A stretch of DNA of 64,000 nucleotides, from the NCBI RefSeq assembly GCF_026672425.1, contig NZ_JAPPRC010000003.1, forward strand, positions 602,501-666,500, written 5' to 3'. This DNA comes from Pannonibacter sp. SL95. Lineage in GTDB: Bacteria; Pseudomonadota; Alphaproteobacteria; Rhizobiales; Stappiaceae. The position numbers and the translations under genes are program-made. The notes beneath the pieces were generated by a model. It saw only the letters and a program-made list of their open reading frames with translations, was not told the origin of the DNA and did no database searches. This document shows positions 1 through 64,000 of this stretch, piece by piece. Within the stretch, counting starts at the first letter, position 1. Each line of letters opens with the position of its first letter.

Positions 1-154
1 TTCCTCAAGCGTTGCGAAAGCGATGGTTCCGCACTTGACCGCGCGGATCGTTGAAAGAGCCTCGAGAAACTGGTCTTAAAATCGATGACCTGTTTGCACT
101 GGTTGGCCTTTGGCTGGCTGGTGATCAAACATGGAATGGACATCGATAATGAGA
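1..154 (+). other. Internal transcribed spacer, 23S rRNA leader
   Basis: Non-coding spacer immediately before the 23S gene; the rest of the rRNA operon (16S, tRNAs) lies to the left of the window. Bases about 131-163 are complementary, with a short internal mismatch, to bases 2869-2902 after the gene. They form the long processing stem expected for RNase III release of pre-23S. I see no tRNA in it. Confidence 0.7.
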
Positions 155-2880
<2,726 letters not shown>

Positions 2881-2884
2881 CATT

Positions 2885-3071
2885 AATCAATGTCCATTCC
2901 ATTCTAAAGCGCTCACGGGCGCTGCCCTCCGCGAGGGCGGCCAAACGTGGCCGGCGCGCGTCGCGCTTGCGGACCTTCGGTCCGTCAAGTCCCTCGATAG
3001 TCAGGGAAATGCGCCAAAATCATCGATGCCTCAAAAGGCAAAAAGACCAGTTCCTCATCTGTCTGCACTTC
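2885..3071 (+). other. 23S-5S internal transcribed spacer
   Basis: Non-coding spacer. It contains the 3' half of the 23S processing stem (to about 2902) and several short hairpins. One is a UUCG-type tetraloop hairpin at about 2974-2987 (GGACCTTCGGTCC). No tRNA is present here. Confidence 0.7.
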
Positions 3072-3192
3072 GCCGGCCTGGTGGCCCCAGCGGGGGGCCC
3101 CCACCCGATCCCTTCCCGAACTCGGCCGTGAAACCCCCCAGCGCCAATGGTACTTCGTCTCAAGACGCGGGAGAGTAGGTCGCCGCCAGGCC
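3072..3192 (+). rRNA. rrf: 5S ribosomal RNA
   Basis: About 120 bases with the terminal stem GGCCTGG/CCAGGCC and the conserved internal blocks CCGAACTCGGCCGTGAAAC and GCGGGAGAGTAGGTCG. It lies at the usual distance after the 23S gene. Ends are approximate to a few bases. Confidence 0.95.
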
Positions 3193-3261
3193 TGCAAAGT
3201 CCAGACAAACCTCTCAACACTCAAGACATAACACCCGCGGAAAATCCGCCAAACACCTCAA

Positions 3262-3338
<77 letters not shown>

Positions 3339-3529
3339 AATCAGCCAAAGAAAAAAACATCCCTCCCAAATACACCAACAGTGAAATAAGAATAAAACAG
3401 GAACAAATATCAGGGGGAGACAAAGCACAGGACAAAATGTCAGTGCGAAGACCAATGTGCAGGCAAATGCGCATGAAATTTGTGCAGGCAACATCGTTGC
3501 GCCGCCTTTGCTGCGCCCCATAATGGGCC

Positions 3530-4111
3530 ATGGAGTCCTTGACCGTCCTTGTAATCGACGAAAACCAGATCCGCGCCTCGATCATCGAGCGCGGCCTGAG
3601 GGAGGCTGGGCATGAGCGGGTCATCCTGATGTCGAGCATGGATGGACTGCTGCGCCGTATCCTCGAGATCGATCCCGATGTGATCGTCATCGATCTGGAA
3701 AATCCGAACCGCGATCAGCTCGAACATCTGTTTCAGGTCTCCCGTGCAGCGCAGCGGCCAATCGCGATGTTTGTCGACCGCTCCGACAGCGGCATGCTGG
3801 AGGCCGCCGTTGATGCCGGGGTGTCGGCCTATGTGGTTGACGGGCTCAGGCAGGAGCGGGTGAAGCCGATCCTCGACATGGCGATTGCGCGGTTTAACGC
3901 CTTCGCCCGCCTGCAGCGCGAACTGGTGGATGCGCGCAATGCCCTGGAAGAGCGAAAGATCATCGAGCGGGCCAAGGGCATTCTGATGTCTTCGCGCGGG
4001 CTGTCGGAGGCAGACGCCTTCGCCCTGCTGCGGCAAACCGCCATGAACGAGAAGAAGAAGATGGCGGACATCGCACAAAGCGTTGTCACCGCGGCCAGCC
4101 TGCTGCTGTGA
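3530..4111 (+). CDS. nasT: ANTAR-domain response regulator NasT, nitrate-responsive antiterminator
   Basis: 193 residues. The N-terminal receiver-like domain (about 1-125) has the acidic pair DEN at 10-12 and a D55 site (VIVID), but the switch-lysine position reads MFVDRSD, as in NasT-type receivers not thought to need phosphorylation. The C-terminal ANTAR RNA-binding domain (about 135-185) contains ERKIIERAKGILM. In known NasT/NasS systems NasS sequesters NasT without nitrate or nitrite; released NasT binds a two-hairpin leader RNA and prevents termination before the nitrate genes. The gene lies 27 bases before nasS and upstream of a structured leader at 5566-5729, which fits that role. The start is ATG 3530, with only a weak ribosome binding site. 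Confidence 0.9.
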   Translation: MESLTVLVIDENQIRASIIERGLREAGHERVILMSSMDGLLRRILEIDPDVIVIDLENPNRDQLEHLFQVSRAAQRPIAMFVDRSDSGMLEAAVDAGVSAYVVDGLRQERVKPILDMAIARFNAFARLQRELVDARNALEERKIIERAKGILMSSRGLSEADAFALLRQTAMNEKKKMADIAQSVVTAASLLL

Positions 4112-4138
4112 GCCGCCGCCGACAGGGAGCCTGAGGAT

Positions 4139-5401
4139 ATGAACGCAAGCCCCACAGCTTTCTCCAGCGTTCCGCCCGCCCCAGCGCTTGGCCGACGCGA
4201 GACGCGGCTCGTGCGCGCCGGCTTCATTCCGCTCGTCGATGCCTCGATCCTGATTGCGGCATCGGAATTGGGCTTTGCGGCAACAGAAGGACTGCAGCTT
4301 GATCTGGTGCGCGATGTGTCCTGGGCCAATGTTCGCGACCGGCTTGCCTTCCGGCAATTTGACGCTGCGCACATGCTGGCACCGATGCCTGTGGCTGCCC
4401 AGCTGGGGCTAGGCTCCAATCCGGCACCGGTGGTCACGCCTTTCGCGCTCGGCCGTGGCGGCAACGCCATCACCTTGTCGGTCCGGATCTATGACGGGAT
4501 GCGTCAGGAGGCCGGGCTATCCGGCACTGCCGATGCGCTGGCCTGCGCCAAGGCGTTTGCCCGGCTGGTGGCCAGCCGAAAAGCGGCAGGCGCGCCTCCC
4601 TTGACCCTCGGTGTCACCTATCCGTTTTCCTCGCATAATTATGAGTTTCGCTATTGGCTGGCGGCCGGCGGTGTCGATCCGGATCGCGATGTCCGGCTGA
4701 TCGTCGTCCCGCCGCCCATAACCACGGATGCGCTGGAGGCCGGGGCGATTGACGGTTTCTGTGTCGGCGCGCCGTGGAACATGATGGCCTGCGAGCGAGG
4801 CGTCGGACGTATTGTGGCTGCGAAGCAGGATATCTGGCCGCTCGCGCCGGAAAAGGTCATCGGTCTGCGGCCGGATTACATCGAAGCCAACGAGGACACG
4901 GTCCTGCGTTTGCTGCAAGCGCTGGACCGGTCCGCCCGCTGGTGCGCCGACCCGGAGCACCACGACGATCTAGCCCGGATCCTCGCCCTGCCGCAGCATC
5001 TTGCGGCGCCGGTCGCGATCCTGCGCCGGGTGCTGGCCGGTGAATTCTGCCTTGATGACAAAGGCACGCTGCGCCGGATCGAAGGCTATTTCCGGTTTCA
5101 TGGGCAAGGGGCGAACCGCCCGAGCCCGCCTCAGGTGCTGTGGATCTACAGCCAGATGATCCGGTGGGGCCAGGCAAGCCATTCCGCCGCCGGTGAAGTG
5201 ATGGCTGTCTCCGCCTGCCGTAGCGATCTTTATGACGCCGCACTGGGGCCCAACGCTGAACAGGAGCTGGATCCGTCCCTCTTTGCAGTGACACCCTTTA
5301 TGGACGGCCTGGTGTTCGATCCTGCAAACGTCATGGCGCATGTCGAGGCTGCAGCCATTCGCCAGCAAGGCCACGTCATTGCCGGTGCGCCAAGCGAATA
5401 G
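4139..5401 (+). CDS. nasS: Nitrate/nitrite sensor NasS, cytosolic NrtA-like protein
   Basis: 420 residues, homologous over its length to the NrtA nitrate-binding protein encoded at 5730 (shared FRYWLAAGGVDPD and FCVGAPWN-type motifs), but without any signal peptide. It should therefore act in the cytoplasm. In the NasST systems this protein binds nitrate or nitrite and holds NasT when empty. A good ribosome binding site (GGGAGCCTGAGG) precedes ATG 4139. nasT and nasS are close enough to be one transcript. An annotation as an ABC transporter binding protein would be misleading, because there is no export signal and a regulator partner lies directly upstream. Confidence 0.88.
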   Translation: MNASPTAFSSVPPAPALGRRETRLVRAGFIPLVDASILIAASELGFAATEGLQLDLVRDVSWANVRDRLAFRQFDAAHMLAPMPVAAQLGLGSNPAPVVTPFALGRGGNAITLSVRIYDGMRQEAGLSGTADALACAKAFARLVASRKAAGAPPLTLGVTYPFSSHNYEFRYWLAAGGVDPDRDVRLIVVPPPITTDALEAGAIDGFCVGAPWNMMACERGVGRIVAAKQDIWPLAPEKVIGLRPDYIEANEDTVLRLLQALDRSARWCADPEHHDDLARILALPQHLAAPVAILRRVLAGEFCLDDKGTLRRIEGYFRFHGQGANRPSPPQVLWIYSQMIRWGQASHSAAGEVMAVSACRSDLYDAALGPNAEQELDPSLFAVTPFMDGLVFDPANVMAHVEAAAIRQQGHVIAGAPSE

Positions 5402-5538
5402 GCAGCCTCGTTCTTGTGCAGTTGAATTGTTGCGATGCAGTATCTGCTCAATATTCAGTCCATGACGCTCGCAGCGCTTTATTAAGAATTCTCGTGAAAT
5501 CCGTTTGAAATCATATGTTTGCTGCAGTGCGACCAGTC

Positions 5539-5554
5539 TGGCACGCCTGTTGCA
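5539..5554 (+). promoter_or_regulatory. Sigma-54 (-24/-12) promoter of the nitrate assimilation operon
   Basis: TGGCACGCCTGTTGCA matches the RpoN consensus TGGCAC-N5-TTGCA exactly. Transcription should begin near 5565-5567, about 165 bases before nrtA. This implies NtrC-type control by nitrogen status in addition to NasT antitermination. I could not identify convincing NtrC sites in 5402-5538. Confidence 0.85.
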
Positions 5555-5565
5555 ATAATTAGGGT

Positions 5566-5729
5566 AACTCCGGTCAACGAGGATCGGGGAAAACGGGCGC
5601 GGGGAACGCTCCCACCAATGACACCGACGTCGCTTGGTTTGCTGCCGAACACCGCAAGGAGGTTTGGCGCAGTCACCGGGCGGCGTTTTTTGTTTTCCAG
5701 AGACCAGTTGCTTCCAGAGGGACACGATC
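5566..5729 (+). promoter_or_regulatory. Structured leader RNA, candidate NasT antitermination target
   Basis: The untranslated leader between the sigma-54 promoter and nrtA has a first hairpin at 5595-5613 (GGGCGCG/CGCTCCC, one C-T mismatch, 5-base loop). A second lies at 5640-5671 (TGC-T-GCCGAAC paired with GTTTGGC-GCA). A T6 run follows at 5686-5691 after GGCGGCG. Bases 5641-5646 could instead pair with 5679-5684 directly before the T run, so the second hairpin and a terminator-like stem are mutually exclusive. That is the layout expected for a NasT-controlled attenuator, but I did not resolve the hexaloop motif with certainty. Confidence 0.55.
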
Positions 5730-7022
5730 ATGACGACAGGTTCAGGAACCGGATTTACCCGCCGCGGATTGCTCAAGACATCGGCAGCAGCTGCCCTGAT
5801 CGCCGCAGTGCGCGCAAGCTTTCCGTCCGGCGCCTTTGCTGCCGGGGCAGGTCCCGAAGTGACCGGTCTCAAGCTGGGCTTCATCGCCCTGACGGATGCT
5901 GCACCGCTCATTATCGCCAAGGAAAAGGGCATCTTCGCCAAACACGGGCTGCCGGACGTCGAGGTGCTGAAGCAGGCCTCCTGGGGCGCGACGCGTGACA
6001 ACATCGTTCTTGGTGGTGCTGCCAATGGCATTGACGGGGCGCATATCCTGACGCCGATGCCCTATCTCATGCACACCGGGAAGGTGACACAGAACAACGT
6101 GCCGGTTCCGATGGCCATCCTCGCGCGGCTCAACCTGGACAGCCAGGGTATCTCAGTTGCCAAGGAATATGCCGGTTCGGGCGTTGGCCTGGACGCTGGC
6201 CTCCTGAAGGAAGCCTTTGCCGCCAAGAAGGCCGCAGGTGGCGAGGTCAAGGTTGCGATGACGTTCCCGGGCGGGACCCATGACCTCTGGCTTCGGTACT
6301 GGCTGGCCGCCGGTGGCATCGATCCGGACAAGGACGTCTCGACCATCGTCGTGCCGCCGCCGCAGATGGTGGCCAACATGAAGGTTGGCACCATGGATGC
6401 CTTCTGTGTCGGCGAGCCGTGGAACGAGCAACTCGTCAACCAGGGCATCGGTTTCACGGCCTGTACCACGGGCGAACTGTGGAAGGGGCACCCGGAAAAG
6501 GCATTGGGCGTGAGAGCCGACTGGGTCGAGGCCAACCCCAATGCCGCCAAGGCCCTGCTGATGTCGGTGATGGAAGCCCAGATCTGGGCTGACAGCATGG
6601 AAAACAAGGAGGAAATGGCCGAGATCCTGGGCAAACGGCAGTGGTTCAACGTTCCGGCCAAGGATGTGCTGGGCCGCCTCAAGGGCACCATCAATTACGG
6701 CAACGGCAAGGTCGTCGAGAACTCCGGCCTTGAGATGAAGTTCTGGCAGGGGGCGGCGTCCTATCCCTTCAAAAGCCACGACGCCTGGTTCCTGACCGAA
6801 AACATCCGCTGGGGCAAGTTTGCGCCGGACACGGACCTGAAGGCCCTCGTCAATGCGGTCAACCGGGAGGACATCTGGCGCGCGGCGGCGGCCGATCTGG
6901 GTATTGCTGACATTCCGGCCGGTGTCTCGCGTGGCAAGGAAGTCTTCTTCGACGGCAAGGTCTTCGATCCGGAGGACCCGGCAGCCTATCTCGCCAGCCT
7001 TGCGATCAGCCGCCTAGCCTGA
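5730..7022 (+). CDS. nrtA: Nitrate ABC transporter, periplasmic substrate-binding protein
   Basis: 430 residues. It binds nitrate in the periplasm for the NrtBC importer. The N-terminus carries a twin-arginine export signal (TRRGLLKTSAAAALIAA, about residues 9-25), then a CmpA/NrtA-family fold with FRYWLAAGGIDPD-like and FCVGEPWN motifs. Start ATG 5730 is supported by GAGGG about 8 bases upstream and by the signal peptide; a longer in-frame extension upstream lies inside the leader RNA and is rejected. It is the first gene of the operon behind the sigma-54 promoter. Confidence 0.93.
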   Translation: MTTGSGTGFTRRGLLKTSAAAALIAAVRASFPSGAFAAGAGPEVTGLKLGFIALTDAAPLIIAKEKGIFAKHGLPDVEVLKQASWGATRDNIVLGGAANGIDGAHILTPMPYLMHTGKVTQNNVPVPMAILARLNLDSQGISVAKEYAGSGVGLDAGLLKEAFAAKKAAGGEVKVAMTFPGGTHDLWLRYWLAAGGIDPDKDVSTIVVPPPQMVANMKVGTMDAFCVGEPWNEQLVNQGIGFTACTTGELWKGHPEKALGVRADWVEANPNAAKALLMSVMEAQIWADSMENKEEMAEILGKRQWFNVPAKDVLGRLKGTINYGNGKVVENSGLEMKFWQGAASYPFKSHDAWFLTENIRWGKFAPDTDLKALVNAVNREDIWRAAAADLGIADIPAGVSRGKEVFFDGKVFDPEDPAAYLASLAISRLA

Positions 7023-7059
7023 TGTCGGGCCTGACATTTGGCCTGAGCCGATCCTCGTG

Positions 7060-7080
7060 CCGGGCGGCACCGCCGCCCGG
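7060..7080 (+). terminator. Hairpin between nrtA and nrtB
   Basis: A perfect 9-base-pair GC-rich stem (CCGGGCGGC/GCCGCCCGG) with a 3-base loop and no T tract. It more likely stabilises the upstream binding-protein message, or partly attenuates downstream genes, than fully terminates transcription. Confidence 0.55.
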
Positions 7081-7106
7081 ACTCCCGACCTCTGAAGGAG
7101 ACCGGC

Positions 7107-8024
7107 ATGTCCGTTGCACAAATCCATCCCGCAAAGCCTGCTCCGGCCAGCGTTGACGCCCGGCCGATGACGCCGCAGGCCCGCATCCTGTCGTTCATGC
7201 CGCGCAAACCCGCCGAGGGCAGCCTTGCCCGCTTGCCACAGCTGCTGCGCCAGCTTGGCGAGAGCCTGCTGCCGCCGCTGATCACGCTGGCAGTTCTGCT
7301 GGCCGTCTGGGAGGTTCTGTGCTCCAGCCCGACCGCCCCGCTGCCGCCGCCCTCCCGTGTTCTAACGGAAAGCTGGCAGATCATCGCCGATCCGTTCTAC
7401 CGGGGGCAGGGCACCGATCAGGGCATGTTCTGGCAGATCCTGGCCTCGCTGCAGCGCGTTGCCATCGGCTATTCGCTTGCGGCCATCGCCGGCATCGCCC
7501 TTGGTGTGCTGCTCGGTCAGAGCCAGTGGGCCATGCGCGGCCTTGATCCCATCTTTCAGGTCCTGCGCACCGTGCCGCCGCTGGCCTGGCTGCCCCTGTC
7601 GCTGGCCGCGTTCCAGGACGGGGCGCCGTCGGCGATCTTCGTCATCTTCATCACCGCGATCTGGCCGGTGATCATCAACACCGCTGCGGGCGTGCGCAAC
7701 ATTCCGCAGGATTACCAGAACGTCGCCCGGGTGCTGCGCCTCAATGGCTTCGAGTACTTCGGCCGGATCATGCTGCCGGCGGCGGCGCCCTACATCTTCA
7801 CCGGCCTCAGGATCGGGGTCGGGCTGTCGTGGCTGGCCATCGTCGCGGCCGAAATGCTGATCGGCGGCGTCGGCATCGGCTTCTTCATCTGGGATGCGTG
7901 GAACTCGTCGCTGATCAGCGACATCATCGTGGCGCTGATCTACGTCGGCGTTGTCGGCTTCTTCCTCGACCGTCTCATTGCCCTTGCCGGGCGCCTCATC
8001 ACCCGCGGGACCGCAACGGCCTGA
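7107..8024 (+). CDS. nrtB: Nitrate ABC transporter permease
   Basis: 305 residues, an inner-membrane permease of the SsuC/NrtB type with about six membrane segments and a cytoplasmic N-terminal tail. The EAA coupling loop can be seen around NVARVLRLNGFEYFGRIMLPAAAPY (near residues 205-230). A strong ribosome binding site (GAAGGAGA) precedes ATG 7107. It lies between the binding protein and the ATPase genes of the same operon. Confidence 0.93.
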   Translation: MSVAQIHPAKPAPASVDARPMTPQARILSFMPRKPAEGSLARLPQLLRQLGESLLPPLITLAVLLAVWEVLCSSPTAPLPPPSRVLTESWQIIADPFYRGQGTDQGMFWQILASLQRVAIGYSLAAIAGIALGVLLGQSQWAMRGLDPIFQVLRTVPPLAWLPLSLAAFQDGAPSAIFVIFITAIWPVIINTAAGVRNIPQDYQNVARVLRLNGFEYFGRIMLPAAAPYIFTGLRIGVGLSWLAIVAAEMLIGGVGIGFFIWDAWNSSLISDIIVALIYVGVVGFFLDRLIALAGRLITRGTATA

Positions 8025-8038
8025 CCGGAGGACTGGAC

Positions 8039-8839
8039 ATGGCTCAGCACTATCTCACTCTTGAACTGGTCGACAAGTCGTTCCAGCGCGGCGGCACCAA
8101 GACCGAAGTGCTCACGCAAGTCTCGCTCGGGGTCGCAAAGGGAGAGTTCATCTCCATCATCGGCCACTCGGGCTGCGGCAAGTCGACCTTGCTGAACATC
8201 ATTGCCGGACTGACGCCAGCCACCTCCGGGGTCGTCTTTCTGGAAGGCAAGACCGTCGATGCGCCGGGACCTGACCGCGCGGTAGTGTTCCAGAACCACA
8301 GCCTGCTGCCGTGGCTCACTGTCTACGAAAACGTGGCGCTGGCTGTAGGCAAGGTGTTCCGGCGTACCAAGTCCCGTGCCGAGCAGCACGACTGGATCCT
8401 GCATAACCTCGATCTTGTGCAGATGGGACATGCCCGCGACAAGCGGCCGGGAGAGATTTCGGGCGGCATGAAGCAGCGTGTCGGGATCGCGCGGGCGCTG
8501 TCGATGGAACCGAAGGTGCTGCTGCTGGACGAGCCCTTCGGCGCGCTGGATGCACTGACCCGGGCACATCTGCAGGATGCGGTGATGGAGATCCATGCCC
8601 GGCTCGGCAACACGATGATCATGATTACCCATGATGTCGACGAGGCGGTGCTCCTGTCCGACCGTATCGTGATGATGACCAATGGCCCTGCGGCTCGCAT
8701 CGGCGAAGTTCTGGACGTGCCGATTGTCCGTCCGCGCAACCGCATCGAGCTGGCCGGTGACCGCACCTATCTCAAGTGCCGCGAGGCCGTCCTGAAATTC
8801 CTCTACGAGCGGCATCGCTTCGTGGAAGCGGCGGAGTGA
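8039..8839 (+). CDS. nrtC: Nitrate ABC transporter ATP-binding protein (NrtD/NasD type)
   Basis: 266 residues, a single-domain ABC ATPase. It has Walker A GHSGCGKST, a degenerate signature ISGGMKQR, Walker B VLLLDEPFGALD and switch histidine THDVDEA. Unlike cyanobacterial NrtC it lacks the fused C-terminal nitrate-binding domain, so it resembles NrtD or NasD. The symbol is therefore approximate. Start ATG 8039 follows GGAGG at 8026-8030; a longer upstream in-frame extension overlaps nrtB and is rejected. It powers nitrate import with NrtA and NrtB. Confidence 0.9.
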   Translation: MAQHYLTLELVDKSFQRGGTKTEVLTQVSLGVAKGEFISIIGHSGCGKSTLLNIIAGLTPATSGVVFLEGKTVDAPGPDRAVVFQNHSLLPWLTVYENVALAVGKVFRRTKSRAEQHDWILHNLDLVQMGHARDKRPGEISGGMKQRVGIARALSMEPKVLLLDEPFGALDALTRAHLQDAVMEIHARLGNTMIMITHDVDEAVLLSDRIVMMTNGPAARIGEVLDVPIVRPRNRIELAGDRTYLKCREAVLKFLYERHRFVEAAE

Positions 8840-8844
8840 TCCCC

Positions 8845-11310
8845 ATGCGCCAGAAACTCGTCATCATCGGCAATGGCATGGCCCCGGGGCGGATGCTGGA
8901 GCATCTCTTCGAGCTTGCGCCCGATCTCTACGAGATCACCATTTTCAACGCGGAACCGCGCGTCAACTACGACCGGATCATGCTGTCGCCGGTCCTCTCG
9001 GGCGAAAAGACCTTTGAGGACATCGTGATCCACGGGGATGGCTGGTACATCCGCAACGGGATTACCCTCTACAAGGGGCACCGGATCACCGCCATCGACC
9101 GTGCGGCCCGCACCGTCACCTCCGATCAGGGGGCGACGGCCGCTTATGATCGGCTGATCATCGCCACAGGGTCTGTGCCGTTCATCCTGCCCGTGCCGGG
9201 GGCGGACCTGAAAGGGGTCATCAGCTACCGCGATCTCGATGACGTCGATGCCATGCTTCTGGCTGCGCAATCGCGCGAGACCGCAGTCGTGATCGGCGGC
9301 GGATTGCTCGGGCTGGAGGCTGCTGCCGGGCTGAAGGCGCGCGGCATGGATGTGACTGTCCTGCATGTCATGCCGAGCCTGATGGAACGCCAGCTGGATC
9401 CGGCCGCCGGATATCTCCTGCAGCGCTCGCTCGAGGCCAGGGGCATCAAGGTGATGACCCGGGCCAAGACGCAGGCACTGCTGCCGGATGCACAGGGCAA
9501 GGTCCGGGCCGTGGCCCTTCAGGATGGCACGGAGGTGCCGGCAACGCTGGTCGTCATGGCCGCCGGCATCCGTCCCAATGCGGCCCTCGGCCGTCTGGCT
9601 GGACTGGAGGTCAATCGCGGCATTGTCGTTGATGCCCACATGCGCAGCAGCGATCCGTCGATCTATTCGCTGGGCGAATGCGCGGAGGTCGGCGGCCAGG
9701 TCTATGGTCTGGTCGCCCCGCTGTACGAGATGGCGCGGGTTCTGGCGGGAGAGCTGGCCCGCGAGGTGACCGGCGCGGAGCCGGCGCCCTTCGTGCACCA
9801 GGACACGCCGACGAAGCTGAAGGTCACCGGGATTGATCTCTTCTCGGTCGGTGACTTTGCCGATGGCGATGACCGGGAAGAAATCGTGCTGCGCGATGCC
9901 AGCGCCGGCATCTACAAGCGCCTGATCCTGAAGGACAACCGGATCATCGGCTCGGTCCTGTTCGGCGATACCGGCGATGCGGCATGGTTCACGGACCTGA
10001 AGAAGAAGGCGACGGATGTTACGGACCTGCGCGACACCCTGATCTTCGGCCAGGCCTATCAGGGAGGGGCCGCGCTGGACCCTACGGCGGCCGTTGCAGC
10101 GTTGGCGGATGATGCGGAAATCTGCGGCTGCAACGGCGTGTGCAAGGGAACCATCGTCTCGGCCATCACCGCCAAGGGGCTGACCACGCTGGAGGAGGTC
10201 AGGGCGCATACCAAGGCTTCGGCCTCCTGCGGCAGCTGCACGGGCCTTGTCGAGAAGGTGATGCAGCTGACCCTCGGCGACCGGTTCCAGGCGCAGGCCG
10301 TGAAGCCGATGTGCGGTTGCACCACGCATAGCCATGATGACGTCCGGCGGCTGATTAAGGCCAAGCAACTGAAGTCGATCCCCGCCGTCATGCAGGAGCT
10401 TGGCTGGTCCTCGTCCGGCGGCTGCGCCAAGTGCCGGCCGGCGCTCAACTACTATCTCGTGGCCGACTGGCCGGGCGAGTACGAGGACGACTATCAGTCG
10501 CGTTTCATCAACGAGCGCGTCCACGCCAATATCCAGAAAGATGGCACCTATTCCGTCGTTCCGCGCATGTGGGGCGGCATGACCTCGGCGGCCGAACTGC
10601 GAGCCATTGCCGATGTGGTCGACAAGTTCGCGATACCGGCAGTCAAGGTCACCGGCGGCCAGCGCATCGACATGCTGGGCGTGAAGAAGGAGGACCTGCC
10701 CGCCGTCTGGGAAGATCTGGGCAAGGCCGGTTTCGTCTCGGGCCACGCCTATGCCAAGGGCCTGCGCACGGTGAAGACCTGCGTCGGTTCTGACTGGTGC
10801 CGCTTCGGTACGCAGGATTCCACCGGGCTCGGCATCCGGCTGGAAAAGTTCCTCTGGGGCTCGTGGACCCCGGCCAAGGTGAAGCTCGCCGTTTCCGGGT
10901 GTCCGCGCAATTGCGCCGAGGCCACTTGCAAGGACGTCGGCGTCATCTGCGTCGACAGTGGGTTCGAGATCCACTTCGCCGGCGCGGCCGGGCTGGACAT
11001 CAAGGGCACCGATGTTCTGGGTCTCGTCCCGAGCGAGGATGAGGCGGTGGAGACCATCACGGCGCTGATCCAGATGTACCGCGAGCAGGGCCACTATCTG
11101 GAGCGGATCTACAAGTGGGCCAAGCGCATCGGCCATGACGAGGTGCGCCGCCAGATCATGGACGATCGCGACCGCCGCCGCGCCTATTTTGACCGCTTCG
11201 TCCAGTCGCAGGCCTTCGCACAGACCGACCCGTGGTCCGAGCGTGTTTCGGGCAAGGACAAGCATGAATTCCGGCCGATGGCCGTGCTGGGACTGGAGGC
11301 GGCCGAATGA
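8845..11310 (+). CDS. nirB: Assimilatory nitrite reductase (NADH), large subunit
   Basis: 821 residues; reduces nitrite to ammonium using NADH, siroheme and Fe-S centres in the cytoplasm. Domains in order: N-terminal FAD/NADH-binding reductase (IIGNGMAPG at about 6-14, VIGGGLLGLEAA near 150); a BFD-like [2Fe-2S] module (CGCNGVCKG and CGSCTG, about 430-470); and a C-terminal siroheme/[4Fe-4S] nitrite reductase domain with CVGSDWCRFGTQ and SGCPRNCAEATCKD (about 645-700). It lies 5 bases after the ATPase gene and overlaps nirD by ATGA. A 23-residue upstream extension overlapping the ATPase gene is rejected. Confidence 0.96.
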   Translation: MRQKLVIIGNGMAPGRMLEHLFELAPDLYEITIFNAEPRVNYDRIMLSPVLSGEKTFEDIVIHGDGWYIRNGITLYKGHRITAIDRAARTVTSDQGATAAYDRLIIATGSVPFILPVPGADLKGVISYRDLDDVDAMLLAAQSRETAVVIGGGLLGLEAAAGLKARGMDVTVLHVMPSLMERQLDPAAGYLLQRSLEARGIKVMTRAKTQALLPDAQGKVRAVALQDGTEVPATLVVMAAGIRPNAALGRLAGLEVNRGIVVDAHMRSSDPSIYSLGECAEVGGQVYGLVAPLYEMARVLAGELAREVTGAEPAPFVHQDTPTKLKVTGIDLFSVGDFADGDDREEIVLRDASAGIYKRLILKDNRIIGSVLFGDTGDAAWFTDLKKKATDVTDLRDTLIFGQAYQGGAALDPTAAVAALADDAEICGCNGVCKGTIVSAITAKGLTTLEEVRAHTKASASCGSCTGLVEKVMQLTLGDRFQAQAVKPMCGCTTHSHDDVRRLIKAKQLKSIPAVMQELGWSSSGGCAKCRPALNYYLVADWPGEYEDDYQSRFINERVHANIQKDGTYSVVPRMWGGMTSAAELRAIADVVDKFAIPAVKVTGGQRIDMLGVKKEDLPAVWEDLGKAGFVSGHAYAKGLRTVKTCVGSDWCRFGTQDSTGLGIRLEKFLWGSWTPAKVKLAVSGCPRNCAEATCKDVGVICVDSGFEIHFAGAAGLDIKGTDVLGLVPSEDEAVETITALIQMYREQGHYLERIYKWAKRIGHDEVRRQIMDDRDRRRAYFDRFVQSQAFAQTDPWSERVSGKDKHEFRPMAVLGLEAAE

Positions 11311-11657
11311 ACGCGATGACCAGGGACTGGATCGAAATTGGCCTCCTCACCGACATCCCGAAGGAGGGCGCCCGCGTCGTGAAGACGCCAGCGGGATGCG
11401 TCGCCCTGTTCCGCACCGGCGAGGACGAGGTCTTCGCGCTCGACGACCGATGCCCGCACAAGGGCGGGCCGCTCAGCCAGGGCATTGTCCACGGCCGCTT
11501 CGTCACCTGTCCGCTGCACAACTGGGTGTTCGATCTTGCGACAGGCCTCGCCCAGGGCGCCGACGAGGGGGCCGTGGCCACCACGCCGGCGCGGGTCGAG
11601 GGGGGGCGTGTCTACCTTGCCCGGTCGGTGCTGGCCCGGAGAGCGGCCGATGACTGA
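11307..11657 (+). CDS. nirD: Nitrite reductase (NADH) small subunit, Rieske type
   Basis: 116 residues, a compact Rieske [2Fe-2S] protein with ligands C49-P-H51 (CPHKGGPL) and C68-P-L-H71 (CPLHNW). It is the small partner of NirB. Start ATG 11307 overlaps the nirB stop by 4 bases, and its own stop overlaps the nasA start by 8 bases, so translation of nirB-nirD-nasA is probably coupled. Confidence 0.95.
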   Translation: MNAMTRDWIEIGLLTDIPKEGARVVKTPAGCVALFRTGEDEVFALDDRCPHKGGPLSQGIVHGRFVTCPLHNWVFDLATGLAQGADEGAVATTPARVEGGRVYLARSVLARRAADD

Positions 11658-14355
11658 AACGGTGACGCGCACCACCTGTCCCTATTGCGGCGTCGGCTGC
11701 GGTGTCCTTGCCACCCGCCAGGCGGATGGCTCGGTGCTCGTGGCCGGCGATCCGACGCATCCGGCCAATTTCGGCCGGCTCTGCTCCAAGGGCTCGGCGC
11801 TTGCCGAAACCCTGTCGCTGGACGGACGTCTGCTCCATCCGGAGATCGGCGGCCGCCGCGCCAGCTGGGACATGGCGCTGGACGTTGTGGCGCGGCGCCT
11901 CGCCGAGACGGTGGCGCAGCATGGGCCGGACAGCGTCGCGCTCTACGGCTCCGGCCAGTTGCTCACCGAGGATTACTATGTCGCCAACAAGCTGATGAAG
12001 GGCTTCATCGGCACGGCCAACATCGACACCAATTCGCGCCTCTGCATGGCGTCATCGGTTGCCGGCCACCGGCGCGGCTTCGGCTCCGACACGGTGCCGG
12101 GGTGCTACGAGGATCTGGAACTGGCCGATCTGGTCGTGCTGGTGGGCTCCAATCTGGCGTGGTGCCATCCGGTGCTGTTCCAGCGGCTGGAGGCGGCCCG
12201 TGCGGAGCGCCCCAGCCTGCGCATCGTCACCATCGACCCGCGCCGCACCGCCACCAGCGAAATCGCCGACCTGCATCTCGGTTTGCGGCCCGACGGGGAT
12301 GTGGCGCTGTTCGCCGGCTTGCTGCGCTATCTTGCCGAAGCCGGGCGGCTCGATGAGGCCTATCTGGCCCGGCACACCGGCGGGGTGGAGGCGGCCCTTG
12401 CGGCGGCGTCGGCCTGCGACATCGCCACCGTTGCCGCCGCTTCCGGTCTTGCCGCCGCCGATGTCGGCCGCTTCTACGAGCTGTTTGCGCGCACGGAAAA
12501 GGTCGTGACCGTCTACAGTCAGGGCGTCAACCAGTCCGTCTGCGGTACGGACAAGGTCAACGCCATCCTGAATGTCCATCTGGCCACGGGCCGGATCGGG
12601 CGGCCAGGCAGGGGGCCGTTTTCTGTCACCGGCCAGCCCAATGCGATGGGCGGGCGCGAGGTTGGCGGTATGGCCAACATGCTGGCCGCCCATATGGATC
12701 TCGACAACCCTGTGCATCGGGACATCGTGCAATCCGTCTGGGCTGCGCCGCGCCTTGCGGCCAGGCCGGGCCTGAAGGCGGTCGACCTGTTCGAGGCCAT
12801 TCATGCCGGCCGCATTAAGGCCGTCTGGATCATGGGCACCAACCCTGTCGACAGCCTGCCCGACGCCAACAGGGTGGCGGAGGCGCTCAGCCGCTGCCCC
12901 TTCGTTGTCGTGTCCGATGTCATCCGTGCCACCGACACCGCCCGTCATGCCCATGTGCTGCTGCCGGCGGCGGCCTGGGGCGAGAAGGATGGCACGGTGA
13001 CCAATTCCGAACGGCGCATTTCGCGCCAGCGTGCCTTCCTGCCGCTGCCGGGCGAGGCGCGGCCCGACTGGGCGATCCTGTCCGCAGTCGCCCGGCGCAT
13101 GGGGCATGTCGCGGGCTTTGCCTATGACGGCCCGGCAGCGATCTTTGCCGAGCACGCGCGGCTGTCCGGCACGGGCAATCATGGCAGCCGGGATTTCGAC
13201 ATCAGCGCCCATGCCGGCATTACGGCCGAGGACTATGATGCCCTTGCCCCTTTCCTCTGGCCGCAGCCGGCCGGGACAACCGGTGTGGCAGGGCAGGGCG
13301 GGCGCCTGTTCGCAAAAGGGGGCTTCTTCACGTCCGATGGCCGGGCGCGCCTTGTGGCCGTGACGCCGCCAGTTCCGGCGGTGGTCGGCTCGGGCTGCCT
13401 TGTCCTCAACACCGGCCGCATCCGCGACCAGTGGCACACCATGACCCGGACGGGCCGCACCGGACGGCTGTTCGCGCATATCGCCGAGCCGTTTGCCGAG
13501 ATCCATCCCAATGATGCGCAGGCGCGGGGGATCGCGGCGGCGGATCTCGTGGTGCTGGACAACGCACAGGGCGAGGCTGTCCTGCGCGCGGTCGTGACCG
13601 ACCGGGTGCGCCCCGGCGAAGTCTTTGCGCCGATGCACTGGACCGGCCAGTTTTCCGCAAGGTCGCGGATTGACGTGCTCGTGTCAGCGGCAACGGATCC
13701 GCAGTCCGGTCAGCCGGGCCTGAAGCGCAGCATCGTCGGCCTGCGCCGTCTGGAGGCGAGCTGGTATGGCTTTGCGGTTCTCGCCGGGGTGCCGGCTCAC
13801 CTGCCATTTGCCTATTGGGCCGTTGCTCCCCTCGGAACCGGCCGCCGCGACGATGGCCAGCGGCTGGAGTTCGCTGCGCTCGAGGACGCGGAACCCGAGG
13901 CGCTGGCCGCCGGGGTGTTGCAGCGCTGTGGCCATGGGACGGAGAGCCTCTCGTTCCAGTCGCGCGGCGATGGTCTTTACCGGGCGATGGCTTTCCTGGA
14001 CGGGCGGCTCGTCGGCGCGGTGTTCCTGGCACGCCAGCCGGTTGCCGTGTCGCGCAGCTGGGCCAGCGGCCTCATGGGCCTGGCTGCGCCGACGCCGGCC
14101 AACCGCTGGAAACTGCTGGCCGGGCGGCCGGGCGCTGACCAGCCGGACAAGGGCGCCATCGTCTGCTCGTGTTTTCAGGTGGGGGCCAACGAGATCCGCG
14201 GGGCTGTTGCCGCCGGGATCACGACCGTCTCCGGGATCGGTGCCAGCCTCAGTGCGGGCAGCAACTGCGGCTCGTGCCGGTCCGAAATTGCCCGGCTGAT
14301 TGCCGATATGATGGAACTGCAGGAGGAGGCCACGCATGTTGCCCGTTCAGCCTGA
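11650..14355 (+). CDS. nasA: Assimilatory nitrate reductase catalytic subunit (Mo-bis-MGD)
   Basis: 901 residues; reduces nitrate to nitrite in the cytoplasm. The N-terminal [4Fe-4S] motif is C10-P-Y-C13-G-V-G-C17 plus GRLCSKGS near 45. The molybdopterin oxidoreductase body follows, with MGTNPVDSLPDA near 395 and the guanine-dinucleotide-binding C-terminal lobe (NTGRIRDQWHTMTRTGR near 590). The last 65 residues form a BFD-like [2Fe-2S] module (CSCFQVG and GSNCGSCRSE). No separate flavoprotein subunit (NasB/NasC) is encoded nearby, so the electron donor is not visible in this window. Confidence 0.95.
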   Translation: MTETVTRTTCPYCGVGCGVLATRQADGSVLVAGDPTHPANFGRLCSKGSALAETLSLDGRLLHPEIGGRRASWDMALDVVARRLAETVAQHGPDSVALYGSGQLLTEDYYVANKLMKGFIGTANIDTNSRLCMASSVAGHRRGFGSDTVPGCYEDLELADLVVLVGSNLAWCHPVLFQRLEAARAERPSLRIVTIDPRRTATSEIADLHLGLRPDGDVALFAGLLRYLAEAGRLDEAYLARHTGGVEAALAAASACDIATVAAASGLAAADVGRFYELFARTEKVVTVYSQGVNQSVCGTDKVNAILNVHLATGRIGRPGRGPFSVTGQPNAMGGREVGGMANMLAAHMDLDNPVHRDIVQSVWAAPRLAARPGLKAVDLFEAIHAGRIKAVWIMGTNPVDSLPDANRVAEALSRCPFVVVSDVIRATDTARHAHVLLPAAAWGEKDGTVTNSERRISRQRAFLPLPGEARPDWAILSAVARRMGHVAGFAYDGPAAIFAEHARLSGTGNHGSRDFDISAHAGITAEDYDALAPFLWPQPAGTTGVAGQGGRLFAKGGFFTSDGRARLVAVTPPVPAVVGSGCLVLNTGRIRDQWHTMTRTGRTGRLFAHIAEPFAEIHPNDAQARGIAAADLVVLDNAQGEAVLRAVVTDRVRPGEVFAPMHWTGQFSARSRIDVLVSAATDPQSGQPGLKRSIVGLRRLEASWYGFAVLAGVPAHLPFAYWAVAPLGTGRRDDGQRLEFAALEDAEPEALAAGVLQRCGHGTESLSFQSRGDGLYRAMAFLDGRLVGAVFLARQPVAVSRSWASGLMGLAAPTPANRWKLLAGRPGADQPDKGAIVCSCFQVGANEIRGAVAAGITTVSGIGASLSAGSNCGSCRSEIARLIADMMELQEEATHVARSA

Positions 14356-15856
14356 ATTGCATGCTGCTGCGTCTCGTCCTCGCGCGGCCCGGATGGACCC
14401 TCTGGCCGTTCTCCCCGTCTTCCTGCCCCTGGCGGGGCGCAAGGTGGTCCTCGCCGGCGGCGGCGAGCCGGCGGCCTGGAAGGCCGAGCTGCTGCTGGCC
14501 ACCGGGGCGGAGCTGCATCTGCTGGCGCCTGACCCATGCCCGGATCTGGTCGACCTGCTTGCAGATCCTGCACTGGCGCCTCGCATCCGTCATTCTGCAA
14601 GGGACTGGACGCCCGCCGATCTGGACGGAGCGGCCCTGGCGGTCGCCGAGGTTGCGGAAGATGCGGAGGCCGCAGCTTTTGTGGCAGCTGCGCGGGCGGT
14701 CGCCGTTCCGGTCAACGTGATTGACCGGCCAGAGCATTGCCAGTTCCAATTCGGCGGCATCGTCAACCGCTCGCCGCTGGTGGTGGGCATTTCCACCGAC
14801 GGGGCCGCGCCCGTGCTGGGGCAGGCGGTGCGCCAGCGCATCGAGACGCTGCTGCCGCGCAGTCTGTCGGCCTGGGCGGGCTTTGCCGGGCGGATCCGGG
14901 GCCATGTAGCTGCCGCGCTGGGCCAGATACGTCAGCGCCGCCAGTTCTGGCAGCACTTTTCCGATCTCGCCTTTGCCGCAACCGCTGCACCGTCAGGGGA
15001 GGTCGAGGCAGATGCACCGGCCTTTGTCGACCGTCTGACAGCCGCGACGACGACCATCGGCGAGGTGACACTGGTGGGGGCGGGGCCGGGCGATGCCGGG
15101 CTTCTGACGCTTGCCGCGATGCGGGCGCTGCAGGCAGCAGATGTGATCCTCTTCGATGATCTTGTCAGTTCCGAGGTGCTGGAACTCGCCCGCCGGGAAG
15201 CAAAGCGCCTCCTGGTCGGCAAGCGCGGCGGACGCGAGAGCTGTGCGCAAGGTGACATCAACGACATGATGGTCTCGCTGGCCCGCCAGGGTCGCAAGGT
15301 GGTGCGGCTGAAGTCGGGCGACCCGATGGTCTTCGGCCGGGCGGGCGAGGAGATCGCCCGGCTGGAGGCGGAGGGCATTCCGGTTCATGTGGTGCCGGGC
15401 ATCACGGCCGCCTCGGCCATGGCGGCGCGGCTCAAGGTTTCACTCACCCACCGCGATCACGCTCAGACGCTGCGCCTGATGACAGCCCACTCGCGGTCCG
15501 GCGGCCTGCCCGGGACGCTGGATCTTGACGCGTTGTCCAGCGAGGCGGCGACCACGGTCTTCTACATGGGCCGGCGCATGGCCGACAGCCTCCGCTTGCG
15601 GCTTCTTGCCGAAGGCGTCCGCCCGGATCTGCCCGTCGTCGTCCATGCCAATGTCAGCCGGCCCGACGAGCGGATCTGGTCCGGAAGGCTGGCCGACCTG
15701 ACCAGCGACGCGATGACCGCCTTTGGTGACGCGCCGGTGCTGATCGGTCTTGGATCGGTGTTCGGCAAGGTGGCGGCGGGGCTTGCCCAGTCATCCACTC
15801 GTCTTCCCGGCGACCTTTCAGGGAGCATTGCGGAGTTCCAGCTCAAGGCTGGCTAA
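14336..15856 (+). CDS. cysG: Siroheme synthase CysG (trifunctional)
   Basis: 506 residues. The N-terminal half (about 20-220) is the precorrin-2 dehydrogenase/sirohydrochlorin ferrochelatase module, with a NAD-binding loop VVLAGGGEPA and GISTDGAAPVLGQAVR. The C-terminal half (about 245-490) is the SAM-dependent uroporphyrinogen-III methyltransferase, with VGAGPGDAGLLTL, VRLKSGDPMVFGR and VVPGITAAS. It makes the siroheme required by NirB, which explains its place at the end of this operon. ATG 14336 overlaps the end of nasA and has a strong GGAGGAGG ribosome binding site; ATG 14393 is a possible alternative start. Confidence 0.95.
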   Translation: MLPVQPELHAAASRPRAARMDPLAVLPVFLPLAGRKVVLAGGGEPAAWKAELLLATGAELHLLAPDPCPDLVDLLADPALAPRIRHSARDWTPADLDGAALAVAEVAEDAEAAAFVAAARAVAVPVNVIDRPEHCQFQFGGIVNRSPLVVGISTDGAAPVLGQAVRQRIETLLPRSLSAWAGFAGRIRGHVAAALGQIRQRRQFWQHFSDLAFAATAAPSGEVEADAPAFVDRLTAATTTIGEVTLVGAGPGDAGLLTLAAMRALQAADVILFDDLVSSEVLELARREAKRLLVGKRGGRESCAQGDINDMMVSLARQGRKVVRLKSGDPMVFGRAGEEIARLEAEGIPVHVVPGITAASAMAARLKVSLTHRDHAQTLRLMTAHSRSGGLPGTLDLDALSSEAATTVFYMGRRMADSLRLRLLAEGVRPDLPVVVHANVSRPDERIWSGRLADLTSDAMTAFGDAPVLIGLGSVFGKVAAGLAQSSTRLPGDLSGSIAEFQLKAG

Positions 15857-15866
15857 GCCGTGGGCG

Positions 15867-16940
15867 TCAGGACGCGGAGCTCTTGGAATTGCTTCGTAGC
15901 TGCCGTTCGATCTCGATCAGGCGCTGCTTGCGCCAAAGGCCGCCGCCATAGCCGGTCAACGCGCCATCGGCGCCGATGACACGGTGACAAGGGATCATCA
16001 GGGCGATCTGGTTGGCTCCATTGGCACGGGCCACGGCGCGTGTTGCCGAGGGGCGTCCAATCTGCCGCGCGATGTCGGAATAGCTGCGCGTCTCGCCCAC
16101 CGGGATCTCGCGCAAGGCGTCCCAGACCTGCCGGGTGAAGATGGGTGCGGTGAGTGCCAGAGGCGTCGCGAACCGGCCGGAGCGGGCTGCAAAATAGTCG
16201 GCGAGTTCGCTCGCCGCCTGTTCCGAGGGCGGCAGGGCGCCTATGCCTATTCCTTCCTTTGAGCCTGCCTGCAGCCGTTTCAGCTCTGCAGGCAGCCCCT
16301 TGCGATCAACAAACTCCAGAAGGTGCAGATGGGTGCGGCTGCTGACTGCGATCATGTCGCCGAGCGGTGTCGCAATCCAGGTCGCGCGCAGAAGCCGGTC
16401 GGCACGCAGGTCTGCAGGCGCGCAGCCCAGCAGACGCGCGAATGCCGCGCGAAAGGCGCTGGCCGACGAGAAACTCGCCTCGTGTTGCGCCGCGATCACC
16501 TTGCCGCCCTCCGCAAGCGTTTCGAACCCTTCCCGCAGGCGGCGTTGCCAGGCCATCTCCAGGAACGTCATGCCGAAATGGCGCTTGAAACTGCGCCGGA
16601 CCGTGGAGAGGTCAAAGCCGAGCTGTTCCACATGGACTTCCGACCAGCGCAAGTCCGGCCGCTCGTCCAGTGCGGCCAGCAGGGCGGCAATGGCCGGGTC
16701 GGCAAGGGCGGCTGCCTGAAGCGGATGGCAGCGCTTGCAGGGCCGGAAGCCGGCTTCGATGCACGCGCCAATCGTCGGATGGAAGCTGCAGTTTTCCCGC
16801 TTCGGCTTGCGCGCCGGGCAAGTCAGGCGGCAGAAGACACCGGTCGATGCCACGCACACGAAGGCCTGGCCGTCGTAGCGCGCATCCCGGGCGAGTAGGG
16901 CAGCGTAGAGGGTGTCGTGGTCTGGTAGGTCGAACAACAT
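15867..16940 (-). CDS. ada: Ada: bifunctional DNA repair methyltransferase/transcriptional activator
   Basis: 357 residues. The N-terminal zinc domain has C37, C41, C68 and C71 (FCRLTCPA and CKRC), matching the four Zn ligands of Ada, with C37 as the methylphosphotriester acceptor. A middle AraC-type HTH region (about 85-185) follows. The C-terminal O6-alkylguanine transferase has the active-site motif PCHRVIG (Cys about 318). It repairs alkylated DNA and, once methylated, activates its own regulon. It is convergent with cysG, only 10 bases apart, with no clear terminator between them. Confidence 0.95.
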   Translation of the reverse strand: MLFDLPDHDTLYAALLARDARYDGQAFVCVASTGVFCRLTCPARKPKRENCSFHPTIGACIEAGFRPCKRCHPLQAAALADPAIAALLAALDERPDLRWSEVHVEQLGFDLSTVRRSFKRHFGMTFLEMAWQRRLREGFETLAEGGKVIAAQHEASFSSASAFRAAFARLLGCAPADLRADRLLRATWIATPLGDMIAVSSRTHLHLLEFVDRKGLPAELKRLQAGSKEGIGIGALPPSEQAASELADYFAARSGRFATPLALTAPIFTRQVWDALREIPVGETRSYSDIARQIGRPSATRAVARANGANQIALMIPCHRVIGADGALTGYGGGLWRKQRLIEIERQLRSNSKSSAS

Positions 16941-17094
16941 GTCTCAGCTTCTACATCAGCCTTGCGTGCAGCAACGCCGATTTTCGGGCGTCTAGTTCTT
17001 TTTGTCGGTGAGGTTTGCACCGCCCGGAGGGAGATCGTCTGGCACCCGGTGAATCTGGCATAGGGGAGGCGGCCCGACCAGCTCGCCGTTGCCA

Positions 17095-20000
17095 TCACGC
17101 TCTGGCGTCAGTCTCGTCGTCGGCGCGTCGCGGGCCGGGCGGCACGCGCAGGCGGATGGTCAGTCGGCGGTTGCTGGCGGGACCGCGAAGGACGCCGTGC
17201 AGGACAAGCTTGCCGTCCTCAACAGGCAGGTTCACCCCGTCCAGATCCGCAGAGGCGATGCCGTGACCGCTGCCGCCTGGATTGAGGATTGTCACCAGGA
17301 GGCGTTGTCCTTCGAGGGTGATATTCGCCTTCACCTTTGGCCAGCGCCGGGGAAAGCAGGGATCGAAGGCGAGGCTGGAGCCTGACCGCGTCAGGCCGAC
17401 AAGGCCCTCGATCCCGGCACGATACATCAGGCCCGCCGAACCCGTATACCAGGTCCAGCCGCCACGGCCTTCGTGTGGGGCGGTGGAATAGACATCGGCC
17501 GCAACCACATAGGGCTCGACCTTGTAGCGTGCCGCTGTCTGCGGAGTAAGGGCATGGTTGATGGGATTCAGCAGCGCAAAGAGTGCGCCGGCTGCATCGC
17601 CATTGCCCTGCCTGCATTGGGCGAGGATTGCCCACATCGCCGCATGACTGTACTGGCCGCCATTTTCGCGCAGTCCCGGCGGATAGCCCTTGATATAGCC
17701 GGGATCCTGCGAGGTGGCGTCGAAGGGCGGCGTGAACAGCAGGGCCAGCCCAGCGTCCGGGCGGATCAGATGTTCACTCAGGCTCGCCATCGCGGTGGCC
17801 GCGCGAGCCGGGTCTGCAGCCCCGGACAGGACCGCCCAGGACTGGGCGATGCTGTCGATGCGGCACTCCAGCGAACTGGCTGAACCCAGCAGCGCCCCGT
17901 CGTCATAGGTGCCACGCCGATACCAGGCTCCGTCCCATCCGTCGCGCTCGATGGCCACGCGCAGCGCCGCTGCATGGTCGCTCCAGCGCTGTGCACGCAG
18001 CGGGTCACGGGTGACCGCATGGGGCATCATCCCGTCGATGGCGGCAATCAGCAGCCAGCCAAGCCAGACGCTCGTGCCGCTGCCGCCACTGCCCACCCGG
18101 TTCATACCGTCATTCCAGTCGCCTGTGCCGATCAGCGGCATGCCGTTGGCCCCAGTCAGGGAGATGGCGAGATCAAGTCCGCGCGCGCAATGTTCGAAGA
18201 GACTGGCCGACTGGTCGGAGGGAGCCGGCTGAAAGAAGGCGTCATGGGCACCGTCAGCGAGCTTTGGGCCGTCAATGAAGGGAACATCCTCCTCCAGGAT
18301 GGCGCTGTCGCCGGAGACATCGATGTACTGCGCGACACCATAGGCGAGCCAGATGCGGTCGTCCGATATTCGCGTGCGCACGCCCTGGCCGGAATGGGGC
18401 ATCCACCAGTGCTGGACATCGCCCGCGGGAAACTGCCGGCCGGCGGCCCGCAGCAGATGGGCGCGGGTGATCTGCGGCCTGAGGGCTGTCAGGGCCATGC
18501 CATCCTGCAACTGGTCGCGAAAGCCGTAAGCGCCACTGGCTTGATAGAACCCGGCGCGGGCCCAGATCCGGCAAGCCAGGGTCTGGTACAGAAGCCAGCC
18601 GTTCAAGAGGATATCCATGGCCCGGTCAGGAGAGGTTACCTGGACACTGGTCAGGAGGGTCTCCCAATGTTCGCTGACCGCAGACAGCGTTGAAGCGGGC
18701 GCAATGGCGCGATGTCGCTGGACAAGCGCTCGCGCCGCCTCCGGGGATGCGGCCTGTCCGATGAGGAACACGACATCCACACTCCCCCCCGGCGGAATGA
18801 TCACATGCCTTTGCAGGGCTGCGCAGGGATCGAGCGCCGGGCCGGTCCGGCCGGAAAGCGGGAGATGGCCAACCCCGGCAGGCCTGGAAAGGTCTCCGCC
18901 CTGGCCGATGAACTCGGTCCGGTCCGCCGTGAGGCTGGCGGTCCCGGCGCCGAAGTCAGCGAAGGCTGTGCGTTGAGGAAAGGCGATGGAATAGGGGTTC
19001 TGCGCCAGGATGGCTCCGGTGTCGGTATCTCTCGTCGTTATCACATGCGTCGCTGTCGCACTGCGGGATGGTCCGAGCGTCCAGTCCGCAAAGGCCGTGA
19101 GAGACAGCCTGCGCGCCCGCTTGCTTGTGTTGTTGAGCGTCAGGACCGAGATCTTCACGGGGTCATCCAGCGGGACGAACATCAGCAGCGACGCATCAAT
19201 CTCATGTGCGCCGTGTTCGAACCGGCTGTAGCCGAAGCCGTGCCGGGCGATATACGTGCCCTCACTGCGGATCGGCAACGCGGTAGATGTCCACAGGGCG
19301 TCGCTGTCGAGATCATGGATGTAGATGGCCTCGCCAGCCGGGTCGCCGACCGGATCATTCGACCAGGGCGTCAGCTGGTTCTCGCGGCTGCTTTCGGCCC
19401 AGACACTGCCGCTGCCATCGGCTGACACGAGAAAGCCGAGTGAAGGGTTCGCAATGACGTTGATCCAGGGCGCGGGCGTTGTCTGGCCGCCGCGAAGGAT
19501 TGCAACATATTCCCGCCCGTCTTCGGCAAAGCCGCCGATGCCGTTGGAGAACTCGAGCGCCGGCAGGGCCACAGGCTTGCCGGAGCCGGCACGTTCAACA
19601 TTCAGCTGCCGTTGCAGTGGCGCGGCAGGCGGTGTTGCGAGGGCATCGATCTGGTCGCCGATCCGGCCGCGGCTGGCAACGAGCACCACCTGGGCGACCG
19701 ACAGAAGCAGGGCGCGGGCCTCGGGCAGCACAAGGTCTGCCCGAAGAGTATGGATCATCCCCTGGGTCGTCCCTTTGCGCGCCTCGCTGCGCGGACGCAG
19801 CTGGGCGGAGCGGACGGCCTCGTCAATCACCGACTGCATGTCCTGCAGGTAGGACGCGGAATGGTCATTGAGGATCACAAGGTCGATGTCCAGCTGGTGC
19901 ATGCGAAGATATTCGTGCGCGGCCAGCACCTCGTGCAGGCTGGCGGCGTCCTCGATGTCGGCGATGAGGAACAGCACAATCGGCAGATCGCCCGAGATGC

Positions 20001-23000
20001 CGAGCGGCCAGAGTGACGACTGAGGTCCTACGCCAGCTCTGATCAACGCAGAAGATGAGCGCAGGCCGGGATCGCGGCAGGCAATCATGCCGCCGAGTTG
20101 CTGGAAACTGGCGGCGGCCGCGGGGGAGACGCCGTGGTGACGCAGTTGCACCTGGCCTTGCGTCCAGGACAGGGTGACCGCGCGTTCGAAGGCGGAAGGG
20201 TCACGGTGCCGGTCCACCTGGTCCAGCAGGGCTTCAGGCGTGTCGGCAACGACAGTCCAGAATGTGACCCTTGCGCTGCCGCCGGAGGGGACGCGGATGC
20301 GCCGCCGCAGGGAGAAGATCGGGTCCAGGACTGTCCCTGTCGTGTTTGAAAGCGGCGCTGCAGCCATTGCCGCCGTGGCGATGGCCCGACCGCGGCCAAT
20401 GAAGCGGGCCCGGTCCGTCTCGTATTGCACGGCCGCAGTTTCCTCGCCTTCCACGACAGCGATATGCGCCGCCCAGACTTCAGGATCCTCCGGCGCGCGG
20501 CGACGGCGGGTGGCGATGACAACGCCAAGCTCGGGCAGGAAATCGGTCACGACGAACATCTTGGAAAACGCCGGATGGGCGATGTCGGCGGCAAGCGGGG
20601 CGAGCACCAGTTCGGCGTAGGACGTCAGATCGAACTCGCGCGCGTCCGGACCGGTGTTGATCAGCGTCACGCGCCTGGCTTCCGCGTCATCCTCTGCCGA
20701 GACCACCACCTCTGTGGTCATGCTGAGCCGCTTGCCAGTGTAGTGGAAGGCCGCGTGATGCTCGCAGAACACCGCCCGGTGACGGTCGTGTCCGGCCCGC
20801 GTCGGCTGCACGGCAGCGGACCAGCGGGCGTCAGTCCCGACCTCGCGAGCAAAGATGAAGGAGCCGAGCGTCGCTTGCGTGGGATCATTTCGCCAGCGGG
20901 TTATGGCCATATCCTTCCAGCGGCTATACCCGGCGCCGGTCGGGGTCAGCGTGACGCCATAGCGTCCGTTTGACAGGAAGTGTCCGGTTCTTTCGCATGA
21001 GGCCGGATCATCAAAGCGCCGTACCACGGGGATGACCGACGTCTCGACGGCCGCGGTTTCGACTTCCTCGGCACGCGGTCTTGCAACGGTCGCATCGCGT
21101 GGCACCCGTTCCTGCAAAAGGAGTTCGACCGCCCGGATGATCGGTTCGGCATGGAACCGGGCACGCAGGCGCCCGTGTTGCAGGCTGTTTGCAATCGCGG
21201 CGATCGTCATGCCCTGGTGATGGGCCATGAAGCTGCGGACGATGCTGTGGGCCTGTCCAGCTGGGATCCGTGATGGCGTGAAATCAACCGCCTCATAATA
21301 GCCGTAGCGACCTTGTGCGCCGAGGCTGGAGAGTCTCTCCAGGTTTCGCATGGCGGCCCGGGGAGCGACCATCGCCGCCAATGCCGTGGCATAGGGGGCT
21401 ATGACCCGGTTGGCGCTCAAACCGCGCTTCAGTCCCAACCCCGGAACACCGAAGTTCGAGTACTGATAGGTCATCTCGAGATCGCGGGCATTGTAGGAGG
21501 ATTCCGAGATGCCCCACGGCGTTCCGGCGGTCGCCCCATAGGCGATCTGACGGGCAACGATCAGCCGGTTGGTCTGCTCCAGGATCGAGCCAACGGGGGC
21601 GCGCATGACCAGCGAGGGCATGAGATACTCAAACATGCTGCCGGACCAAGAAATCAGGGCAGATCCAGCTCCGATCGGCGTCGCGATGCGTCCGAGATGG
21701 AACCAGTGCCGGGTTTCGAGATCGCCTTTGGCGATCGCAAACAGGCTGGCGAGGCGCGCCTCCGACGCAAGAAGGTCGTAGCAACTGGGATCGAGCGTGT
21801 TGGTTGCGACCGAGAAGCCGATCGACAGCAGCTTCTTCTCCGTGTCCTCGAGGAACCTGAAATCCATATCCAGCGCCAAGCTGCGGGCCTGGCGTTCGAT
21901 CCGTATGAGTTGCTCGTTGTTGTCGTCAGGCCTGCTGTCCAGGTGTCCTGCAATGCAGTTTCGCACCGCGTTGCACCAGAACGTCAGTTCACCATCGGCC
22001 TCGCTTTCGACGCTCGCCAAGTCGGCTGCTGCATCGGCGATGGGCAACAGGGTCTCGAACGGATGCCCGTGCTCCAGCGCATGTGCCAGTTCGTCCAGCC
22101 GGTCAGCAACCTCTTTGGTTTGCGGTGTTGACGCTTGTCGCGCGAGAGCCAGCGCGTCAGCGGCCCCTTTGCGTTTCTCCTGGAGCTGCACCGGGGCGTG
22201 TTGCCATTCCTGACAGGCCTGCGCGACGCAGAGCAGGTGCCCGGCCAGATTGCCGCTGTCCACCGAGGACACATAGGCCGGATCCAGCACCCTGAGGTCG
22301 CGAGTGTCGTACCAGTTGAACAGGTGGCCCCTGAAACGCGGCATGCTTTCGACGGTTCGCAGGGTCTCTTCCAGCCTGTCGACGGCAGTGTGCTGGCTGA
22401 TCCAGCCGAAGTCGCGGGCAACGGTAACCGAGAGCAGGTACAGCCCGATGTTTGTCGGGGAGGTCCTGTGAAAGGCGACGGGTTTCGGAACTTCCTGGAA
22501 GTTGTCGGGCGGGAGGAAGTTGTCGGCCGCCGTCACGAAGGTCTCGAAATAGCGCCATGTCCGGCGGGCAATCAGGCGCAGCGCCAGAACGTCGGTGGCG
22601 GCAGGGGGCGCATCGGACGGCTGGATCCAGGGCTGGCTGATGCGGTGGGCGAGGACAGGGGCAGCAAGCCAGAGGAGCGCGAAGGGAACGACTGCCGGCC
22701 AGGCGGACGGATTGAGCACTAGCGCTGTGCCGCAGAGGCCAAGTCCCAGCACCAGCCCACCCAGCATCTGACGATAGGTCGTGCGAAGCCCGGGACGTGC
22801 CGTGCTCGCAGAGGCCGCTGCCGTCACCCATTGCAGCATGTGCTTGTGCGTCAGGCCGAGGCGGACAAGCGTCCGTCCGCAGGCATCCAGCATTTGCCAG
22901 GCGGTATCGGCCAGAAAGGCTGTATTGAAAGTGATCAACGCAAGGGCGGTCCGGCTGTCGGCACCGATGGCGGCGAAATGGCTGCGTGACGTGACGCCGG

Positions 23001-25602
23001 CGCGGCCGGGAAGGACAGCAAACGGCAGGCCAACCAGATGCGGCAAGGCGAGCATCACCAGGACTGCTGCTGTCCAAGCAATCGCAACCGGCAACGGCTG
23101 CAGCCAGCCGGCCGCCAAGGCTGCGACAGCACAGGGCGCTACGATTGCGCGGCGCAGGTTGTCGATCATTTTCCAGCGGCCCACCGCGGGCAGGCCGTTC
23201 GTGCGGGTCCGTCCAGCCTGGAACAGCCAGGGCAGCAACTGCCAGTCGCCGCGCACCCAGCGGTGCTGGCGTCGCACAGCGACATCGTAGCGGACCGGGA
23301 ACTCCTCGACGAGGTCGATATCCGAGGCCAGACCAGCCCGGGCGAATGTCCCCTCGAACAGATCATGGCTCAGAAGGGCGTTCTCCGGGATGCGGCCGGC
23401 CAGGCTGTCTTCAAAGGCGTCGATGTCATAGATGCCCTTGCCGGTGAACGAGCCTTCGCCAAACAGGTCCTGATAGACGTTGGAAACGGCTGCGGCATAA
23501 GGTTCGATGCCGCCCGGGCTCGAAAAGACCCTCTGAAACAACGACCCTTCTGTACCGGTTGGCAATGCCGGCGTAACCCGAGGCTGCAGGATGGCATAGC
23601 CGGACGTAACGCGTCTGCTGCCAGGATCAAAGTTGGCACGGTTCAGTGGATGGGCCATCTTGCCGATCAGGCGAACGACCGTGTCCCGCATCAGGCGGGT
23701 ATCTGCATCCAGGGTAATCACATAGCGCAGGTCCTGCGGCATTCGCTGGTGGGCGAGGAAGCTGGTGTCTGTCGCGCCGCGCAGCAGGCGATTGAGCTCG
23801 TGCAGCTTTCCACGCTTGCGCTCCCACCCCATCCAGACGCCTTCAGCCGGGTTCCAGCGGCGGTGCCGATGCAGGAACAGGAAGCGGTCGCCGTGCGCTG
23901 AGGGATAGGCCGCGTTGAGCCGCGCCATGGCCGCCGCTGCTTCGGCAAGCAAGTCGGCGTCCTGCGGCGTCGTGCAGGTGGGTGCGTCCGGACCGTCTGA
24001 CAGAAGCGCATAGTGCAGCGCCCCACCGCCGCTGGAGAGATGGTGGACTTCCAGCTGGTCGATCTGGGTCAGGAGGTCCTGTGTGCTGCGAAGCAGGACT
24101 GGCACCGCAACAAGCGTGCGCAGGTGCGGCGGAATTCCCTTGGCCAGATCCAGGCCGGGTAAAAGCTTTGGTCGCACGGTTCGCGTGATGGCGAGATTGA
24201 CAATGGCCGTGCCCGCCTCCGTGGCGCAAATGAAGCCTGTACCTGCCAGGGCGGCCAGTGCCAGACCATGTGCGCCGGACACCCACAGCGCAAAGCCAAG
24301 CAGGGCCAGGGATGTTGCCAGAAGGGCTCCGAGGTAGCCTTGCAATCCGGTTCTCGCCAGAAAGCGCCCCGCCTGCATCCGGGCAGAGGGGTGAAATCCG
24401 ACTTTGCGCTCCAGAATCTGCCGTCCGGGGCCGATCAACCCATTGCCCGGGTCGCCCCTGTCGGCGCCGTCACCGGTTTCGGCAAGATCGAGTGCAGCCT
24501 CGGCGACGCCGATCTCCGACACGGCCGAGCCTCGTGCCAGGACTTCGATGGCGGTGCGATAGGCATTGCGGGTGGCAAAATCCAAAGCGGCGAAATCGGA
24601 ACGACTGCGCAGACATGTGTCGATCAGGCTGACATCCTCGACAAAGTCCGCCCAATCCAGTTCGGAGGCCAGCCGCATGCTGGTCACGATGTTGCGCATC
24701 GTCACATTGGAGGCGCCCTGCCGGAGCTGGGCGTTCTGCACCACAACCTCGACCGTTGTGCCCTGTTGACGCAGTCGCTCCACAAGCCATCCATGCAGCT
24801 GGGTTTCGGCCGGGTCAAAGCCGCGCAGCCGTTTGGCGATCTGGGCGGCAATGATTTCAGACAGCGGCGCGCCATCGAGCGCAGCGGTTGCTGCAAGCAC
24901 GTCCGCCGGGGATGATCGCGTCTTGCTGCTGCGGGCCGCCAGGGCCTGATCGACAATGGTGTCCGCGATCTGCCGCAGGTCGTTGCCTTGGGTGATCTGC
25001 TCGGCGAGGCGGCGCATGTTCTCGATCAGAACGATGCGCAAGGTAATTGCCACCGCCCACAGCTCGCCAATGGTGAGCGGGCTGACCTGTTGATAGGAGC
25101 GGACAAAGCGGGCGAGCACCGGCCCGGACAACAGGCTGTCCGTGTGCGCGACATAGGCCCAGACCAGCCCGAGAACCCTTGGGTAGCCGGCGAAGGGGCC
25201 GCTCGCCAGTTTGGGCAATTGCCGATAGTACCCCGGTGGCAGGTCGTCGGCGATCTGGCGCAGCTGCTGTTCGACCAGGTGATAGTTGTCCAGGAGCCAT
25301 TCGGCCGCCGGGGAGATCGGCCTTCCTGCCTGAAGGTTCCTGGCGCAGGACCGGTATGCCGAAAGCAGAAATCTGGCGTTCCGGGCGACACGGTCTGTCA
25401 GCAATGGAACGCGCCGATAGCGCTGCTCGCCCTGTGACTGCGCCGCCGCCAGTGACAATGCATGGTGTTCAAGCCTTTCGGCTCCGAACAGCTCGGAGCG
25501 GATGACCGTCTTGTCGTGCCAGACACCCGGAGACTTCCAAAAGGTGAACACCGTCGCAGTCAGATGCTCGTGCCAGCCAGTCCAGAAAAGCATCCGGCTC
25601 AT
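17095..25602 (-). CDS. ndvB: Cyclic beta-1,2-glucan synthase (NdvB/Cgs family)
   Basis: 2835 residues, the usual size of this family; the largest gene in the window. It polymerises UDP-glucose into beta-1,2-glucan, sets chain length and cyclises it at the inner membrane. Order: N-terminal region with membrane segments (about 405-470); family-84 glycosyltransferase with LDADTRLMRD and RRQHRWVRGDWQLL (about 650-830); further membrane segments (to about 1000); then a long C-terminal half of glycoside-phosphorylase (GH94) type modules ending with GDWNDGMNRVG and LFALLNPINHA. ATG 25602 overlaps the stop of the upstream small gene by 4 bases (ATGA). The true N-terminus could lie some residues further in. 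Confidence 0.95.
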   Translation of the reverse strand: MSRMLFWTGWHEHLTATVFTFWKSPGVWHDKTVIRSELFGAERLEHHALSLAAAQSQGEQRYRRVPLLTDRVARNARFLLSAYRSCARNLQAGRPISPAAEWLLDNYHLVEQQLRQIADDLPPGYYRQLPKLASGPFAGYPRVLGLVWAYVAHTDSLLSGPVLARFVRSYQQVSPLTIGELWAVAITLRIVLIENMRRLAEQITQGNDLRQIADTIVDQALAARSSKTRSSPADVLAATAALDGAPLSEIIAAQIAKRLRGFDPAETQLHGWLVERLRQQGTTVEVVVQNAQLRQGASNVTMRNIVTSMRLASELDWADFVEDVSLIDTCLRSRSDFAALDFATRNAYRTAIEVLARGSAVSEIGVAEAALDLAETGDGADRGDPGNGLIGPGRQILERKVGFHPSARMQAGRFLARTGLQGYLGALLATSLALLGFALWVSGAHGLALAALAGTGFICATEAGTAIVNLAITRTVRPKLLPGLDLAKGIPPHLRTLVAVPVLLRSTQDLLTQIDQLEVHHLSSGGGALHYALLSDGPDAPTCTTPQDADLLAEAAAAMARLNAAYPSAHGDRFLFLHRHRRWNPAEGVWMGWERKRGKLHELNRLLRGATDTSFLAHQRMPQDLRYVITLDADTRLMRDTVVRLIGKMAHPLNRANFDPGSRRVTSGYAILQPRVTPALPTGTEGSLFQRVFSSPGGIEPYAAAVSNVYQDLFGEGSFTGKGIYDIDAFEDSLAGRIPENALLSHDLFEGTFARAGLASDIDLVEEFPVRYDVAVRRQHRWVRGDWQLLPWLFQAGRTRTNGLPAVGRWKMIDNLRRAIVAPCAVAALAAGWLQPLPVAIAWTAAVLVMLALPHLVGLPFAVLPGRAGVTSRSHFAAIGADSRTALALITFNTAFLADTAWQMLDACGRTLVRLGLTHKHMLQWVTAAASASTARPGLRTTYRQMLGGLVLGLGLCGTALVLNPSAWPAVVPFALLWLAAPVLAHRISQPWIQPSDAPPAATDVLALRLIARRTWRYFETFVTAADNFLPPDNFQEVPKPVAFHRTSPTNIGLYLLSVTVARDFGWISQHTAVDRLEETLRTVESMPRFRGHLFNWYDTRDLRVLDPAYVSSVDSGNLAGHLLCVAQACQEWQHAPVQLQEKRKGAADALALARQASTPQTKEVADRLDELAHALEHGHPFETLLPIADAAADLASVESEADGELTFWCNAVRNCIAGHLDSRPDDNNEQLIRIERQARSLALDMDFRFLEDTEKKLLSIGFSVATNTLDPSCYDLLASEARLASLFAIAKGDLETRHWFHLGRIATPIGAGSALISWSGSMFEYLMPSLVMRAPVGSILEQTNRLIVARQIAYGATAGTPWGISESSYNARDLEMTYQYSNFGVPGLGLKRGLSANRVIAPYATALAAMVAPRAAMRNLERLSSLGAQGRYGYYEAVDFTPSRIPAGQAHSIVRSFMAHHQGMTIAAIANSLQHGRLRARFHAEPIIRAVELLLQERVPRDATVARPRAEEVETAAVETSVIPVVRRFDDPASCERTGHFLSNGRYGVTLTPTGAGYSRWKDMAITRWRNDPTQATLGSFIFAREVGTDARWSAAVQPTRAGHDRHRAVFCEHHAAFHYTGKRLSMTTEVVVSAEDDAEARRVTLINTGPDAREFDLTSYAELVLAPLAADIAHPAFSKMFVVTDFLPELGVVIATRRRRAPEDPEVWAAHIAVVEGEETAAVQYETDRARFIGRGRAIATAAMAAAPLSNTTGTVLDPIFSLRRRIRVPSGGSARVTFWTVVADTPEALLDQVDRHRDPSAFERAVTLSWTQGQVQLRHHGVSPAAAASFQQLGGMIACRDPGLRSSSALIRAGVGPQSSLWPLGISGDLPIVLFLIADIEDAASLHEVLAAHEYLRMHQLDIDLVILNDHSASYLQDMQSVIDEAVRSAQLRPRSEARKGTTQGMIHTLRADLVLPEARALLLSVAQVVLVASRGRIGDQIDALATPPAAPLQRQLNVERAGSGKPVALPALEFSNGIGGFAEDGREYVAILRGGQTTPAPWINVIANPSLGFLVSADGSGSVWAESSRENQLTPWSNDPVGDPAGEAIYIHDLDSDALWTSTALPIRSEGTYIARHGFGYSRFEHGAHEIDASLLMFVPLDDPVKISVLTLNNTSKRARRLSLTAFADWTLGPSRSATATHVITTRDTDTGAILAQNPYSIAFPQRTAFADFGAGTASLTADRTEFIGQGGDLSRPAGVGHLPLSGRTGPALDPCAALQRHVIIPPGGSVDVVFLIGQAASPEAARALVQRHRAIAPASTLSAVSEHWETLLTSVQVTSPDRAMDILLNGWLLYQTLACRIWARAGFYQASGAYGFRDQLQDGMALTALRPQITRAHLLRAAGRQFPAGDVQHWWMPHSGQGVRTRISDDRIWLAYGVAQYIDVSGDSAILEEDVPFIDGPKLADGAHDAFFQPAPSDQSASLFEHCARGLDLAISLTGANGMPLIGTGDWNDGMNRVGSGGSGTSVWLGWLLIAAIDGMMPHAVTRDPLRAQRWSDHAAALRVAIERDGWDGAWYRRGTYDDGALLGSASSLECRIDSIAQSWAVLSGAADPARAATAMASLSEHLIRPDAGLALLFTPPFDATSQDPGYIKGYPPGLRENGGQYSHAAMWAILAQCRQGNGDAAGALFALLNPINHALTPQTAARYKVEPYVVAADVYSTAPHEGRGGWTWYTGSAGLMYRAGIEGLVGLTRSGSSLAFDPCFPRRWPKVKANITLEGQRLLVTILNPGGSGHGIASADLDGVNLPVEDGKLVLHGVLRGPASNRRLTIRLRVPPGPRRADDETDARA

Positions 25603-25796
25603 TCGGGGCGAACCTGCACTTGTCGCGATGCGGACGGCAGGGGCGATCCGGTCATCTGCGCCGGTGATCTGTCAGCTGCCAGTTTGCCATGGGTCTGAGC
25701 CGGCACCTGTTCAAATTCGATGACGAGGGTTGTGCGATCCGGCCTGATCCGACGAGCCATCGCCATCCATTTGATCTCGATCTGATCCCAGTTCAT
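25599..25796 (-). CDS. Small conserved-looking protein upstream of cyclic glucan synthase
   Basis: 65 residues beginning MNWDQIEIKWMAMARRIRPD. The first residues resemble the start of CsbD-like small stress proteins (MNWDxIExxWK), but the rest has no CsbD repeat and I do not recognise a family. A clear AAGGAG lies 7 bases before ATG 25796. The TGA stop overlaps the ATG of the glucan synthase gene by 4 bases, so the two are probably translated together. An upstream in-frame extension to 26036 crosses the neighbouring gene on the same strand and is rejected. Confidence 0.7.
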   Translation of the reverse strand: MNWDQIEIKWMAMARRIRPDRTTLVIEFEQVPAQTHGKLAADRSPAQMTGSPLPSASRQVQVRPE

Positions 25797-25894
25797 GATT
25801 TTCTCCTTGAGTGAAGTCAGGTCCCCGTCATGTTGCTGCGTGGACTGAGGGCAGAAGGACGAAACGAGGCTGGGACCAGTGGCGTTTTGCGCTC

Positions 25895-26086
25895 TCATGT
25901 GCCGACGCGTAGGGAACCCAGCGAGCCCAGCAGCCCAAAGACACCGAGCAGCCAGACAACGACGACAAGAACAACCACGACATTCAGGATCGACTTTATC
26001 TTTCGATCCATCGGGATGTAGCTGTTGATCGCCCAAAGTCCGACGCCGACGACGACCAGTGTAACAATGAGATTGAGAAGCGACAT
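25895..26086 (-). CDS. Small Thivi_2564-like membrane protein
   Basis: 63 residues with two hydrophobic segments (LLNLIVTLVVVGVGLWAIN and ILNVVVVLVVVVWLLGVFG) around the conserved connector SYIPMDRKIKSI. This pattern is typical of the Thivi_2564 family of tiny inner-membrane proteins of unknown function. ATG 26086 was chosen because the family starts directly before the first membrane segment; a 30-residue extension upstream looks non-coding. It lies on the minus strand ahead of the glucan synthase pair. Confidence 0.8.
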   Translation of the reverse strand: MSLLNLIVTLVVVGVGLWAINSYIPMDRKIKSILNVVVVLVVVVWLLGVFGLLGSLGSLRVGT

Positions 26087-26193
26087 GTCAAAGCCTGTAG
26101 GGTGCTGATAGACTGCTTCAGATCGATATCTTGATCGAGCAGAAGATCTTGTGATTTCGAATTCAATCGGCGTCATTGTTCTGAATTTGCCGC

Positions 26194-26406
26194 CTATCGG
26201 CTGGCATAATTGCGGAGGATCAGTGCTCCGCCGGCGAGAACGCCTATGAGGCCTCCGATCAAATACAGCATCGTATTGCTTGTGTATCGACCGGTCAGGG
26301 CTTCAGAAACCTGCTCAATCGGTGCGTTTGAGGCTTGCCAGGCAAAGAATAAAAGGACTATTCCGACCCAAATCGCGATAAAGGCCAGAGTGTTTGACTG
26401 ATTCAT
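26194..26406 (-). CDS. DUF3185-like small membrane protein
   Basis: 70 residues: one N-terminal membrane segment, a short polar loop with SEALTGRYTSNTMLYLIGG, then a second membrane segment ending in LRNYASR. The central pattern matches the DUF3185 family of small envelope proteins with no known function. Start ATG 26406 follows AAAAGGATCAG. It is first in the minus-strand series 26406-17095; operon membership is likely but the gaps (about 100 bases) leave room for separate promoters. Confidence 0.75.
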   Translation of the reverse strand: MNQSNTLAFIAIWVGIVLLFFAWQASNAPIEQVSEALTGRYTSNTMLYLIGGLIGVLAGGALILRNYASR

Positions 26407-26630
26407 GATCTGATCCTTTTGTGATCGGGCAGCTGCACTTGCAACAAGTCGCCAATCCGACGCGATGTGTCCTTGGTGTCGGAACCGTTAAGCTGATTTA
26501 ACAAGTGTGAGCATTTTTCGGATTTCTGCACTTACATGGATCAGTTCCGGATGCATCCCGAGGTCTGGAGTTGTGTCTTGATCTTCGTGCAATCAATCGG
26601 TCGGCCGTCTGTGGGCCGGGGGCTGACCGG

Positions 26631-26867
26631 CTACCGGCGCCGTACGGAGTTGCCGCCTGCAAGAATGCCGTTGATCAGCGCTGCAACCGCCGAGTGGAGT
26701 TCGGCGCTGTCCCCCTCACTTGTGTCACCGGCATGGGCTGCTGCTGCATCCTGCAAGATGCCAACGATCTCGTCTTCGGGAAGGATCTTGAGATCGTTGA
26801 GTGCCAGCAGGAGGGATTCGCATATCGCAAGGGCCGCCGTACCGGGAACGTCATGGATGTGGGGCAT
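26631..26867 (-). CDS. Hypothetical small protein
   Basis: About 78 residues. The core (TAALAICESLLLALNDLKILPEDE followed by an ILQDAAAAHAG segment and HSAVAALINGIL) has amphipathic helices and the look of a conserved rhizobial protein of unknown function. It lies divergent from and upstream of the Crp/Fnr gene. The start is uncertain: ATG 26867 has only a close GGAG, and ATG 26927 is possible. No function is assigned. Confidence 0.55.
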   Translation of the reverse strand: MPHIHDVPGTAALAICESLLLALNDLKILPEDEIVGILQDAAAAHAGDTSEGDSAELHSAVAALINGILAGGNSVRRR

Positions 26868-27047
26868 CACTCCAGCCTTCTGCGGTTCGGCATCAGCATG
26901 GCGACATGCCGGCTGCATCCAAACCATGCGTCAGTGTTGCAGGACTGTGGTACCCTATGCTTAGGCAGATCAGCCTTTAGGCGGGAATTTCGGCCAGTGG
27001 CATTCAGGCCCTGTGGCGATCACGCCTTCCAACGCGAGGTGCTTGCA

Positions 27048-27797
27048 ATGCAAAGTCCGCCTGCGCCTTCCAGTCAGCACAGCCCCTTCGCGCGAAAGCT
27101 CGGGGCACTCGTGGCCTTGTCCAGCACCGAGCTTGAGGCGCTCGACAAGCTGCATGGACACCGCCGTGTCTTTTCGGCGGGCCATGAGATGGTTCATCAG
27201 GGCCAGATGGATCAATCCGCTTATATCCTCGCTTCCGGTTGGGTGTGTTCCTACAAATTGCTGAGCAATGGTGCCCGACAGATCGTCGACTTTCAGATCC
27301 CTGGAGACTTTCTCGGGCTCCGGTCTCTGCTCTTCAGGACTGCAGACCACAACATCGAGCCGATCACCGCTGTCGAGGCCTCGGAAGTGCTCGCGAGTAC
27401 GCTGCTTGGGATCTTCAACATCGCGCCGCGTCTTGCTACGGCCGTTCTCTGGGCCGCTTCGCGCGACGAGGCCATGGTGGTGGAGCATCTCGTCGGCATC
27501 GGCCGCAGGGACGCAAAAGAACGGCTCGCGCATTTCCTGCTGGAGTTGGGGGCTCGTCTCAAGCTCGTCGGCCTGGGGTCATCGGAAGGCTACGCCTGTC
27601 CCCTGTCGCAATACATGCTGGCTGATGCTCTGGGTCTCAGTGCGGTTCACGTCAACAGGGTGCTGCGGGAGTTGCGCGAGGATGGACTTGTTACATTCCA
27701 GCATGGGCAAGTGACCTTTCACGATCTTCAAGCTCTCGTTTGTCTTGCAGACTTTGACAAGGCGTATCTCGATCATGATGGCCCATTGATGAAGTAG
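27048..27797 (+). CDS. Crp/Fnr-family transcriptional regulator
   Basis: 249 residues. The N-terminal cyclic-nucleotide-binding-like beta barrel (about 20-140) shows GHEMVHQGQMDQSAYILASGW and the GDFLGL motif. The C-terminal winged helix (about 165-235) has SQYMLADALGLSAVHVNRVLRELREDGLV. There is no N-terminal cysteine cluster, so it is not an oxygen-sensing Fe-S FNR; the recognition helix (VHVNR) also differs from the E-x-x-SR of FNR. ATG 27048 starts the domain; the longer reading frame upstream crosses the opposite-strand gene and looks non-coding. A candidate FNR-like box lies 150 bases downstream, before the exporter operon. Confidence 0.85.
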   Translation: MQSPPAPSSQHSPFARKLGALVALSSTELEALDKLHGHRRVFSAGHEMVHQGQMDQSAYILASGWVCSYKLLSNGARQIVDFQIPGDFLGLRSLLFRTADHNIEPITAVEASEVLASTLLGIFNIAPRLATAVLWAASRDEAMVVEHLVGIGRRDAKERLAHFLLELGARLKLVGLGSSEGYACPLSQYMLADALGLSAVHVNRVLRELREDGLVTFQHGQVTFHDLQALVCLADFDKAYLDHDGPLMK

Positions 27798-27945
27798 ATG
27801 TATAATTTTCAGATATCAAAAAGGCAGCTTTAAGATCTATTCTTGATCTGTTTTATTTTTGATTTTTGCGTTTTATTGAAAGAAATTTACCCCGCGAGCG
27901 CGTGTTCCCTGCGTCGTGACACGAGGCCGGGCTGGTTGCGCGGCA

Positions 27946-27959
27946 CTGATTCACATCAA
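27946..27959 (+). promoter_or_regulatory. FNR/Crp-type binding box
   Basis: CTGATTCACATCAA is one mismatch from the FNR/FixK consensus TTGAT-N4-ATCAA. It lies about 95 bases upstream of the preferred start of the exporter's adaptor gene, in a suitable place for activation. Which Crp/Fnr protein binds it is not known. Confidence 0.5.
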
Positions 27960-28054
27960 TGCCGGGCGGCCGAAATCCGATCAGGTTCATGCAGAACGAC
28001 GCCGATCCGCGGAACCTGCGTTCCGCGCCTTCCCGGCGCAAAGGCTGGCGCTGC

Positions 28055-29263
28055 ATGGTAGACAAGTCGCAGATCGATCTGACTGCAAATTCGAGCAAGT
28101 TGAGCGGGCAGTCGTCGCAGATCTCAGCCAACGCGCTCGTTGCGGTGAAAAAGGACGTGCTTGCAGGGCCACAGGCGCCAGAGCGTGCCGCTCGGTCAAA
28201 GTCTGTGTGGGGCCGGTGGAGGCTGCGTCTCGCGGTGCTTGTTGCTGCGGGTGTGGCCGGCTGGCTGTTCTATGCGCAACCCTGGTCACCCGGTGGTGTT
28301 GCGATCCAGGTTGAGGCGATCGCTGAAGGTCCTGTCACCCGGGTGCTGGCTGTCAGTGGCCGAACGGCAGCGCTCCATTCGGTCGTTATCCGATCAAACG
28401 TAGCGGGCACACTCGTCGACCCGTTGGCGGAAGAGGGCGATGTCGTGCCGCAGGGGGCCGTGCTTGCACGGTTGGATGATACATCGCAGCGGGCTGCATT
28501 GCGGCAGGCCGTCGCGGCCCTCGATCAGGGGCTGGTAACGCGTGAACAGGCCCGGGCGGCCCTTGAACGGGCACAGTCGCTCGGGACGACGGTATCCCGG
28601 GTATCACTGGACGACGCCGGCCGGGCCGCTGAAGTGGCAGACCGGGAGGTTGGCCGGCTGACGGCCCTGGTTGATCAGGCACAGTTCCAGCTGACCCGAT
28701 ACAGTATCCTTGCCCCCCTGGCCGGCACGATCCTGACACGGGGTGTCGAACCGGGACAGGTTGTCGACCTCACGACCCAACTGTTCGAGCTGGCGGATCT
28801 GCGCGATCTTGTGGTCGAAACCGATGTGGACGAGTCCTATGCAACGCAGATCCGTCCGGGCATGCCGGCGCGGCTGCAACTGACCGGAAGCTCGCAGATC
28901 GTCCCGGGCACGGTGAGCTTTGTCTCGCCCCTAGTTGATGCTGCGACCGGCGGTCTTGCGGTCAAGATCGCGTTTTCCGAAGCGCAACAGGCGCCGGTCG
29001 GACTGACCGTCACCTCGAACATCGTCGTTGACCGGCAGGAACGCGCAATCACCGCTCCGCGGTCGGCGATCATCCGGCAGGGGCAGGACACGTCCGTATT
29101 CGTCATCCTCGATGGCAAGCTGCACAAGACAGACGTCGAGGTCATCGAATGGCCTTCCGAGCGGCTCATCGTGACGCGCGGGCTCAAGGCCGGCGACATT
29201 CTGGCTGTCGACGTGGCGGGTCTCGTTGATGGTCAGGCCGTCTTGATCGCGGGAGCGCCGTGA
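28055..29263 (+). CDS. Exporter periplasmic adaptor (HlyD/MacA/DevB type)
   Basis: About 402 residues: a cytoplasmic N-terminal tail, one membrane anchor (LRLAVLVAAGVAGWLFYAQ), then the membrane-fusion fold. That fold has a lipoyl-like segment (SVVIRSNVAGTLVDPL), a helical hairpin rich in A/Q/R, a second lipoyl half (APLAGTILTRGVEPGQVVD) and beta-barrel domains. It would link the ABC permease encoded next to an outer-membrane channel or extend export through the periplasm. No TolC-like gene is in this window. The start is uncertain (27989 and 27959 are in frame); 28055 is preferred because the FNR-like box occupies the earlier region. Confidence 0.82.
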   Translation: MVDKSQIDLTANSSKLSGQSSQISANALVAVKKDVLAGPQAPERAARSKSVWGRWRLRLAVLVAAGVAGWLFYAQPWSPGGVAIQVEAIAEGPVTRVLAVSGRTAALHSVVIRSNVAGTLVDPLAEEGDVVPQGAVLARLDDTSQRAALRQAVAALDQGLVTREQARAALERAQSLGTTVSRVSLDDAGRAAEVADREVGRLTALVDQAQFQLTRYSILAPLAGTILTRGVEPGQVVDLTTQLFELADLRDLVVETDVDESYATQIRPGMPARLQLTGSSQIVPGTVSFVSPLVDAATGGLAVKIAFSEAQQAPVGLTVTSNIVVDRQERAITAPRSAIIRQGQDTSVFVILDGKLHKTDVEVIEWPSERLIVTRGLKAGDILAVDVAGLVDGQAVLIAGAP

Positions 29264-30471
29264 TGCTTTATGCGTTCAAGATCGCGGCGCGCTACCTGAC
29301 GGCCAGCAAGGCGCAAACGTCACTCCTGATCTTCGGGGTCGCCGTCGGCGTCTTCATTTTCATCTTCATGAGCGCCCTGATTGGCGGACTGGCGGAGTTC
29401 ATCCTGTCGCGGACGGCCGGTGACCTGTCGCATGTCACCATCGAGGCCGAAGCCATCGAACCACCGCTGCTGCTCGAAGAGACGAGCGGTGTGGTCCTGT
29501 TGGCACGGGAAAAGGACACCAGCCGTCAGGCGCGGTTGACCAACACCGATGCCTTCCTTCCCGTGATCGGGCAACTGCCCGGAGTGACCGCCGTTTCGCA
29601 GCAGATCACCGGTGGCGGCGTGCTTCGGCGAGGTGCCCAGACGATGCAGGTGAGCGTCATCGGCGTGGAGCCGGAGAACGTTTCCGCAATCATCAACCTG
29701 AAGCGCTATCTCGTCGAGGGAACCGTCGCGCTCGGGTCAGGCAAGATCCTAGTCGGCAAGAAGCTTGCCGAGGAACTGGGTTTCCGGCTGGGACAGACGC
29801 TCCGCCTTCAGGCCGATACCGGCATCGATCAGTCGCTCGTCGTCAGTGGTATCTACGAGACAGGGTCCGGCGGGCCGGACCGGCGACAGGCGTTTGTCAG
29901 TCTGACCACGGCGCGCACGTTGTTTGCGATGCCGCAGGGCATATCCAGGATCGAGATCAAGCTCACGAACCTCTATGACGCCGATGGCACTGCCGCACGG
30001 ATCGAGGCCGCCACCGGCTTGCCGGCAAAGTCCTGGACGGAGGATGCGGCCCAGTTGCTGGATGCCCTCAAGGCTCAGGCGCAGACCGGCCTCATGCTGA
30101 AGTCCTTCGCGCTGGTGACCATCATCATCGGCGTCGCCTCTGCCTTGTTGTTGTCGACCTACCGGCGCAGACCTGAAATCGGGATCATGCGGGCGATGGG
30201 CGCGCCACGAGGCTTCGTTGTCCTGGTGTTTGTCATGCAAGGTGCCTTGATCGGGCTGTTCGGCGGGTTGCTGGGGGCCGGCAGCGGATATGCCGTGCTG
30301 CTGGCCTTTCCTTCTCGCGAGGAATTTCAGCCGGGCAATCTGCCGATAGACATCGCGCAAGGTGCCTATGGCGTTGCGATCCTTCTCACCGTCATCAGCG
30401 CCACCCTCGCGTCGATCCTGCCCGCACGTGCAGCCTCGCGGGTGGATCCCGTCACGGCCATCGGCCAATGA
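29263..30471 (+). CDS. ABC exporter permease (MacB/DevC/FtsX-like)
   Basis: About 402 residues. One N-terminal membrane segment (TSLLIFGVAVGVFIFIF) is followed by a long periplasmic MacB core-type domain (about 45-270), then three C-terminal membrane segments with an FtsX signature (RRRPEIGIMRAMGAPRGFVVLVFVMQG region). ATG 29263 overlaps the adaptor stop (TGATG). With the adaptor and ATPase it forms a tripartite exporter; substrates of such systems range from lipoproteins and glycolipids to peptides and cannot be read from sequence. Confidence 0.87.
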   Translation: MLYAFKIAARYLTASKAQTSLLIFGVAVGVFIFIFMSALIGGLAEFILSRTAGDLSHVTIEAEAIEPPLLLEETSGVVLLAREKDTSRQARLTNTDAFLPVIGQLPGVTAVSQQITGGGVLRRGAQTMQVSVIGVEPENVSAIINLKRYLVEGTVALGSGKILVGKKLAEELGFRLGQTLRLQADTGIDQSLVVSGIYETGSGGPDRRQAFVSLTTARTLFAMPQGISRIEIKLTNLYDADGTAARIEAATGLPAKSWTEDAAQLLDALKAQAQTGLMLKSFALVTIIIGVASALLLSTYRRRPEIGIMRAMGAPRGFVVLVFVMQGALIGLFGGLLGAGSGYAVLLAFPSREEFQPGNLPIDIAQGAYGVAILLTVISATLASILPARAASRVDPVTAIGQ

Positions 30472-31148
30472 GCGCGCTGCTGGTCGAGGTCCGCGATCTC
30501 TGGAAGACCTTCGGTGAAGGTGAGGCGGAGACCCAGGTTCTCAAAGGCCTCGACTTGAGCCTGGGTGTCGGGGAAATGTCCGCATTGCTTGGGCCTTCGG
30601 GATCGGGCAAGAGCACGCTTCTGACCATCCTGGGCACATTGATGCAGCCGACCTCGGGGCGCTACACGATGCTGGGGGAGGACCTGATGCGAGCGAGCGA
30701 GCAGGACCTGACCGCCTTCCGCAACAGGCACATCGGCTTTGTGTTCCAGTTTCACAATCTCTTGCCGGATTTTACCGCGCTCGAGAATGTCATTTTTCCA
30801 ACGGCCGTCCGTGAAGGTCGCGAGACGCCAGCCGCCCGGGCGCGTGGACGCGCGTTGCTCGTCCGCATGGGACTTGAAAACAGGATCGACTTTCCCTCGA
30901 CAAACCTGTCTGGCGGACAGAAGCAAAGGGTTGCGGTCGCCCGCGCGCTGATGAACAGTCCCGAGCTGGTTCTGGCCGATGAGCCCACCGGCAACCTGGA
31001 CCGGGCATCAGCCGATCAGGTCATGGCGCTGATTGACGAGATCAACCGCGAGGAAGGCACGACATTCCTGATTTCCACCCACGACGACAAGATCGCCGGC
31101 CGTTGCCGCAGGCAGATCCTTGTGGGGGATGGCCAGGTCACCGGCTAG
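30468..31148 (+). CDS. ABC exporter ATP-binding protein (LolD/MacB/DevA type)
   Basis: 226 residues with Walker [10 protein letters not shown], signature LSGGQKQR, Walker [13 protein letters not shown] and the switch histidine STHDD. It belongs to the LolD/MacB subgroup that energises FtsX-like permeases. Its ATG overlaps the permease stop (ATGA), so adaptor, permease and ATPase are one coupled operon. Confidence 0.92.
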
Positions 31149-31286
31149 GTACTGAACGGGGCCATTCTGGCCGAGCGAAATGGTGCTTGAGCCGAACCAG
31201 GCTCCTGACTAGCGTCTACGCTCGGCCGCCGAGCGGCCACGGCCACAGGGCGATGATCGCGGGCGATGACGATCGGGTGGATGACC

Positions 31287-31832
31287 ATGAACGCGGAATT
31301 GTCACGGCTGGAGCTTCTCAAGCGCTCCAATGCTGCAAGGCTGAAACGCAAGCTGGTTGCGAAGCTTTTGGGCCGGGTGGCTCCCGTGATCGCGGAGACC
31401 TGTGACAGCTTCACGATCGCGGTCGATGCAGAGACTGTCGCCGCCATCCGGTCTTTTGCAGCGCGTTTTCCTCAATCGGGTGACTGGTATGTCAATGGGC
31501 AGGTCTATGGAGCACCGCACGAGAACTTGACCCGCTCAGCGCTTGCAGGCCTGCTGGAGCAGCACGGGCTCTCCGGTTGGGCCGAATTCAGTTTGGGCGT
31601 TCCCTGCAGGCATGATCTTGCGGTGATCGGACTTCCGGTCGAGATCCTCCCGGCTCTGATCCCCGCTCTGCTCACACTGTCGGAGGAGCCGGTGACGGAC
31701 CTTGATGAGGTTCCATCGCTGGACGACTGCAGGATCGTCAACCGAACCGCCGGCTGGAGCCTGCTTCTCTGGCATGAAGGGCTGATCGTGTTCGACAAGC
31801 TTGCGGTGCCCGGACCGATGGCCGAGGGATAA
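31287..31832 (+). CDS. Hypothetical protein, no recognised family
   Basis: About 181 residues, predicted soluble, with no signal peptide or membrane segment and no motif I recognise. A segment near residues 55-90 (FPQSGDWYVNGQVYGAPHENLTRSALAGLL) may fold as a small alpha-beta unit. ATG 31287 has GGGTGG upstream; ATG 31266 and 31281 are alternatives. It follows the exporter operon after about 140 bases in the same direction. Codon use looks like its neighbours, which supports it being real. Confidence 0.6.
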   Translation: MNAELSRLELLKRSNAARLKRKLVAKLLGRVAPVIAETCDSFTIAVDAETVAAIRSFAARFPQSGDWYVNGQVYGAPHENLTRSALAGLLEQHGLSGWAEFSLGVPCRHDLAVIGLPVEILPALIPALLTLSEEPVTDLDEVPSLDDCRIVNRTAGWSLLLWHEGLIVFDKLAVPGPMAEG

Positions 31833-31892
31833 AGGCAAGATAGCTGGGGCTGCGGTGGGGGGAGCTTGCGGCGCGATCTGTCAGGCGCTTTG

Positions 31893-32909
31893 TCAGGCGC
31901 TTTGGCGCTGCACGAGTTCGGGCGCGAGACGAACGACCTGGGTCTGGTGCGGCATCCCGGTTGGCGCTTCTGAGTCCAGTTGGCCGGTCCCGGAGATGCG
32001 CTGCTTGAGAAGCCGCAGGGCCGCCCGTGCTGTTTCCACAACGGGATTGCGCACCGTTGTCAGCTGATAGGGCTCCCAGGCGGCTGCGGGGATGTCGTCA
32101 AAACCGGTGATCGCGATGTCACCAGGCACGCTGAGGCCGAGCCGGCGGGCCGCTGCTATGGCTCCCAGCGCCATGGCATCATTGCCGCAGAGGATGGCAT
32201 CGGGTTTCTCCGGAGCTGTCAGAAGCGTCAGGGCTTGGGCGAGGCCACTGTCGACCGAGTAGTCGCCCTGCCGCGCCGCCAGCAGCTTCATGCCGCGCCG
32301 GTCCAGCGCCTGCAGCAGACCATCCTGGCGCTCGATGTTGGAAAAGGTCTCCGGCGTGCCGCCGATCCAGGCCAGGCGCGTGTGACCGCGCGCCGTGAGG
32401 TGCTCGACCAGCAGTTCGAGGCCAAGCCGGTTGTCGCAGCACACCGCATCGGTGTCGCCTTCCGGCATGACGCGGCCAACCATGACGAGCGGAGCCCCCG
32501 AGGCGCGGCAGCGCTCTGCCAGCGCCGGGCTGACCGAGCCTGCGGCGACGATGGCACCATCGACCTGATAGGCGAGAGCGTCTTCCAGCGCATTGTCCAG
32601 CTCGTCGCCTGGCTGAACCTGCAGGAGCAAGGGCCAGTTGCGCGCCTGCCTGATCTCGCGGCTCAGCGTTTCGAGGAGCCAGGCTTCGTAGGGGCGGGAG
32701 ACCGAGCCGACCACGAGGGCGATGAGGCCAGTCTGGCTGCCGGTCAGGCCACGGGCGATGCGGTTGGGCCGGTAGCCTAGCTTCTCGGCAACGGCCAGCA
32801 CATGGGCGCGCTTGCGGGCCGCGATCGGCGCGCCCTCTGTGAAGGCGCGCGAGACCATGGCGCGGGAAACGCCGGCTGCTTCGGCAACATCATCGGCAGT
32901 GACGCGCAT
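31893..32909 (-). CDS. LacI-family transcriptional regulator
   Basis: 338 residues. The N-terminal HTH with hinge is VTADDVAEAAGVSRAMVSRAF followed by KLGYRPNRIARGL. The C-terminal periplasmic-binding-like sensor has DAILCGNDAMALGAIAAARRLGLSVPGDIAITGFDD, the usual LacI/GalR core. It is divergent from the ABC importer at 33041, which it probably regulates in response to an imported compound or its breakdown product. ATG 32909 places the HTH at the N-terminus as in the family. Confidence 0.92.
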   Translation of the reverse strand: MRVTADDVAEAAGVSRAMVSRAFTEGAPIAARKRAHVLAVAEKLGYRPNRIARGLTGSQTGLIALVVGSVSRPYEAWLLETLSREIRQARNWPLLLQVQPGDELDNALEDALAYQVDGAIVAAGSVSPALAERCRASGAPLVMVGRVMPEGDTDAVCCDNRLGLELLVEHLTARGHTRLAWIGGTPETFSNIERQDGLLQALDRRGMKLLAARQGDYSVDSGLAQALTLLTAPEKPDAILCGNDAMALGAIAAARRLGLSVPGDIAITGFDDIPAAAWEPYQLTTVRNPVVETARAALRLLKQRISGTGQLDSEAPTGMPHQTQVVRLAPELVQRQSA

Positions 32910-32980
32910 GTCTTCTCCGGCATTCCTGAACTCGCGTGCATGTCGTGCATCGCACAATAATCAGCCAAATGCAAAACCCT

Positions 32981-33010
32981 TTGACATGAAACTGTCATGC
33001 GTCAAACATA
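32981..33010 (+). promoter_or_regulatory. Promoter/operator between LacI gene and importer operon
   Basis: TTGACA (32981-32986) is a good -35 element for the importer operon, with a weak -10 near 33005-33010. TGACA-TGAAAC-TGTCA (32982-32997) is a palindrome overlapping the -35, a position where a LacI-type repressor would block polymerase. Confidence 0.45.
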
Positions 33011-33040
33011 GATTGCACACGCGTTCAATCGGAGGAAGTC

Positions 33041-34111
33041 ATGGGAACGGAAGCGCTGTCGCTGGAGGAGGTGTCCATTCGTCTTGGGCAATCTCTCATT
33101 CTCGACGGGATTTCGCTGCAGGTGCCCGCGGGCAGCTTTACCTGCCTTCTGGGGCCGTCCGGCTGTGGCAAGACCACCTTGCTGCGAGCCATTGCCGGCT
33201 TTGCTCCGTTGAGCGCCGGTGACATCACCGTGGGCGGGCGCTCGATCTCGAACCTGGCGCCAGAGGCGCGGCAGACGGCAATGGTGTTCCAGTCCTATGC
33301 GCTGTGGCCGCATATGACTGTCGCTGGCAATCTGACCTATCCGCTGAAGCTGCGGGGGCTTTCGAAGGTCGAACGTGACCGGCGCGCGGAAGCCATCCTG
33401 TCGCTGCTCGGCCTGGAAGGTTATGGCCCGCGCGCGGTTATCAGCCTTTCCGGTGGCCAGCGCCAGCGCGTCGCGCTGGGGCGTGCGCTGATCATCGACC
33501 CGCCCTTGCTGCTGCTGGATGAGCCCCTGTCCAACCTTGATGCCTCGATCCGCCGCAGTCTGCGCGGCGAGCTGCGCCGTCTGCAGCAGAAGGTCGGCAT
33601 CACCACCATCATGGTGACTCATGATCAGGATGAGGCCCTGGCGATGGCAGACCGGATCGTGCTCATGCGGCAGGGACGGATCGTCCAGGTGGCGAGCCCC
33701 GAGGCGCTCTACAGTGCCCCGGCAGATCTTGAGGTGGCTCATTTTCTCGGCGTCGACAACGTCGTCGATCTTCGACCCGGTGATCCCGTGGCTGCAGGTG
33801 GCGCGCTGGCGGGCTTCCGGACAGCAGATGCACGCGTGTTCACTGGCGAAGCGCCGGCAGGCCTCGACGCCGTGCTGGTTCGGGCTGGCACCGTGACGGC
33901 CTGCGCCTATGCCGGCGGCAGCTATCACGTCTCCATCGACCTTTCCGACCAGGCAGGAAACGAGTCGCTCAGCGGTGCCTCTGGGGCCGCCCTGTCCGCT
34001 CTTTCGTCCGTGCCAGTCGCGCCCGGGACAAGGGCCCGGCTTTCCGTTCCCGCTCCGATGCTGATGAGCTTCGGGGCTGACAGCCGCCTGCTCCAGGGGA
34101 TCAGGCAATAA
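33041..34111 (+). CDS. ABC importer ATP-binding protein (PotA/FbpC/AfuC type)
   Basis: 356 residues. The ATPase domain (about 1-235) has Walker A GPSGCGKTT, signature SLSGGQRQR, Walker B LLLLDEPLSNLD and THDQDEA; a C-terminal TOBE-like regulatory domain follows. Ribosome binding site GGAGG precedes ATG 33041. It is first in the operon ATPase, binding protein, permease, permease, phosphodiesterase. The family takes up polyamines, ferric iron, phosphonates or phosphoesters, so the substrate must come from context. Confidence 0.9.
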   Translation: MGTEALSLEEVSIRLGQSLILDGISLQVPAGSFTCLLGPSGCGKTTLLRAIAGFAPLSAGDITVGGRSISNLAPEARQTAMVFQSYALWPHMTVAGNLTYPLKLRGLSKVERDRRAEAILSLLGLEGYGPRAVISLSGGQRQRVALGRALIIDPPLLLLDEPLSNLDASIRRSLRGELRRLQQKVGITTIMVTHDQDEALAMADRIVLMRQGRIVQVASPEALYSAPADLEVAHFLGVDNVVDLRPGDPVAAGGALAGFRTADARVFTGEAPAGLDAVLVRAGTVTACAYAGGSYHVSIDLSDQAGNESLSGASGAALSALSSVPVAPGTRARLSVPAPMLMSFGADSRLLQGIRQ

Positions 34112-34143
34112 CTTCGCACGCAGAACCACAGGGAAGACAAGTC

Positions 34144-35277
34144 ATGAACATCCGGATTGCCCTTGCCAGCCTGCTGGCAGCCACAACCCTTGCCACCAGC
34201 GTGTCAGCGCAGACGCTTACGGTGATCACCGCCGGCGACACCAACATGGTGGACTACATCAACGACTATCTCGGACCGAAGTTCGAGGAAGGCCATCCGG
34301 GCGTGACCGTTCGCGCGGTTGGCACCGGCCCGGGCGATGGCGGCAGCCAGGCGATCTACGAAAAGATCCATGCCCAGAAGGACAAGAGCGTCTGGGACGT
34401 GGACGTTGCCGTCGTGCATCAGCGCATGGCCGGCAAGATGGTCGAAGAGAAGCTGCTGGCGAACTACCGCGACGGCGTCGCCACGTCCAAGCTGGTGACC
34501 CGCAAGACGGCTGAGAATGCGCTGGGCGTGAATGTTTCCGGCTATGTCATGCCGATGTTCCACAGCCAGATCGCGATTGCCTACAATCCCGACGTCATTG
34601 CCAACCCGCCGCAGTCCTACGACGAACTGGCGAAGTGGGTGAAGGAGAACCCGGGCAAGTTCGGCTACAACGGCATCACCGGCGGCATGGCCGGCGTCGG
34701 CTTCGTGTTCGGCTGGATGTATGCCTTCTCCGGCATGGCGGACGAAATCCGCAACGGTCCGTGGGCAGACGGTGCGGCCGACAAGTGGGCGCCGGCCCTG
34801 GCTTCCCTGCGCGACTTCAACCAGAGCGTCATGATGACCCCGGGCAACGCCGGCACGCTGGACGCCATGAACCGCGGCGAAATCGCCATGGGTCCGGTGT
34901 GGATGGACATGTTCTACACCTGGGTTGCCGATGGCCGCCTGAACCCGAACCTGAAGCTCATGATCCTGTCCCCGGGCATGCCGGGCCAGCCGATGTACTA
35001 CACGGTTCCGGCCAAGTCCTCCCAGCCGGATCTGGCCAAGGAGTTCATCGCCTTCGCAACCAGCCCGGCCGTGCAGGCTGACGGCATTGTCCGTCGCTTC
35101 AACTGGTTCCCGGGCATCGACCCGCAGAACGTGAAGAGCGAGCTGACCGACGCCGAATGGCAGCGCCTGTTTGCCGACGTCACGCCGGAAACGCTGGCCG
35201 AGCGCGGCTGGTCGATGCCGCAGGCGAAGTACTTCGCTGCAATCCTGGAAGCTTACGAAAAGAACGTCGCCAAGTAA
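34144..35277 (+). CDS. Extracellular solute-binding protein (family 1)
   Basis: 377 residues with a Sec signal peptide (MNIRIALASLLAATTLATSVSA, cut near residue 22). The type-II binding-protein fold resembles those of polyamine, glycerol-phosphate and iron importers. The motif GEIAMGPVWMDMFYTWVADG lies in the second lobe. It delivers substrate to the permease pair encoded downstream. Ligand is not identifiable from sequence; the neighbouring phosphodiesterase suggests a phosphodiester. Confidence 0.88.
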   Translation: MNIRIALASLLAATTLATSVSAQTLTVITAGDTNMVDYINDYLGPKFEEGHPGVTVRAVGTGPGDGGSQAIYEKIHAQKDKSVWDVDVAVVHQRMAGKMVEEKLLANYRDGVATSKLVTRKTAENALGVNVSGYVMPMFHSQIAIAYNPDVIANPPQSYDELAKWVKENPGKFGYNGITGGMAGVGFVFGWMYAFSGMADEIRNGPWADGAADKWAPALASLRDFNQSVMMTPGNAGTLDAMNRGEIAMGPVWMDMFYTWVADGRLNPNLKLMILSPGMPGQPMYYTVPAKSSQPDLAKEFIAFATSPAVQADGIVRRFNWFPGIDPQNVKSELTDAEWQRLFADVTPETLAERGWSMPQAKYFAAILEAYEKNVAK

Positions 35278-35301
35278 GGCGCGTCCGGCTCCTGCGACAC
35301 A

Positions 35302-35328
35302 CCCGACCCGGCCTCGTGCCGGGTCGGG
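35302..35328 (+). terminator. Hairpin after the solute-binding protein gene
   Basis: A perfect 11-base-pair stem (CCCGACCCGGC/GCCGGGTCGGG) with a 5-base loop, followed by CCCTTGCGTTTCT. Probably a partial terminator or RNA stabiliser that gives more binding protein than permease. Confidence 0.6.
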
Positions 35329-35397
35329 CCCTTGCGTTTCTGACTGACCGGACCGCGCAGCCTGCTGCCGCGACCGGGGAACGGGGCACTCGCCGTA

Positions 35398-36276
35398 ATG
35401 ACTGCATCTTCTCCACCGCGCAACGCGCCAGGCACCTCGGATCGAAGCCTTGCCCGCATGTGGCCGGGGGTCCTGTTGATCGCCCCTGCCTTGACCGCAA
35501 TCGCGCTGCTTTATGCGCTGCCTTTGCTGCGCTCGCTGATCACCGCCTTCGTCGGTGAGGACGGACATCCCACTCTCGGCAATCTGGCGAAGGCGCTGGA
35601 GTTCTACGGCGCGGATATCGTCTACTCGATCCTTGTGGCTCTTGGGTCCCTGGCGCTGATTGCCTTCGTCTCCATCGCGATTGCCGGCTATCTGACGCTT
35701 GGGCAGAGCCGCTGGGCCGTGCCGCTGCTGCGCTGGATCTATCGGTGGCCGCTGTTCATTCCGTTCATTGTCGCAGGTCAGACCGCCCGGTCCTTTCTGG
35801 CGCGCAACGGCGTGCTCAATACGCTGCTGACGGACGTCGGCCTGGTCGATGCCGCAACGGCGACAAGCCTTCTGGACTGGCGCGGGCTGGTGTTGACGTT
35901 CGCCTGGAAGCAGATCCCCTTCGTCACGCTGCTGCTGGCAGGGGCGATGGCCTCCCTGGACCGCTCCACCATCGAGGCGGCCCGCAACCTCGGGGCTGGC
36001 CGGCTGCGCTGTCTGATCGAGATCGTGCTGCCTCAGGTGCGGCCACAACTGCTCGTCGCCCTGGTCCTGTCGCTCGTGACCATCATGTCGGTGCTATCGG
36101 TGCCGGTCATGCTGATCTCCGGCAACCCGACCATGATGACGGCCATGATGGCACACCGCGTGACCTTTTATGGCGACTACGCCGTCGCCAATGCGCTGGG
36201 CCTGTTTTCCTATCTGCTGACGGCGGTTGCCGCCTGGGCCTACCTGCGGATGAGCCTCAGGGAGAAGTCGAATTGA
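35398..36276 (+). CDS. ABC importer permease 1
   Basis: 292 residues, a binding-protein-dependent permease with about six membrane segments. The EAA loop is IEAARNLGAGRLRCLIEIVLP (near residues 190-210). ATG 35398 is the first in-frame start consistent with the cytoplasmic N-terminus. Its stop overlaps the next permease start (TGATG). Confidence 0.9.
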   Translation: MTASSPPRNAPGTSDRSLARMWPGVLLIAPALTAIALLYALPLLRSLITAFVGEDGHPTLGNLAKALEFYGADIVYSILVALGSLALIAFVSIAIAGYLTLGQSRWAVPLLRWIYRWPLFIPFIVAGQTARSFLARNGVLNTLLTDVGLVDAATATSLLDWRGLVLTFAWKQIPFVTLLLAGAMASLDRSTIEAARNLGAGRLRCLIEIVLPQVRPQLLVALVLSLVTIMSVLSVPVMLISGNPTMMTAMMAHRVTFYGDYAVANALGLFSYLLTAVAAWAYLRMSLREKSN

Positions 36277-37103
36277 TGCGTTCCCGTCACCCCGCCTTCT
36301 CGCGTCTTGCCGAGACGCTGGGCCTTGCGCTCGTCATGGGCCTTGCGGCTTTTGTCGTCTTCGGTCCGCTGGCAAATCTGGCCATCTGGGCCTTTGCCGA
36401 ACAGTGGTTCTATCCCAACCAGTGGCCGACACGCTGGGGCTTCGAGTTCTGGGCGCGGGTTTTCCGCCCGCGTGCCGGTGCCTGGGAATCGCTCTGGAAC
36501 TCGGTGTCCATCGCCATCGCGACCGTTGGCCTCTCGATGGTTCTGTCCATCCCGGCGGGTTACGCGCTCGCCCGCCTGACGTTGCCGGCGCGCAGTCTGA
36601 TCATGCTGGTTTTCCTGTTGCCGCAGGCGTTTCCCTCGCTGCCGATCTTCGTCAACATCGCCGCAATCTTCTATGGGCTTGGTCTCAACGGTTCGCTTTT
36701 CGGCGTGGTTCTGGTGCATTCGCTTCCCGGCCTCGTCTATGCGGTCTGGATCGCAACGGCGTCCTTCGCGGCAGTCGATCGCAGCATGGAGGAAGCGGCC
36801 CGTAATCTGGGTGCCGGCCCCTTGCGCACGTTCCGCGACATTACCCTGCCGCAAGCTTTTCCCGGGCTCATGGCGGCGTCGATCTTCGTATTCCTCGACA
36901 GCATCGATGAGTTCACCGGCACCTATTTTGTCGGTGCACCCGACATCACGACCCTGCCGATCCTGATGTTCAACGCCAGCATGGGCGGCAACTACCAGAT
37001 TGCCTCCATCACCGCGCTGATCCTCCTGATCCCCTCCGTCGGCTTCATGCTGGTGATCGAACGGTTCCTGAAAGCCGATGTGCTGTCCCGGATCGGTCGC
37101 TGA
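36276..37103 (+). CDS. ABC importer permease 2
   Basis: 275 residues with six predicted membrane segments and the EAA loop EEAARNLGAGPLRTFRDITLP (near 175-195). It is the heterodimer partner of the preceding permease. ATG 36276 overlaps the upstream stop by one base; the long in-frame extension to 35745 runs inside permease 1 and is rejected. Confidence 0.9.
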   Translation: MRSRHPAFSRLAETLGLALVMGLAAFVVFGPLANLAIWAFAEQWFYPNQWPTRWGFEFWARVFRPRAGAWESLWNSVSIAIATVGLSMVLSIPAGYALARLTLPARSLIMLVFLLPQAFPSLPIFVNIAAIFYGLGLNGSLFGVVLVHSLPGLVYAVWIATASFAAVDRSMEEAARNLGAGPLRTFRDITLPQAFPGLMAASIFVFLDSIDEFTGTYFVGAPDITTLPILMFNASMGGNYQIASITALILLIPSVGFMLVIERFLKADVLSRIGR

Positions 37104-37119
37104 CAGAAAGACACTTGCG

Positions 37120-37923
37120 ATGTACATCCTGCATTTCTCCGACTTTCACCTGTTCGCTGGCGACAAGGAAAGCGCCCATCCGCGCGCGGATACGGTCGCT
37201 GCCGTCGAACGCGTGCTTGCGGATGCCGCGAGCCTGACGCCGCAGCCCGACCTGGTGCTGATCTCCGGCGATCTGACCGACTGCGGCACCGCCGAGGACT
37301 ATGCGCTGGCCCGGCGCATGCTTGCCCGGTTTGCCGCGCCGGTGCTTGTGGTTCCCGGCAACCATGACCGCCGCACCGCGATGCGCGGCGCCTTCGAGGA
37401 CCTTGTCCTGTTCGAGGAGGGACAGTTCCTGAACTTCGACGTGACGTATCAGGGCATCCGCGTCATCGGCCTCGACACGATCATCCCGGGCGCTGTGGCA
37501 GGGGAACTCTGCCGGGACCGCCTGGACTGGCTTTCCGAACGGCTTGCCGATGACGCGGCGCGCGCCAAGGCGACGAGCGGCGTCACGTTCCTGATGCTGC
37601 ACCACCCGCCGTTCGATCTCGCCAGCCCGTCGTGGGATGCGATGACGCTGCTCAAGGGGCGGGAGGAGTTCACCCGTCTCGTCACCGGGTTCAAGGGGCA
37701 TCTGCGGCTGTTGACGGGCCATGTCCATCGACCGCTGATCACCACGCATGCCGGGCACTTTGCTGCCATTGCCGGCAGCCCTTCGTTCCAGTACGCGCCT
37801 GGGCTCGGCTGGACCGGCGAACCTCCCTTGTCGAGTGAGCCCTATGTCTACTGGCTGCATCACGTGACTGGTCCGGGCCAGGTCATCGTCAGTCCGAGGA
37901 TGATCGACCTAGCTGCCGGTTGA
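37120..37923 (+). CDS. Binuclear metallophosphodiesterase (GpdQ/CpdA family)
   Basis: 267 residues, cytoplasmic, of the calcineurin-like class that includes glycerophosphodiesterase GpdQ and cAMP phosphodiesterase CpdA. The metal-ligand motifs are all present: D8-x-H10 (SDFH), GD51, GN81-H82-D, LHHPPF near 157 and GHVH near 195. It is the last gene of the importer operon, 16 bases after permease 2, so it more likely hydrolyses the imported compound (for example a glycerophosphodiester) than signalling cAMP. This is inference from position. Confidence 0.88.
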   Translation: MYILHFSDFHLFAGDKESAHPRADTVAAVERVLADAASLTPQPDLVLISGDLTDCGTAEDYALARRMLARFAAPVLVVPGNHDRRTAMRGAFEDLVLFEEGQFLNFDVTYQGIRVIGLDTIIPGAVAGELCRDRLDWLSERLADDAARAKATSGVTFLMLHHPPFDLASPSWDAMTLLKGREEFTRLVTGFKGHLRLLTGHVHRPLITTHAGHFAAIAGSPSFQYAPGLGWTGEPPLSSEPYVYWLHHVTGPGQVIVSPRMIDLAAG

Positions 37924-38835
37924 ACTGCCGTCCGGGTCTGACGACAGTTTCAGGCTGCGCAGCAACTCGTCCGCGAACATCTGCACCGCCAGGCCCCGGC
38001 TGCGACGGTCGCGCTGGACAAGGGTCAGCACGTTCTGTCCGAACGGTCGGTCGCGGATCGGCAGATAGGTCAAGACGCCCGCGCGCAGTTCCTCGGCGAC
38101 GTCGAACTTGCTGAGGAACGCGATGCTGTCCCCTGTCGCGGCGAGATGCTTCATCGCCTCAATCGAGTTGGTCAGGAATGTCGGCTCGGCCGGCAGGTCA
38201 GCCGCCGCGAATGTCTCGGCAACGAGGTCGTGCATCACCATGGACCGGTCCGGGAAGATGAGCGGATAGGGCAGGCATGAGGCGAGCGAAATGCTGTCCA
38301 TGTCCGACAGGGGATGGGCCGAGGAGACCACCGCCCCGAGCCTTGCATCGACCGAGCCAAGGCAGTCAAGCTGCGCCAGGCGGGGCAGGTTGAAGGCAAG
38401 GCCGAGATCGGCTTCGCCGGCTTCCACAGCACCGACGATATCGCGCAGGAACATCACCTTGATGCTGATGCGAATGCGTGGATGACGGGCGCAGAAGAGC
38501 GCGGCCGCCTTGGGCACGATGCCGCCGGCTAGGCCGTTCATCGTGGCGACAATCACTTCGCCGCCCTGAAGTGCCTTCAGATCACGGATTTCCGCCTCGA
38601 CCTGGCTGTATTCCCGCATGGTCCGGCGCACATGGGCCAGCAGGATCTCGCCGGCCGGTGTCAGCCGCAGGCCGCGCGGCAGGCGCTCGAACAGCGGCTC
38701 GCCAATGGCCTCTTCCAGCTGCAGCACGTGCTTGTTGATGGCTGATGCAGCAACGTTCAGGCGTTCACCCGCCGCCCTGATCGAGCCGGAGCGGGCAACT
38801 TCATCAATGTAGCGCAGCACGCGGGAATGCAGCAT
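37909..38835 (-). CDS. LysR-family transcriptional regulator
   Basis: 308 residues. The N-terminal winged helix (about 1-60) reads YIDEVARSGSIRAAGERLNVAASAINKHVLQLEEAIGEPLFERLPRG in outline; the C-terminal co-inducer domain starts near residue 90. It is convergent with the phosphodiesterase gene (15-base overlap of the 3' ends) and divergent from the amidohydrolase gene at 39122, its likely target. ATG 38835 puts the HTH at the N-terminus. Confidence 0.92.
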   Translation of the reverse strand: MLHSRVLRYIDEVARSGSIRAAGERLNVAASAINKHVLQLEEAIGEPLFERLPRGLRLTPAGEILLAHVRRTMREYSQVEAEIRDLKALQGGEVIVATMNGLAGGIVPKAAALFCARHPRIRISIKVMFLRDIVGAVEAGEADLGLAFNLPRLAQLDCLGSVDARLGAVVSSAHPLSDMDSISLASCLPYPLIFPDRSMVMHDLVAETFAAADLPAEPTFLTNSIEAMKHLAATGDSIAFLSKFDVAEELRAGVLTYLPIRDRPFGQNVLTLVQRDRRSRGLAVQMFADELLRSLKLSSDPDGSSTGS

Positions 38836-39121
38836 CGCAGGTTTGCCTTCGATTGAGCGTGCTAAAAAAGCGAACGCAACGCGCAATAAATACTGCTTTT
38901 CGGAAGCGGTGCAATGCCGTCTTATGACCCAGACGGCGCGCCGGGGAAGGGCAGGCGCCGCACGGGGAGGAACTTCAGCACACTGGGCGAGCCATGTCTT
39001 CTGCGTCTGTCGCGGAAGCAGGCTGCTGCAAGGCGGCGATGCAAAGGGCGTCTCCGGCTGCGCGCTCGTGCCCTGCTGCCCGATGGTTCCTCCTCAAAGG
39101 ACAACACCAAGGAGGCACGCC

Positions 39122-40849
39122 GTGAACGCTCTCGAAGCCACGCATTATGACAAGGTCCGCAACATCTTCGACATCCTGCATGGCAAGGCGGAGGCGGATC
39201 TTCTGCTGAAGAACCTCAACATCCTCGATGTGCATGGCGAGACGGTCTACCAGGGTTCGATCCTGGTTCATGACAAGCGCATCATCGCGCTGTCGCCGGA
39301 CGAGAGCATCCTCAAGGTGCGCGAGGTTTTCGACGGCAAGGGGCTTTACGCAATTCCCGGCCTGATCGATGCGCATATCCACTTCGAGTCGCAGCTTGCC
39401 CATCCGACGGCGCTGGCCGAGGCGATGGTGCCCTGTGGCACCACGACCATCTACGCCGAATGCCTCGACCTCTTGAGCGCGGCCGGTGAGGAAGGCGTTG
39501 AAGCAGCGACGGCACTGTTCAAGGACTATGACAAGCTGCCCTACCGCCTGTTCGCCTTTGCTCCGGGTAAGAAGACGGCAGCCCATGTCACCCAGGCGGT
39601 GCTGCAGATGGAACCGGTGATCGGTCTCGGCGAGTTCGAGCACTTCACCTATTCCTCCGGCAACGACGATGACTTCCGCAAGGCGGCCTGGGTGCGGGCC
39701 AAGGGCGGTTTCATGAACGGCCACTGGGGTGTCACCGCCCTGTCCGACATGGTGCTGAACTACCTGCCGGCAATCGGCGTCTCCAACAACCACGACGTCT
39801 GGAACGAGGACGACATCGAGAAGTCGATCCGCTACGGCTTCCCGACCCACATCAAGTTCGGCGTCGGCTCCGCAGAAGTGATCAAGGTGCTGCTGCGCGC
39901 CATCGTCGACCGCAAGTGGCCGACGGACAACTTCATGCTCTGCACAGACAACATCTCGGTCGAGCGGCTGCTGAAGTCGGGCCACATGGACTGGATCATC
40001 GGGGTCTGCGCCGACATGGGCATCAACCCGATCCATGCCATCAAGATGGCCACCTACAACACCGCCCGCTCCTTCCACATGGAAGACCAGATCGGCTCGC
40101 TGACGCCCGGCAAGTTCGCTGACATCGTGCTCACCGACAGCCTGTCGCGCATCAACCCGCTCTACGTGTTCAAGGACGGCGAGCTGGTCGCGAAGGACCG
40201 CAAGCTGCTGAAGAATGCCGAGATCGACTACTCGGGCATGTGCAAGGACGGCGTGCCTGGTCTTGCCTCGCTCGAAGCCAGCCAGCTCGACATCGTGCCG
40301 CTGGAGATCTCGGCTGATGGTACGCAGGCCAAGGTCTATCTCTTCGACGTCTATGGCCGTGGTCACGCCAAGTTCTACCAGGAAGTCTGGGTGCCCTATC
40401 GCGACGGCAAGGTCGTGCCGGAGCTGGACGGTGTGCGCTACAGCCGCATTTCCGTCGTGCAGCGCTATCCCAAGGCGGACCGGCATGTTGTCAACGGCCT
40501 GTTCAAGGGCGTCTCGATCGAGAGCGGGGCCGTTGCCACGTTCTGGCCGGCACCCAAGCCCTATTTCGTGGCCATTGGCAACGACAGCGCGGAGATGTGC
40601 CATTGCCTGAAGCAGGTGGATGGCTACTCCGGTGCCTGCGTGGTCACCGAAAACCTGCAGCAGAAAGCTGTCATGCCGCTCGAGATCTACGGCGTCATGG
40701 CCAACATGACCGTCGCTGAACTGACGGCTGCGGCCAGCTCCATCGATGCGGCGCTGGAAGCGCTCGGTAATCGCAACGAGGGTGAGCCGGTCGTCAACAA
40801 GCTGCTCAGCCTGTTCATCTCGCTGCACCGCTTCCGCTTCATGGTTTGA
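39122..40849 (+). CDS. Adenine-deaminase-like amidohydrolase
   Basis: 575 residues, similar in length and architecture to AdeC (588 in E. coli). Visible are the metal-binding PGLIDAHIHFES, a GLGEF glutamate, MLCTDN, and the C-terminal MATYNTARSFHMEDQIGSLTPGKFADIVL. The motif DPHEIxN that follows GxTT in adenine deaminases is replaced by AECLDLLSAAG, so adenine may not be the substrate. GTG 39122 with AAGGAGG 7 bases upstream is the start; the longer upstream frame covers the promoter region. It is divergent from a LysR gene and followed by a membrane protein gene. Confidence 0.85.
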   Translation: MNALEATHYDKVRNIFDILHGKAEADLLLKNLNILDVHGETVYQGSILVHDKRIIALSPDESILKVREVFDGKGLYAIPGLIDAHIHFESQLAHPTALAEAMVPCGTTTIYAECLDLLSAAGEEGVEAATALFKDYDKLPYRLFAFAPGKKTAAHVTQAVLQMEPVIGLGEFEHFTYSSGNDDDFRKAAWVRAKGGFMNGHWGVTALSDMVLNYLPAIGVSNNHDVWNEDDIEKSIRYGFPTHIKFGVGSAEVIKVLLRAIVDRKWPTDNFMLCTDNISVERLLKSGHMDWIIGVCADMGINPIHAIKMATYNTARSFHMEDQIGSLTPGKFADIVLTDSLSRINPLYVFKDGELVAKDRKLLKNAEIDYSGMCKDGVPGLASLEASQLDIVPLEISADGTQAKVYLFDVYGRGHAKFYQEVWVPYRDGKVVPELDGVRYSRISVVQRYPKADRHVVNGLFKGVSIESGAVATFWPAPKPYFVAIGNDSAEMCHCLKQVDGYSGACVVTENLQQKAVMPLEIYGVMANMTVAELTAAASSIDAALEALGNRNEGEPVVNKLLSLFISLHRFRFMV

Positions 40850-40868
40850 GCCGGCCTGAGGCGGACAG

Positions 40869-40907
40869 GGACACGTCCGGCCGGGCCGATGCCGGCCGGA
40901 CGTGTCC
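40869..40907 (+). terminator. Perfect 16-bp hairpin after the amidohydrolase gene
   Basis: The arms 40869-40884 and 40892-40907 are exactly complementary, with a 7-base loop. There is no T tract, so it may act as an mRNA 3' stabiliser or as partial attenuation before the membrane protein gene. Confidence 0.65.
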
Positions 40908-41084
40908 GCAAACGGATCACAGACTGCTTTTCACGAGGAATTCCAGCGGGACGCGCAGTGCCTGCTGGCTAAGCGGCGCCCAGCACGGCATCAGAGGACT
41001 GCGGCAAGCAGGCCAGCCGGGCGCCAGGATCAAACGGAGGAACCGGCCCCCGACGGGGGAGGCCGGATGGAACGGGAGGAAGGA

Positions 41085-41792
41085 ATGGCACAGAAACCTG
41101 GCGAGGCGGACATCCTCGACACCGGCAGCCTGATCCGGCGCTGGATCATGTATGTCGTCGGGATCTACATCCTGACATTCGGCGTGAGCCTCGCGATCCG
41201 CGCGGGCATCGGCATCTCGCCGCAGTCGAGCCTGACGCGCACCATGACGCTGGTGTTTCCGCCGCTGACGCAGGGCACCTACAATTTCATCCTTGAGCTG
41301 ATCATGCTGGCGCTGACCTATCTGGTCATGCCGAAGGACTTCAAGATCACGGCGTTCTTCTCGCTGGTGCCTGCCTTCGTGCTGGCGGTGTTCCTTGATC
41401 TGAACCTGATGCTGACCGAATTCATCAAGCTGGAGCTTTATCAGGCCAAGGTGGCACTGCTGGTGTTCGCCGATGCGGCCCTGGCCTTCGGTCTGTTCCT
41501 GATGATCATTGCCAATCTGGTGCTGATGCCGGTGGACATGTTCGTCAACACCATCTGCAAGCGCACCGGCTGGAAGTGGGGCAACATCAAGACCGGCTTC
41601 GACTGCACCCTGCTCCTGACCTCGGCCTGCATCGGCCTCGCGTTCTTGGGCGAAGTGAAGTTCATCCGCGAAGGCACGATCATCAACGCGATCCTGATCG
41701 GCCAGTACATCCGGCTCTATTTCTTCATCTACCGGCGTTTCAAGGCCTCCAAGGCTGTTGCAGCCGAAACCGTCCCGGTCACAACGAACTGA
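41085..41792 (+). CDS. YczE/YitT-like integral membrane protein (DUF6198-like)
   Basis: 235 residues with about five to six membrane segments. GIYILTFGVSLAIRAGIGISP near the N-terminus and the loop MPVDMFVNTICKRTGWKWGNIKTGFD resemble YczE/YyaS-type proteins, some of which are suspected transporters; function unknown. ATG 41085 has an ideal GGAGGAAGG just upstream; an in-frame ATG at 41067 is less well placed. It follows the amidohydrolase in the same direction after 235 bases, so it may move that enzyme's substrate or product. Confidence 0.8.
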   Translation: MAQKPGEADILDTGSLIRRWIMYVVGIYILTFGVSLAIRAGIGISPQSSLTRTMTLVFPPLTQGTYNFILELIMLALTYLVMPKDFKITAFFSLVPAFVLAVFLDLNLMLTEFIKLELYQAKVALLVFADAALAFGLFLMIIANLVLMPVDMFVNTICKRTGWKWGNIKTGFDCTLLLTSACIGLAFLGEVKFIREGTIINAILIGQYIRLYFFIYRRFKASKAVAAETVPVTTN

Positions 41793-41820
41793 CCAGCCCC
41801 ATCCGATCACGAAACCAAAA

Positions 41821-41845
41821 GGGAGGGCACCGGCGGTGTCCTCCC
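41821..41845. terminator. Bidirectional-type hairpin
   Basis: An 11-base-pair stem (GGGAGGGCACC/GGTGTCCTCCC, one G-T pair) with a 3-base loop lies between the converging membrane protein gene (+) and TPR gene (-), preceded by CCAAAA and followed by TTCATCGTTCT. Confidence 0.6.
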
Positions 41846-41862
41846 TTCATCGTTCTGCCGTG

Positions 41863-42399
41863 TCAGCCGCCCGCGGTCGCGACGGTCTCCGACAGCGACT
41901 GGTAGGTGTCGCAAGTGGTGCCGCAGCGTGCCGCGATTTCGGCGAGCTGTGCCTTTGCGCCAGCCAGGTCGCCCATCTCCACCAGCGCTTCGCCCATGTA
42001 CTCGCGCACAAGGACGTAATCCGGATCGATGCGCAGCGCTTCGCGGTAGTAGCCAAGACCGACGAGAACCCGGCCGAGCTTGCGGTTGGCGTAGCCGAGA
42101 TAGTTCAGGACGCGTTTGTCGTCCTTGTCATCGGCCAGCGACAGGATGATGATCGCTTCCTCGTACCGTCCGGCCAGCGCCAGATCGCGGCCAGCTTCAT
42201 AGACGGAATCCTGATCAAGACCCGACTGTGCCTTGATGCACTTGCCGGTCTTCTTGTCCCAGATCTCGCCCTTCTTGCAGTTCTGCACGGTCGGGCTCGG
42301 CTCGCTGCCGCCGCCACTGTCCCCGGCTGCCATCGCAAGGCCGGACCCTGCCAGGACCAGCCCGAGACCGCCCACCACCGCCATCGCTATCGCTCGCAT
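41863..42399 (-). CDS. Secreted TPR-repeat protein
   Basis: 178 residues. A signal peptide (MRAIAMAVVGGLGLVLAGSGLAMA) is followed by a short linker with a cysteine pair (NCKKGEIWDKKTGKC), then tetratricopeptide-like helices (about 70-150; EAGRDLALAGRYEEAI and ALRIDPDYVLVREYMGEALVEMGDLAGA) and a C-terminal CGTTC. It is probably a periplasmic scaffold. Partner unknown. ATG 42399 was chosen for the signal peptide. Confidence 0.82.
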   Translation of the reverse strand: MRAIAMAVVGGLGLVLAGSGLAMAAGDSGGGSEPSPTVQNCKKGEIWDKKTGKCIKAQSGLDQDSVYEAGRDLALAGRYEEAIIILSLADDKDDKRVLNYLGYANRKLGRVLVGLGYYREALRIDPDYVLVREYMGEALVEMGDLAGAKAQLAEIAARCGTTCDTYQSLSETVATAGG

Positions 42400-42515
42400 T
42401 CTTCCGCTCCCGTCGCTCTGTCCACCCGGCTTCCGCCGCGTTCCTGACAATCTAGCGCAAGCTATGCCAACGCCTAGTGACGCGCGACACAGGGCCGATC
42501 ACACCTGCGGGAGCA

Positions 42516-44603
42516 TCAGATGGCGAGCGGGAAAACCAGTTCGACTGTCGTGCCGCGATCCGGTGCAGAAAAGATGCGGGCATCGCCACCGCTCTGGCGC
42601 ATGAAGCCATAGACCACGGCAAGGCCAAGGCCCGCTCCGCCTTCACCAGTACGGGTGGTAAAATAGGGCTCGAATGCCTTGTCGACTTCCTCGGCGGTCA
42701 TGCCCTTTCCGTCATCCGTGACAGATACGACGAGGTCGGCGTCATCCTGACGGCAGCGGAGACTGATTGTCCCGCCGTCGGGACAGGCCGCTGCCGCATT
42801 GAGGCACAGGTTCAGGATCGACTGCTCGAAAGGAGCTGGATCGATCATAGCGGGGGGCAAAGGGCCGCTTTCGATCAACTGTATGCTGCAGCGGGATCCA
42901 ACTGCGATCTCCAGAACATCGATCATGCCGCGCAGAATGCCGGGTACGTCATGCGAGCCCGGATTGATCGGCTGCTGGCTCCCGACGGACAGCATGCTCA
43001 TGGCAAGGGACCGCCCGCGATCGGCGGCCTTGCGGATCCGCGCGATATGCCGCTTTTGGCGCTCATTGAAGGTCTCGTCACGTTCGAGCAGCCCGAGGCT
43101 GCCGGTGATGATGCCGATCATGTTGCCCACCTCGTGACTGACCTGGTGAGTCATGCGCATGATGCCATCAAGTCTCTGTGCCTTCGCGGTCTCCGCTTCA
43201 CGGCGGTCCATATCCGTAATGTCGCGGGCAAGAAGGATCACCCCGCCATCGCTTTGCCGAGACAGGGACAGTTCGGTCACCAGACCATCGTCGCTGCGGT
43301 GGCGCAGAGCCTTGGCTCCTACAAGAAGGCCGGGATCGCCTCCATCCGGGAGCAAGGCAGCGTCGATTTCCGTAATCCCTGCCACAAAGCGGCGGAGCGG
43401 CAGCTTGCGCGCAGAGCCCTTGTGTCCGACCAGTTCGATGACACGCCGGTTCATCGTCACCGGTGTGCCTGTTGCATCAAAAATCGCGATCCCTTCATTC
43501 ATGCTCCGGAAAGTCGAGCGAATGGTGCGGGCGGCGGCTTCTGCCGTCCTGCGCAGACGTGTCACGCGGTCGACGCTGTCCCGAAAGGCGCGGAATGCGT
43601 CGAGCAACTGCACCAGCTCGCTCTCATTGCCTCTGTAGTCCGGTGGGCCGATGTCCTTCTGTCCCTTGGCCAGAGCGTTCATGCCATGCGACAGGGTGAC
43701 AATGCCGCGCGACACGCGCATGACCGACCGGATCGACAGAAAAGCAAGGACCATGACCAGCAATGTTGCGATAGCCACCAGCGCCAGCAACCGTTCCAGT
43801 GTCCGTGTCGTCGAACGGAATGCGTCGTTCAGGGCTCGTGTGACGAGTTCCGTTTCAGCCTCCGCTGCTTCCGAGAGTTCCCGGGCCACCGTGTTGAGCC
43901 GCGCGACGGACGAGCGGATGGCAAACATCTCCAGCAGGTAATCCGTCTGCGCCTCAAACACCCGCTCATACGGGAGCAGTTTCGAGCCCGGCAGTGATGG
44001 GGGACCAGCTTCCAGTGCGGGGGGCGTTGTCTCGGCGACAAAGCGGCGCCGCAGTTCCCCAAGCTGGAACAAGCTGTCAGAGGTCGATGCCGACTGGGCC
44101 AACGCATTCAGCCGCCGCCGCAGATCGGCATTGGCGATGCCATCGCCGAGGGCCACTTCGCTCAGGGCCGAGGCAGCCCTCGCCTTGTGCGACTGGGCAA
44201 GGTCTGCCTTGCCGGCAAGATCGAGCGTATCCAGACGGATCGTGGCCAACAGGCCAGCAATCGCACTCTCTCCGGCGCTGCGGCCGGATGCGGCCGTACC
44301 AAGGGTTTCCAGCAGCGTATCGACCTGGACCACCAGCGCCCGGCTCTTGCTGGAGACACGATACGGCGACGTTGCGTTCATCAGGAAAGGAGCGCTGGAC
44401 ACCAGATCGGAGACCTGACGCGACACCAGAGCTGCCTTGGCGAGACTGGAATAGGCGGCAAGACCATTGGCGGCCATTTCATCGCGAGCCCGCGACAGGC
44501 CAAAGATGGAGATCGCAGAAAGGCTAATGACCAGTGCACAGATGAACGCGATTGCGAAGGGGAGCCGGAATGCGATGGAGCGCAGGAAAGGCCGGCTGAT
44601 CAC
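42516..44603 (-). CDS. Membrane sensor histidine kinase
   Basis: 695 residues. A first membrane segment (near 15-37) precedes a large helical periplasmic sensor region (about 40-265). A second membrane segment (TLERLLALVAIATLLVMVLAFL) leads to a HAMP linker and a PAS-like domain (about 350-465). The H-box is MTHQVSHEVGNMIGII (about 485-500), followed by an HATPase domain with LNLCLNAAAACPDGG, VTDDGKGM and GAGLGLAVVYG. The gene overlaps the response regulator stop by ATGA. The partner regulator and the adjacent Afu-like importer suggest it controls uptake of that importer's ligand, perhaps through contact with the periplasmic protein encoded at 45571. Confidence 0.92.
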   Translation of the reverse strand: MISRPFLRSIAFRLPFAIAFICALVISLSAISIFGLSRARDEMAANGLAAYSSLAKAALVSRQVSDLVSSAPFLMNATSPYRVSSKSRALVVQVDTLLETLGTAASGRSAGESAIAGLLATIRLDTLDLAGKADLAQSHKARAASALSEVALGDGIANADLRRRLNALAQSASTSDSLFQLGELRRRFVAETTPPALEAGPPSLPGSKLLPYERVFEAQTDYLLEMFAIRSSVARLNTVARELSEAAEAETELVTRALNDAFRSTTRTLERLLALVAIATLLVMVLAFLSIRSVMRVSRGIVTLSHGMNALAKGQKDIGPPDYRGNESELVQLLDAFRAFRDSVDRVTRLRRTAEAAARTIRSTFRSMNEGIAIFDATGTPVTMNRRVIELVGHKGSARKLPLRRFVAGITEIDAALLPDGGDPGLLVGAKALRHRSDDGLVTELSLSRQSDGGVILLARDITDMDRREAETAKAQRLDGIMRMTHQVSHEVGNMIGIITGSLGLLERDETFNERQKRHIARIRKAADRGRSLAMSMLSVGSQQPINPGSHDVPGILRGMIDVLEIAVGSRCSIQLIESGPLPPAMIDPAPFEQSILNLCLNAAAACPDGGTISLRCRQDDADLVVSVTDDGKGMTAEEVDKAFEPYFTTRTGEGGAGLGLAVVYGFMRQSGGDARIFSAPDRGTTVELVFPLAI

Positions 44604-45355
44604 GAAGCTGCCTCACCAGGGCCCGTGCTCAGAATATAGCCTTTACCGCGCCGCGTCTTGATGTGGCTGGGCAGATCGGGATTGCGCTCGATCTTGCGCC
44701 GCAGGCGCAGCACCAGAACATCGACGTTGCGATCGATATGGCGGTCCGTTTCCGCGCCCAGACGCGCCAGGATCTGCGTACGGCTGACCGGCTGGTTTGG
44801 CGTTGCGGCCAGAATCTCCAGGAGCGAAAACTCTGCTGTCGTCAGCGTCCGGCTCGGGTCCGCACGACACACGGCACGCCGGTTCCTGAGGTCAATGGCC
44901 CAGTCGCCGAGGATCAGCCCACCCGCGACCGCGCCCGTCGTCTCTGCATGGCGATCAGGATCTCGCTCTGCCCTGAGGGCGGGAACTGTCCGGCGCAGCA
45001 CAGCCTTGATCCGCGCAGTCAGCTCGATCGGTTCGAACGGCTTGACGACATAGTCGTCTGCCGCCGTTTCCAATCCCAGCACCCGGTCAGCGGCGCTGCC
45101 GGCGGCGGTCACCATGACAATGCCGACATCGGTTTCTGCGCGCAGGCGCTGGGCAAAGGCCCGGCCCGATGTGCCCGGCAGATTGTGATCGACCAGCACA
45201 AGCTCTATCCGCTCGCGCTCAAGCACAAGCCTTGCGTCTTCTGCCGATGCGGCACAGACGGGTGTCCATCCCTCCGCTTCGACGAGATCGGCAATCAGCT
45301 CGGCCATGTCCGGATCGTCCTCCACGATCAGGATCCTAACCTTCTGTGTCTGCAC
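44600..45355 (-). CDS. OmpR-family response regulator
   Basis: 251 residues. The receiver domain (about 1-120) has the acidic pocket E12-D13-D14, phosphoacceptor D56 and K105 in VVKPFEP. An OmpR/PhoB winged-helix DNA-binding domain (about 155-245) includes LTTAEFSLLEILAATPNQPVSR. It is the first gene of the minus-strand regulator-kinase pair, divergent from the binding-protein gene at 45571. Three tandem 9-base repeats in the shared promoter region are its likely binding site. Confidence 0.94.
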   Translation of the reverse strand: MQTQKVRILIVEDDPDMAELIADLVEAEGWTPVCAASAEDARLVLERERIELVLVDHNLPGTSGRAFAQRLRAETDVGIVMVTAAGSAADRVLGLETAADDYVVKPFEPIELTARIKAVLRRTVPALRAERDPDRHAETTGAVAGGLILGDWAIDLRNRRAVCRADPSRTLTTAEFSLLEILAATPNQPVSRTQILARLGAETDRHIDRNVDVLVLRLRRKIERNPDLPSHIKTRRGKGYILSTGPGEAAS

Positions 45356-45423
45356 TCCTCCGTCCTCCCGCCGATATCATATGCATGCTTGCGAGAGGGT
45401 GCAAAGCATTGGTTTTTCTTGCA

Positions 45424-45449
45424 AATGTAATATTTGTAATCTTTGTAAG
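45424..45449. promoter_or_regulatory. Three tandem 9-base direct repeats, likely response-regulator site
   Basis: TGTAA(T/G) occurs at 45426, 45435 and 45444, exactly 9 bases apart, in the divergent promoter region between the response regulator and the first binding-protein gene. Direct repeats of this kind are how OmpR-family regulators bind DNA, although their spacing is usually 10-11 bases. Confidence 0.6.
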
Positions 45450-45570
45450 GGCTGTCATGCATTCGTGCCCCTGGTGCAACATCGGTAACCATTCTTCCGT
45501 TGTCCGCCGCTGCAGTTCTGCCATTCTGGTGCCAGTCGCTGGAGAGGAACAGCGGTCTGGGGGGACAAAC

Positions 45571-46593
45571 GTGAGAGCCATGAGCGCCTTAGGCGCCGGG
45601 TTGGCCATTTGGCTGCTTGGCGCGGGCATGTGTCATTCTGCTGCCGTGCTCAACGTCCTTTGTGGCGTTGATGAAGCCTGGTGCGCAGCCATGCAAGCTG
45701 CCTATGAGCAGCAGTCCGGCCGCAAGATCGACATGATGCGCAAGAGCACCGGAGAGATCCTGGACGAGATCCGCGCTGGGCGTGGGGATCCGGTGGTCGA
45801 TGTCTGGTGGGGCGGGACTGGCGACACGCATCTCCAGGCTGCGGCAGAAGGCTTGCTTGCGCCCTACACGCCGGCCAACGCCGCAGATCTTCTTCCATGG
45901 GCGCGCAACTTCCACAGCCTGTCAGGTGGGCAGTCCATTGGCGTCTATGCCGGTGCTCTTGGCTTTGCCTACAATCAGGATCTTCTTGCTGCTCGGGGGC
46001 TTCCCGCACCAACTTGCTGGAACGACCTCACCAATCCTGCCTATCGCGGCCTGATCCAGATCGCCAATCCCAGTTCGTCTGGCACGGCTTTCACCGCGCT
46101 TGCGACACTCATTCAGCTTTTCGGTGAAGACGAGGCCTTTGCCTATCTCGGGCGGCTCGATCGCAACATCGCCGAATACACGAAGTCCGGCGCGGCGCCA
46201 GTCAAGGCAGCTGCGCGCGGGGAGACGCTGATCGGCATCTCCTTCATCCATGACGCTGTGACCCAGAAGCAGGCGGGTTCCCCGCTGGTCATCGTCGCTC
46301 CCTGCGAGGGAACGGGCTACGAGATCGGTGCCGTCAGCCTGGTGAGGGGGGCTCGTCATCTGGAGGAAGCTCAGCGCTTTGTTGCGTTTGCTCTCAGTCC
46401 CGAGGGGCAGGCAACAGGCGCGGCAGCCGGTCAGAACCAGGTCCCCGCCAACGCAAGGGCCGCCCTCCCGCTCGCCGCGCCGGACATCTCGCTCATTCGC
46501 ATGGTGGATTATGACTCCGCAACTTTCGGCTCGCCCGACCAGCGCAGCCGGTTGCTCCGGCGCTTTGCCAGTGAGATCCGCCTGATCAACTGA
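45571..46593 (+). CDS. Periplasmic binding protein, AfuA-like (first paralog)
   Basis: 340 residues: a signal peptide (LGAGLAIWLLGAGMCHSAA) followed by an iron/AfuA-type binding protein fold. It contains DVWWGGTGDTHLQAA, IANPSSSGTAFTALATL, FIHDAVTQKQ and PCEGTGYEIGAVS. It is clearly paralogous to the next gene. GTG 45571 with GGGGGA upstream is preferred over ATG 45580. It lies between the two-component genes and the main importer operon, so it may serve as the sensing partner of the kinase rather than, or as well as, a transport protein. Ligand unknown. Confidence 0.82.
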   Translation: MRAMSALGAGLAIWLLGAGMCHSAAVLNVLCGVDEAWCAAMQAAYEQQSGRKIDMMRKSTGEILDEIRAGRGDPVVDVWWGGTGDTHLQAAAEGLLAPYTPANAADLLPWARNFHSLSGGQSIGVYAGALGFAYNQDLLAARGLPAPTCWNDLTNPAYRGLIQIANPSSSGTAFTALATLIQLFGEDEAFAYLGRLDRNIAEYTKSGAAPVKAAARGETLIGISFIHDAVTQKQAGSPLVIVAPCEGTGYEIGAVSLVRGARHLEEAQRFVAFALSPEGQATGAAAGQNQVPANARAALPLAAPDISLIRMVDYDSATFGSPDQRSRLLRRFASEIRLIN

Positions 46594-46656
46594 GACTGTC
46601 GCTAGCAGCGTCAGTCAGACCGATCCCAAACCACCCCGATCAACGGGCCGCACCAA

Positions 46657-46699
46657 TTGCGGCGCCGAACGGACGAAGCTTGTCCGTTGGTGCCGCCAA
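46657..46699 (+). terminator. Long hairpin between the two binding-protein genes
   Basis: An imperfect stem of about 17 base pairs: AACGGAC/GTCCGTT at the loop end, extended by GGCGCC/GGTGCC and TTG(C)/(G)CCAA, with a 7-base loop. No T tract follows. Candidate attenuator or mRNA-processing element. Confidence 0.5.
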
Positions 46700-46776
46700 C
46701 CAGACCGCATCAGCGGCAACAGGCCCTGAGTGGGCCGCCAGACGAAGAACCGGATCCATCCGGAGGAGGAAACGAC

Positions 46777-47808
46777 ATGACATCGAAATCGATTGCCACC
46801 CTGATCGCCGCAGCCGCCGGCTCCCTGATGGCAGCCAGCGCGGCCGAGGCCGCCGGGGAACTCAACCTGATCTGCTCGGCCGATGTGGTCATTTGTGAGC
46901 AGATGCTGGGCGACTTCGAAAAGGCCCATGACGTGAAGGTCAATATGGTTCGCCTGTCGTCAGGCGAGACCTACGCCAAGGTCCGGGCTGAAGCGCGCAA
47001 TCCGAAGACGGATATCTGGTGGGGCGGTACGGGTGACCCGCATCTGCAGGCCGCTTCTGAAAACCTGACGCTGGAATACAAGTCGCCGATGCTTGATCAG
47101 CTGAACAGCTGGGCTGTGAAGCAGGCCGAAAGCTCGGGACACCGCACTGTCGGCGTTTACGCTGGTGCGCTCGGCTGGGGCTACAACACCGAGCTCTTCG
47201 CCAAGAAGGGTCTGAAGGAGCCGGTATGCTGGGCGGATTTGCTGGCGCCCGAGCTGAAGGGCGAGATCCAGATCGCCAACCCGAATTCATCCGGCACGGC
47301 CTATACCGCCCTGGCCTCGCTGGTGCAGATCATGGGCGAAGACAAGGCTTTCGAGTACCTCAAGAGCCTCAACGCCAACGTCTCCCAGTACACCAAGTCC
47401 GGCTCGGCTCCGGTGAAGGCCGCCGCGCGCGGCGAGGCAGGTCTGGGCATTGTCTTCATGCATGACGCTGTCGCCCAGACGGCAGAGGGCTTCCCCGTCA
47501 AATCCGTCGCCCCGTGCGAAGGCACTGGCTACGAGATCGGCTCCATGTCGATCATCAAGGGCGCGCGCAATCTCGATAATGCCAAGCTCTGGTACGACTG
47601 GGCGCTGAAGCCCGAGGTGCAGTCCCGCATGAAGGATGCCAAGTCCTTCCAGTTGCCGTCCAACAAGTCGGCCGAGATCCCGAAAGAAGCTCCTCGCTTC
47701 GAGGACATCAAGCTGATCGACTACGACTTCAAGACCTACAGCGACCCGGCCAAGCGCAAGGCGCTGCTGGAGCGCTGGGATCGCGAGATCGGCGCAATCG
47801 CCAACTGA
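46777..47808 (+). CDS. afuA: Periplasmic binding protein of Afu-type importer (second paralog)
   Basis: 343 residues: a signal peptide (IATLIAAAAGSLMAASAAEAA), then an AfuA/FbpA-like fold with DIWWGGTGDPHLQAA, IANPNSSGTAYTALASL, MHDAVAQT and PCEGTGYEIGSMS. AfuA of Actinobacillus and Citrobacter, long labelled ferric-binding, was shown to bind sugar phosphates. The HDA and PCEGTG motifs here fit that subgroup as I recall it. ATG 46777 is preceded by GGAGGAGG. The permease and ATPase genes follow directly. The symbol is tentative. Confidence 0.82.
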   Translation: MTSKSIATLIAAAAGSLMAASAAEAAGELNLICSADVVICEQMLGDFEKAHDVKVNMVRLSSGETYAKVRAEARNPKTDIWWGGTGDPHLQAASENLTLEYKSPMLDQLNSWAVKQAESSGHRTVGVYAGALGWGYNTELFAKKGLKEPVCWADLLAPELKGEIQIANPNSSGTAYTALASLVQIMGEDKAFEYLKSLNANVSQYTKSGSAPVKAAARGEAGLGIVFMHDAVAQTAEGFPVKSVAPCEGTGYEIGSMSIIKGARNLDNAKLWYDWALKPEVQSRMKDAKSFQLPSNKSAEIPKEAPRFEDIKLIDYDFKTYSDPAKRKALLERWDREIGAIAN

Positions 47809-47826
47809 GCTCACACGCGATGATGG

Positions 47827-47849
47827 CATCCGGGGCCACGCCCCGGATG
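47827..47849 (+). terminator. Hairpin between binding-protein and permease genes
   Basis: A perfect 10-base-pair stem (CATCCGGGGC/GCCCCGGATG) with a 3-base loop. Its sequence also resembles the ends of the palindromic repeats found at 52063 and 61821. Confidence 0.55.
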
Positions 47850-47885
47850 TCTCCTTCCAGAAAAACAATTAAGAACGGGCTGGCG

Positions 47886-50117
47886 ATGCTGGGTGGCAAA
47901 CGACGATTGGACTTGCTTTTGGGGCTGGGTGCCCTGGGGCTTACGCTGGTGCCCTGGTACCGGGTGGAGGGCGGCTTCTTCGGCCTTGGCTGGCTGTCGG
48001 GGTTCCCCGGTACGCGTGACCTCGCGCCGGGGCTGATGCAGATAACGGCAGAAGGACGGCCCTGGCTCGCCGTCGTGCTTGCGCTGTTCCTGCTTGGTGC
48101 TTCGGCTCGCCTTGTTGCGGATCCGGCGCGGCGCGGCGTCATCCTCGCGGTGGCCGGCGGGCTCGGCCTGTTTTTCATGGCGCTGCAGGGCCTCGCCATC
48201 GGCTTTACTGGCTGGACCTGGACCATCAGCGAAACCCTGTTCGGCATGCTTTCCGAAGGTCAACCCTCGATGGGGGCTGGCGCGGTCTTGCTGTCGGTCG
48301 TCTTCGTGCTGTTCTTTGCCTTCGGCATGGCTGACCGAGGCGCAATGAAGGGTGACGGGTTCACCACCGGCTCCATCTCGATGCTGGTGTTCCTCGTCAC
48401 CGTCTTCGTCTTCTATCCCATTGGCAGCATGTTCGTTGGATCGGTGCAGGACTTCGACGGCTCCTTCCGCCCCGACGGCTTCATTCGCAACATCCAGGAT
48501 GGATCGATCTGGAGCCTTGCCTGTCTGACCGGAGAAGGGCGCTGCGGCGTGGCGGTCCGTACGCTCTGGCTTGCCATCATGACGGGTCTTGGCTCGACCC
48601 TCCTTGGTCTTGCCTTTGCGCTGGTCGCCACACGCACGCGGTTTCCCTACAAGAAGGGACTGCGGCTGATCACCATCCTGCCGATCATCACACCGCCCTT
48701 CGTCATCGGCCTCGCCCTGACGCTCTTGTTCGGCCGTGCGGGCGTGGTAACGGAAGGGCTGTCCGCCCTGTTCGGCATCGAGCCGGGCCGCTGGCTCTAT
48801 GGGCTCAGCGGCATCTGGATCGCGCAGGTCCTGTCCTTCACGCCGATTGCCTTCCTTGTCCTCATCGGTGTCGTCGAGGGCGTCAGCCCGTCGCTGGAGG
48901 AGGCGTCGCAGACCCTTCGCGCTGACCGCTGGCGGACCTTCTGGCGCGTCTCGCTGCCCCTGATGAAGCCGGGTCTCGCCAATGCCTTCCTGATCGGCTT
49001 CATCGAAAGCATGGCCGATTTCGGCAATCCGCTGGTGTTGGGCGGCAGTCACGGCGTGCTCTCGACTGAGATATTCTTTGCCGTGGTGGGATCGCAAAAT
49101 GATCCCTCACGCGCGGCCGTGCTCGCAATCATTCTGCTCTGCTTCACCCTGTCGGCGTTTCTGGCGCAGCGGCTGTGGCTCTCGGGCAAGAACTACGCGA
49201 CGGTGACCGGAAAAGGCGACAGCGGCGCGCACATCGCGCTGCCGCGCAGTGTCTCGATTGCCGTGCATGCGGTCGTGATCCCGTGGATCGGCTTTACGCT
49301 GGTGGTCTACTGCATGATCATCTTCGGTGGCTTCGTGACCACCTGGGGCCTCGACAATTCCCTGACACTCGAACATTACACGCGGGCCTTCTCTGTCGGG
49401 TTTGAAAACGGTGCTCTTGTCTGGACCGGTGTCGCCTGGAACTCCTTCTGGACGACCATGGAGATTGCACTGATCTCCGCGCCGCTGACCGCCGCTGTCG
49501 GCCTCCTCACGGCCTACATCATCGTGCGGCAGAAGTTCGCTGGACAGAATGTGTTCGAGTTCGCGCTGATGATGAGCTTTGCCATCCCCGGCACGGTCAT
49601 CGGCATCAGCTACATCATGGCCTTCAACCTGCCGCCGCTGGAAATGACCGGTTCGGCGCTGATCCTCATCGCCTGCTTCGTCTTCCGCAACATGCCGGTC
49701 GGTGTTCGCGGCGGCATCGCGGCCATGAGCCAGCTCGACAAGAGCCTTGATGAAGCCTCGCTGACGCTGAGGGCAACCAGCCTGCGCACCCTGCGCAAGG
49801 TCATCCTGCCGCTTCTCCGTCCGGCGATAACGGCAGCGCTGGTTTATTCCTTCGTCCGGGCGATCACGTCCATCAGCGCCGTGATCTTCCTCGTCAGCGC
49901 CGAATACAACATGGCCACGTCCTACATCGTCGGGCTGGTCGAGAACGGCGAGTATGGTGTCGCCATCGCCTATTCCTCGATGCTGATCTTCGTGATGATC
50001 ACCATCATCGCCGGCTTCCAGCTTCTCGTAGGCGAGCGCCGCCTGCGCCGTGAGAACCGCGTTGCCGGCCAGGCCCGCGCCACCGGCCCCCGTCTTTCCC
50101 AGGAGAAAACTGCATGA
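47886..50117 (+). CDS. afuB: Fused double ABC permease (AfuB/FbpB type)
   Basis: About 743 residues with two permease units joined in one chain, roughly twelve or more membrane segments. Each half has an EAA loop: EEASQTLRADRWRTFWRVSLPL in the first and DEASLTLRATSLRTLRKVILPL in the second. Fused permeases are typical of AfuB and FbpB. ATG 47886 lies just after the hairpin at 47827-47849; ATG 47820 would place that hairpin inside the gene and is less likely. The stop overlaps the ATPase start by ATGA. Confidence 0.88.
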   Translation: MLGGKRRLDLLLGLGALGLTLVPWYRVEGGFFGLGWLSGFPGTRDLAPGLMQITAEGRPWLAVVLALFLLGASARLVADPARRGVILAVAGGLGLFFMALQGLAIGFTGWTWTISETLFGMLSEGQPSMGAGAVLLSVVFVLFFAFGMADRGAMKGDGFTTGSISMLVFLVTVFVFYPIGSMFVGSVQDFDGSFRPDGFIRNIQDGSIWSLACLTGEGRCGVAVRTLWLAIMTGLGSTLLGLAFALVATRTRFPYKKGLRLITILPIITPPFVIGLALTLLFGRAGVVTEGLSALFGIEPGRWLYGLSGIWIAQVLSFTPIAFLVLIGVVEGVSPSLEEASQTLRADRWRTFWRVSLPLMKPGLANAFLIGFIESMADFGNPLVLGGSHGVLSTEIFFAVVGSQNDPSRAAVLAIILLCFTLSAFLAQRLWLSGKNYATVTGKGDSGAHIALPRSVSIAVHAVVIPWIGFTLVVYCMIIFGGFVTTWGLDNSLTLEHYTRAFSVGFENGALVWTGVAWNSFWTTMEIALISAPLTAAVGLLTAYIIVRQKFAGQNVFEFALMMSFAIPGTVIGISYIMAFNLPPLEMTGSALILIACFVFRNMPVGVRGGIAAMSQLDKSLDEASLTLRATSLRTLRKVILPLLRPAITAALVYSFVRAITSISAVIFLVSAEYNMATSYIVGLVENGEYGVAIAYSSMLIFVMITIIAGFQLLVGERRLRRENRVAGQARATGPRLSQEKTA

Positions 50118-51175
50118 CCACCCACAAGCCCGGTTCCGTGGTCTTTGAACACGTGCGCAAGGACTTCGGCACTTTTACCGCCATTCCGGATCTGTCGCTC
50201 ACCATCGAGCCCGGGACACTGGTCACGCTTCTGGGGCCTTCGGGCTGCGGAAAGACGACCACCCTGCGCATGCTTGCAGGCCTCGAGCATCCAACCTCGG
50301 GCCGGATCCTGATTGGCGGCAAGGATGTGACCATGCTGCCGGCGCATTCCCGCGATGTGTCCATGGTGTTCCAGTCCTACGCGCTGTTCCCGCATATGAG
50401 CGCGCTGGAGAATGTCGCTTATGGCCTGGAGTCCTCAGGCCTGAAGGGCAGGGAAGCCAGGGAAAAGGCCGAGGACGGTCTGGCTCAGGTCGGTCTTGCC
50501 GGCATGGGCCACCGCTTGCCTGCGGAGCTGTCGGGCGGGCAGCAGCAGCGTGTCGCGGTTGCCCGCGCGCTGGTGCTCGAACCTCAAGTCCTGCTGCTGG
50601 ATGAGCCGCTGTCGAACCTTGACGCGCGCTTGCGCCGCAAGGTCCGCACCGAGATCCGCGAGCTGCAACAGCGGCTCGGCTTCACCGCCGTCTACGTCAC
50701 GCACGACCAGGACGAGGCGCTGGCGGTTTCCGACACGATCATCGTTATGAAAGACGGCGTCATCGCTCAGTCCGGCGCACCACGCGACCTCTACGAGACC
50801 CCGGCCTCCACCTTCATCGCCGACTTCATGGGCGAGGCGAATGTGGTTCCCTGCGAGGTGCTGCGGGTGGAGGGGGCTGATGCCACCATCCGCCTCGGCT
50901 CGGTCGAACACCGTGTGCCCGGCGGGCAGGCGCGGCCTGGCAAGGCGCAGCTCGCCATCCGTCCCGGCGCGATCCGGGTTGCTGCCTCCGGTCTGGCTGG
51001 ATTGCCGGGCCAGATCAGGTCCTCGGCCTATCTTGGCGATCATGTCGAGTATGAAGTGGAGACCGAGGTCGGACCGCTCTTTGTCACCGACTACGAAGCA
51101 ACCCTGCCGCTTCCGCCGCAAACCGCCGTCGCAGTCGCGTTACGTGATCGCGGTATTGCTCTCATCTCTGCCTGA
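50114..51175 (+). CDS. afuC: ABC importer ATP-binding protein (AfuC/FbpC type)
   Basis: 353 residues: an ATPase domain with Walker A GPSGCGKTT, signature LSGGQQQR, Walker B VLLLDEPLSNLD and THDQDEA, then a TOBE-like C-terminal domain (about 250-350). It is translationally coupled to the fused permease and energises it. Confidence 0.9.
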   Translation: MTTHKPGSVVFEHVRKDFGTFTAIPDLSLTIEPGTLVTLLGPSGCGKTTTLRMLAGLEHPTSGRILIGGKDVTMLPAHSRDVSMVFQSYALFPHMSALENVAYGLESSGLKGREAREKAEDGLAQVGLAGMGHRLPAELSGGQQQRVAVARALVLEPQVLLLDEPLSNLDARLRRKVRTEIRELQQRLGFTAVYVTHDQDEALAVSDTIIVMKDGVIAQSGAPRDLYETPASTFIADFMGEANVVPCEVLRVEGADATIRLGSVEHRVPGGQARPGKAQLAIRPGAIRVAASGLAGLPGQIRSSAYLGDHVEYEVETEVGPLFVTDYEATLPLPPQTAVAVALRDRGIALISA

Positions 51176-51195
51176 CCTACGGAAACACTCCTCTC

Positions 51196-52002
51196 ATGAC
51201 CCCTTATCAGACTGGCGATCCCATCGCTGATCGCCTGGCGCTGGCCACCGACATCGCTGGTGCAGCCGCTGCCGTTGCACTCGACTATTTCAATCGTCGC
51301 GACACGCTTGTCATCGAGACCAAGCGCGATCTTCAGGACGTTGTTTCCATCGCTGATCGCAACGTGGAACAGCTTATTCGCGACCGCGTCGCGGCGGACC
51401 TACCCAAGGACGGGTTCCTGGGTGAGGAGTTTGGTCTGACCGAAGGCAGTTCGGGCTTTACGTGGATCGTTGATCCGATTGACGGCACGGCCCCCTTCGT
51501 CAACGGCATGCCAAGCTGGTGCGTGTCGATTGCCGCCATTTGCGATGGCGAGCCTGTCATCGGCGTCATTGCCGTGCCGTGTACGGGTGAAGTCTACGCA
51601 GCTGCAAAGGGCATGGGCGCGACGCTGGACGGGCGCACGCTGAAACTTGATCCGGCGCGAACCGTGCAGAACGGCCTGACCGGCATCGGCAGCAACAGCT
51701 ATGTCACGCCGGAGCGGGTTGGCGAGATCTTCACCGGTCTGTTGCGCATGGGAGGCAACCCGATCCGCAACGGCTCTGGTGCCCTGATGCTGGCCTATGT
51801 CGCAGCCGGAAAGCTCGTTGGCTACTACGAGCCTTACATGCACGCCTGGGACTGCATGGCGGGCTACTGTCTCATTCAGGAGGCAGGTGGATCAGTTCTT
51901 CCGTTCCCGGCCGTGGGAGAGTCCCTGCGCAAGGGGGCTCCTGTTCTCGCGGCTGGCCCCGGCGCGCGCGATGATCTTTGGAAACTGGCCGGGATCTCCT
52001 GA
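51196..52002 (+). CDS. Inositol-monophosphatase-family phosphatase
   Basis: 268 residues with the metal and substrate motifs of the lithium-sensitive phosphatase family: GEE near 75-77, WIVDPIDGTAPF near 90-101, and the C-terminal HAWDCMAGYCLIQEAGG near 216-232. Family members hydrolyse inositol phosphate, histidinol phosphate, fructose bisphosphate or PAP. It lies 20 bases after the importer ATPase in the same direction, so it probably dephosphorylates the imported compound, which supports a sugar-phosphate rather than ferric-iron role for the transporter. Confidence 0.88.
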   Translation: MTPYQTGDPIADRLALATDIAGAAAAVALDYFNRRDTLVIETKRDLQDVVSIADRNVEQLIRDRVAADLPKDGFLGEEFGLTEGSSGFTWIVDPIDGTAPFVNGMPSWCVSIAAICDGEPVIGVIAVPCTGEVYAAAKGMGATLDGRTLKLDPARTVQNGLTGIGSNSYVTPERVGEIFTGLLRMGGNPIRNGSGALMLAYVAAGKLVGYYEPYMHAWDCMAGYCLIQEAGGSVLPFPAVGESLRKGAPVLAAGPGARDDLWKLAGIS

Positions 52003-52062
52003 CCGACCTTCAGGAATGAGCTTCGCTGTGCAAGACTGCGAAGATCATTCCTATTTACTGAC

Positions 52063-52168
52063 GTCATCCCCGCCTTGTGCGGGGATCCAGCCAATGGGCT
52101 CAGGTCAGTAAGAACTCCCCCCGGACAAGCTTTGGACAACATGGATCCCCGCACAAGGCGGGGATGAC
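52063..52168. repeat. Palindromic intergenic repeat pair (27-base perfect inverted arms)
   Basis: The arms 52063-52089 and 52142-52168 are exact reverse complements (each starts or ends GTCATCCCCGC...), separated by 52 bases. Each arm also folds on itself (ATCCCCGC/GCGGGGAT). The element lies between converging genes. Confidence 0.85.
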
Positions 52169-52215
52169 TGCTGTGCTTGTGGCTCCGAAAAGGCGCCGTT
52201 CGCCCCGACCTGACC

Positions 52216-54258
52216 TTACCGCAGCGCGGCTTCGATGTTGCCGCCGTCGACGGTCATCACATGCGCCGTGGTGCGTTCCGACCGGGCAAGCGCGAGGAAG
52301 GCCTCGCCGACATGCACCGCCTCGACCTCCTTGCGCAGCAGGTTGCCGCCCATGTAGGTCGCCTCGTCGATGTTGCGGGCGGAGGAGCGGGCCGCGATCA
52401 TCTCCGGGGTCAGCAGGCCCGAGCGGATGCGGTCGGCGTTGATGCCGTTGACGCGGATGCCTTCGCCGCCGAGTTCCAGCGCGAGCTGGCGCAGGAGGAA
52501 GAAGGTCGCTGCCTTGGGCAGGCCGTAGGCGGCAAAGCCCTTGCCCGGATTGACCGCCTGCTTGGAGACGTTGAACAGGATCTGCCCCCCGCGTCCCTGG
52601 CGGCGGAAGACGGCTACGGCTGCCTGCGCAAAGGCCTGATGGGCAAAGAAGTTCAGCTCGAAGCTCGCCCGCAGGGTTTCATCGGACAGCGTTGCCACGT
52701 CCCCCGTCATGGCCGCGCCGGCGTTGGAGATGAGAATGTCGAGGCCGCCGAAGCGGGCGACACAGGCCTCCACCGCGCTGGCTGCCGCGCCCTTTGCCGT
52801 GATGTCGCAGGCATGGCCGGCATGGTCGCGGCCGAGGCTGGCAAGGGCTGTGTCGAGGGCGGCCTGATCCCGGTCAACCAGGAACAGCGTCGCCCCGGCT
52901 GCCGCAAAGACCTTGGCGGTGGCCAGACCGATGGCGCCGGCACCACCCGTCACCAGCACGACCTGTCCCTGCAGCGCGGGCTTTGCGCCCTTGCCGAGCT
53001 TGGCCTGTTCCAGCGACCAGTACTCGAGATCGAACAGATCCGTTTCCTTGATCGGATAGAACCCGCCGCGGGCCTCGCCATCCGCCATGACGCGCAGCGT
53101 CTGCTCGCCGATGTCGGCGGCAATGCGCGCCGCTGTTGCGTTCGCGCCCATGCCGACAAGGCCTATCCCTTCGATCCAGGCAAGGTTCGGCACCGGCGAC
53201 AGCATGGTCTTGGCCCCGCCGAAGCGCGGCGCATTGCGCTCGAAATAGGCGATGTAGTCGGCAACGAACCGGTCCACCACCGCGCTGACGGCGTCCGGCC
53301 CCCGCGCGACGTCGGCGCGGGTGAGATGCAGCGGATGGCCCTTGGTGCGGATCACGTGATCCGGGGTGGCAACGCCGCGCGTGGCCAGTAACGCCAGGTC
53401 CTTGCGCTCCAGGAAGTCCAGCACCGCGTCGCCGTCGCGCAGGTCGAAGACCGACATCGCCGCGCTTTCGGGCAGGTGACGGGCAATGGCCCCGCGCAGC
53501 GCGGCAAGCGTCTCGGCGACGCTGGTGGTCTGCGGCCGGGCCACGGCCACCAGCTTGCCCGGGCGGCGGCTGGCCAGCCACTCTTCCACCAGGTTGGTGT
53601 GCTCGATGATCTTGTCATAGGACGCCTTGGCCGTCGGCCCCCAGGCGAAATGGCCGTGGTTGACGAGCAGAAGACCCTCGATCCCCGGATGGGCCTCATA
53701 GGTCTCGGCCGCAAGCTTGGCGAGCGCGAAGCCTGGCATGACATAGGGCACCAGCGCCAGCTTGCTGCCGAAGATCTCGCGGGTCGCTTCCGCCACTTCC
53801 GGCAGATTGGCGAGCGTCAGGAAGGCGGTGGCGTGGGTGTGGTCGACATAGGTGTGCGGGATGTAGGCGTGCAGCAGCGTTTCCACGGACGGATTGGGTG
53901 CGGTCGAATCCATCAGGTTGGAGCGCTGGATGTTGACCATGTCTTCGTCGGAAAGGGCCGCCAGCTCGCGCAGCCGCATCAGCGGGGCCATGCGCACGGC
54001 CGGCAGGCCTGCGGCCTTGATCGTCTCCAGATCCCAGCCCGAGCCCTTGATGTGGATGACATCCAGCTCCTCGCCGAAAATGTCGCGCGCCTTCAGCTTG
54101 ACCGAGGTGTTGCCACCGCCATGCATGACCAGATCCGGGTCCATGCCGATGAGACGGGAGGTGTAAACGCGCAGCGCCAGTTCACGCGCAGCCGGGTCCT
54201 GACCGGCCGCATCCTGAAAGGCCACCGCTTCGCTGTCTTGCCACCGGTTTGCGATCAT
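52216..54258 (-). CDS. Bifunctional class II aldolase/short-chain dehydrogenase
   Basis: 680 residues. The N-terminal half (about 1-400) is a zinc-dependent class II aldolase (MHGGGNTSVK, DHTHATAF and VNHGHFAW supplying metal histidines). The C-terminal part (about 415-680) is a short-chain dehydrogenase with VTGGAGAIGLA, SNAG, NVS and the catalytic AAYGLPK. The same fusion splits rhamnulose-1-phosphate to DHAP and lactaldehyde and acts on the aldehyde in rhamnose pathways. There is no rhamnose isomerase or kinase here; with mtnK and mtnA nearby, a 5-modified ribulose-1-phosphate is the more likely substrate. ATG 54258 follows GGGAGGATAGG. Confidence 0.88.
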   Translation of the reverse strand: MIANRWQDSEAVAFQDAAGQDPAARELALRVYTSRLIGMDPDLVMHGGGNTSVKLKARDIFGEELDVIHIKGSGWDLETIKAAGLPAVRMAPLMRLRELAALSDEDMVNIQRSNLMDSTAPNPSVETLLHAYIPHTYVDHTHATAFLTLANLPEVAEATREIFGSKLALVPYVMPGFALAKLAAETYEAHPGIEGLLLVNHGHFAWGPTAKASYDKIIEHTNLVEEWLASRRPGKLVAVARPQTTSVAETLAALRGAIARHLPESAAMSVFDLRDGDAVLDFLERKDLALLATRGVATPDHVIRTKGHPLHLTRADVARGPDAVSAVVDRFVADYIAYFERNAPRFGGAKTMLSPVPNLAWIEGIGLVGMGANATAARIAADIGEQTLRVMADGEARGGFYPIKETDLFDLEYWSLEQAKLGKGAKPALQGQVVLVTGGAGAIGLATAKVFAAAGATLFLVDRDQAALDTALASLGRDHAGHACDITAKGAAASAVEACVARFGGLDILISNAGAAMTGDVATLSDETLRASFELNFFAHQAFAQAAVAVFRRQGRGGQILFNVSKQAVNPGKGFAAYGLPKAATFFLLRQLALELGGEGIRVNGINADRIRSGLLTPEMIAARSSARNIDEATYMGGNLLRKEVEAVHVGEAFLALARSERTTAHVMTVDGGNIEAALR

Positions 54259-54376
54259 TCCTATCCTCCCGTACATGATCCCCGCGCAAGCATCTGCCTC
54301 TTGGCACGCGGCGCTTGGATCAGCTTGATCTTCGGCAGCTTTTATACAAAAGTCAGAACATGCTGTCATAAATAAA

Positions 54377-55354
54377 ATGGTGGGGCGAATGGCGGGTGTG
54401 AAGCGGCGGACGACGGGACAGATCAGCGGCGAGAACGTGGTGATCGAGGTGGCCTGGATGTATTACCACGAGGGCCTGAACCAGAAGGAGATCGCCGACC
54501 GGCTGGGCATCTCGCGCGCCACCGTCGTCAACTACCTGCAGGACGCGCGCGAGCGCGGCATCATCCGCATCTCGCTCAATTCCGACGCCTTCACGCGGCA
54601 CCGGCTGGCAGTCGATCTTTGCGGCCGCTTTGGCCTGACCGCGGCCTATGTCATCCCGGACGAGGGGGCGGATGAGGAGACAACCTTTCAACGCGTCGTG
54701 CGCGGGGCGGCAGAGTGGCTGCCGAAGCTGCTGGAAAAGGGCGACCGGCTCGGCGTTGCCTGGGGCCGCACCATCTATGAACTGGCGCGAGTGAGTGATG
54801 ATACCCGCATCGAGGATCTCACGGTGCTGCAGCTCGTCGGCTCCATGGCCACACCCTATGGCTTCACGGCGGAAGCCTGCTCGACGCGGCTGGCGCAGCG
54901 CCTCGGCGCGCTCTGCCTCAACCTGCATGCGCCGGCCGTCCTCACCAATGGCGACATCGCGGCGCAGCTGCGGGCCGAGCCGATCATCCGCGACCAGCTG
55001 GCGCGCCTGCTCACCTGCAACAAGTTTCTCTATTCCGTTGGCACCTGCGAGCCCTCCAGCCACATCGTCGGGTCCGGCGTCGCAACACTGACCGAGCTGG
55101 ACTGGTACATCGCGCAAGGGGCAACGGCGGTCCTGTGCGGCCGCTTCATCGACGCGGACGGCAAGCCCATTCCGGGGCCGCTCGACGCCCGCGTCATCGG
55201 CATTCCGGTCAACCGGCTCGCGGGACTGGACATGGGCATCCTGGTCACCCCCGGCCTCGACAAGGTCGCCGCCACCCGCGCCGCCATCCGCGGCGGCTAC
55301 GCCACCCATATCGTCACCAGCGTCGGCGTCGCCGAGGCGTTGCTTGCGGAGTAG
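54377..55354 (+). CDS. SorC/DeoR-type sugar-responsive transcriptional regulator
   Basis: 325 residues. The N-terminal helix-turn-helix (about 25-65) reads YYHEGLNQKEIADRLGISRATVVNYL. A SorC-type sugar-phosphate-binding domain follows (about 75-325), with GDRLGVAWGRTIYELA, GLDKVAATRAAIRGGYATHIVT and a C-terminal sugar-isomerase-like fold. It is divergent from the aldolase-dehydrogenase and near mtnKA, so it very likely controls this catabolic cluster. ATG 54389 is an alternative start. Confidence 0.9.
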   Translation: MVGRMAGVKRRTTGQISGENVVIEVAWMYYHEGLNQKEIADRLGISRATVVNYLQDARERGIIRISLNSDAFTRHRLAVDLCGRFGLTAAYVIPDEGADEETTFQRVVRGAAEWLPKLLEKGDRLGVAWGRTIYELARVSDDTRIEDLTVLQLVGSMATPYGFTAEACSTRLAQRLGALCLNLHAPAVLTNGDIAAQLRAEPIIRDQLARLLTCNKFLYSVGTCEPSSHIVGSGVATLTELDWYIAQGATAVLCGRFIDADGKPIPGPLDARVIGIPVNRLAGLDMGILVTPGLDKVAATRAAIRGGYATHIVTSVGVAEALLAE

Positions 55355-55438
55355 GGTGATCTGCAGCCTTGCCAGAGTCGTTGTAGCCTGAGTTGTTCGA
55401 TCGTGCGAACACGGGATTGGTAGAGACGACCCTCGGGC

Positions 55439-55474
55439 GTCACCCCGGACGCAGCGAAGCGGAGATCCGGGGCC
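55439..55474. repeat. Solo arm of the intergenic repeat family
   Basis: A 36-base segment with the core ACGCAGCGAAGCGGAGATCC, shared with 61821-61856. A degenerate inverse arm may lie near 55505-55530. It sits in the 265-base gap between the SorC gene and mtnA, in which I see no gene. Confidence 0.7.
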
Positions 55475-55577
55475 AACTCGTTCGCAGAGCGGTGATTTGT
55501 TGCCGCTCCCGGCTCAGCGAACTTCGTCCGACTGTTCTTGGGCAGTGCGAACCAACCAGGGCTCTGCAAGCGAGTAG

Positions 55578-55599
55578 GCCCCGGCCGTCTGGCCGGGGC
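55578..55599 (+). terminator. Rho-independent terminator after the SorC regulator
   Basis: A perfect 9-base-pair stem (GCCCCGGCC/GGCCGGGGC) with loop GTCT, followed by TTTCCTTTT. Confidence 0.8.
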
Positions 55600-55619
55600 T
55601 TTCCTTTTCGCAAACTGCG

Positions 55620-56717
55620 TCAGCGCCGGCCCGCCCTGTCCGGGAACATCGCCGCGAGGCCTTCCGTTGTTGCCGGGCAGATGCCGCGTTCGGTGATGAG
55701 GCCGGTGACGAGTTCGGCCGGCGTCACGTCGAAGGCCGGGTTGCGGGCCGGGGTGCCGGTCGGCGAGATCTGCACCGACAGGATGCGTCCGTCCTCGCTG
55801 CGGCCCTGCACGTGGGTCACTTCGACGCCGCTGCGCTCCTCGATCGGGATCTCCTTCACGCCGTCGACGACGGTCCAGTCGATGGTCGGAGAGGGCAGGG
55901 CGACGTAGAAGGGCACGCCATTGGCCTTGGCCGCCAGCGCCTTCAGATAGGTGCCGATCTTGTTGCAGACGTCGCCGCGCGCCGTGGTGCGGTCGGTGCC
56001 GACGATGACGAGATCGACCTCGCCATGCTGCATCAAATGGCCGCCGGCGTTGTCGACGATGAGGTCATGCGATACGCCGTGGCTGTTCAGTTCCCAGCTG
56101 GTCAGCTGGGCGCCCTGGTTGCGCGGCCGCGTCTCGTCAACAAAAACATGGATGTCGATGCCGTCCTCGACTGCGTGATAGATCGGCGAGGTGGCGGTGC
56201 CCCAGTCCACGGTGGCCGGCCAGCCGGCGTTGCAATGGGTGAGCACGTTGACGCGCTTGCCACCTTTCCTGCGCGAGATGTCGCGGATGATCTCGAGCCC
56301 GTTGAGGCCGATCTGCCGGTTCATCTCCACATCCTCGTCGCTGATCGCGGCCGCGCGGGCAAAGGCGGCCGCAGCACGGTCCGCCGGGCTCAGCGGCTTC
56401 AGAACCTTCATCATCTCGTCCAGCGCCCAGCGCAGGTTGATGGCGGTGGGGCGGGTCTCGTTGAGAATGTCATAGGTCTCGCCAAGCGAAGCGTCGGACG
56501 GATCCGCCGCCATCTGCACCGCAACGCCATAGGCCGCCGTTGCGCCGATCAGCGGCGCGCCGCGCACCCACATGTCGCGGATGGCAACGGCGAACTCCGC
56601 CCGGTTGGTCAGCGGCACGATCCTGAGGTCATGCGGCAGCCAGCGCTGGTCGATGATGCGGACCTCGCCCGACGGCTCGCGCCAGATCGAGCGATAATGG
56701 GTGCCGTCGATTTTCAT
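55620..56717 (-). CDS. mtnA: S-methyl-5-thioribose-1-phosphate isomerase (MtnA family)
   Basis: 365 residues. It converts an aldose-1-phosphate (MTR-1-P in the reference enzyme) to the ketose. Visible are VRGAPLIG (51-58), catalytic-cysteine motif THC162NAG and catalytic aspartate D242 in [19 protein letters not shown], where typical MtnA has GADR and ANGD. These substitutions leave room for a 5-deoxyribose or other pentose-1-phosphate isomerase of the same family. The ATG overlaps the mtnK stop by ATGA, so kinase and isomerase are coupled. Confidence 0.9.
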
Positions 56718-57979
56718 AGGTAATCCTCTCCGTTGATCTTGCGCGCCAGATCCAGCACCTCGGCCATGGAGGTGATCTCTGCCCGGCCGACGGCCAGCAC
56801 GCGGCCGAGCATCAGGCCCCTGGCCTCGCAGGCGGCGCGCAGCGCTTCGTCCTCGATGCGGTCATATTCGGCGATGTGGGCGAGCCCCAGCGTGCGGCGG
56901 TGCATCTCGATGCCGCAGAAGCCAAGCGTGTCGCGCCAGATGGCGGCCAGCCGCTCCAGACGTGCCTTCTCGGCGGCAAGCCCGTGGCCCTGATCCTCGA
57001 ACAGGCTTGCCTGATAGAGGATGCCGCTGCGCTCCGTCCGCCACAGCCGGGTGAACTCGGTGCTGAAATGGGCCCAGATCGCGTCAACGACGGACAGGAT
57101 CCATTCCTTGTACTGCGCGCGGGCCCCGGGGGTCTCGGCGTGGCCTTCCTGGGCGAAATAGGCCATCAGGAAGTTGGCGATCAGCATGCCGATGTCGAAG
57201 CCCATCGGGCCATAGGTGGCAAACTCCGGATCGATCACCCGGGTCTCGCTGTCCGAAACCATCACCGAGCCGGTGTGCAGGTCACCATGCAGCAGTGTCT
57301 CGGCGTTGTTGGCAAAGGCCATCTTGAGATGCTGGGCGGTGATTTTCAGATCCGTGTCCGCCCGCAGCATGGCCACCACCGGATCCAGCGCCGGGGTGTG
57401 GCGGTTGAGCGGGGCGGCGAAATAGGGATCGGAGAAGACGAGGTTCTCGGTGATGTCGCAGAGCTCGACATTGCCGGCAAACAGCGCCAGATCCGCCTTG
57501 CGCCGGGCGGTCGGCATCGACAGGTCCGACCCACGGAACAGGGTGCGGGCGCAGAATTCGCCGAGCACCTTGCCGAGATCTGGATGCGTCCGCGCCTCCA
57601 TCAGGCTCTTGCGCAGGATGACGTGCGGGGTCAGGAACTCCATAACGATCAGCGCCTGCGCCTCATCGAAATGATAGATCTCCGGCACGCTGCCGGGATC
57701 GCGTTCCGCCTGACGGATCAGGGCGTTGTACTCGAAGAAGGCGCGCTTCAGCGGCAGCGGCCAGCTTTCCCCGACGAGGCGCACGTAAGGCAGCGCCTGC
57801 TTGACGATCAGGCTGCCGTCGGGCCCGTCGATGATGAAGACGAGGTTCAGGTTGCCGTCGCCGACTTCCCGCACGGACCACCGTGCCGGATCGCCCGTGC
57901 GCTCGCGGATGGCGGGAATGCTGCCCAGCCGGTCGGCGAGGGTCGCTGGCTCCAGGGCCTTGTAGGTGCTGTCCGTCAC
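56714..57979 (-). CDS. mtnK: 5-methylthioribose kinase
   Basis: 421 residues, of the choline-kinase/aminoglycoside-phosphotransferase-like fold. Motifs are GDGNLN (41-45 region), catalytic HGDLHTGS (231-238) and [16 protein letters not shown] (249-264), all characteristic of MtnK. It phosphorylates 5-methylthioribose at C1 with ATP. GTG 57979 has GGGAGGAG upstream; the longer upstream frame crosses the promoter region. It is divergent from the ABC importer, which probably brings in its substrate. Confidence 0.92.
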
Positions 57980-58073
57980 AGGTCTCCTCCCTTGTGCGAC
58001 TTGCGTGATATGGCACTGCGGACTGGCCGCGTGAGTGTTTGATGCGATGCAGGAAATCGGCTTCCAATGCAAT

Positions 58074-58096
58074 TGTCAAATCATATTGACATATGA
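58074..58096. promoter_or_regulatory. Overlapping palindromes in the mtnK/importer promoter region
   Basis: TGTCAA-N6-TTGACA (58074-58091) overlaps TCATAT-TGAC-ATATGA (58081-58096). The right arm TTGACA is a consensus -35 for the importer operon. This is a likely operator, perhaps for the SorC regulator. Confidence 0.55.
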
Positions 58097-58139
58097 AAGC
58101 TTCCGGACGTAGCCTGTTCCCAGTGGAGGAGAATACACT

Positions 58140-59651
58140 GTGAGTGATCAGGCAATCCGCCTGGCTGGCCTGTGCAAAGCATTCGGCCGGAACCAGGTGC
58201 TGCGCGGGGTCGATCTGGACCTGTCCGGTGGACAGGTAACCGTTCTGATGGGAGCGAACGGGGCCGGAAAATCGACGCTCGTGAAGATCTTGTGCGGGGT
58301 GCATGCGGCCGACAGCGGCAGCGTGACCCTGGCTGGCCAGCCCTTCAAGCCCGAGACGCCATCCGAGGCGCTACGGGCCGGTATCGTCACGGTCCACCAG
58401 AACATCAATGATGGCGTCGTGCCGGATCTGGATGTGGCCTCCAACCTGTTGCTGGACGGTCTGGCCAGCGGTGGCGGCGTTTTCCTCAATGGCCGCAAGA
58501 TGCGGGCCAGGGCGCGCGAGATCGCTGCAGCCGTCGGTCTCACCATTGACGTCAGCCGTCCGGTCGCTGGCCTGTCACTGGCGGATCGGCAACTGGTCTC
58601 CATCGCCCGCGCCATGGCGCATCAGCCGCGCCTTCTGATCCTGGACGAGCCGACCTCTTCTCTGTCCGCCGCCGAGGCCTCGCGGCTGTTCGACCTCATC
58701 GACAGCCTGCGCGCCCGGGGTGTCGCCATTCTCTACATCTCGCACCGCATGTCCGATATTCGCCGTCTCGCCGACCGGATCGTGTCGATGCGCGATGGCC
58801 GCATTTCCGGTGTCTTTGAAGGTCCGGAACTCGACTATTCCGGTGCCGTGCGGGCGATGCTCGGTCACGAGATCACCGAGGTTGACATCACCATTCCTCA
58901 ACCCGGTCTGCCCGTGCTCGAGGTGCGCGATCTGGTGCTGCGGCCAGGGGCGAGACCGTTCTCCCTGACCTGCCATGCCAATGAGGTTGTGGCGATCACG
59001 GGTCTGGTCGGCGCCGGCAAGTCGGAGTTTGCCTCCGTGCTGTTCGGCACCGGTGCAGCCGTCTCCGGCGAAGTCCGGCTGGATGGCAAGCCGCATCGCC
59101 CGGCAAGTCCTCGCGCGGCCATCGATGCCGGCGTGTTCCTGTCGCCCAAGGACCGGCCGGTCAACGCGGTCGTTGCCGACTTCGACATCCTGCGCAATCT
59201 GACGCTGCCGTTCCTGAAGCGCCACAGCACGGCCCAGTTCGTGCGCGGCGCGTCCGAGCTTGCCACGACCCGGCGGATGATTTCCGAGATGGGCGTCGTC
59301 TGCCAATCGCCCACCGACGGCATCGGCACCCTGTCGGGTGGCAACCAGCAGAAGGTGATGGTTGCCCGCTGGATGGCCGAGGCCTCGCGGCTCCTGTTGC
59401 TCGATGAGCCGTTCCAGGGCGTCGACATCCAGGCAAGGCGCGACATCGGCCACAAGATCCGCGAAACCGCCGCCACCCGCGCCACCATCGTTTTCGTCGC
59501 CGAGCTGGACGAAGCGCTGGAGATTGCCGACCGGGTGCTGGTGATGAGCGAACATTCCATCGTTGGCGAGCACCGCAACGAAAACATCGACGTCTCCGCG
59601 ATCATGGCCCAGGTGGTCGATGCATCGCTTCCGAGCGCAGCAGGACAGTAA
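58140..59651 (+). CDS. Ribose-type sugar ABC transporter, double ATP-binding protein
   Basis: 503 residues with two fused ATPase domains, as in RbsA. The first has GANGAGKST and LILDEPTSSLS, with the signature reduced to LSLADRQ. The second has GLVGAGKSE, LSGGNQQK and LLLLDEPFQGVD. GTG 58140 is supported by GGAGGAG 8 bases upstream. It is the first gene of the operon ATPase-permease-binding protein, divergent from mtnK. Confidence 0.93.
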   Translation: MSDQAIRLAGLCKAFGRNQVLRGVDLDLSGGQVTVLMGANGAGKSTLVKILCGVHAADSGSVTLAGQPFKPETPSEALRAGIVTVHQNINDGVVPDLDVASNLLLDGLASGGGVFLNGRKMRARAREIAAAVGLTIDVSRPVAGLSLADRQLVSIARAMAHQPRLLILDEPTSSLSAAEASRLFDLIDSLRARGVAILYISHRMSDIRRLADRIVSMRDGRISGVFEGPELDYSGAVRAMLGHEITEVDITIPQPGLPVLEVRDLVLRPGARPFSLTCHANEVVAITGLVGAGKSEFASVLFGTGAAVSGEVRLDGKPHRPASPRAAIDAGVFLSPKDRPVNAVVADFDILRNLTLPFLKRHSTAQFVRGASELATTRRMISEMGVVCQSPTDGIGTLSGGNQQKVMVARWMAEASRLLLLDEPFQGVDIQARRDIGHKIRETAATRATIVFVAELDEALEIADRVLVMSEHSIVGEHRNENIDVSAIMAQVVDASLPSAAGQ

Positions 59652-59652
59652 G

Positions 59653-60672
59653 ATGCAGAGTGGTTCCCCGAACGCGATCGATCTGGCCATCAAATATGGC
59701 TTCCTGGTGCTGATGGCCGGGCTGATCGTCTTCTTTGGCGTCATGGCGGAAGGCTTCCTGTCGCCGCACAGCGCCGTCTTCATCCTGCAGTCGGTGGCGA
59801 TCACGGGCATCCTGGCGCTGGGCGTCACCGCCACGCTGGTCGTCGGCGGCTTCGACCTGTCGATCGGCGCGGTCGCGACCTCCGCATTGATGCTGTCGTC
59901 CTACGCCATGGTCGTCTGGCAGCTGGATGCCGTGTCCGCCGTGGCGCTCTGTCTCGGCATGGGCCTGCTCGTCGGCCTCGTGAACGGCCTTCTCATCGTC
60001 AAGATGAAGGTGCCGGACCTCCTGGCGACGCTCGGCATGATGTTCCTGCTCGTCGGCCTGCAGCGCATTCCGACCGAGGGGCGTTCCATCTCCACCGGGA
60101 TGACCCTGCCGGACGGCACCACGGCCAGCGGCATCTTCTCGGAAGGCTTCCTGATGCTCGGCCGGCACCGGCTGGATTTCATCCTGCCCAATCTCGTGCC
60201 GCTTTCTGTGGTGTTCCTCGTGCTCATCGCCATCGGCGTCTGGGTGTTCCTGGAACTGACCCGTCACGGCCGGCTGATGTATGCCATCGGCTCCAACGCC
60301 AAGGCGGCCGGTCTCGCCGGGGCCAATGTCAACGGCTACAAGATCGCCGCCTACATGATCTCCGGCACGCTCGCCTCCTTCGGCGGCGTCCTGCTGGCGG
60401 CCCGTCTCGGGCGTGGTGACGTGGCCTCGGGCAACAACCTGCTGCTCGATTCTGTCGCGGCCGCACTCATCGGCTTTGCCGTGCTCGGTGCCTCCAAGCC
60501 GAATGCCTTCGGCACCGCCATCGGCGCGCTTTTCGTCGGCATCCTGCTGCAGGGTCTGACGATGATGAACGCGCCCTACTACACCCAGGACTTCATCAAG
60601 GGCGGCGTGCTCGTCATCGCCCTTGTCTTCACTTTCGCGCTGTCCGGCCGAGGGGGACGGGCGCGCGGCTGA
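59653..60672 (+). CDS. Ribose-type sugar ABC transporter permease
   Basis: 339 residues, an RbsC-like permease with eight to ten membrane segments and the family motif GGFDLSIGAVATSALMLSS (near 70-90) and GSNAKAAGLAGANVNGYK (near 215-232). ATG 59653 lies one base after the ATPase stop; a 30-residue upstream extension overlaps that gene and is rejected. Confidence 0.92.
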   Translation: MQSGSPNAIDLAIKYGFLVLMAGLIVFFGVMAEGFLSPHSAVFILQSVAITGILALGVTATLVVGGFDLSIGAVATSALMLSSYAMVVWQLDAVSAVALCLGMGLLVGLVNGLLIVKMKVPDLLATLGMMFLLVGLQRIPTEGRSISTGMTLPDGTTASGIFSEGFLMLGRHRLDFILPNLVPLSVVFLVLIAIGVWVFLELTRHGRLMYAIGSNAKAAGLAGANVNGYKIAAYMISGTLASFGGVLLAARLGRGDVASGNNLLLDSVAAALIGFAVLGASKPNAFGTAIGALFVGILLQGLTMMNAPYYTQDFIKGGVLVIALVFTFALSGRGGRARG

Positions 60673-60705
60673 CGTGGACTATATAAAACAGCAACGGGAG
60701 GAATC

Positions 60706-61743
60706 ATGATTACCAGACGTCTCTTCACGGCCCTTGCCGCCACGGTGGCGATGGTCCCGGGTCTCGCCTTTGCCGCCGAGATGCCGAAGCCCTTCGACAA
60801 GCCGGCCGAGGTCAAGATCGCGCTGGTGCGCTATCTGTCCACCGGCGACTTCTTCCAGGCCTATCTGTCCGGCGTCGAGAAGCAGGCTGCCGCGCTTGGC
60901 GTTGACCTGCGCGTCTTGGACAGCCGCCAGGATGCCGCGCTGCAGGCCGACATGGTCGATCAGGCGATTGCCCTCGGAGTCGACGGCATCATCATCCAGC
61001 ACGGCCTGACGGAATCCATGCAGGCCGCTGCACAGCGCGCAGTCGATGCCGGCATCAAGGTCGTCGCCTTTGACGTGAACGTCGAGAACCCGAAGATCCC
61101 GCAGATCGAGCAGTCCGACCGTGACCTTGCCCGTCTTGCTCTGGAGCAGGCCGTGGCCGACAACGGCACGACCTGGACCGCAGGCTACGTCTATGTCCCG
61201 GGCATCGCCCCGCTCGACCGCCGCGACGAGACCTGGAAGGCCGTCAAGGCGGCAAACCCGGGCATCAAGCAGGTCGCCGAATTCGGCACGCTCGACAACC
61301 CGATTGCCAACTCGGTCGCCAATCAGGCCCGTTCGGTGCTGTCGGCCAACCCGGGCATCAACGTTGTCTTCGCCCCTTACGACGAATTCGCCAAGGGCGT
61401 GAAGATCGCCGTCGATGAAGCCGGCATGTCCGGTCAGGTGTCGATCTACTCGGCGGACGTGTCCACCTCGGACATCGCCGCCATGCGCGAGGCGGGCTCT
61501 GCCTGGAAGGCCACTGCCGCCACCAACCCGGCCGTCGTGGGGGAGGTCTCCGTCCGTGCGCTCGCACAGCTTCTCGCCGGTGAAGATCCGGGCCGCAGCG
61601 TCATCGTGCCGCCGACCCTGATCACCCAGAAGATGCTGAACGAGCTCGACATCAAGAACATGGAAGAACTGGGCGCAAAGCTGCCCGCCTTCGCCCATGC
61701 CGACGTCGCCGTTCCGGCCTGGATGCCCCTGCCGAAGCGCTGA
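60706..61743 (+). CDS. Ribose-type sugar ABC transporter, periplasmic binding protein
   Basis: 345 residues: a signal peptide (RLFTALAATVAMVPGLAFA), then an RbsB-like type-I binding-protein fold with ALGVDGIIIQHGLTESMQAAAQRAVDAGIKVVAFD. Strong GGGAGGA precedes ATG 60706. Its ligand is probably a pentose-like compound; the divergent mtnK makes 5-methylthioribose or 5-deoxyribose the leading candidates. That is inference from position only. Confidence 0.9.
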   Translation: MITRRLFTALAATVAMVPGLAFAAEMPKPFDKPAEVKIALVRYLSTGDFFQAYLSGVEKQAAALGVDLRVLDSRQDAALQADMVDQAIALGVDGIIIQHGLTESMQAAAQRAVDAGIKVVAFDVNVENPKIPQIEQSDRDLARLALEQAVADNGTTWTAGYVYVPGIAPLDRRDETWKAVKAANPGIKQVAEFGTLDNPIANSVANQARSVLSANPGINVVFAPYDEFAKGVKIAVDEAGMSGQVSIYSADVSTSDIAAMREAGSAWKATAATNPAVVGEVSVRALAQLLAGEDPGRSVIVPPTLITQKMLNELDIKNMEELGAKLPAFAHADVAVPAWMPLPKR

Positions 61744-61768
61744 GTTTTGCGCGGGTAGACCAAAGGAA

Positions 61769-61796
61769 AAGCCGGAGCGGGTGACCGCTCCGGCTT
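61769..61796 (+). terminator. Hairpin after the binding-protein gene
   Basis: A perfect 12-base-pair stem (AAGCCGGAGCGG/CCGCTCCGGCTT) with loop GTGA. A near copy appears at 61980-62007 and a degenerate copy near 62251-62282. Confidence 0.75.
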
Positions 61797-61820
61797 GAGG
61801 TTGATGACAAACCCTCTATC

Positions 61821-61948
61821 GTCATCCCAAACGCAGCGAAGCGGAGATCCGGGACCGGAGAGCCTAGGTCTCTTCTGGGTTAGCTGATTGAAATATAGAG
61901 GCCTCGACTCTCCGGTCCCGGCTCTGCGCTTCGCTTGGCCGGGATGAC
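61821..61948. repeat. Palindromic intergenic repeat (imperfect inverted arms)
   Basis: The arms 61821-61862 and 61908-61948 are near-complementary (GTCATCCC ... ACCGGAGAG against CTCTCCGGT ... GGGATGAC). The left arm shares ACGCAGCGAAGCGGAGATCC with 55439-55474. No gene is visible in 61744-62307. Confidence 0.8.
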
Positions 61949-61979
61949 GTCGGAGAGGTCGAGGTTTGTCAGCAGTCTG

Positions 61980-62010
61980 AAGCCGGAGCGGGCAACTGCT
62001 CCGGCTTTTT
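61980..62010 (+). terminator. Second copy of the terminator hairpin
   Basis: A perfect 10-base-pair stem (AAGCCGGAGC/GCTCCGGCTT) with an 8-base loop, running into TTTTT. This copy has the T tract that the copy at 61769 lacks. Confidence 0.75.
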
Positions 62011-62025
62011 GCTGCCCTCGCACCG

Positions 62026-62216
62026 CCGTCATCCCGGCCCAGCTGAGCGTTAGCGAAGCGCCGAGCCGGGATCCAGAAATCAGCCGCGCGCAGCGCGACA
62101 AAGCGCCCCTGCACCCGGGTATTGTTCAATTGCTTTTTGGAGCTCGCTCACGCTCGCACAGATGCGCTGGATTCCGGATCGGCGGTTCGCTTCGCTCACC
62201 TTGTCCGGAATGACGG
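62026..62216. repeat. Second palindromic repeat, imperfect long inverted arms
   Basis: The arms 62026-62076 and 62167-62216 are partly complementary (CCGTCATCCCGG ... CGGGATCCAG against CTGGATTCCGG ... CCGGAATGACGG). It belongs to the same repeat family as 61821-61948, with greater divergence. Confidence 0.7.
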
Positions 62217-62307
62217 CGCGAGCCGGGACCAGCGACCTCCCCAAATACACGAAAGCCGGAGCGGTCACCCACCCCGGCTTCTGAGTATTGCAGCAGGCTG
62301 CTTGGCT

Positions 62308-63435
62308 TCAACCGTGTTCCCGCTCGACCTCGTCCAGCGCCTGGCGCATGGCGGTGATGCCGTTGCCGATGTCGTCGCCAAGGCGCAGGAGGCTGCCGCC
62401 GAGGAGATAGACCACGTCGCTTCCGTACATCCTGGCCATTTCACCGGCCCGTTCCACGCTCATGCCGCCGCCGGGGCTCGGCAGCATCGCCTGGCCGGGG
62501 CCGGATGGGGAGCGGCAGGCATCGGCGATCGACTGGCATTCGGCCACGGTGAAGCCGAAGCGGCCGCCGACATTCGGGAACACGGAAATATCCGAGCCCG
62601 CAATGCGCTGCAGCGTGCCGAACATCATGGCGTGGGTGAAGCCGGTGTCGGGCGAGAGGACATACGGTCCAAGGAAACTCGGATGCGTCATGATCGGCAT
62701 AGCCAGCCGCTCGTCGGCGGCGATCCGGGCGGCGATGCCGAAGCCGAGCAGGCCCGGCATGATCAGGATGCCATCGGCGCCAGCGTCCCGGGCAAAGCGG
62801 ATGTTGGCGTCAAGCTCCTGCGGCTCGCCGGCCAGCGAGGGGAAATAGAGCGCCTTGCGGCCTGTCTCCTCCTGAGCCCTGGCAAGGGCGGCGGCGGTCT
62901 TCTCGACGCGCTCGCGGAAGGGGGCCATCGGCTGGTCCATGATCCCGTGGTCTTCCTTGACGATATCGGCCCCGCCCTTGGCGCAGAGATAGGCGATGCG
63001 GGCCAGCGCGTCGGCCCCGAGCCCCTGCGGCTTCAGCACGGGTGCAATCAGACCGCCCTTCGGCCGTCCCGCCAGCCGGCGGATGCCCTCGATGCCGAAG
63101 CGCGGCCCGGGATGGCGGGCCTGCATCGTTGCGCCGAGGGCAATGTCGATCACCTTCAGCCCGCGCTGGATGGAGGAATTGCCGAAGATCACGTTGAAGA
63201 ACTGGGCGATCTCGAAACCGGCGCTGTCCGGGCTGTAGCTGATGACGGCCCGGAACGTGACCTCACTTTCGCGGCCGATCTCCTCGATCTGGCCGAGGAT
63301 CTCGTCGGCGATATAGCCTTCCGGCACCACATCGCGGGGAACTTCCACGGTCTGCTCAAGCGCGATGGCCTCGGCGCGCTGGCGCGCCTCGGCCTCGCTT
63401 GCGGCGAAGATGCGGTAGGTAACGGCAAACCGCAT
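62308..63435 (-). CDS. RuBisCO-like protein (form IV)
   Basis: 375 residues with the RuBisCO large-subunit fold: an N-terminal domain ending with FNVIFGNSSI (80-89), then the barrel. K135 in KPQG corresponds to the general-base lysine. K160-E-D-H163 replaces the K-D-D-E of the carbamylated lysine motif. H251 is in THPSF. Loop 6 (NVGGRFG, 288-294) lacks the CO2-positioning lysine. PGGG near 321 and LLGGSLL near 345 are phosphate-binding strands. It therefore cannot be a carboxylase. Relatives isomerise MTRu-1-P or decarboxylate 3-oxo-isoapionate-4-phosphate. ATG 63435 overlaps the transketolase stop (TGATG), so the two are co-transcribed. Confidence 0.9.
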   Translation of the reverse strand: MRFAVTYRIFAASEAEARQRAEAIALEQTVEVPRDVVPEGYIADEILGQIEEIGRESEVTFRAVISYSPDSAGFEIAQFFNVIFGNSSIQRGLKVIDIALGATMQARHPGPRFGIEGIRRLAGRPKGGLIAPVLKPQGLGADALARIAYLCAKGGADIVKEDHGIMDQPMAPFRERVEKTAAALARAQEETGRKALYFPSLAGEPQELDANIRFARDAGADGILIMPGLLGFGIAARIAADERLAMPIMTHPSFLGPYVLSPDTGFTHAMMFGTLQRIAGSDISVFPNVGGRFGFTVAECQSIADACRSPSGPGQAMLPSPGGGMSVERAGEMARMYGSDVVYLLGGSLLRLGDDIGNGITAMRQALDEVEREHG

Positions 63436-64000
63436 CAGAGCGCCTCGGCCTTCACGGCGGAATGCACGGCGTCGACGCGCACGCTGTCGAGGGCGTCCTC
63501 GTCGATGCCTGTCTGCTGGCCGGTCAGATCCTCGATGGCCTTGACCAGGGCCATGGCGTCGAGACCGTAGTAGCGCATCAGATAGGGCTTGGAGCCGCCA
63601 TGGGCGTAGGTGTCCTTGAGACCCAGCCGGATCAGGCGGCGGCCCATCCCCGCCTCTGCCATGGCTTCCGCCGTCATCGACCCGATGCCGCCGGCAATCA
63701 GGTGGTTTTCCAGCGTGATGACGCCAAACCGCACGCTGGCGGCGTGATCGAGGATCGCCTTGGCGTCGAACGGTTTCAGCGTGTTGAGATGCAGGTGGCG
63801 GACGGAGACGCCGACCTTGGCGAGGGCCCCACCGGCGCGCATCGCCTCTTCCGTGGTGATGCCGGCGGTGATCACCAGCACGTCGCTGCCTTCCGACAGG
63901 ACACGCAGCTCGCCGACCTTCATCGGGTCCTTGAACAGGCGTGGCACCGAGCCGCGCAGCACGCGGGCATAGACCGGACCGTCAATGCTGTCGGCGGCCT
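63435..64000 (-). CDS. Transketolase C-terminal subunit (partial, continues past window edge)
   Basis: About 188 residues are visible, open at the right edge; the reading frame continues upstream of the first internal GTG with DSIDGPVYARVLRGSVPRLF, which is coding. This is the C-terminal half of a split transketolase: the end of the pyrimidine-binding domain and the transketolase C domain (DVLVITAGITTEEAM, VRHLHLNTLKPFD, VITLENHLIAGGIGSMTAE). The N-terminal subunit should lie just outside the window on the same strand. It precedes the RuBisCO-like gene in one operon. Confidence 0.88.
   Translation of the reverse strand, partial: AADSIDGPVYARVLRGSVPRLFKDPMKVGELRVLSEGSDVLVITAGITTEEAMRAGGALAKVGVSVRHLHLNTLKPFDAKAILDHAASVRFGVITLENHLIAGGIGSMTAEAMAEAGMGRRLIRLGLKDTYAHGGSKPYLMRYYGLDAMALVKAIEDLTGQQTGIDEDALDSVRVDAVHSAVKAEAL

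Follow-up and report, generated by a model that had tools for sequence, protein, structure and literature searches.

A probable 5-methylthioribose catabolic locus pairing a RuBisCO-like protein with a two-subunit transketolase in Pannonibacter sp. SL95

Introduction

The locus described here probably serves the catabolism or salvage of 5-methylthioribose (MTR), and probably of related 5-deoxypentoses, by a route in which a RuBisCO-like protein (RLP) would be followed by a two-subunit transketolase (TkA–TkB, TkAB) in the place of a cupin. Although related to RuBisCO, RLPs do not carboxylate, and many of them have no known partners. In the literature searched, we found no published pathway that joins MTR import, an RLP and a two-part transketolase. 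The window is the whole stretch of DNA analysed, 64,000 nucleotides. From computed gene identities, synteny, the cupin/TkAB exclusivity in the loci examined and the RLP residues, we infer the substrate, the reactions and the fate of the products.

Gene composition of the locus

The earlier note had named an aldolase–dehydrogenase fusion, a SorC regulator, MtnK, MtnA, an importer and an RLP, and all of them are present with profile or Pfam matches. The fusion of a class II aldolase and a short-chain dehydrogenase (FUS; 52216..54369, minus strand, 717 aa as called) contains the Pfam domains Aldolase_II and adh_short, and scores 861.4 bits against the cut-off of 639 for NF006192 in the profile search. 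The start codons in the raw list of open reading frames are probably too early for FUS and MtnK. The alignment of FUS with its homologues mostly begins only at residues 35–41, and its true start is likely near residue 38, at about 54258; that of MtnK, judged by eye, is probably near residue 32, at about 57979. FUS is adjoined by a SorC/DeoR-type sugar-binding regulator (54377..55354, plus strand; Pfam Sugar-bind, 165 bits). The methylthioribose-1-phosphate isomerase MtnA (55620..56717, minus strand; TIGR00512, 414.1 bits, cut-off 279) is the sole IF-2B-family match in the whole-genome search. The gene overlaps that of the methylthioribose kinase MtnK (56714..58072, minus strand; TIGR01767, 485.7 bits, cut-off 275), for which the closest solved chains are 2pyw and the methylthioribose kinase 2olc.

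The ABC sugar importer consists of three genes on the plus strand. The ribose/arabinose-type ATPase (58140..59651; Pfam ABC_tran in two stretches) is AraG/RbsA-like, yet falls under the AraG/RbsA cut-offs. The permease (59563..60672; Pfam BPD_transp_2) probably starts at about 59650. The closest solved chain to the periplasmic sugar-binding protein (60706..61743; Peripla_BP_4) is 4ry8_A (E=1.1e-66 over 318 residues), which we take to be an MTR-binding protein.

The RLP (62308..63435, minus strand; PF00016) is a predicted methylthioribulose-1-phosphate (MTRu-1-P) 1,3-isomerase. The C-terminal transketolase subunit TkB (63435..64484, minus strand; Pfam Transket_pyr and Transketolase_C) runs across the window end at 64000, and the subunit TkA (64438–65427; Pfam Transketolase_N) lies just past it. 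Thus, the split transketolase proposed from a window that holds only part of TkB is real, because both genes were found in full when the sequence beyond the window was included. TkA, TkB and RLP are three overlapping or abutting genes, convergent with the importer genes in the window across a gap of 564 bp.

Proposed route

The ABC importer would bring in MTR, and MtnK would convert it to MTR-1-phosphate, at which point endogenous MTA would join via MtnP. MtnP and MetY are both present in the genome, MtnP being encoded outside the cluster. MtnA would then produce MTRu-1-P, and the RLP is predicted to shift the carbonyl to the opposite end, giving 1-methylthio-D-xylulose-5-phosphate. TkA–TkB would cut the C2–C3 bond to yield glyceraldehyde-3-phosphate and a thiamine-bound methylthio-C2 unit. 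In a parallel exit, FUS may split MTRu-1-P (or 5-deoxyribulose-1-P) in an aldol reaction that yields DHAP plus an aldehyde; the latter would be reduced or oxidised by the dehydrogenase domain of FUS. The earlier note had proposed that an MTR-type sugar is imported, handled by MtnK and MtnA, and passed through an aldolase branch, an RLP branch or both together with a transketolase step; in the form given here, this scheme has the support of conserved synteny.

Conservation of the gene set

Genes were counted by tblastn (E 1e-15) in 84 RLP loci; partial matches, contig-edge truncations and the duplicate pair L011/L016 on one contig are included, six of the loci are shorter than 8 kb and others stop inside the cluster. 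In these 84 loci (the best 80 of 215 confirmed matches plus L011–L014), TkB was found beside RLP in 81, TkA in 76, MtnA in 67, MtnK in 61, MtnK and MtnA together in 61, the binding protein in 61, SorC in 60 and FUS in 51, and both MtnK and MtnA are missing in 17. About ten of the 17 are on short or cut contigs; L019, L020, L021, L076, L087 and L089 have long flanks and no MtnK/MtnA in the stretch. L013 and L014, from another genus, carry a co-directional row ABC–MtnK–MtnA–TkA–TkB–RLP with an RLP only 45–46% identical; FUS and SorC were not found in the 17–20 kb around them. Judged from these arrangements, the predicted conserved core is ABC–MtnK–MtnA–TkAB–RLP. According to the earlier note, the scheme would fall if the RLP/transketolase and mtnKA blocks never co-occurred in related genomes; the blocks do co-occur, and the gene set is conserved over the 84 loci.

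The locus could also be read as two unrelated neighbours, a DHAP shunt (importer–MtnK–MtnA–FUS) and an independent RLP–transketolase operon acting on another sugar. The convergent orientation with its gap and the loci without MtnK/MtnA, of which six or more have long flanks, favour this arrangement, but it is very unlikely because L013 and L014 hold everything in a single row. The joint occurrence of MtnK and MtnA in 61 of the 84 loci (same sample), among which the gene order varies, also argues against it, as does the entry through PNP and MtnA in two loci: in L073, PNP and a deaminase-type amidohydrolase adjoin MtnA in the place of MtnK, and L077 has the same order. Another sugar may enter at L089, where the upstream genes code for a PfkB-type kinase and an AraD-type aldolase instead of MtnK/MtnA.

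In L051, L056 and L060, the RLP occurs without TkAB in the stretch examined. In L087, the gene after RLP is S/N-oxide-reductase-like (TIGR00509, 866 bits, under the cut-off of 1018), and a protein of similar size is encoded at this position in L089. The TkA subfamily was detected in two of 240 class-sampled genomes, with 640 and 401 bits and a next-best score of 169. The RLP subfamily occurs in the same two genomes, at 649 and 455 bits. RLPs at 327–370 bits are encoded in another ten genomes, which have no TkA subfamily; these scores belong to cupin-linked RLPs, and the rest score at most 131.

RuBisCO-like protein and its partner

The RLP exceeds the RuBisCO_large cut-off in the profile search, and its closest solved structure, by sequence and by fold, is the R. 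palustris RLP 3qfw. As MtnW it falls under the cut-offs (187.4 against 409 for NF007095; 141.1 against 513.6 for TIGR03332), and an MtnW-type enolase identity was rejected on this ground together with the absence of MtnB/MtnD matches in the genome. D-apiose catabolism with the RLP OiaX and a two-subunit apulose-phosphate transketolase was reportedly described by Carter in 2018. To our knowledge, apiose routes do not use MtnK or MtnA. A pathway of that type, with an OiaX-like RLP decarboxylase and an apulose-phosphate transketolase, would agree with the employment of an RLP in D-apiose catabolism (available text of PMC6302742), but with 78 bits the RLP here stays far below the OiaX cut-off of 700, and its partners differ, MtnK and MtnA being the conserved ones. 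On score and partners, this pathway was rejected as a most improbable reading.

The RLP tree was built from 82 of 86 available TkAB-type rows (L035, L064, L085 and L088 being removed by a length or stop filter), cupin-type rows and one RuBisCO outgroup. The TkAB-labelled rows include L051, L056 and L060, which have no TkAB nearby, and the identical RLPs of L040 and L041; in the cupin-labelled row L160, the contig ends before a cupin could appear. Two clades, TkAB-type and cupin-linked, are separated with a support of 97/85 and in 100% of 200 bootstrap trees. By its grouping with cupin-linked RLPs, in a tree without named DeepYkr, MtnW or OiaX references, the RLP is putatively of the DeepYkr type. 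Fifty-seven positions that are invariant in 10/10 cupin-type RLPs show a conservation of 97% or more across 82 TkAB-type RLPs; K135, K160, D162, H163, H251 and R292 are among them. In both clades, K135, K160, D162, H251 and R292 align with RuBisCO K175, K201, D203, H294 and K334, and His163 is located at the position of E204 (presumably spinach numbering).

In the MTA-isoprenoid shunt, a cupin turns 1-methylthioxylulose-5-phosphate into DXP and methanethiol. This shunt (R. rubrum and R. palustris; MtnP–MtnA–DeepYkr RLP–cupin) has the same predicted steps from MTR-1-P through MTRu-1-P to the RLP, and the RLP catalytic positions are common to both, the closest solved RLP itself being from R. palustris. 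Here, by contrast, TkA–TkB stand for the cupin, which was not found in the locus, and the importer and MtnK are added. According to the accessible part of PMC5893883, the product of the R. palustris DeepYkr RLP1 is 1-methylthioxylulose-5-P. A cupin abuts RLP in nine of the ten closest RLP loci without the TkAB subfamily, and in the tenth the contig stops 33 bp after RLP. These cupins resemble that of the Rhodospirillum MTA-isoprenoid shunt. No cupin was found by tblastn (1e-5) in 85 TkAB-type RLP loci, 82 of which hold TkAB, and the cupin methylsulfurylase gave no match in the window, L003 and L004 at the same threshold. TkAB thus appears to occupy the place of the cupin at the RLP loci examined. 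Given this exclusivity and the catalytic residues common to both clades, the most likely substrate of TkAB is the product of the RLP, 1-methylthioxylulose-5-phosphate, from which glyceraldehyde-3-phosphate and a methylthio-C2 unit are predicted to arise.

The main substrate might instead be 5-deoxyribose (from 5'-deoxyadenosine), with the RLP giving DXP directly and TkAB splitting DXP into glyceraldehyde-3-phosphate and a hydroxyethyl unit. The closest solved relative of the binding protein, 4ry8, presumably MTR-binding, speaks against this, and the S/N-oxide-reductase-like gene of L087, with the similar-sized protein of L089, hints at sulfur. The resemblance of TkB to DXS (TIGR00204, 154 bits, cut-off 466) favours it, as do the E. 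coli DHAP-shunt MtnK and MtnA, which handle MTR and 5-deoxyribose alike (excerpted text of PMC10986504), but the characterised cupin-linked relatives use a methylthio compound (accessible part of PMC5893883). We regard 5-deoxyribose as an unlikely main substrate. The 5-deoxyribose salvage by DrdK–DrdI–DrdA in Bacillus thuringiensis has a like kinase, isomerase and aldolase logic and, unlike the locus here, requires neither RLP nor transketolase (available portion of PMC6079011).

Two-subunit transketolase

Among solved structures, TkA and TkB are both closest to the split-chain transketolase of Carboxydothermus (6yak/6yaj), TkA also by fold. His116, His298, D193-G194-E195 and N223 of TkA are kept in 72/72 rows, and Glu69 of TkB is invariant in 18/18. 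We take these to be the ThDP-binding motif and the catalytic residues; the thiamine diphosphate-binding motif and the catalytic Glu/His of the transketolase family thus appear to be present. TkA differs from the Carboxydothermus enzyme in two respects: a conserved His is replaced by Tyr49 (71/72 rows), and the GHP loop by a SVEMIGAEHSPG loop that is nearly invariant. Met148-Ile149 is found in 72/72 rows, and Ile149 aligns with the GHP-loop His in comparisons with 6yak and human TK. The two substrate-binding His of transketolases, presumably E. coli H26 and H100, are not kept in the TkA alignment of 72 rows. Tyr for His also occurs in 6 of 14 other homologues (usable frames from 14 of 30 loci tried). 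The argument that these donor-pocket changes are specific to a methylthio donor was rejected, because sister split transketolases carry the same changes. The TkA structure model has a mean pLDDT of 78.1, with residues 145–156 below 50, so it was not used for any statement on the pocket.

The methylthio-C2 unit most likely meets one of two fates. In the first, β-elimination of methanethiol would leave acetyl-thiamine, to be released as acetate or acetyl phosphate. We tentatively suggest on this basis that TkAB could be a methanethiol-eliminating, phosphoketolase-like transketolase that converts 1-methylthioxylulose-5-phosphate into glyceraldehyde-3-P, methanethiol and acetate or acetyl phosphate. 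In the second, the unit would be released or transferred. TkAB might do no more than pass it on to a sugar-phosphate acceptor; the resulting 1-methylthio ketose would either be excreted or undergo processing elsewhere, and no methanethiol would form at TkAB. Such a transfer is ordinary transketolase chemistry and agrees with the kept TkA and TkB residues, but no gene for processing a 1-methylthio ketose was recognised among the recurring neighbours, and we hold it to be possible though rather doubtful. No acetate-handling gene group recurring in at least five loci was recognised among the neighbours judged by eye. An aldehyde dehydrogenase-like neighbour group, apparently of the betaine type, recurs in five loci.

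FUS and methionine salvage

Homologues of FUS, about 50% identical, adjoin MtnA/MtnP in 13 of 19 loci, and they accompany MtnP/MtnA also in genomes without a TkAB-type RLP. From this neighbourhood, FUS appears to be a second, separable exit of the DHAP-shunt kind. The gene types of that shunt are all here: MtnK/MtnP, MtnA and a class II aldolase (predicted MTRu-1-P aldolase). The DHAP shunt of R. rubrum, R. palustris and E. coli ATCC 25922 (MtnK or MtnP, MtnA, Ald2) has MtnK, MtnA, a class II aldolase and some regulator in common with the locus; the E. coli regulator MtnR is annotated as DeoR family (available text of PMC12632272). In the locus, however, aldolase and short-chain dehydrogenase form a single protein, the RLP and transketolase would provide a second exit, and an ABC importer lies within the cluster. 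FUS is a candidate for the DHAP-shunt alcohol dehydrogenase, which was termed putative and unknown in the mBio paper. A recurring second importer, a PhnSTU2-like ABC beside FUS, was rejected, being close only in L073 and distant (25–40%) in L013.

MtnB and MtnD/ARD gave no match in the genome (each search passes its cut-off in only 2 of 14 control genomes), and the pair that defines canonical (universal) methionine salvage is therefore not found in this genome. Methanethiol oxidase also gave no match in the genome.

Biological implications

MTR is a sulfur-bearing waste sugar that is apparently imported and broken down here. If a transketolase takes the RLP product, this would be a new exit in the metabolism of S-adenosylmethionine by-products. 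If TkAB eliminates methanethiol, MTR would be converted completely to C3, C2 and CH3SH, with no need for oxygen or a cupin and no loss of methylthioethanol, in a new methionine-salvage and methanethiol-producing route. A transketolase acting on the RLP product would also give these Alphaproteobacteria a methylthioribose route that recovers both carbon and sulfur, and the route may be a source of methanethiol.

Gene content and layout of the cluster

The window covers bases 602501–666500 of its contig, in a genome of 5.04 Mb. The cluster begins at position 52216 with the minus-strand gene of FUS, an aldolase–SDR fusion, and a SorC regulator gene follows on the plus strand. The overlapping genes of methylthioribose-1-phosphate isomerase (MtnA) and methylthioribose kinase (MtnK) are located on the minus strand, and an ABC sugar importer is encoded after them on the plus strand. 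The last genes of the window, again on the minus strand, encode a RuBisCO-like protein (RLP) and then TkB, a subunit of a split transketolase. The earlier note had named FUS, MtnK and MtnA by eye, and these identities were confirmed by profile scores above the curated cut-offs; the SorC, importer, RLP and TkB domains were likewise matched. The split transketolase that it had placed in the cluster is real, but the window holds the TkB part only: TkB ends at 64484, past the window end, and the other subunit, TkA, follows outside the window (64438–65427, minus strand). The genes of TkA, TkB and RLP share a strand and overlap or abut one another.

A PhnSTU2-like ABC importer (46777–52002; binding protein, 765-aa fused permease and ATPase, all below the curated cut-offs) directly adjoins FUS, accompanied by an inositol-monophosphatase-family gene. 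An ABC importer 55–61% identical to it adjoins TkA in locus L073, and a distant counterpart (25–40%) is present in L013, from another genus. Beyond TkA, genes resembling iron/cobalamin uptake were recognized by eye. A form I RuBisCO gene stands in a Calvin-cycle-like row roughly 20 kb beyond the end of the window. Between it and the cluster, at window coordinates 74892–80711 (outside the window), lie a BmpA-like ABC importer, possibly a nucleoside import system, and an amidohydrolase-like gene, both recognized by eye.

Cupin and transketolase behind the RLP

Among 240 class-sampled genomes, the TkA profile scored 640 and 401 bits in two and at most 169 bits elsewhere. These two genomes also gave the highest RLP profile scores, 649 and 455 bits; ten further genomes scored 327–370 bits, and none of the remainder exceeded 131 bits. 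In nine of the ten genomes with 327–370-bit RLPs, a cupin of 142–160 aa abuts the RLP on the same strand, and the tenth contig (L160) stops 33 bp after the RLP. The cupin of L163 matches Pfam Cupin_2. In the clade of the window's RLP (TkAB-type; 84 loci and L158), the split transketolase (TkAB) is present in 82 of the 85 loci, and the cupin had no match in these 85 loci, the flanks of which vary in length. Computation establishes which genes are present and how the cupin and TkAB are distributed.

In the literature, methylthioribulose-1-phosphate (MTRu-1-P) is converted by R. palustris RLP1 and by the RLP of R. rubrum to 1-methylthioxylulose-5-phosphate and 1-methylthioribulose-5-phosphate at 3:1, and a cupin converts the former to 1-deoxyxylulose-5-phosphate and methanethiol (PMC5893883; PMC6302742). 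By gene order and size, the RLP-linked cupin found here may be likened to this enzyme of the MTA-isoprenoid shunt. Where that shunt has a cupin behind the RLP, this cluster appears to have the split transketolase instead.

A single branch separates the TkAB-type from the cupin-type RLPs (support 97/85; 100% of 200 bootstrap trees). The tree holds 82 of the 86 available TkAB-type rows, 10 cupin-type rows and one RuBisCO outgroup, whose long branch makes the root unsure. Both groups have 57 near-invariant positions in common, including those aligned with RuBisCO Lys175, Lys201, Asp203, His294 and Lys334 (Arg here), in spinach numbering. In the fold search, 3qfw, which is an RLP from R. palustris, ranked first for the window's RLP.

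Among solved structures, TkA and TkB are both closest to the split-chain transketolase from Carboxydothermus, TkA also by fold. His116, His298 and the cofactor motif of TkA are kept in 72 of 72 aligned rows. Tyr49 is found in 71 of them, where the solved transketolases compared have His, and the loop S145–P155 is invariant or nearly so, with Met148-Ile149 taking the position of the GHP-loop His. We take the substituted His positions to be donor-sugar contacts, one of them to the C1 hydroxyl. A methylthio or deoxy donor has no C1 hydroxyl. These changes in the predicted pocket fit a methylthio/deoxy-donor model. They do not prove it, because Tyr also occurs in 6 of 14 other transketolase homologues (14 of 30 tried loci were usable, the genome's own canonical transketolases not among them), and both His are missing from several split transketolases of the sister group. 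Among the six sister loci L168–L173, several have Tyr at the place of the conserved His. Four of the six adjoin a gene resembling short-chain dehydrogenases, and five have TRAP-transporter-like genes nearby, as judged by eye.

Conservation and distribution

At E 1e-30, RLP matches were detected in 6 of 87 family genomes, the window's own counted. Two belong to same-genus genomes with the same block, and two (45–46% identity) to another genus; the sixth has 30% identity and a different gene context. The other two same-genus genomes gave no RLP match at this threshold. In the two loci of the other genus (L013, L014) all genes lie on a single strand and run ATPase-permease-binding protein-MtnK-MtnA-TkA-TkB-RLP, with neither FUS nor SorC found in the 17–20 kb fetched.

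Scanning 84,980 species genomes yielded 215 confirmed RLP relatives, and the best 80 of these, together with L011–L014, make up the 84-locus set. The closest named record among the best 80 of 215 is Pannonibacter carbonis (RLP 97% identical). The genes present are RLP (84 loci), TkB (81), TkA (76), MtnA (67), MtnK (61), binding protein (61), SorC (60) and FUS (51). MtnK and MtnA occur together in 61 loci, and neither occurs in 17, of which L019, L020, L021, L076, L087 and L089 have long flanks and most others short or cut ones. No TkAB was found near the RLP in L051, L056 and L060; amidohydrolase-like and purine-nucleoside-phosphorylase-like genes precede the RLP in L051 and L056. Judged from record titles and the labels in the tree, the carriers are mostly Rhodobacteraceae/Paracoccaceae, and also Hoeflea, Maritalea, Ahrensiaceae and one Anaerolineales (Chloroflexota) bin. 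The TkB-RLP pair of that bin (L095) groups with alphaproteobacterial L158 in the tree, which may reflect transfer or mis-binning. The cluster is conserved and functionally coherent.

Clues to the substrate

MtnK and MtnA as enzymes point to a 5-blocked pentose. The nearest solved chain to the periplasmic binding protein is 4ry8_A (E 1.1e-66), which we take to be a Thermotoga 5-methylthioribose (MTR)-binding protein in complex with MTR. We infer an MTR-type substrate and the chemistry of the route. A FucU/RbsD-type mutarotase, the family being named for L051, is present in 19 of the 84 loci, consistent with a free reducing sugar; none was found within the window.

In L073, purine nucleoside phosphorylase (PNP) and deaminase-type amidohydrolase genes lie beside MtnA, replacing MtnK, and L077 has the same order. 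In L158, TkA-TkB-RLP is paired with a NupC-type transporter and PNP. These partner genes are entry points for modified nucleosides. L077 also encodes a 779-aa AceE/transketolase-like protein, below the curated cut-offs, directly after TkA-TkB-RLP (8308–10647).

Directly after the RLP, L087 (11123–13429) encodes an S/N-oxide reductase-like molybdoprotein, of the BisC family by similarity (TIGR00509, 866 bits, short of the 1018-bit cut-off). Nearby is a gene resembling homocysteine methyltransferases (102 bits against a cut-off of 215). A 767-aa protein is encoded at the matching place in L089 (11125–13428). These neighbours hint at sulfur, and the reductase-like protein may serve to reduce a substrate sulfoxide. 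In L089, PfkB-type kinase and AraD-type aldolase genes (454–2117) also lie upstream; SorC and an ABC importer of a different kind come after them, and TkB-RLP is on the downstream side. MtnK and MtnA were not seen in the fetched stretch. This arrangement counts against a single substrate, and possibly another sugar feeds the same RLP-TkAB pair there.

FUS and methionine salvage

FUS homologues at E 1e-150 were detected in 39 of the 240 class genomes including the window's, the others at 41–53% identity. MtnA or MtnP is located within 1.5 kb in 13 of 19 other loci with fetched flanks and not within that distance in six; in wider stretches of eight of the 19, MtnA and/or MtnP was found in seven. 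A TkAB-type RLP is absent from all FUS-bearing class genomes except the window's. Given these neighbourhoods, the best reading of FUS is a putative aldolase of MTRu-1-P (5-deoxyribulose-1-P) that carries a fused dehydrogenase. The mBio paper calls the DHAP shunt's alcohol dehydrogenase putative and unknown, and therefore the SDR domain of FUS is a candidate for it. E. coli with the DHAP shunt grows on methylthioadenosine (MTA) and 5-deoxyribose, and sulfur accumulates as 2-methylthioethanol (PMC10986504).

The nearest precedent found for the transketolase step is a transketolase for which 5-deoxyribose serves as the acceptor, yielding 7-deoxysedoheptulose; that paper also mentions that a promiscuous transketolase reaction has been suggested for 5-deoxyadenosine salvage in M. 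jannaschii (PMC8102628). In the accessible parts of open-licence full texts, no description was found of an RLP-transketolase route for methylthioribose, methylthioadenosine or 5-deoxyribose.

The genome has one MtnA match, MtnP (524.6 bits; cut-off 437) and O-acetylhomoserine sulfhydrylase (605.5; cut-off 495.1), and no match to MtnD, MtnB or methanethiol oxidase. O-Acetylhomoserine sulfhydrylase is able to reclaim methanethiol. As MtnA is single and MtnP is present, the strain's own MTA would also go through the MtnA of the cluster. The exits found for MTA are RLP-TkAB and FUS, the cupin search having covered the locus stretches. The cluster appears to be a new variant of MTA/MTR salvage, with a split transketolase in the cupin's place behind the RLP.
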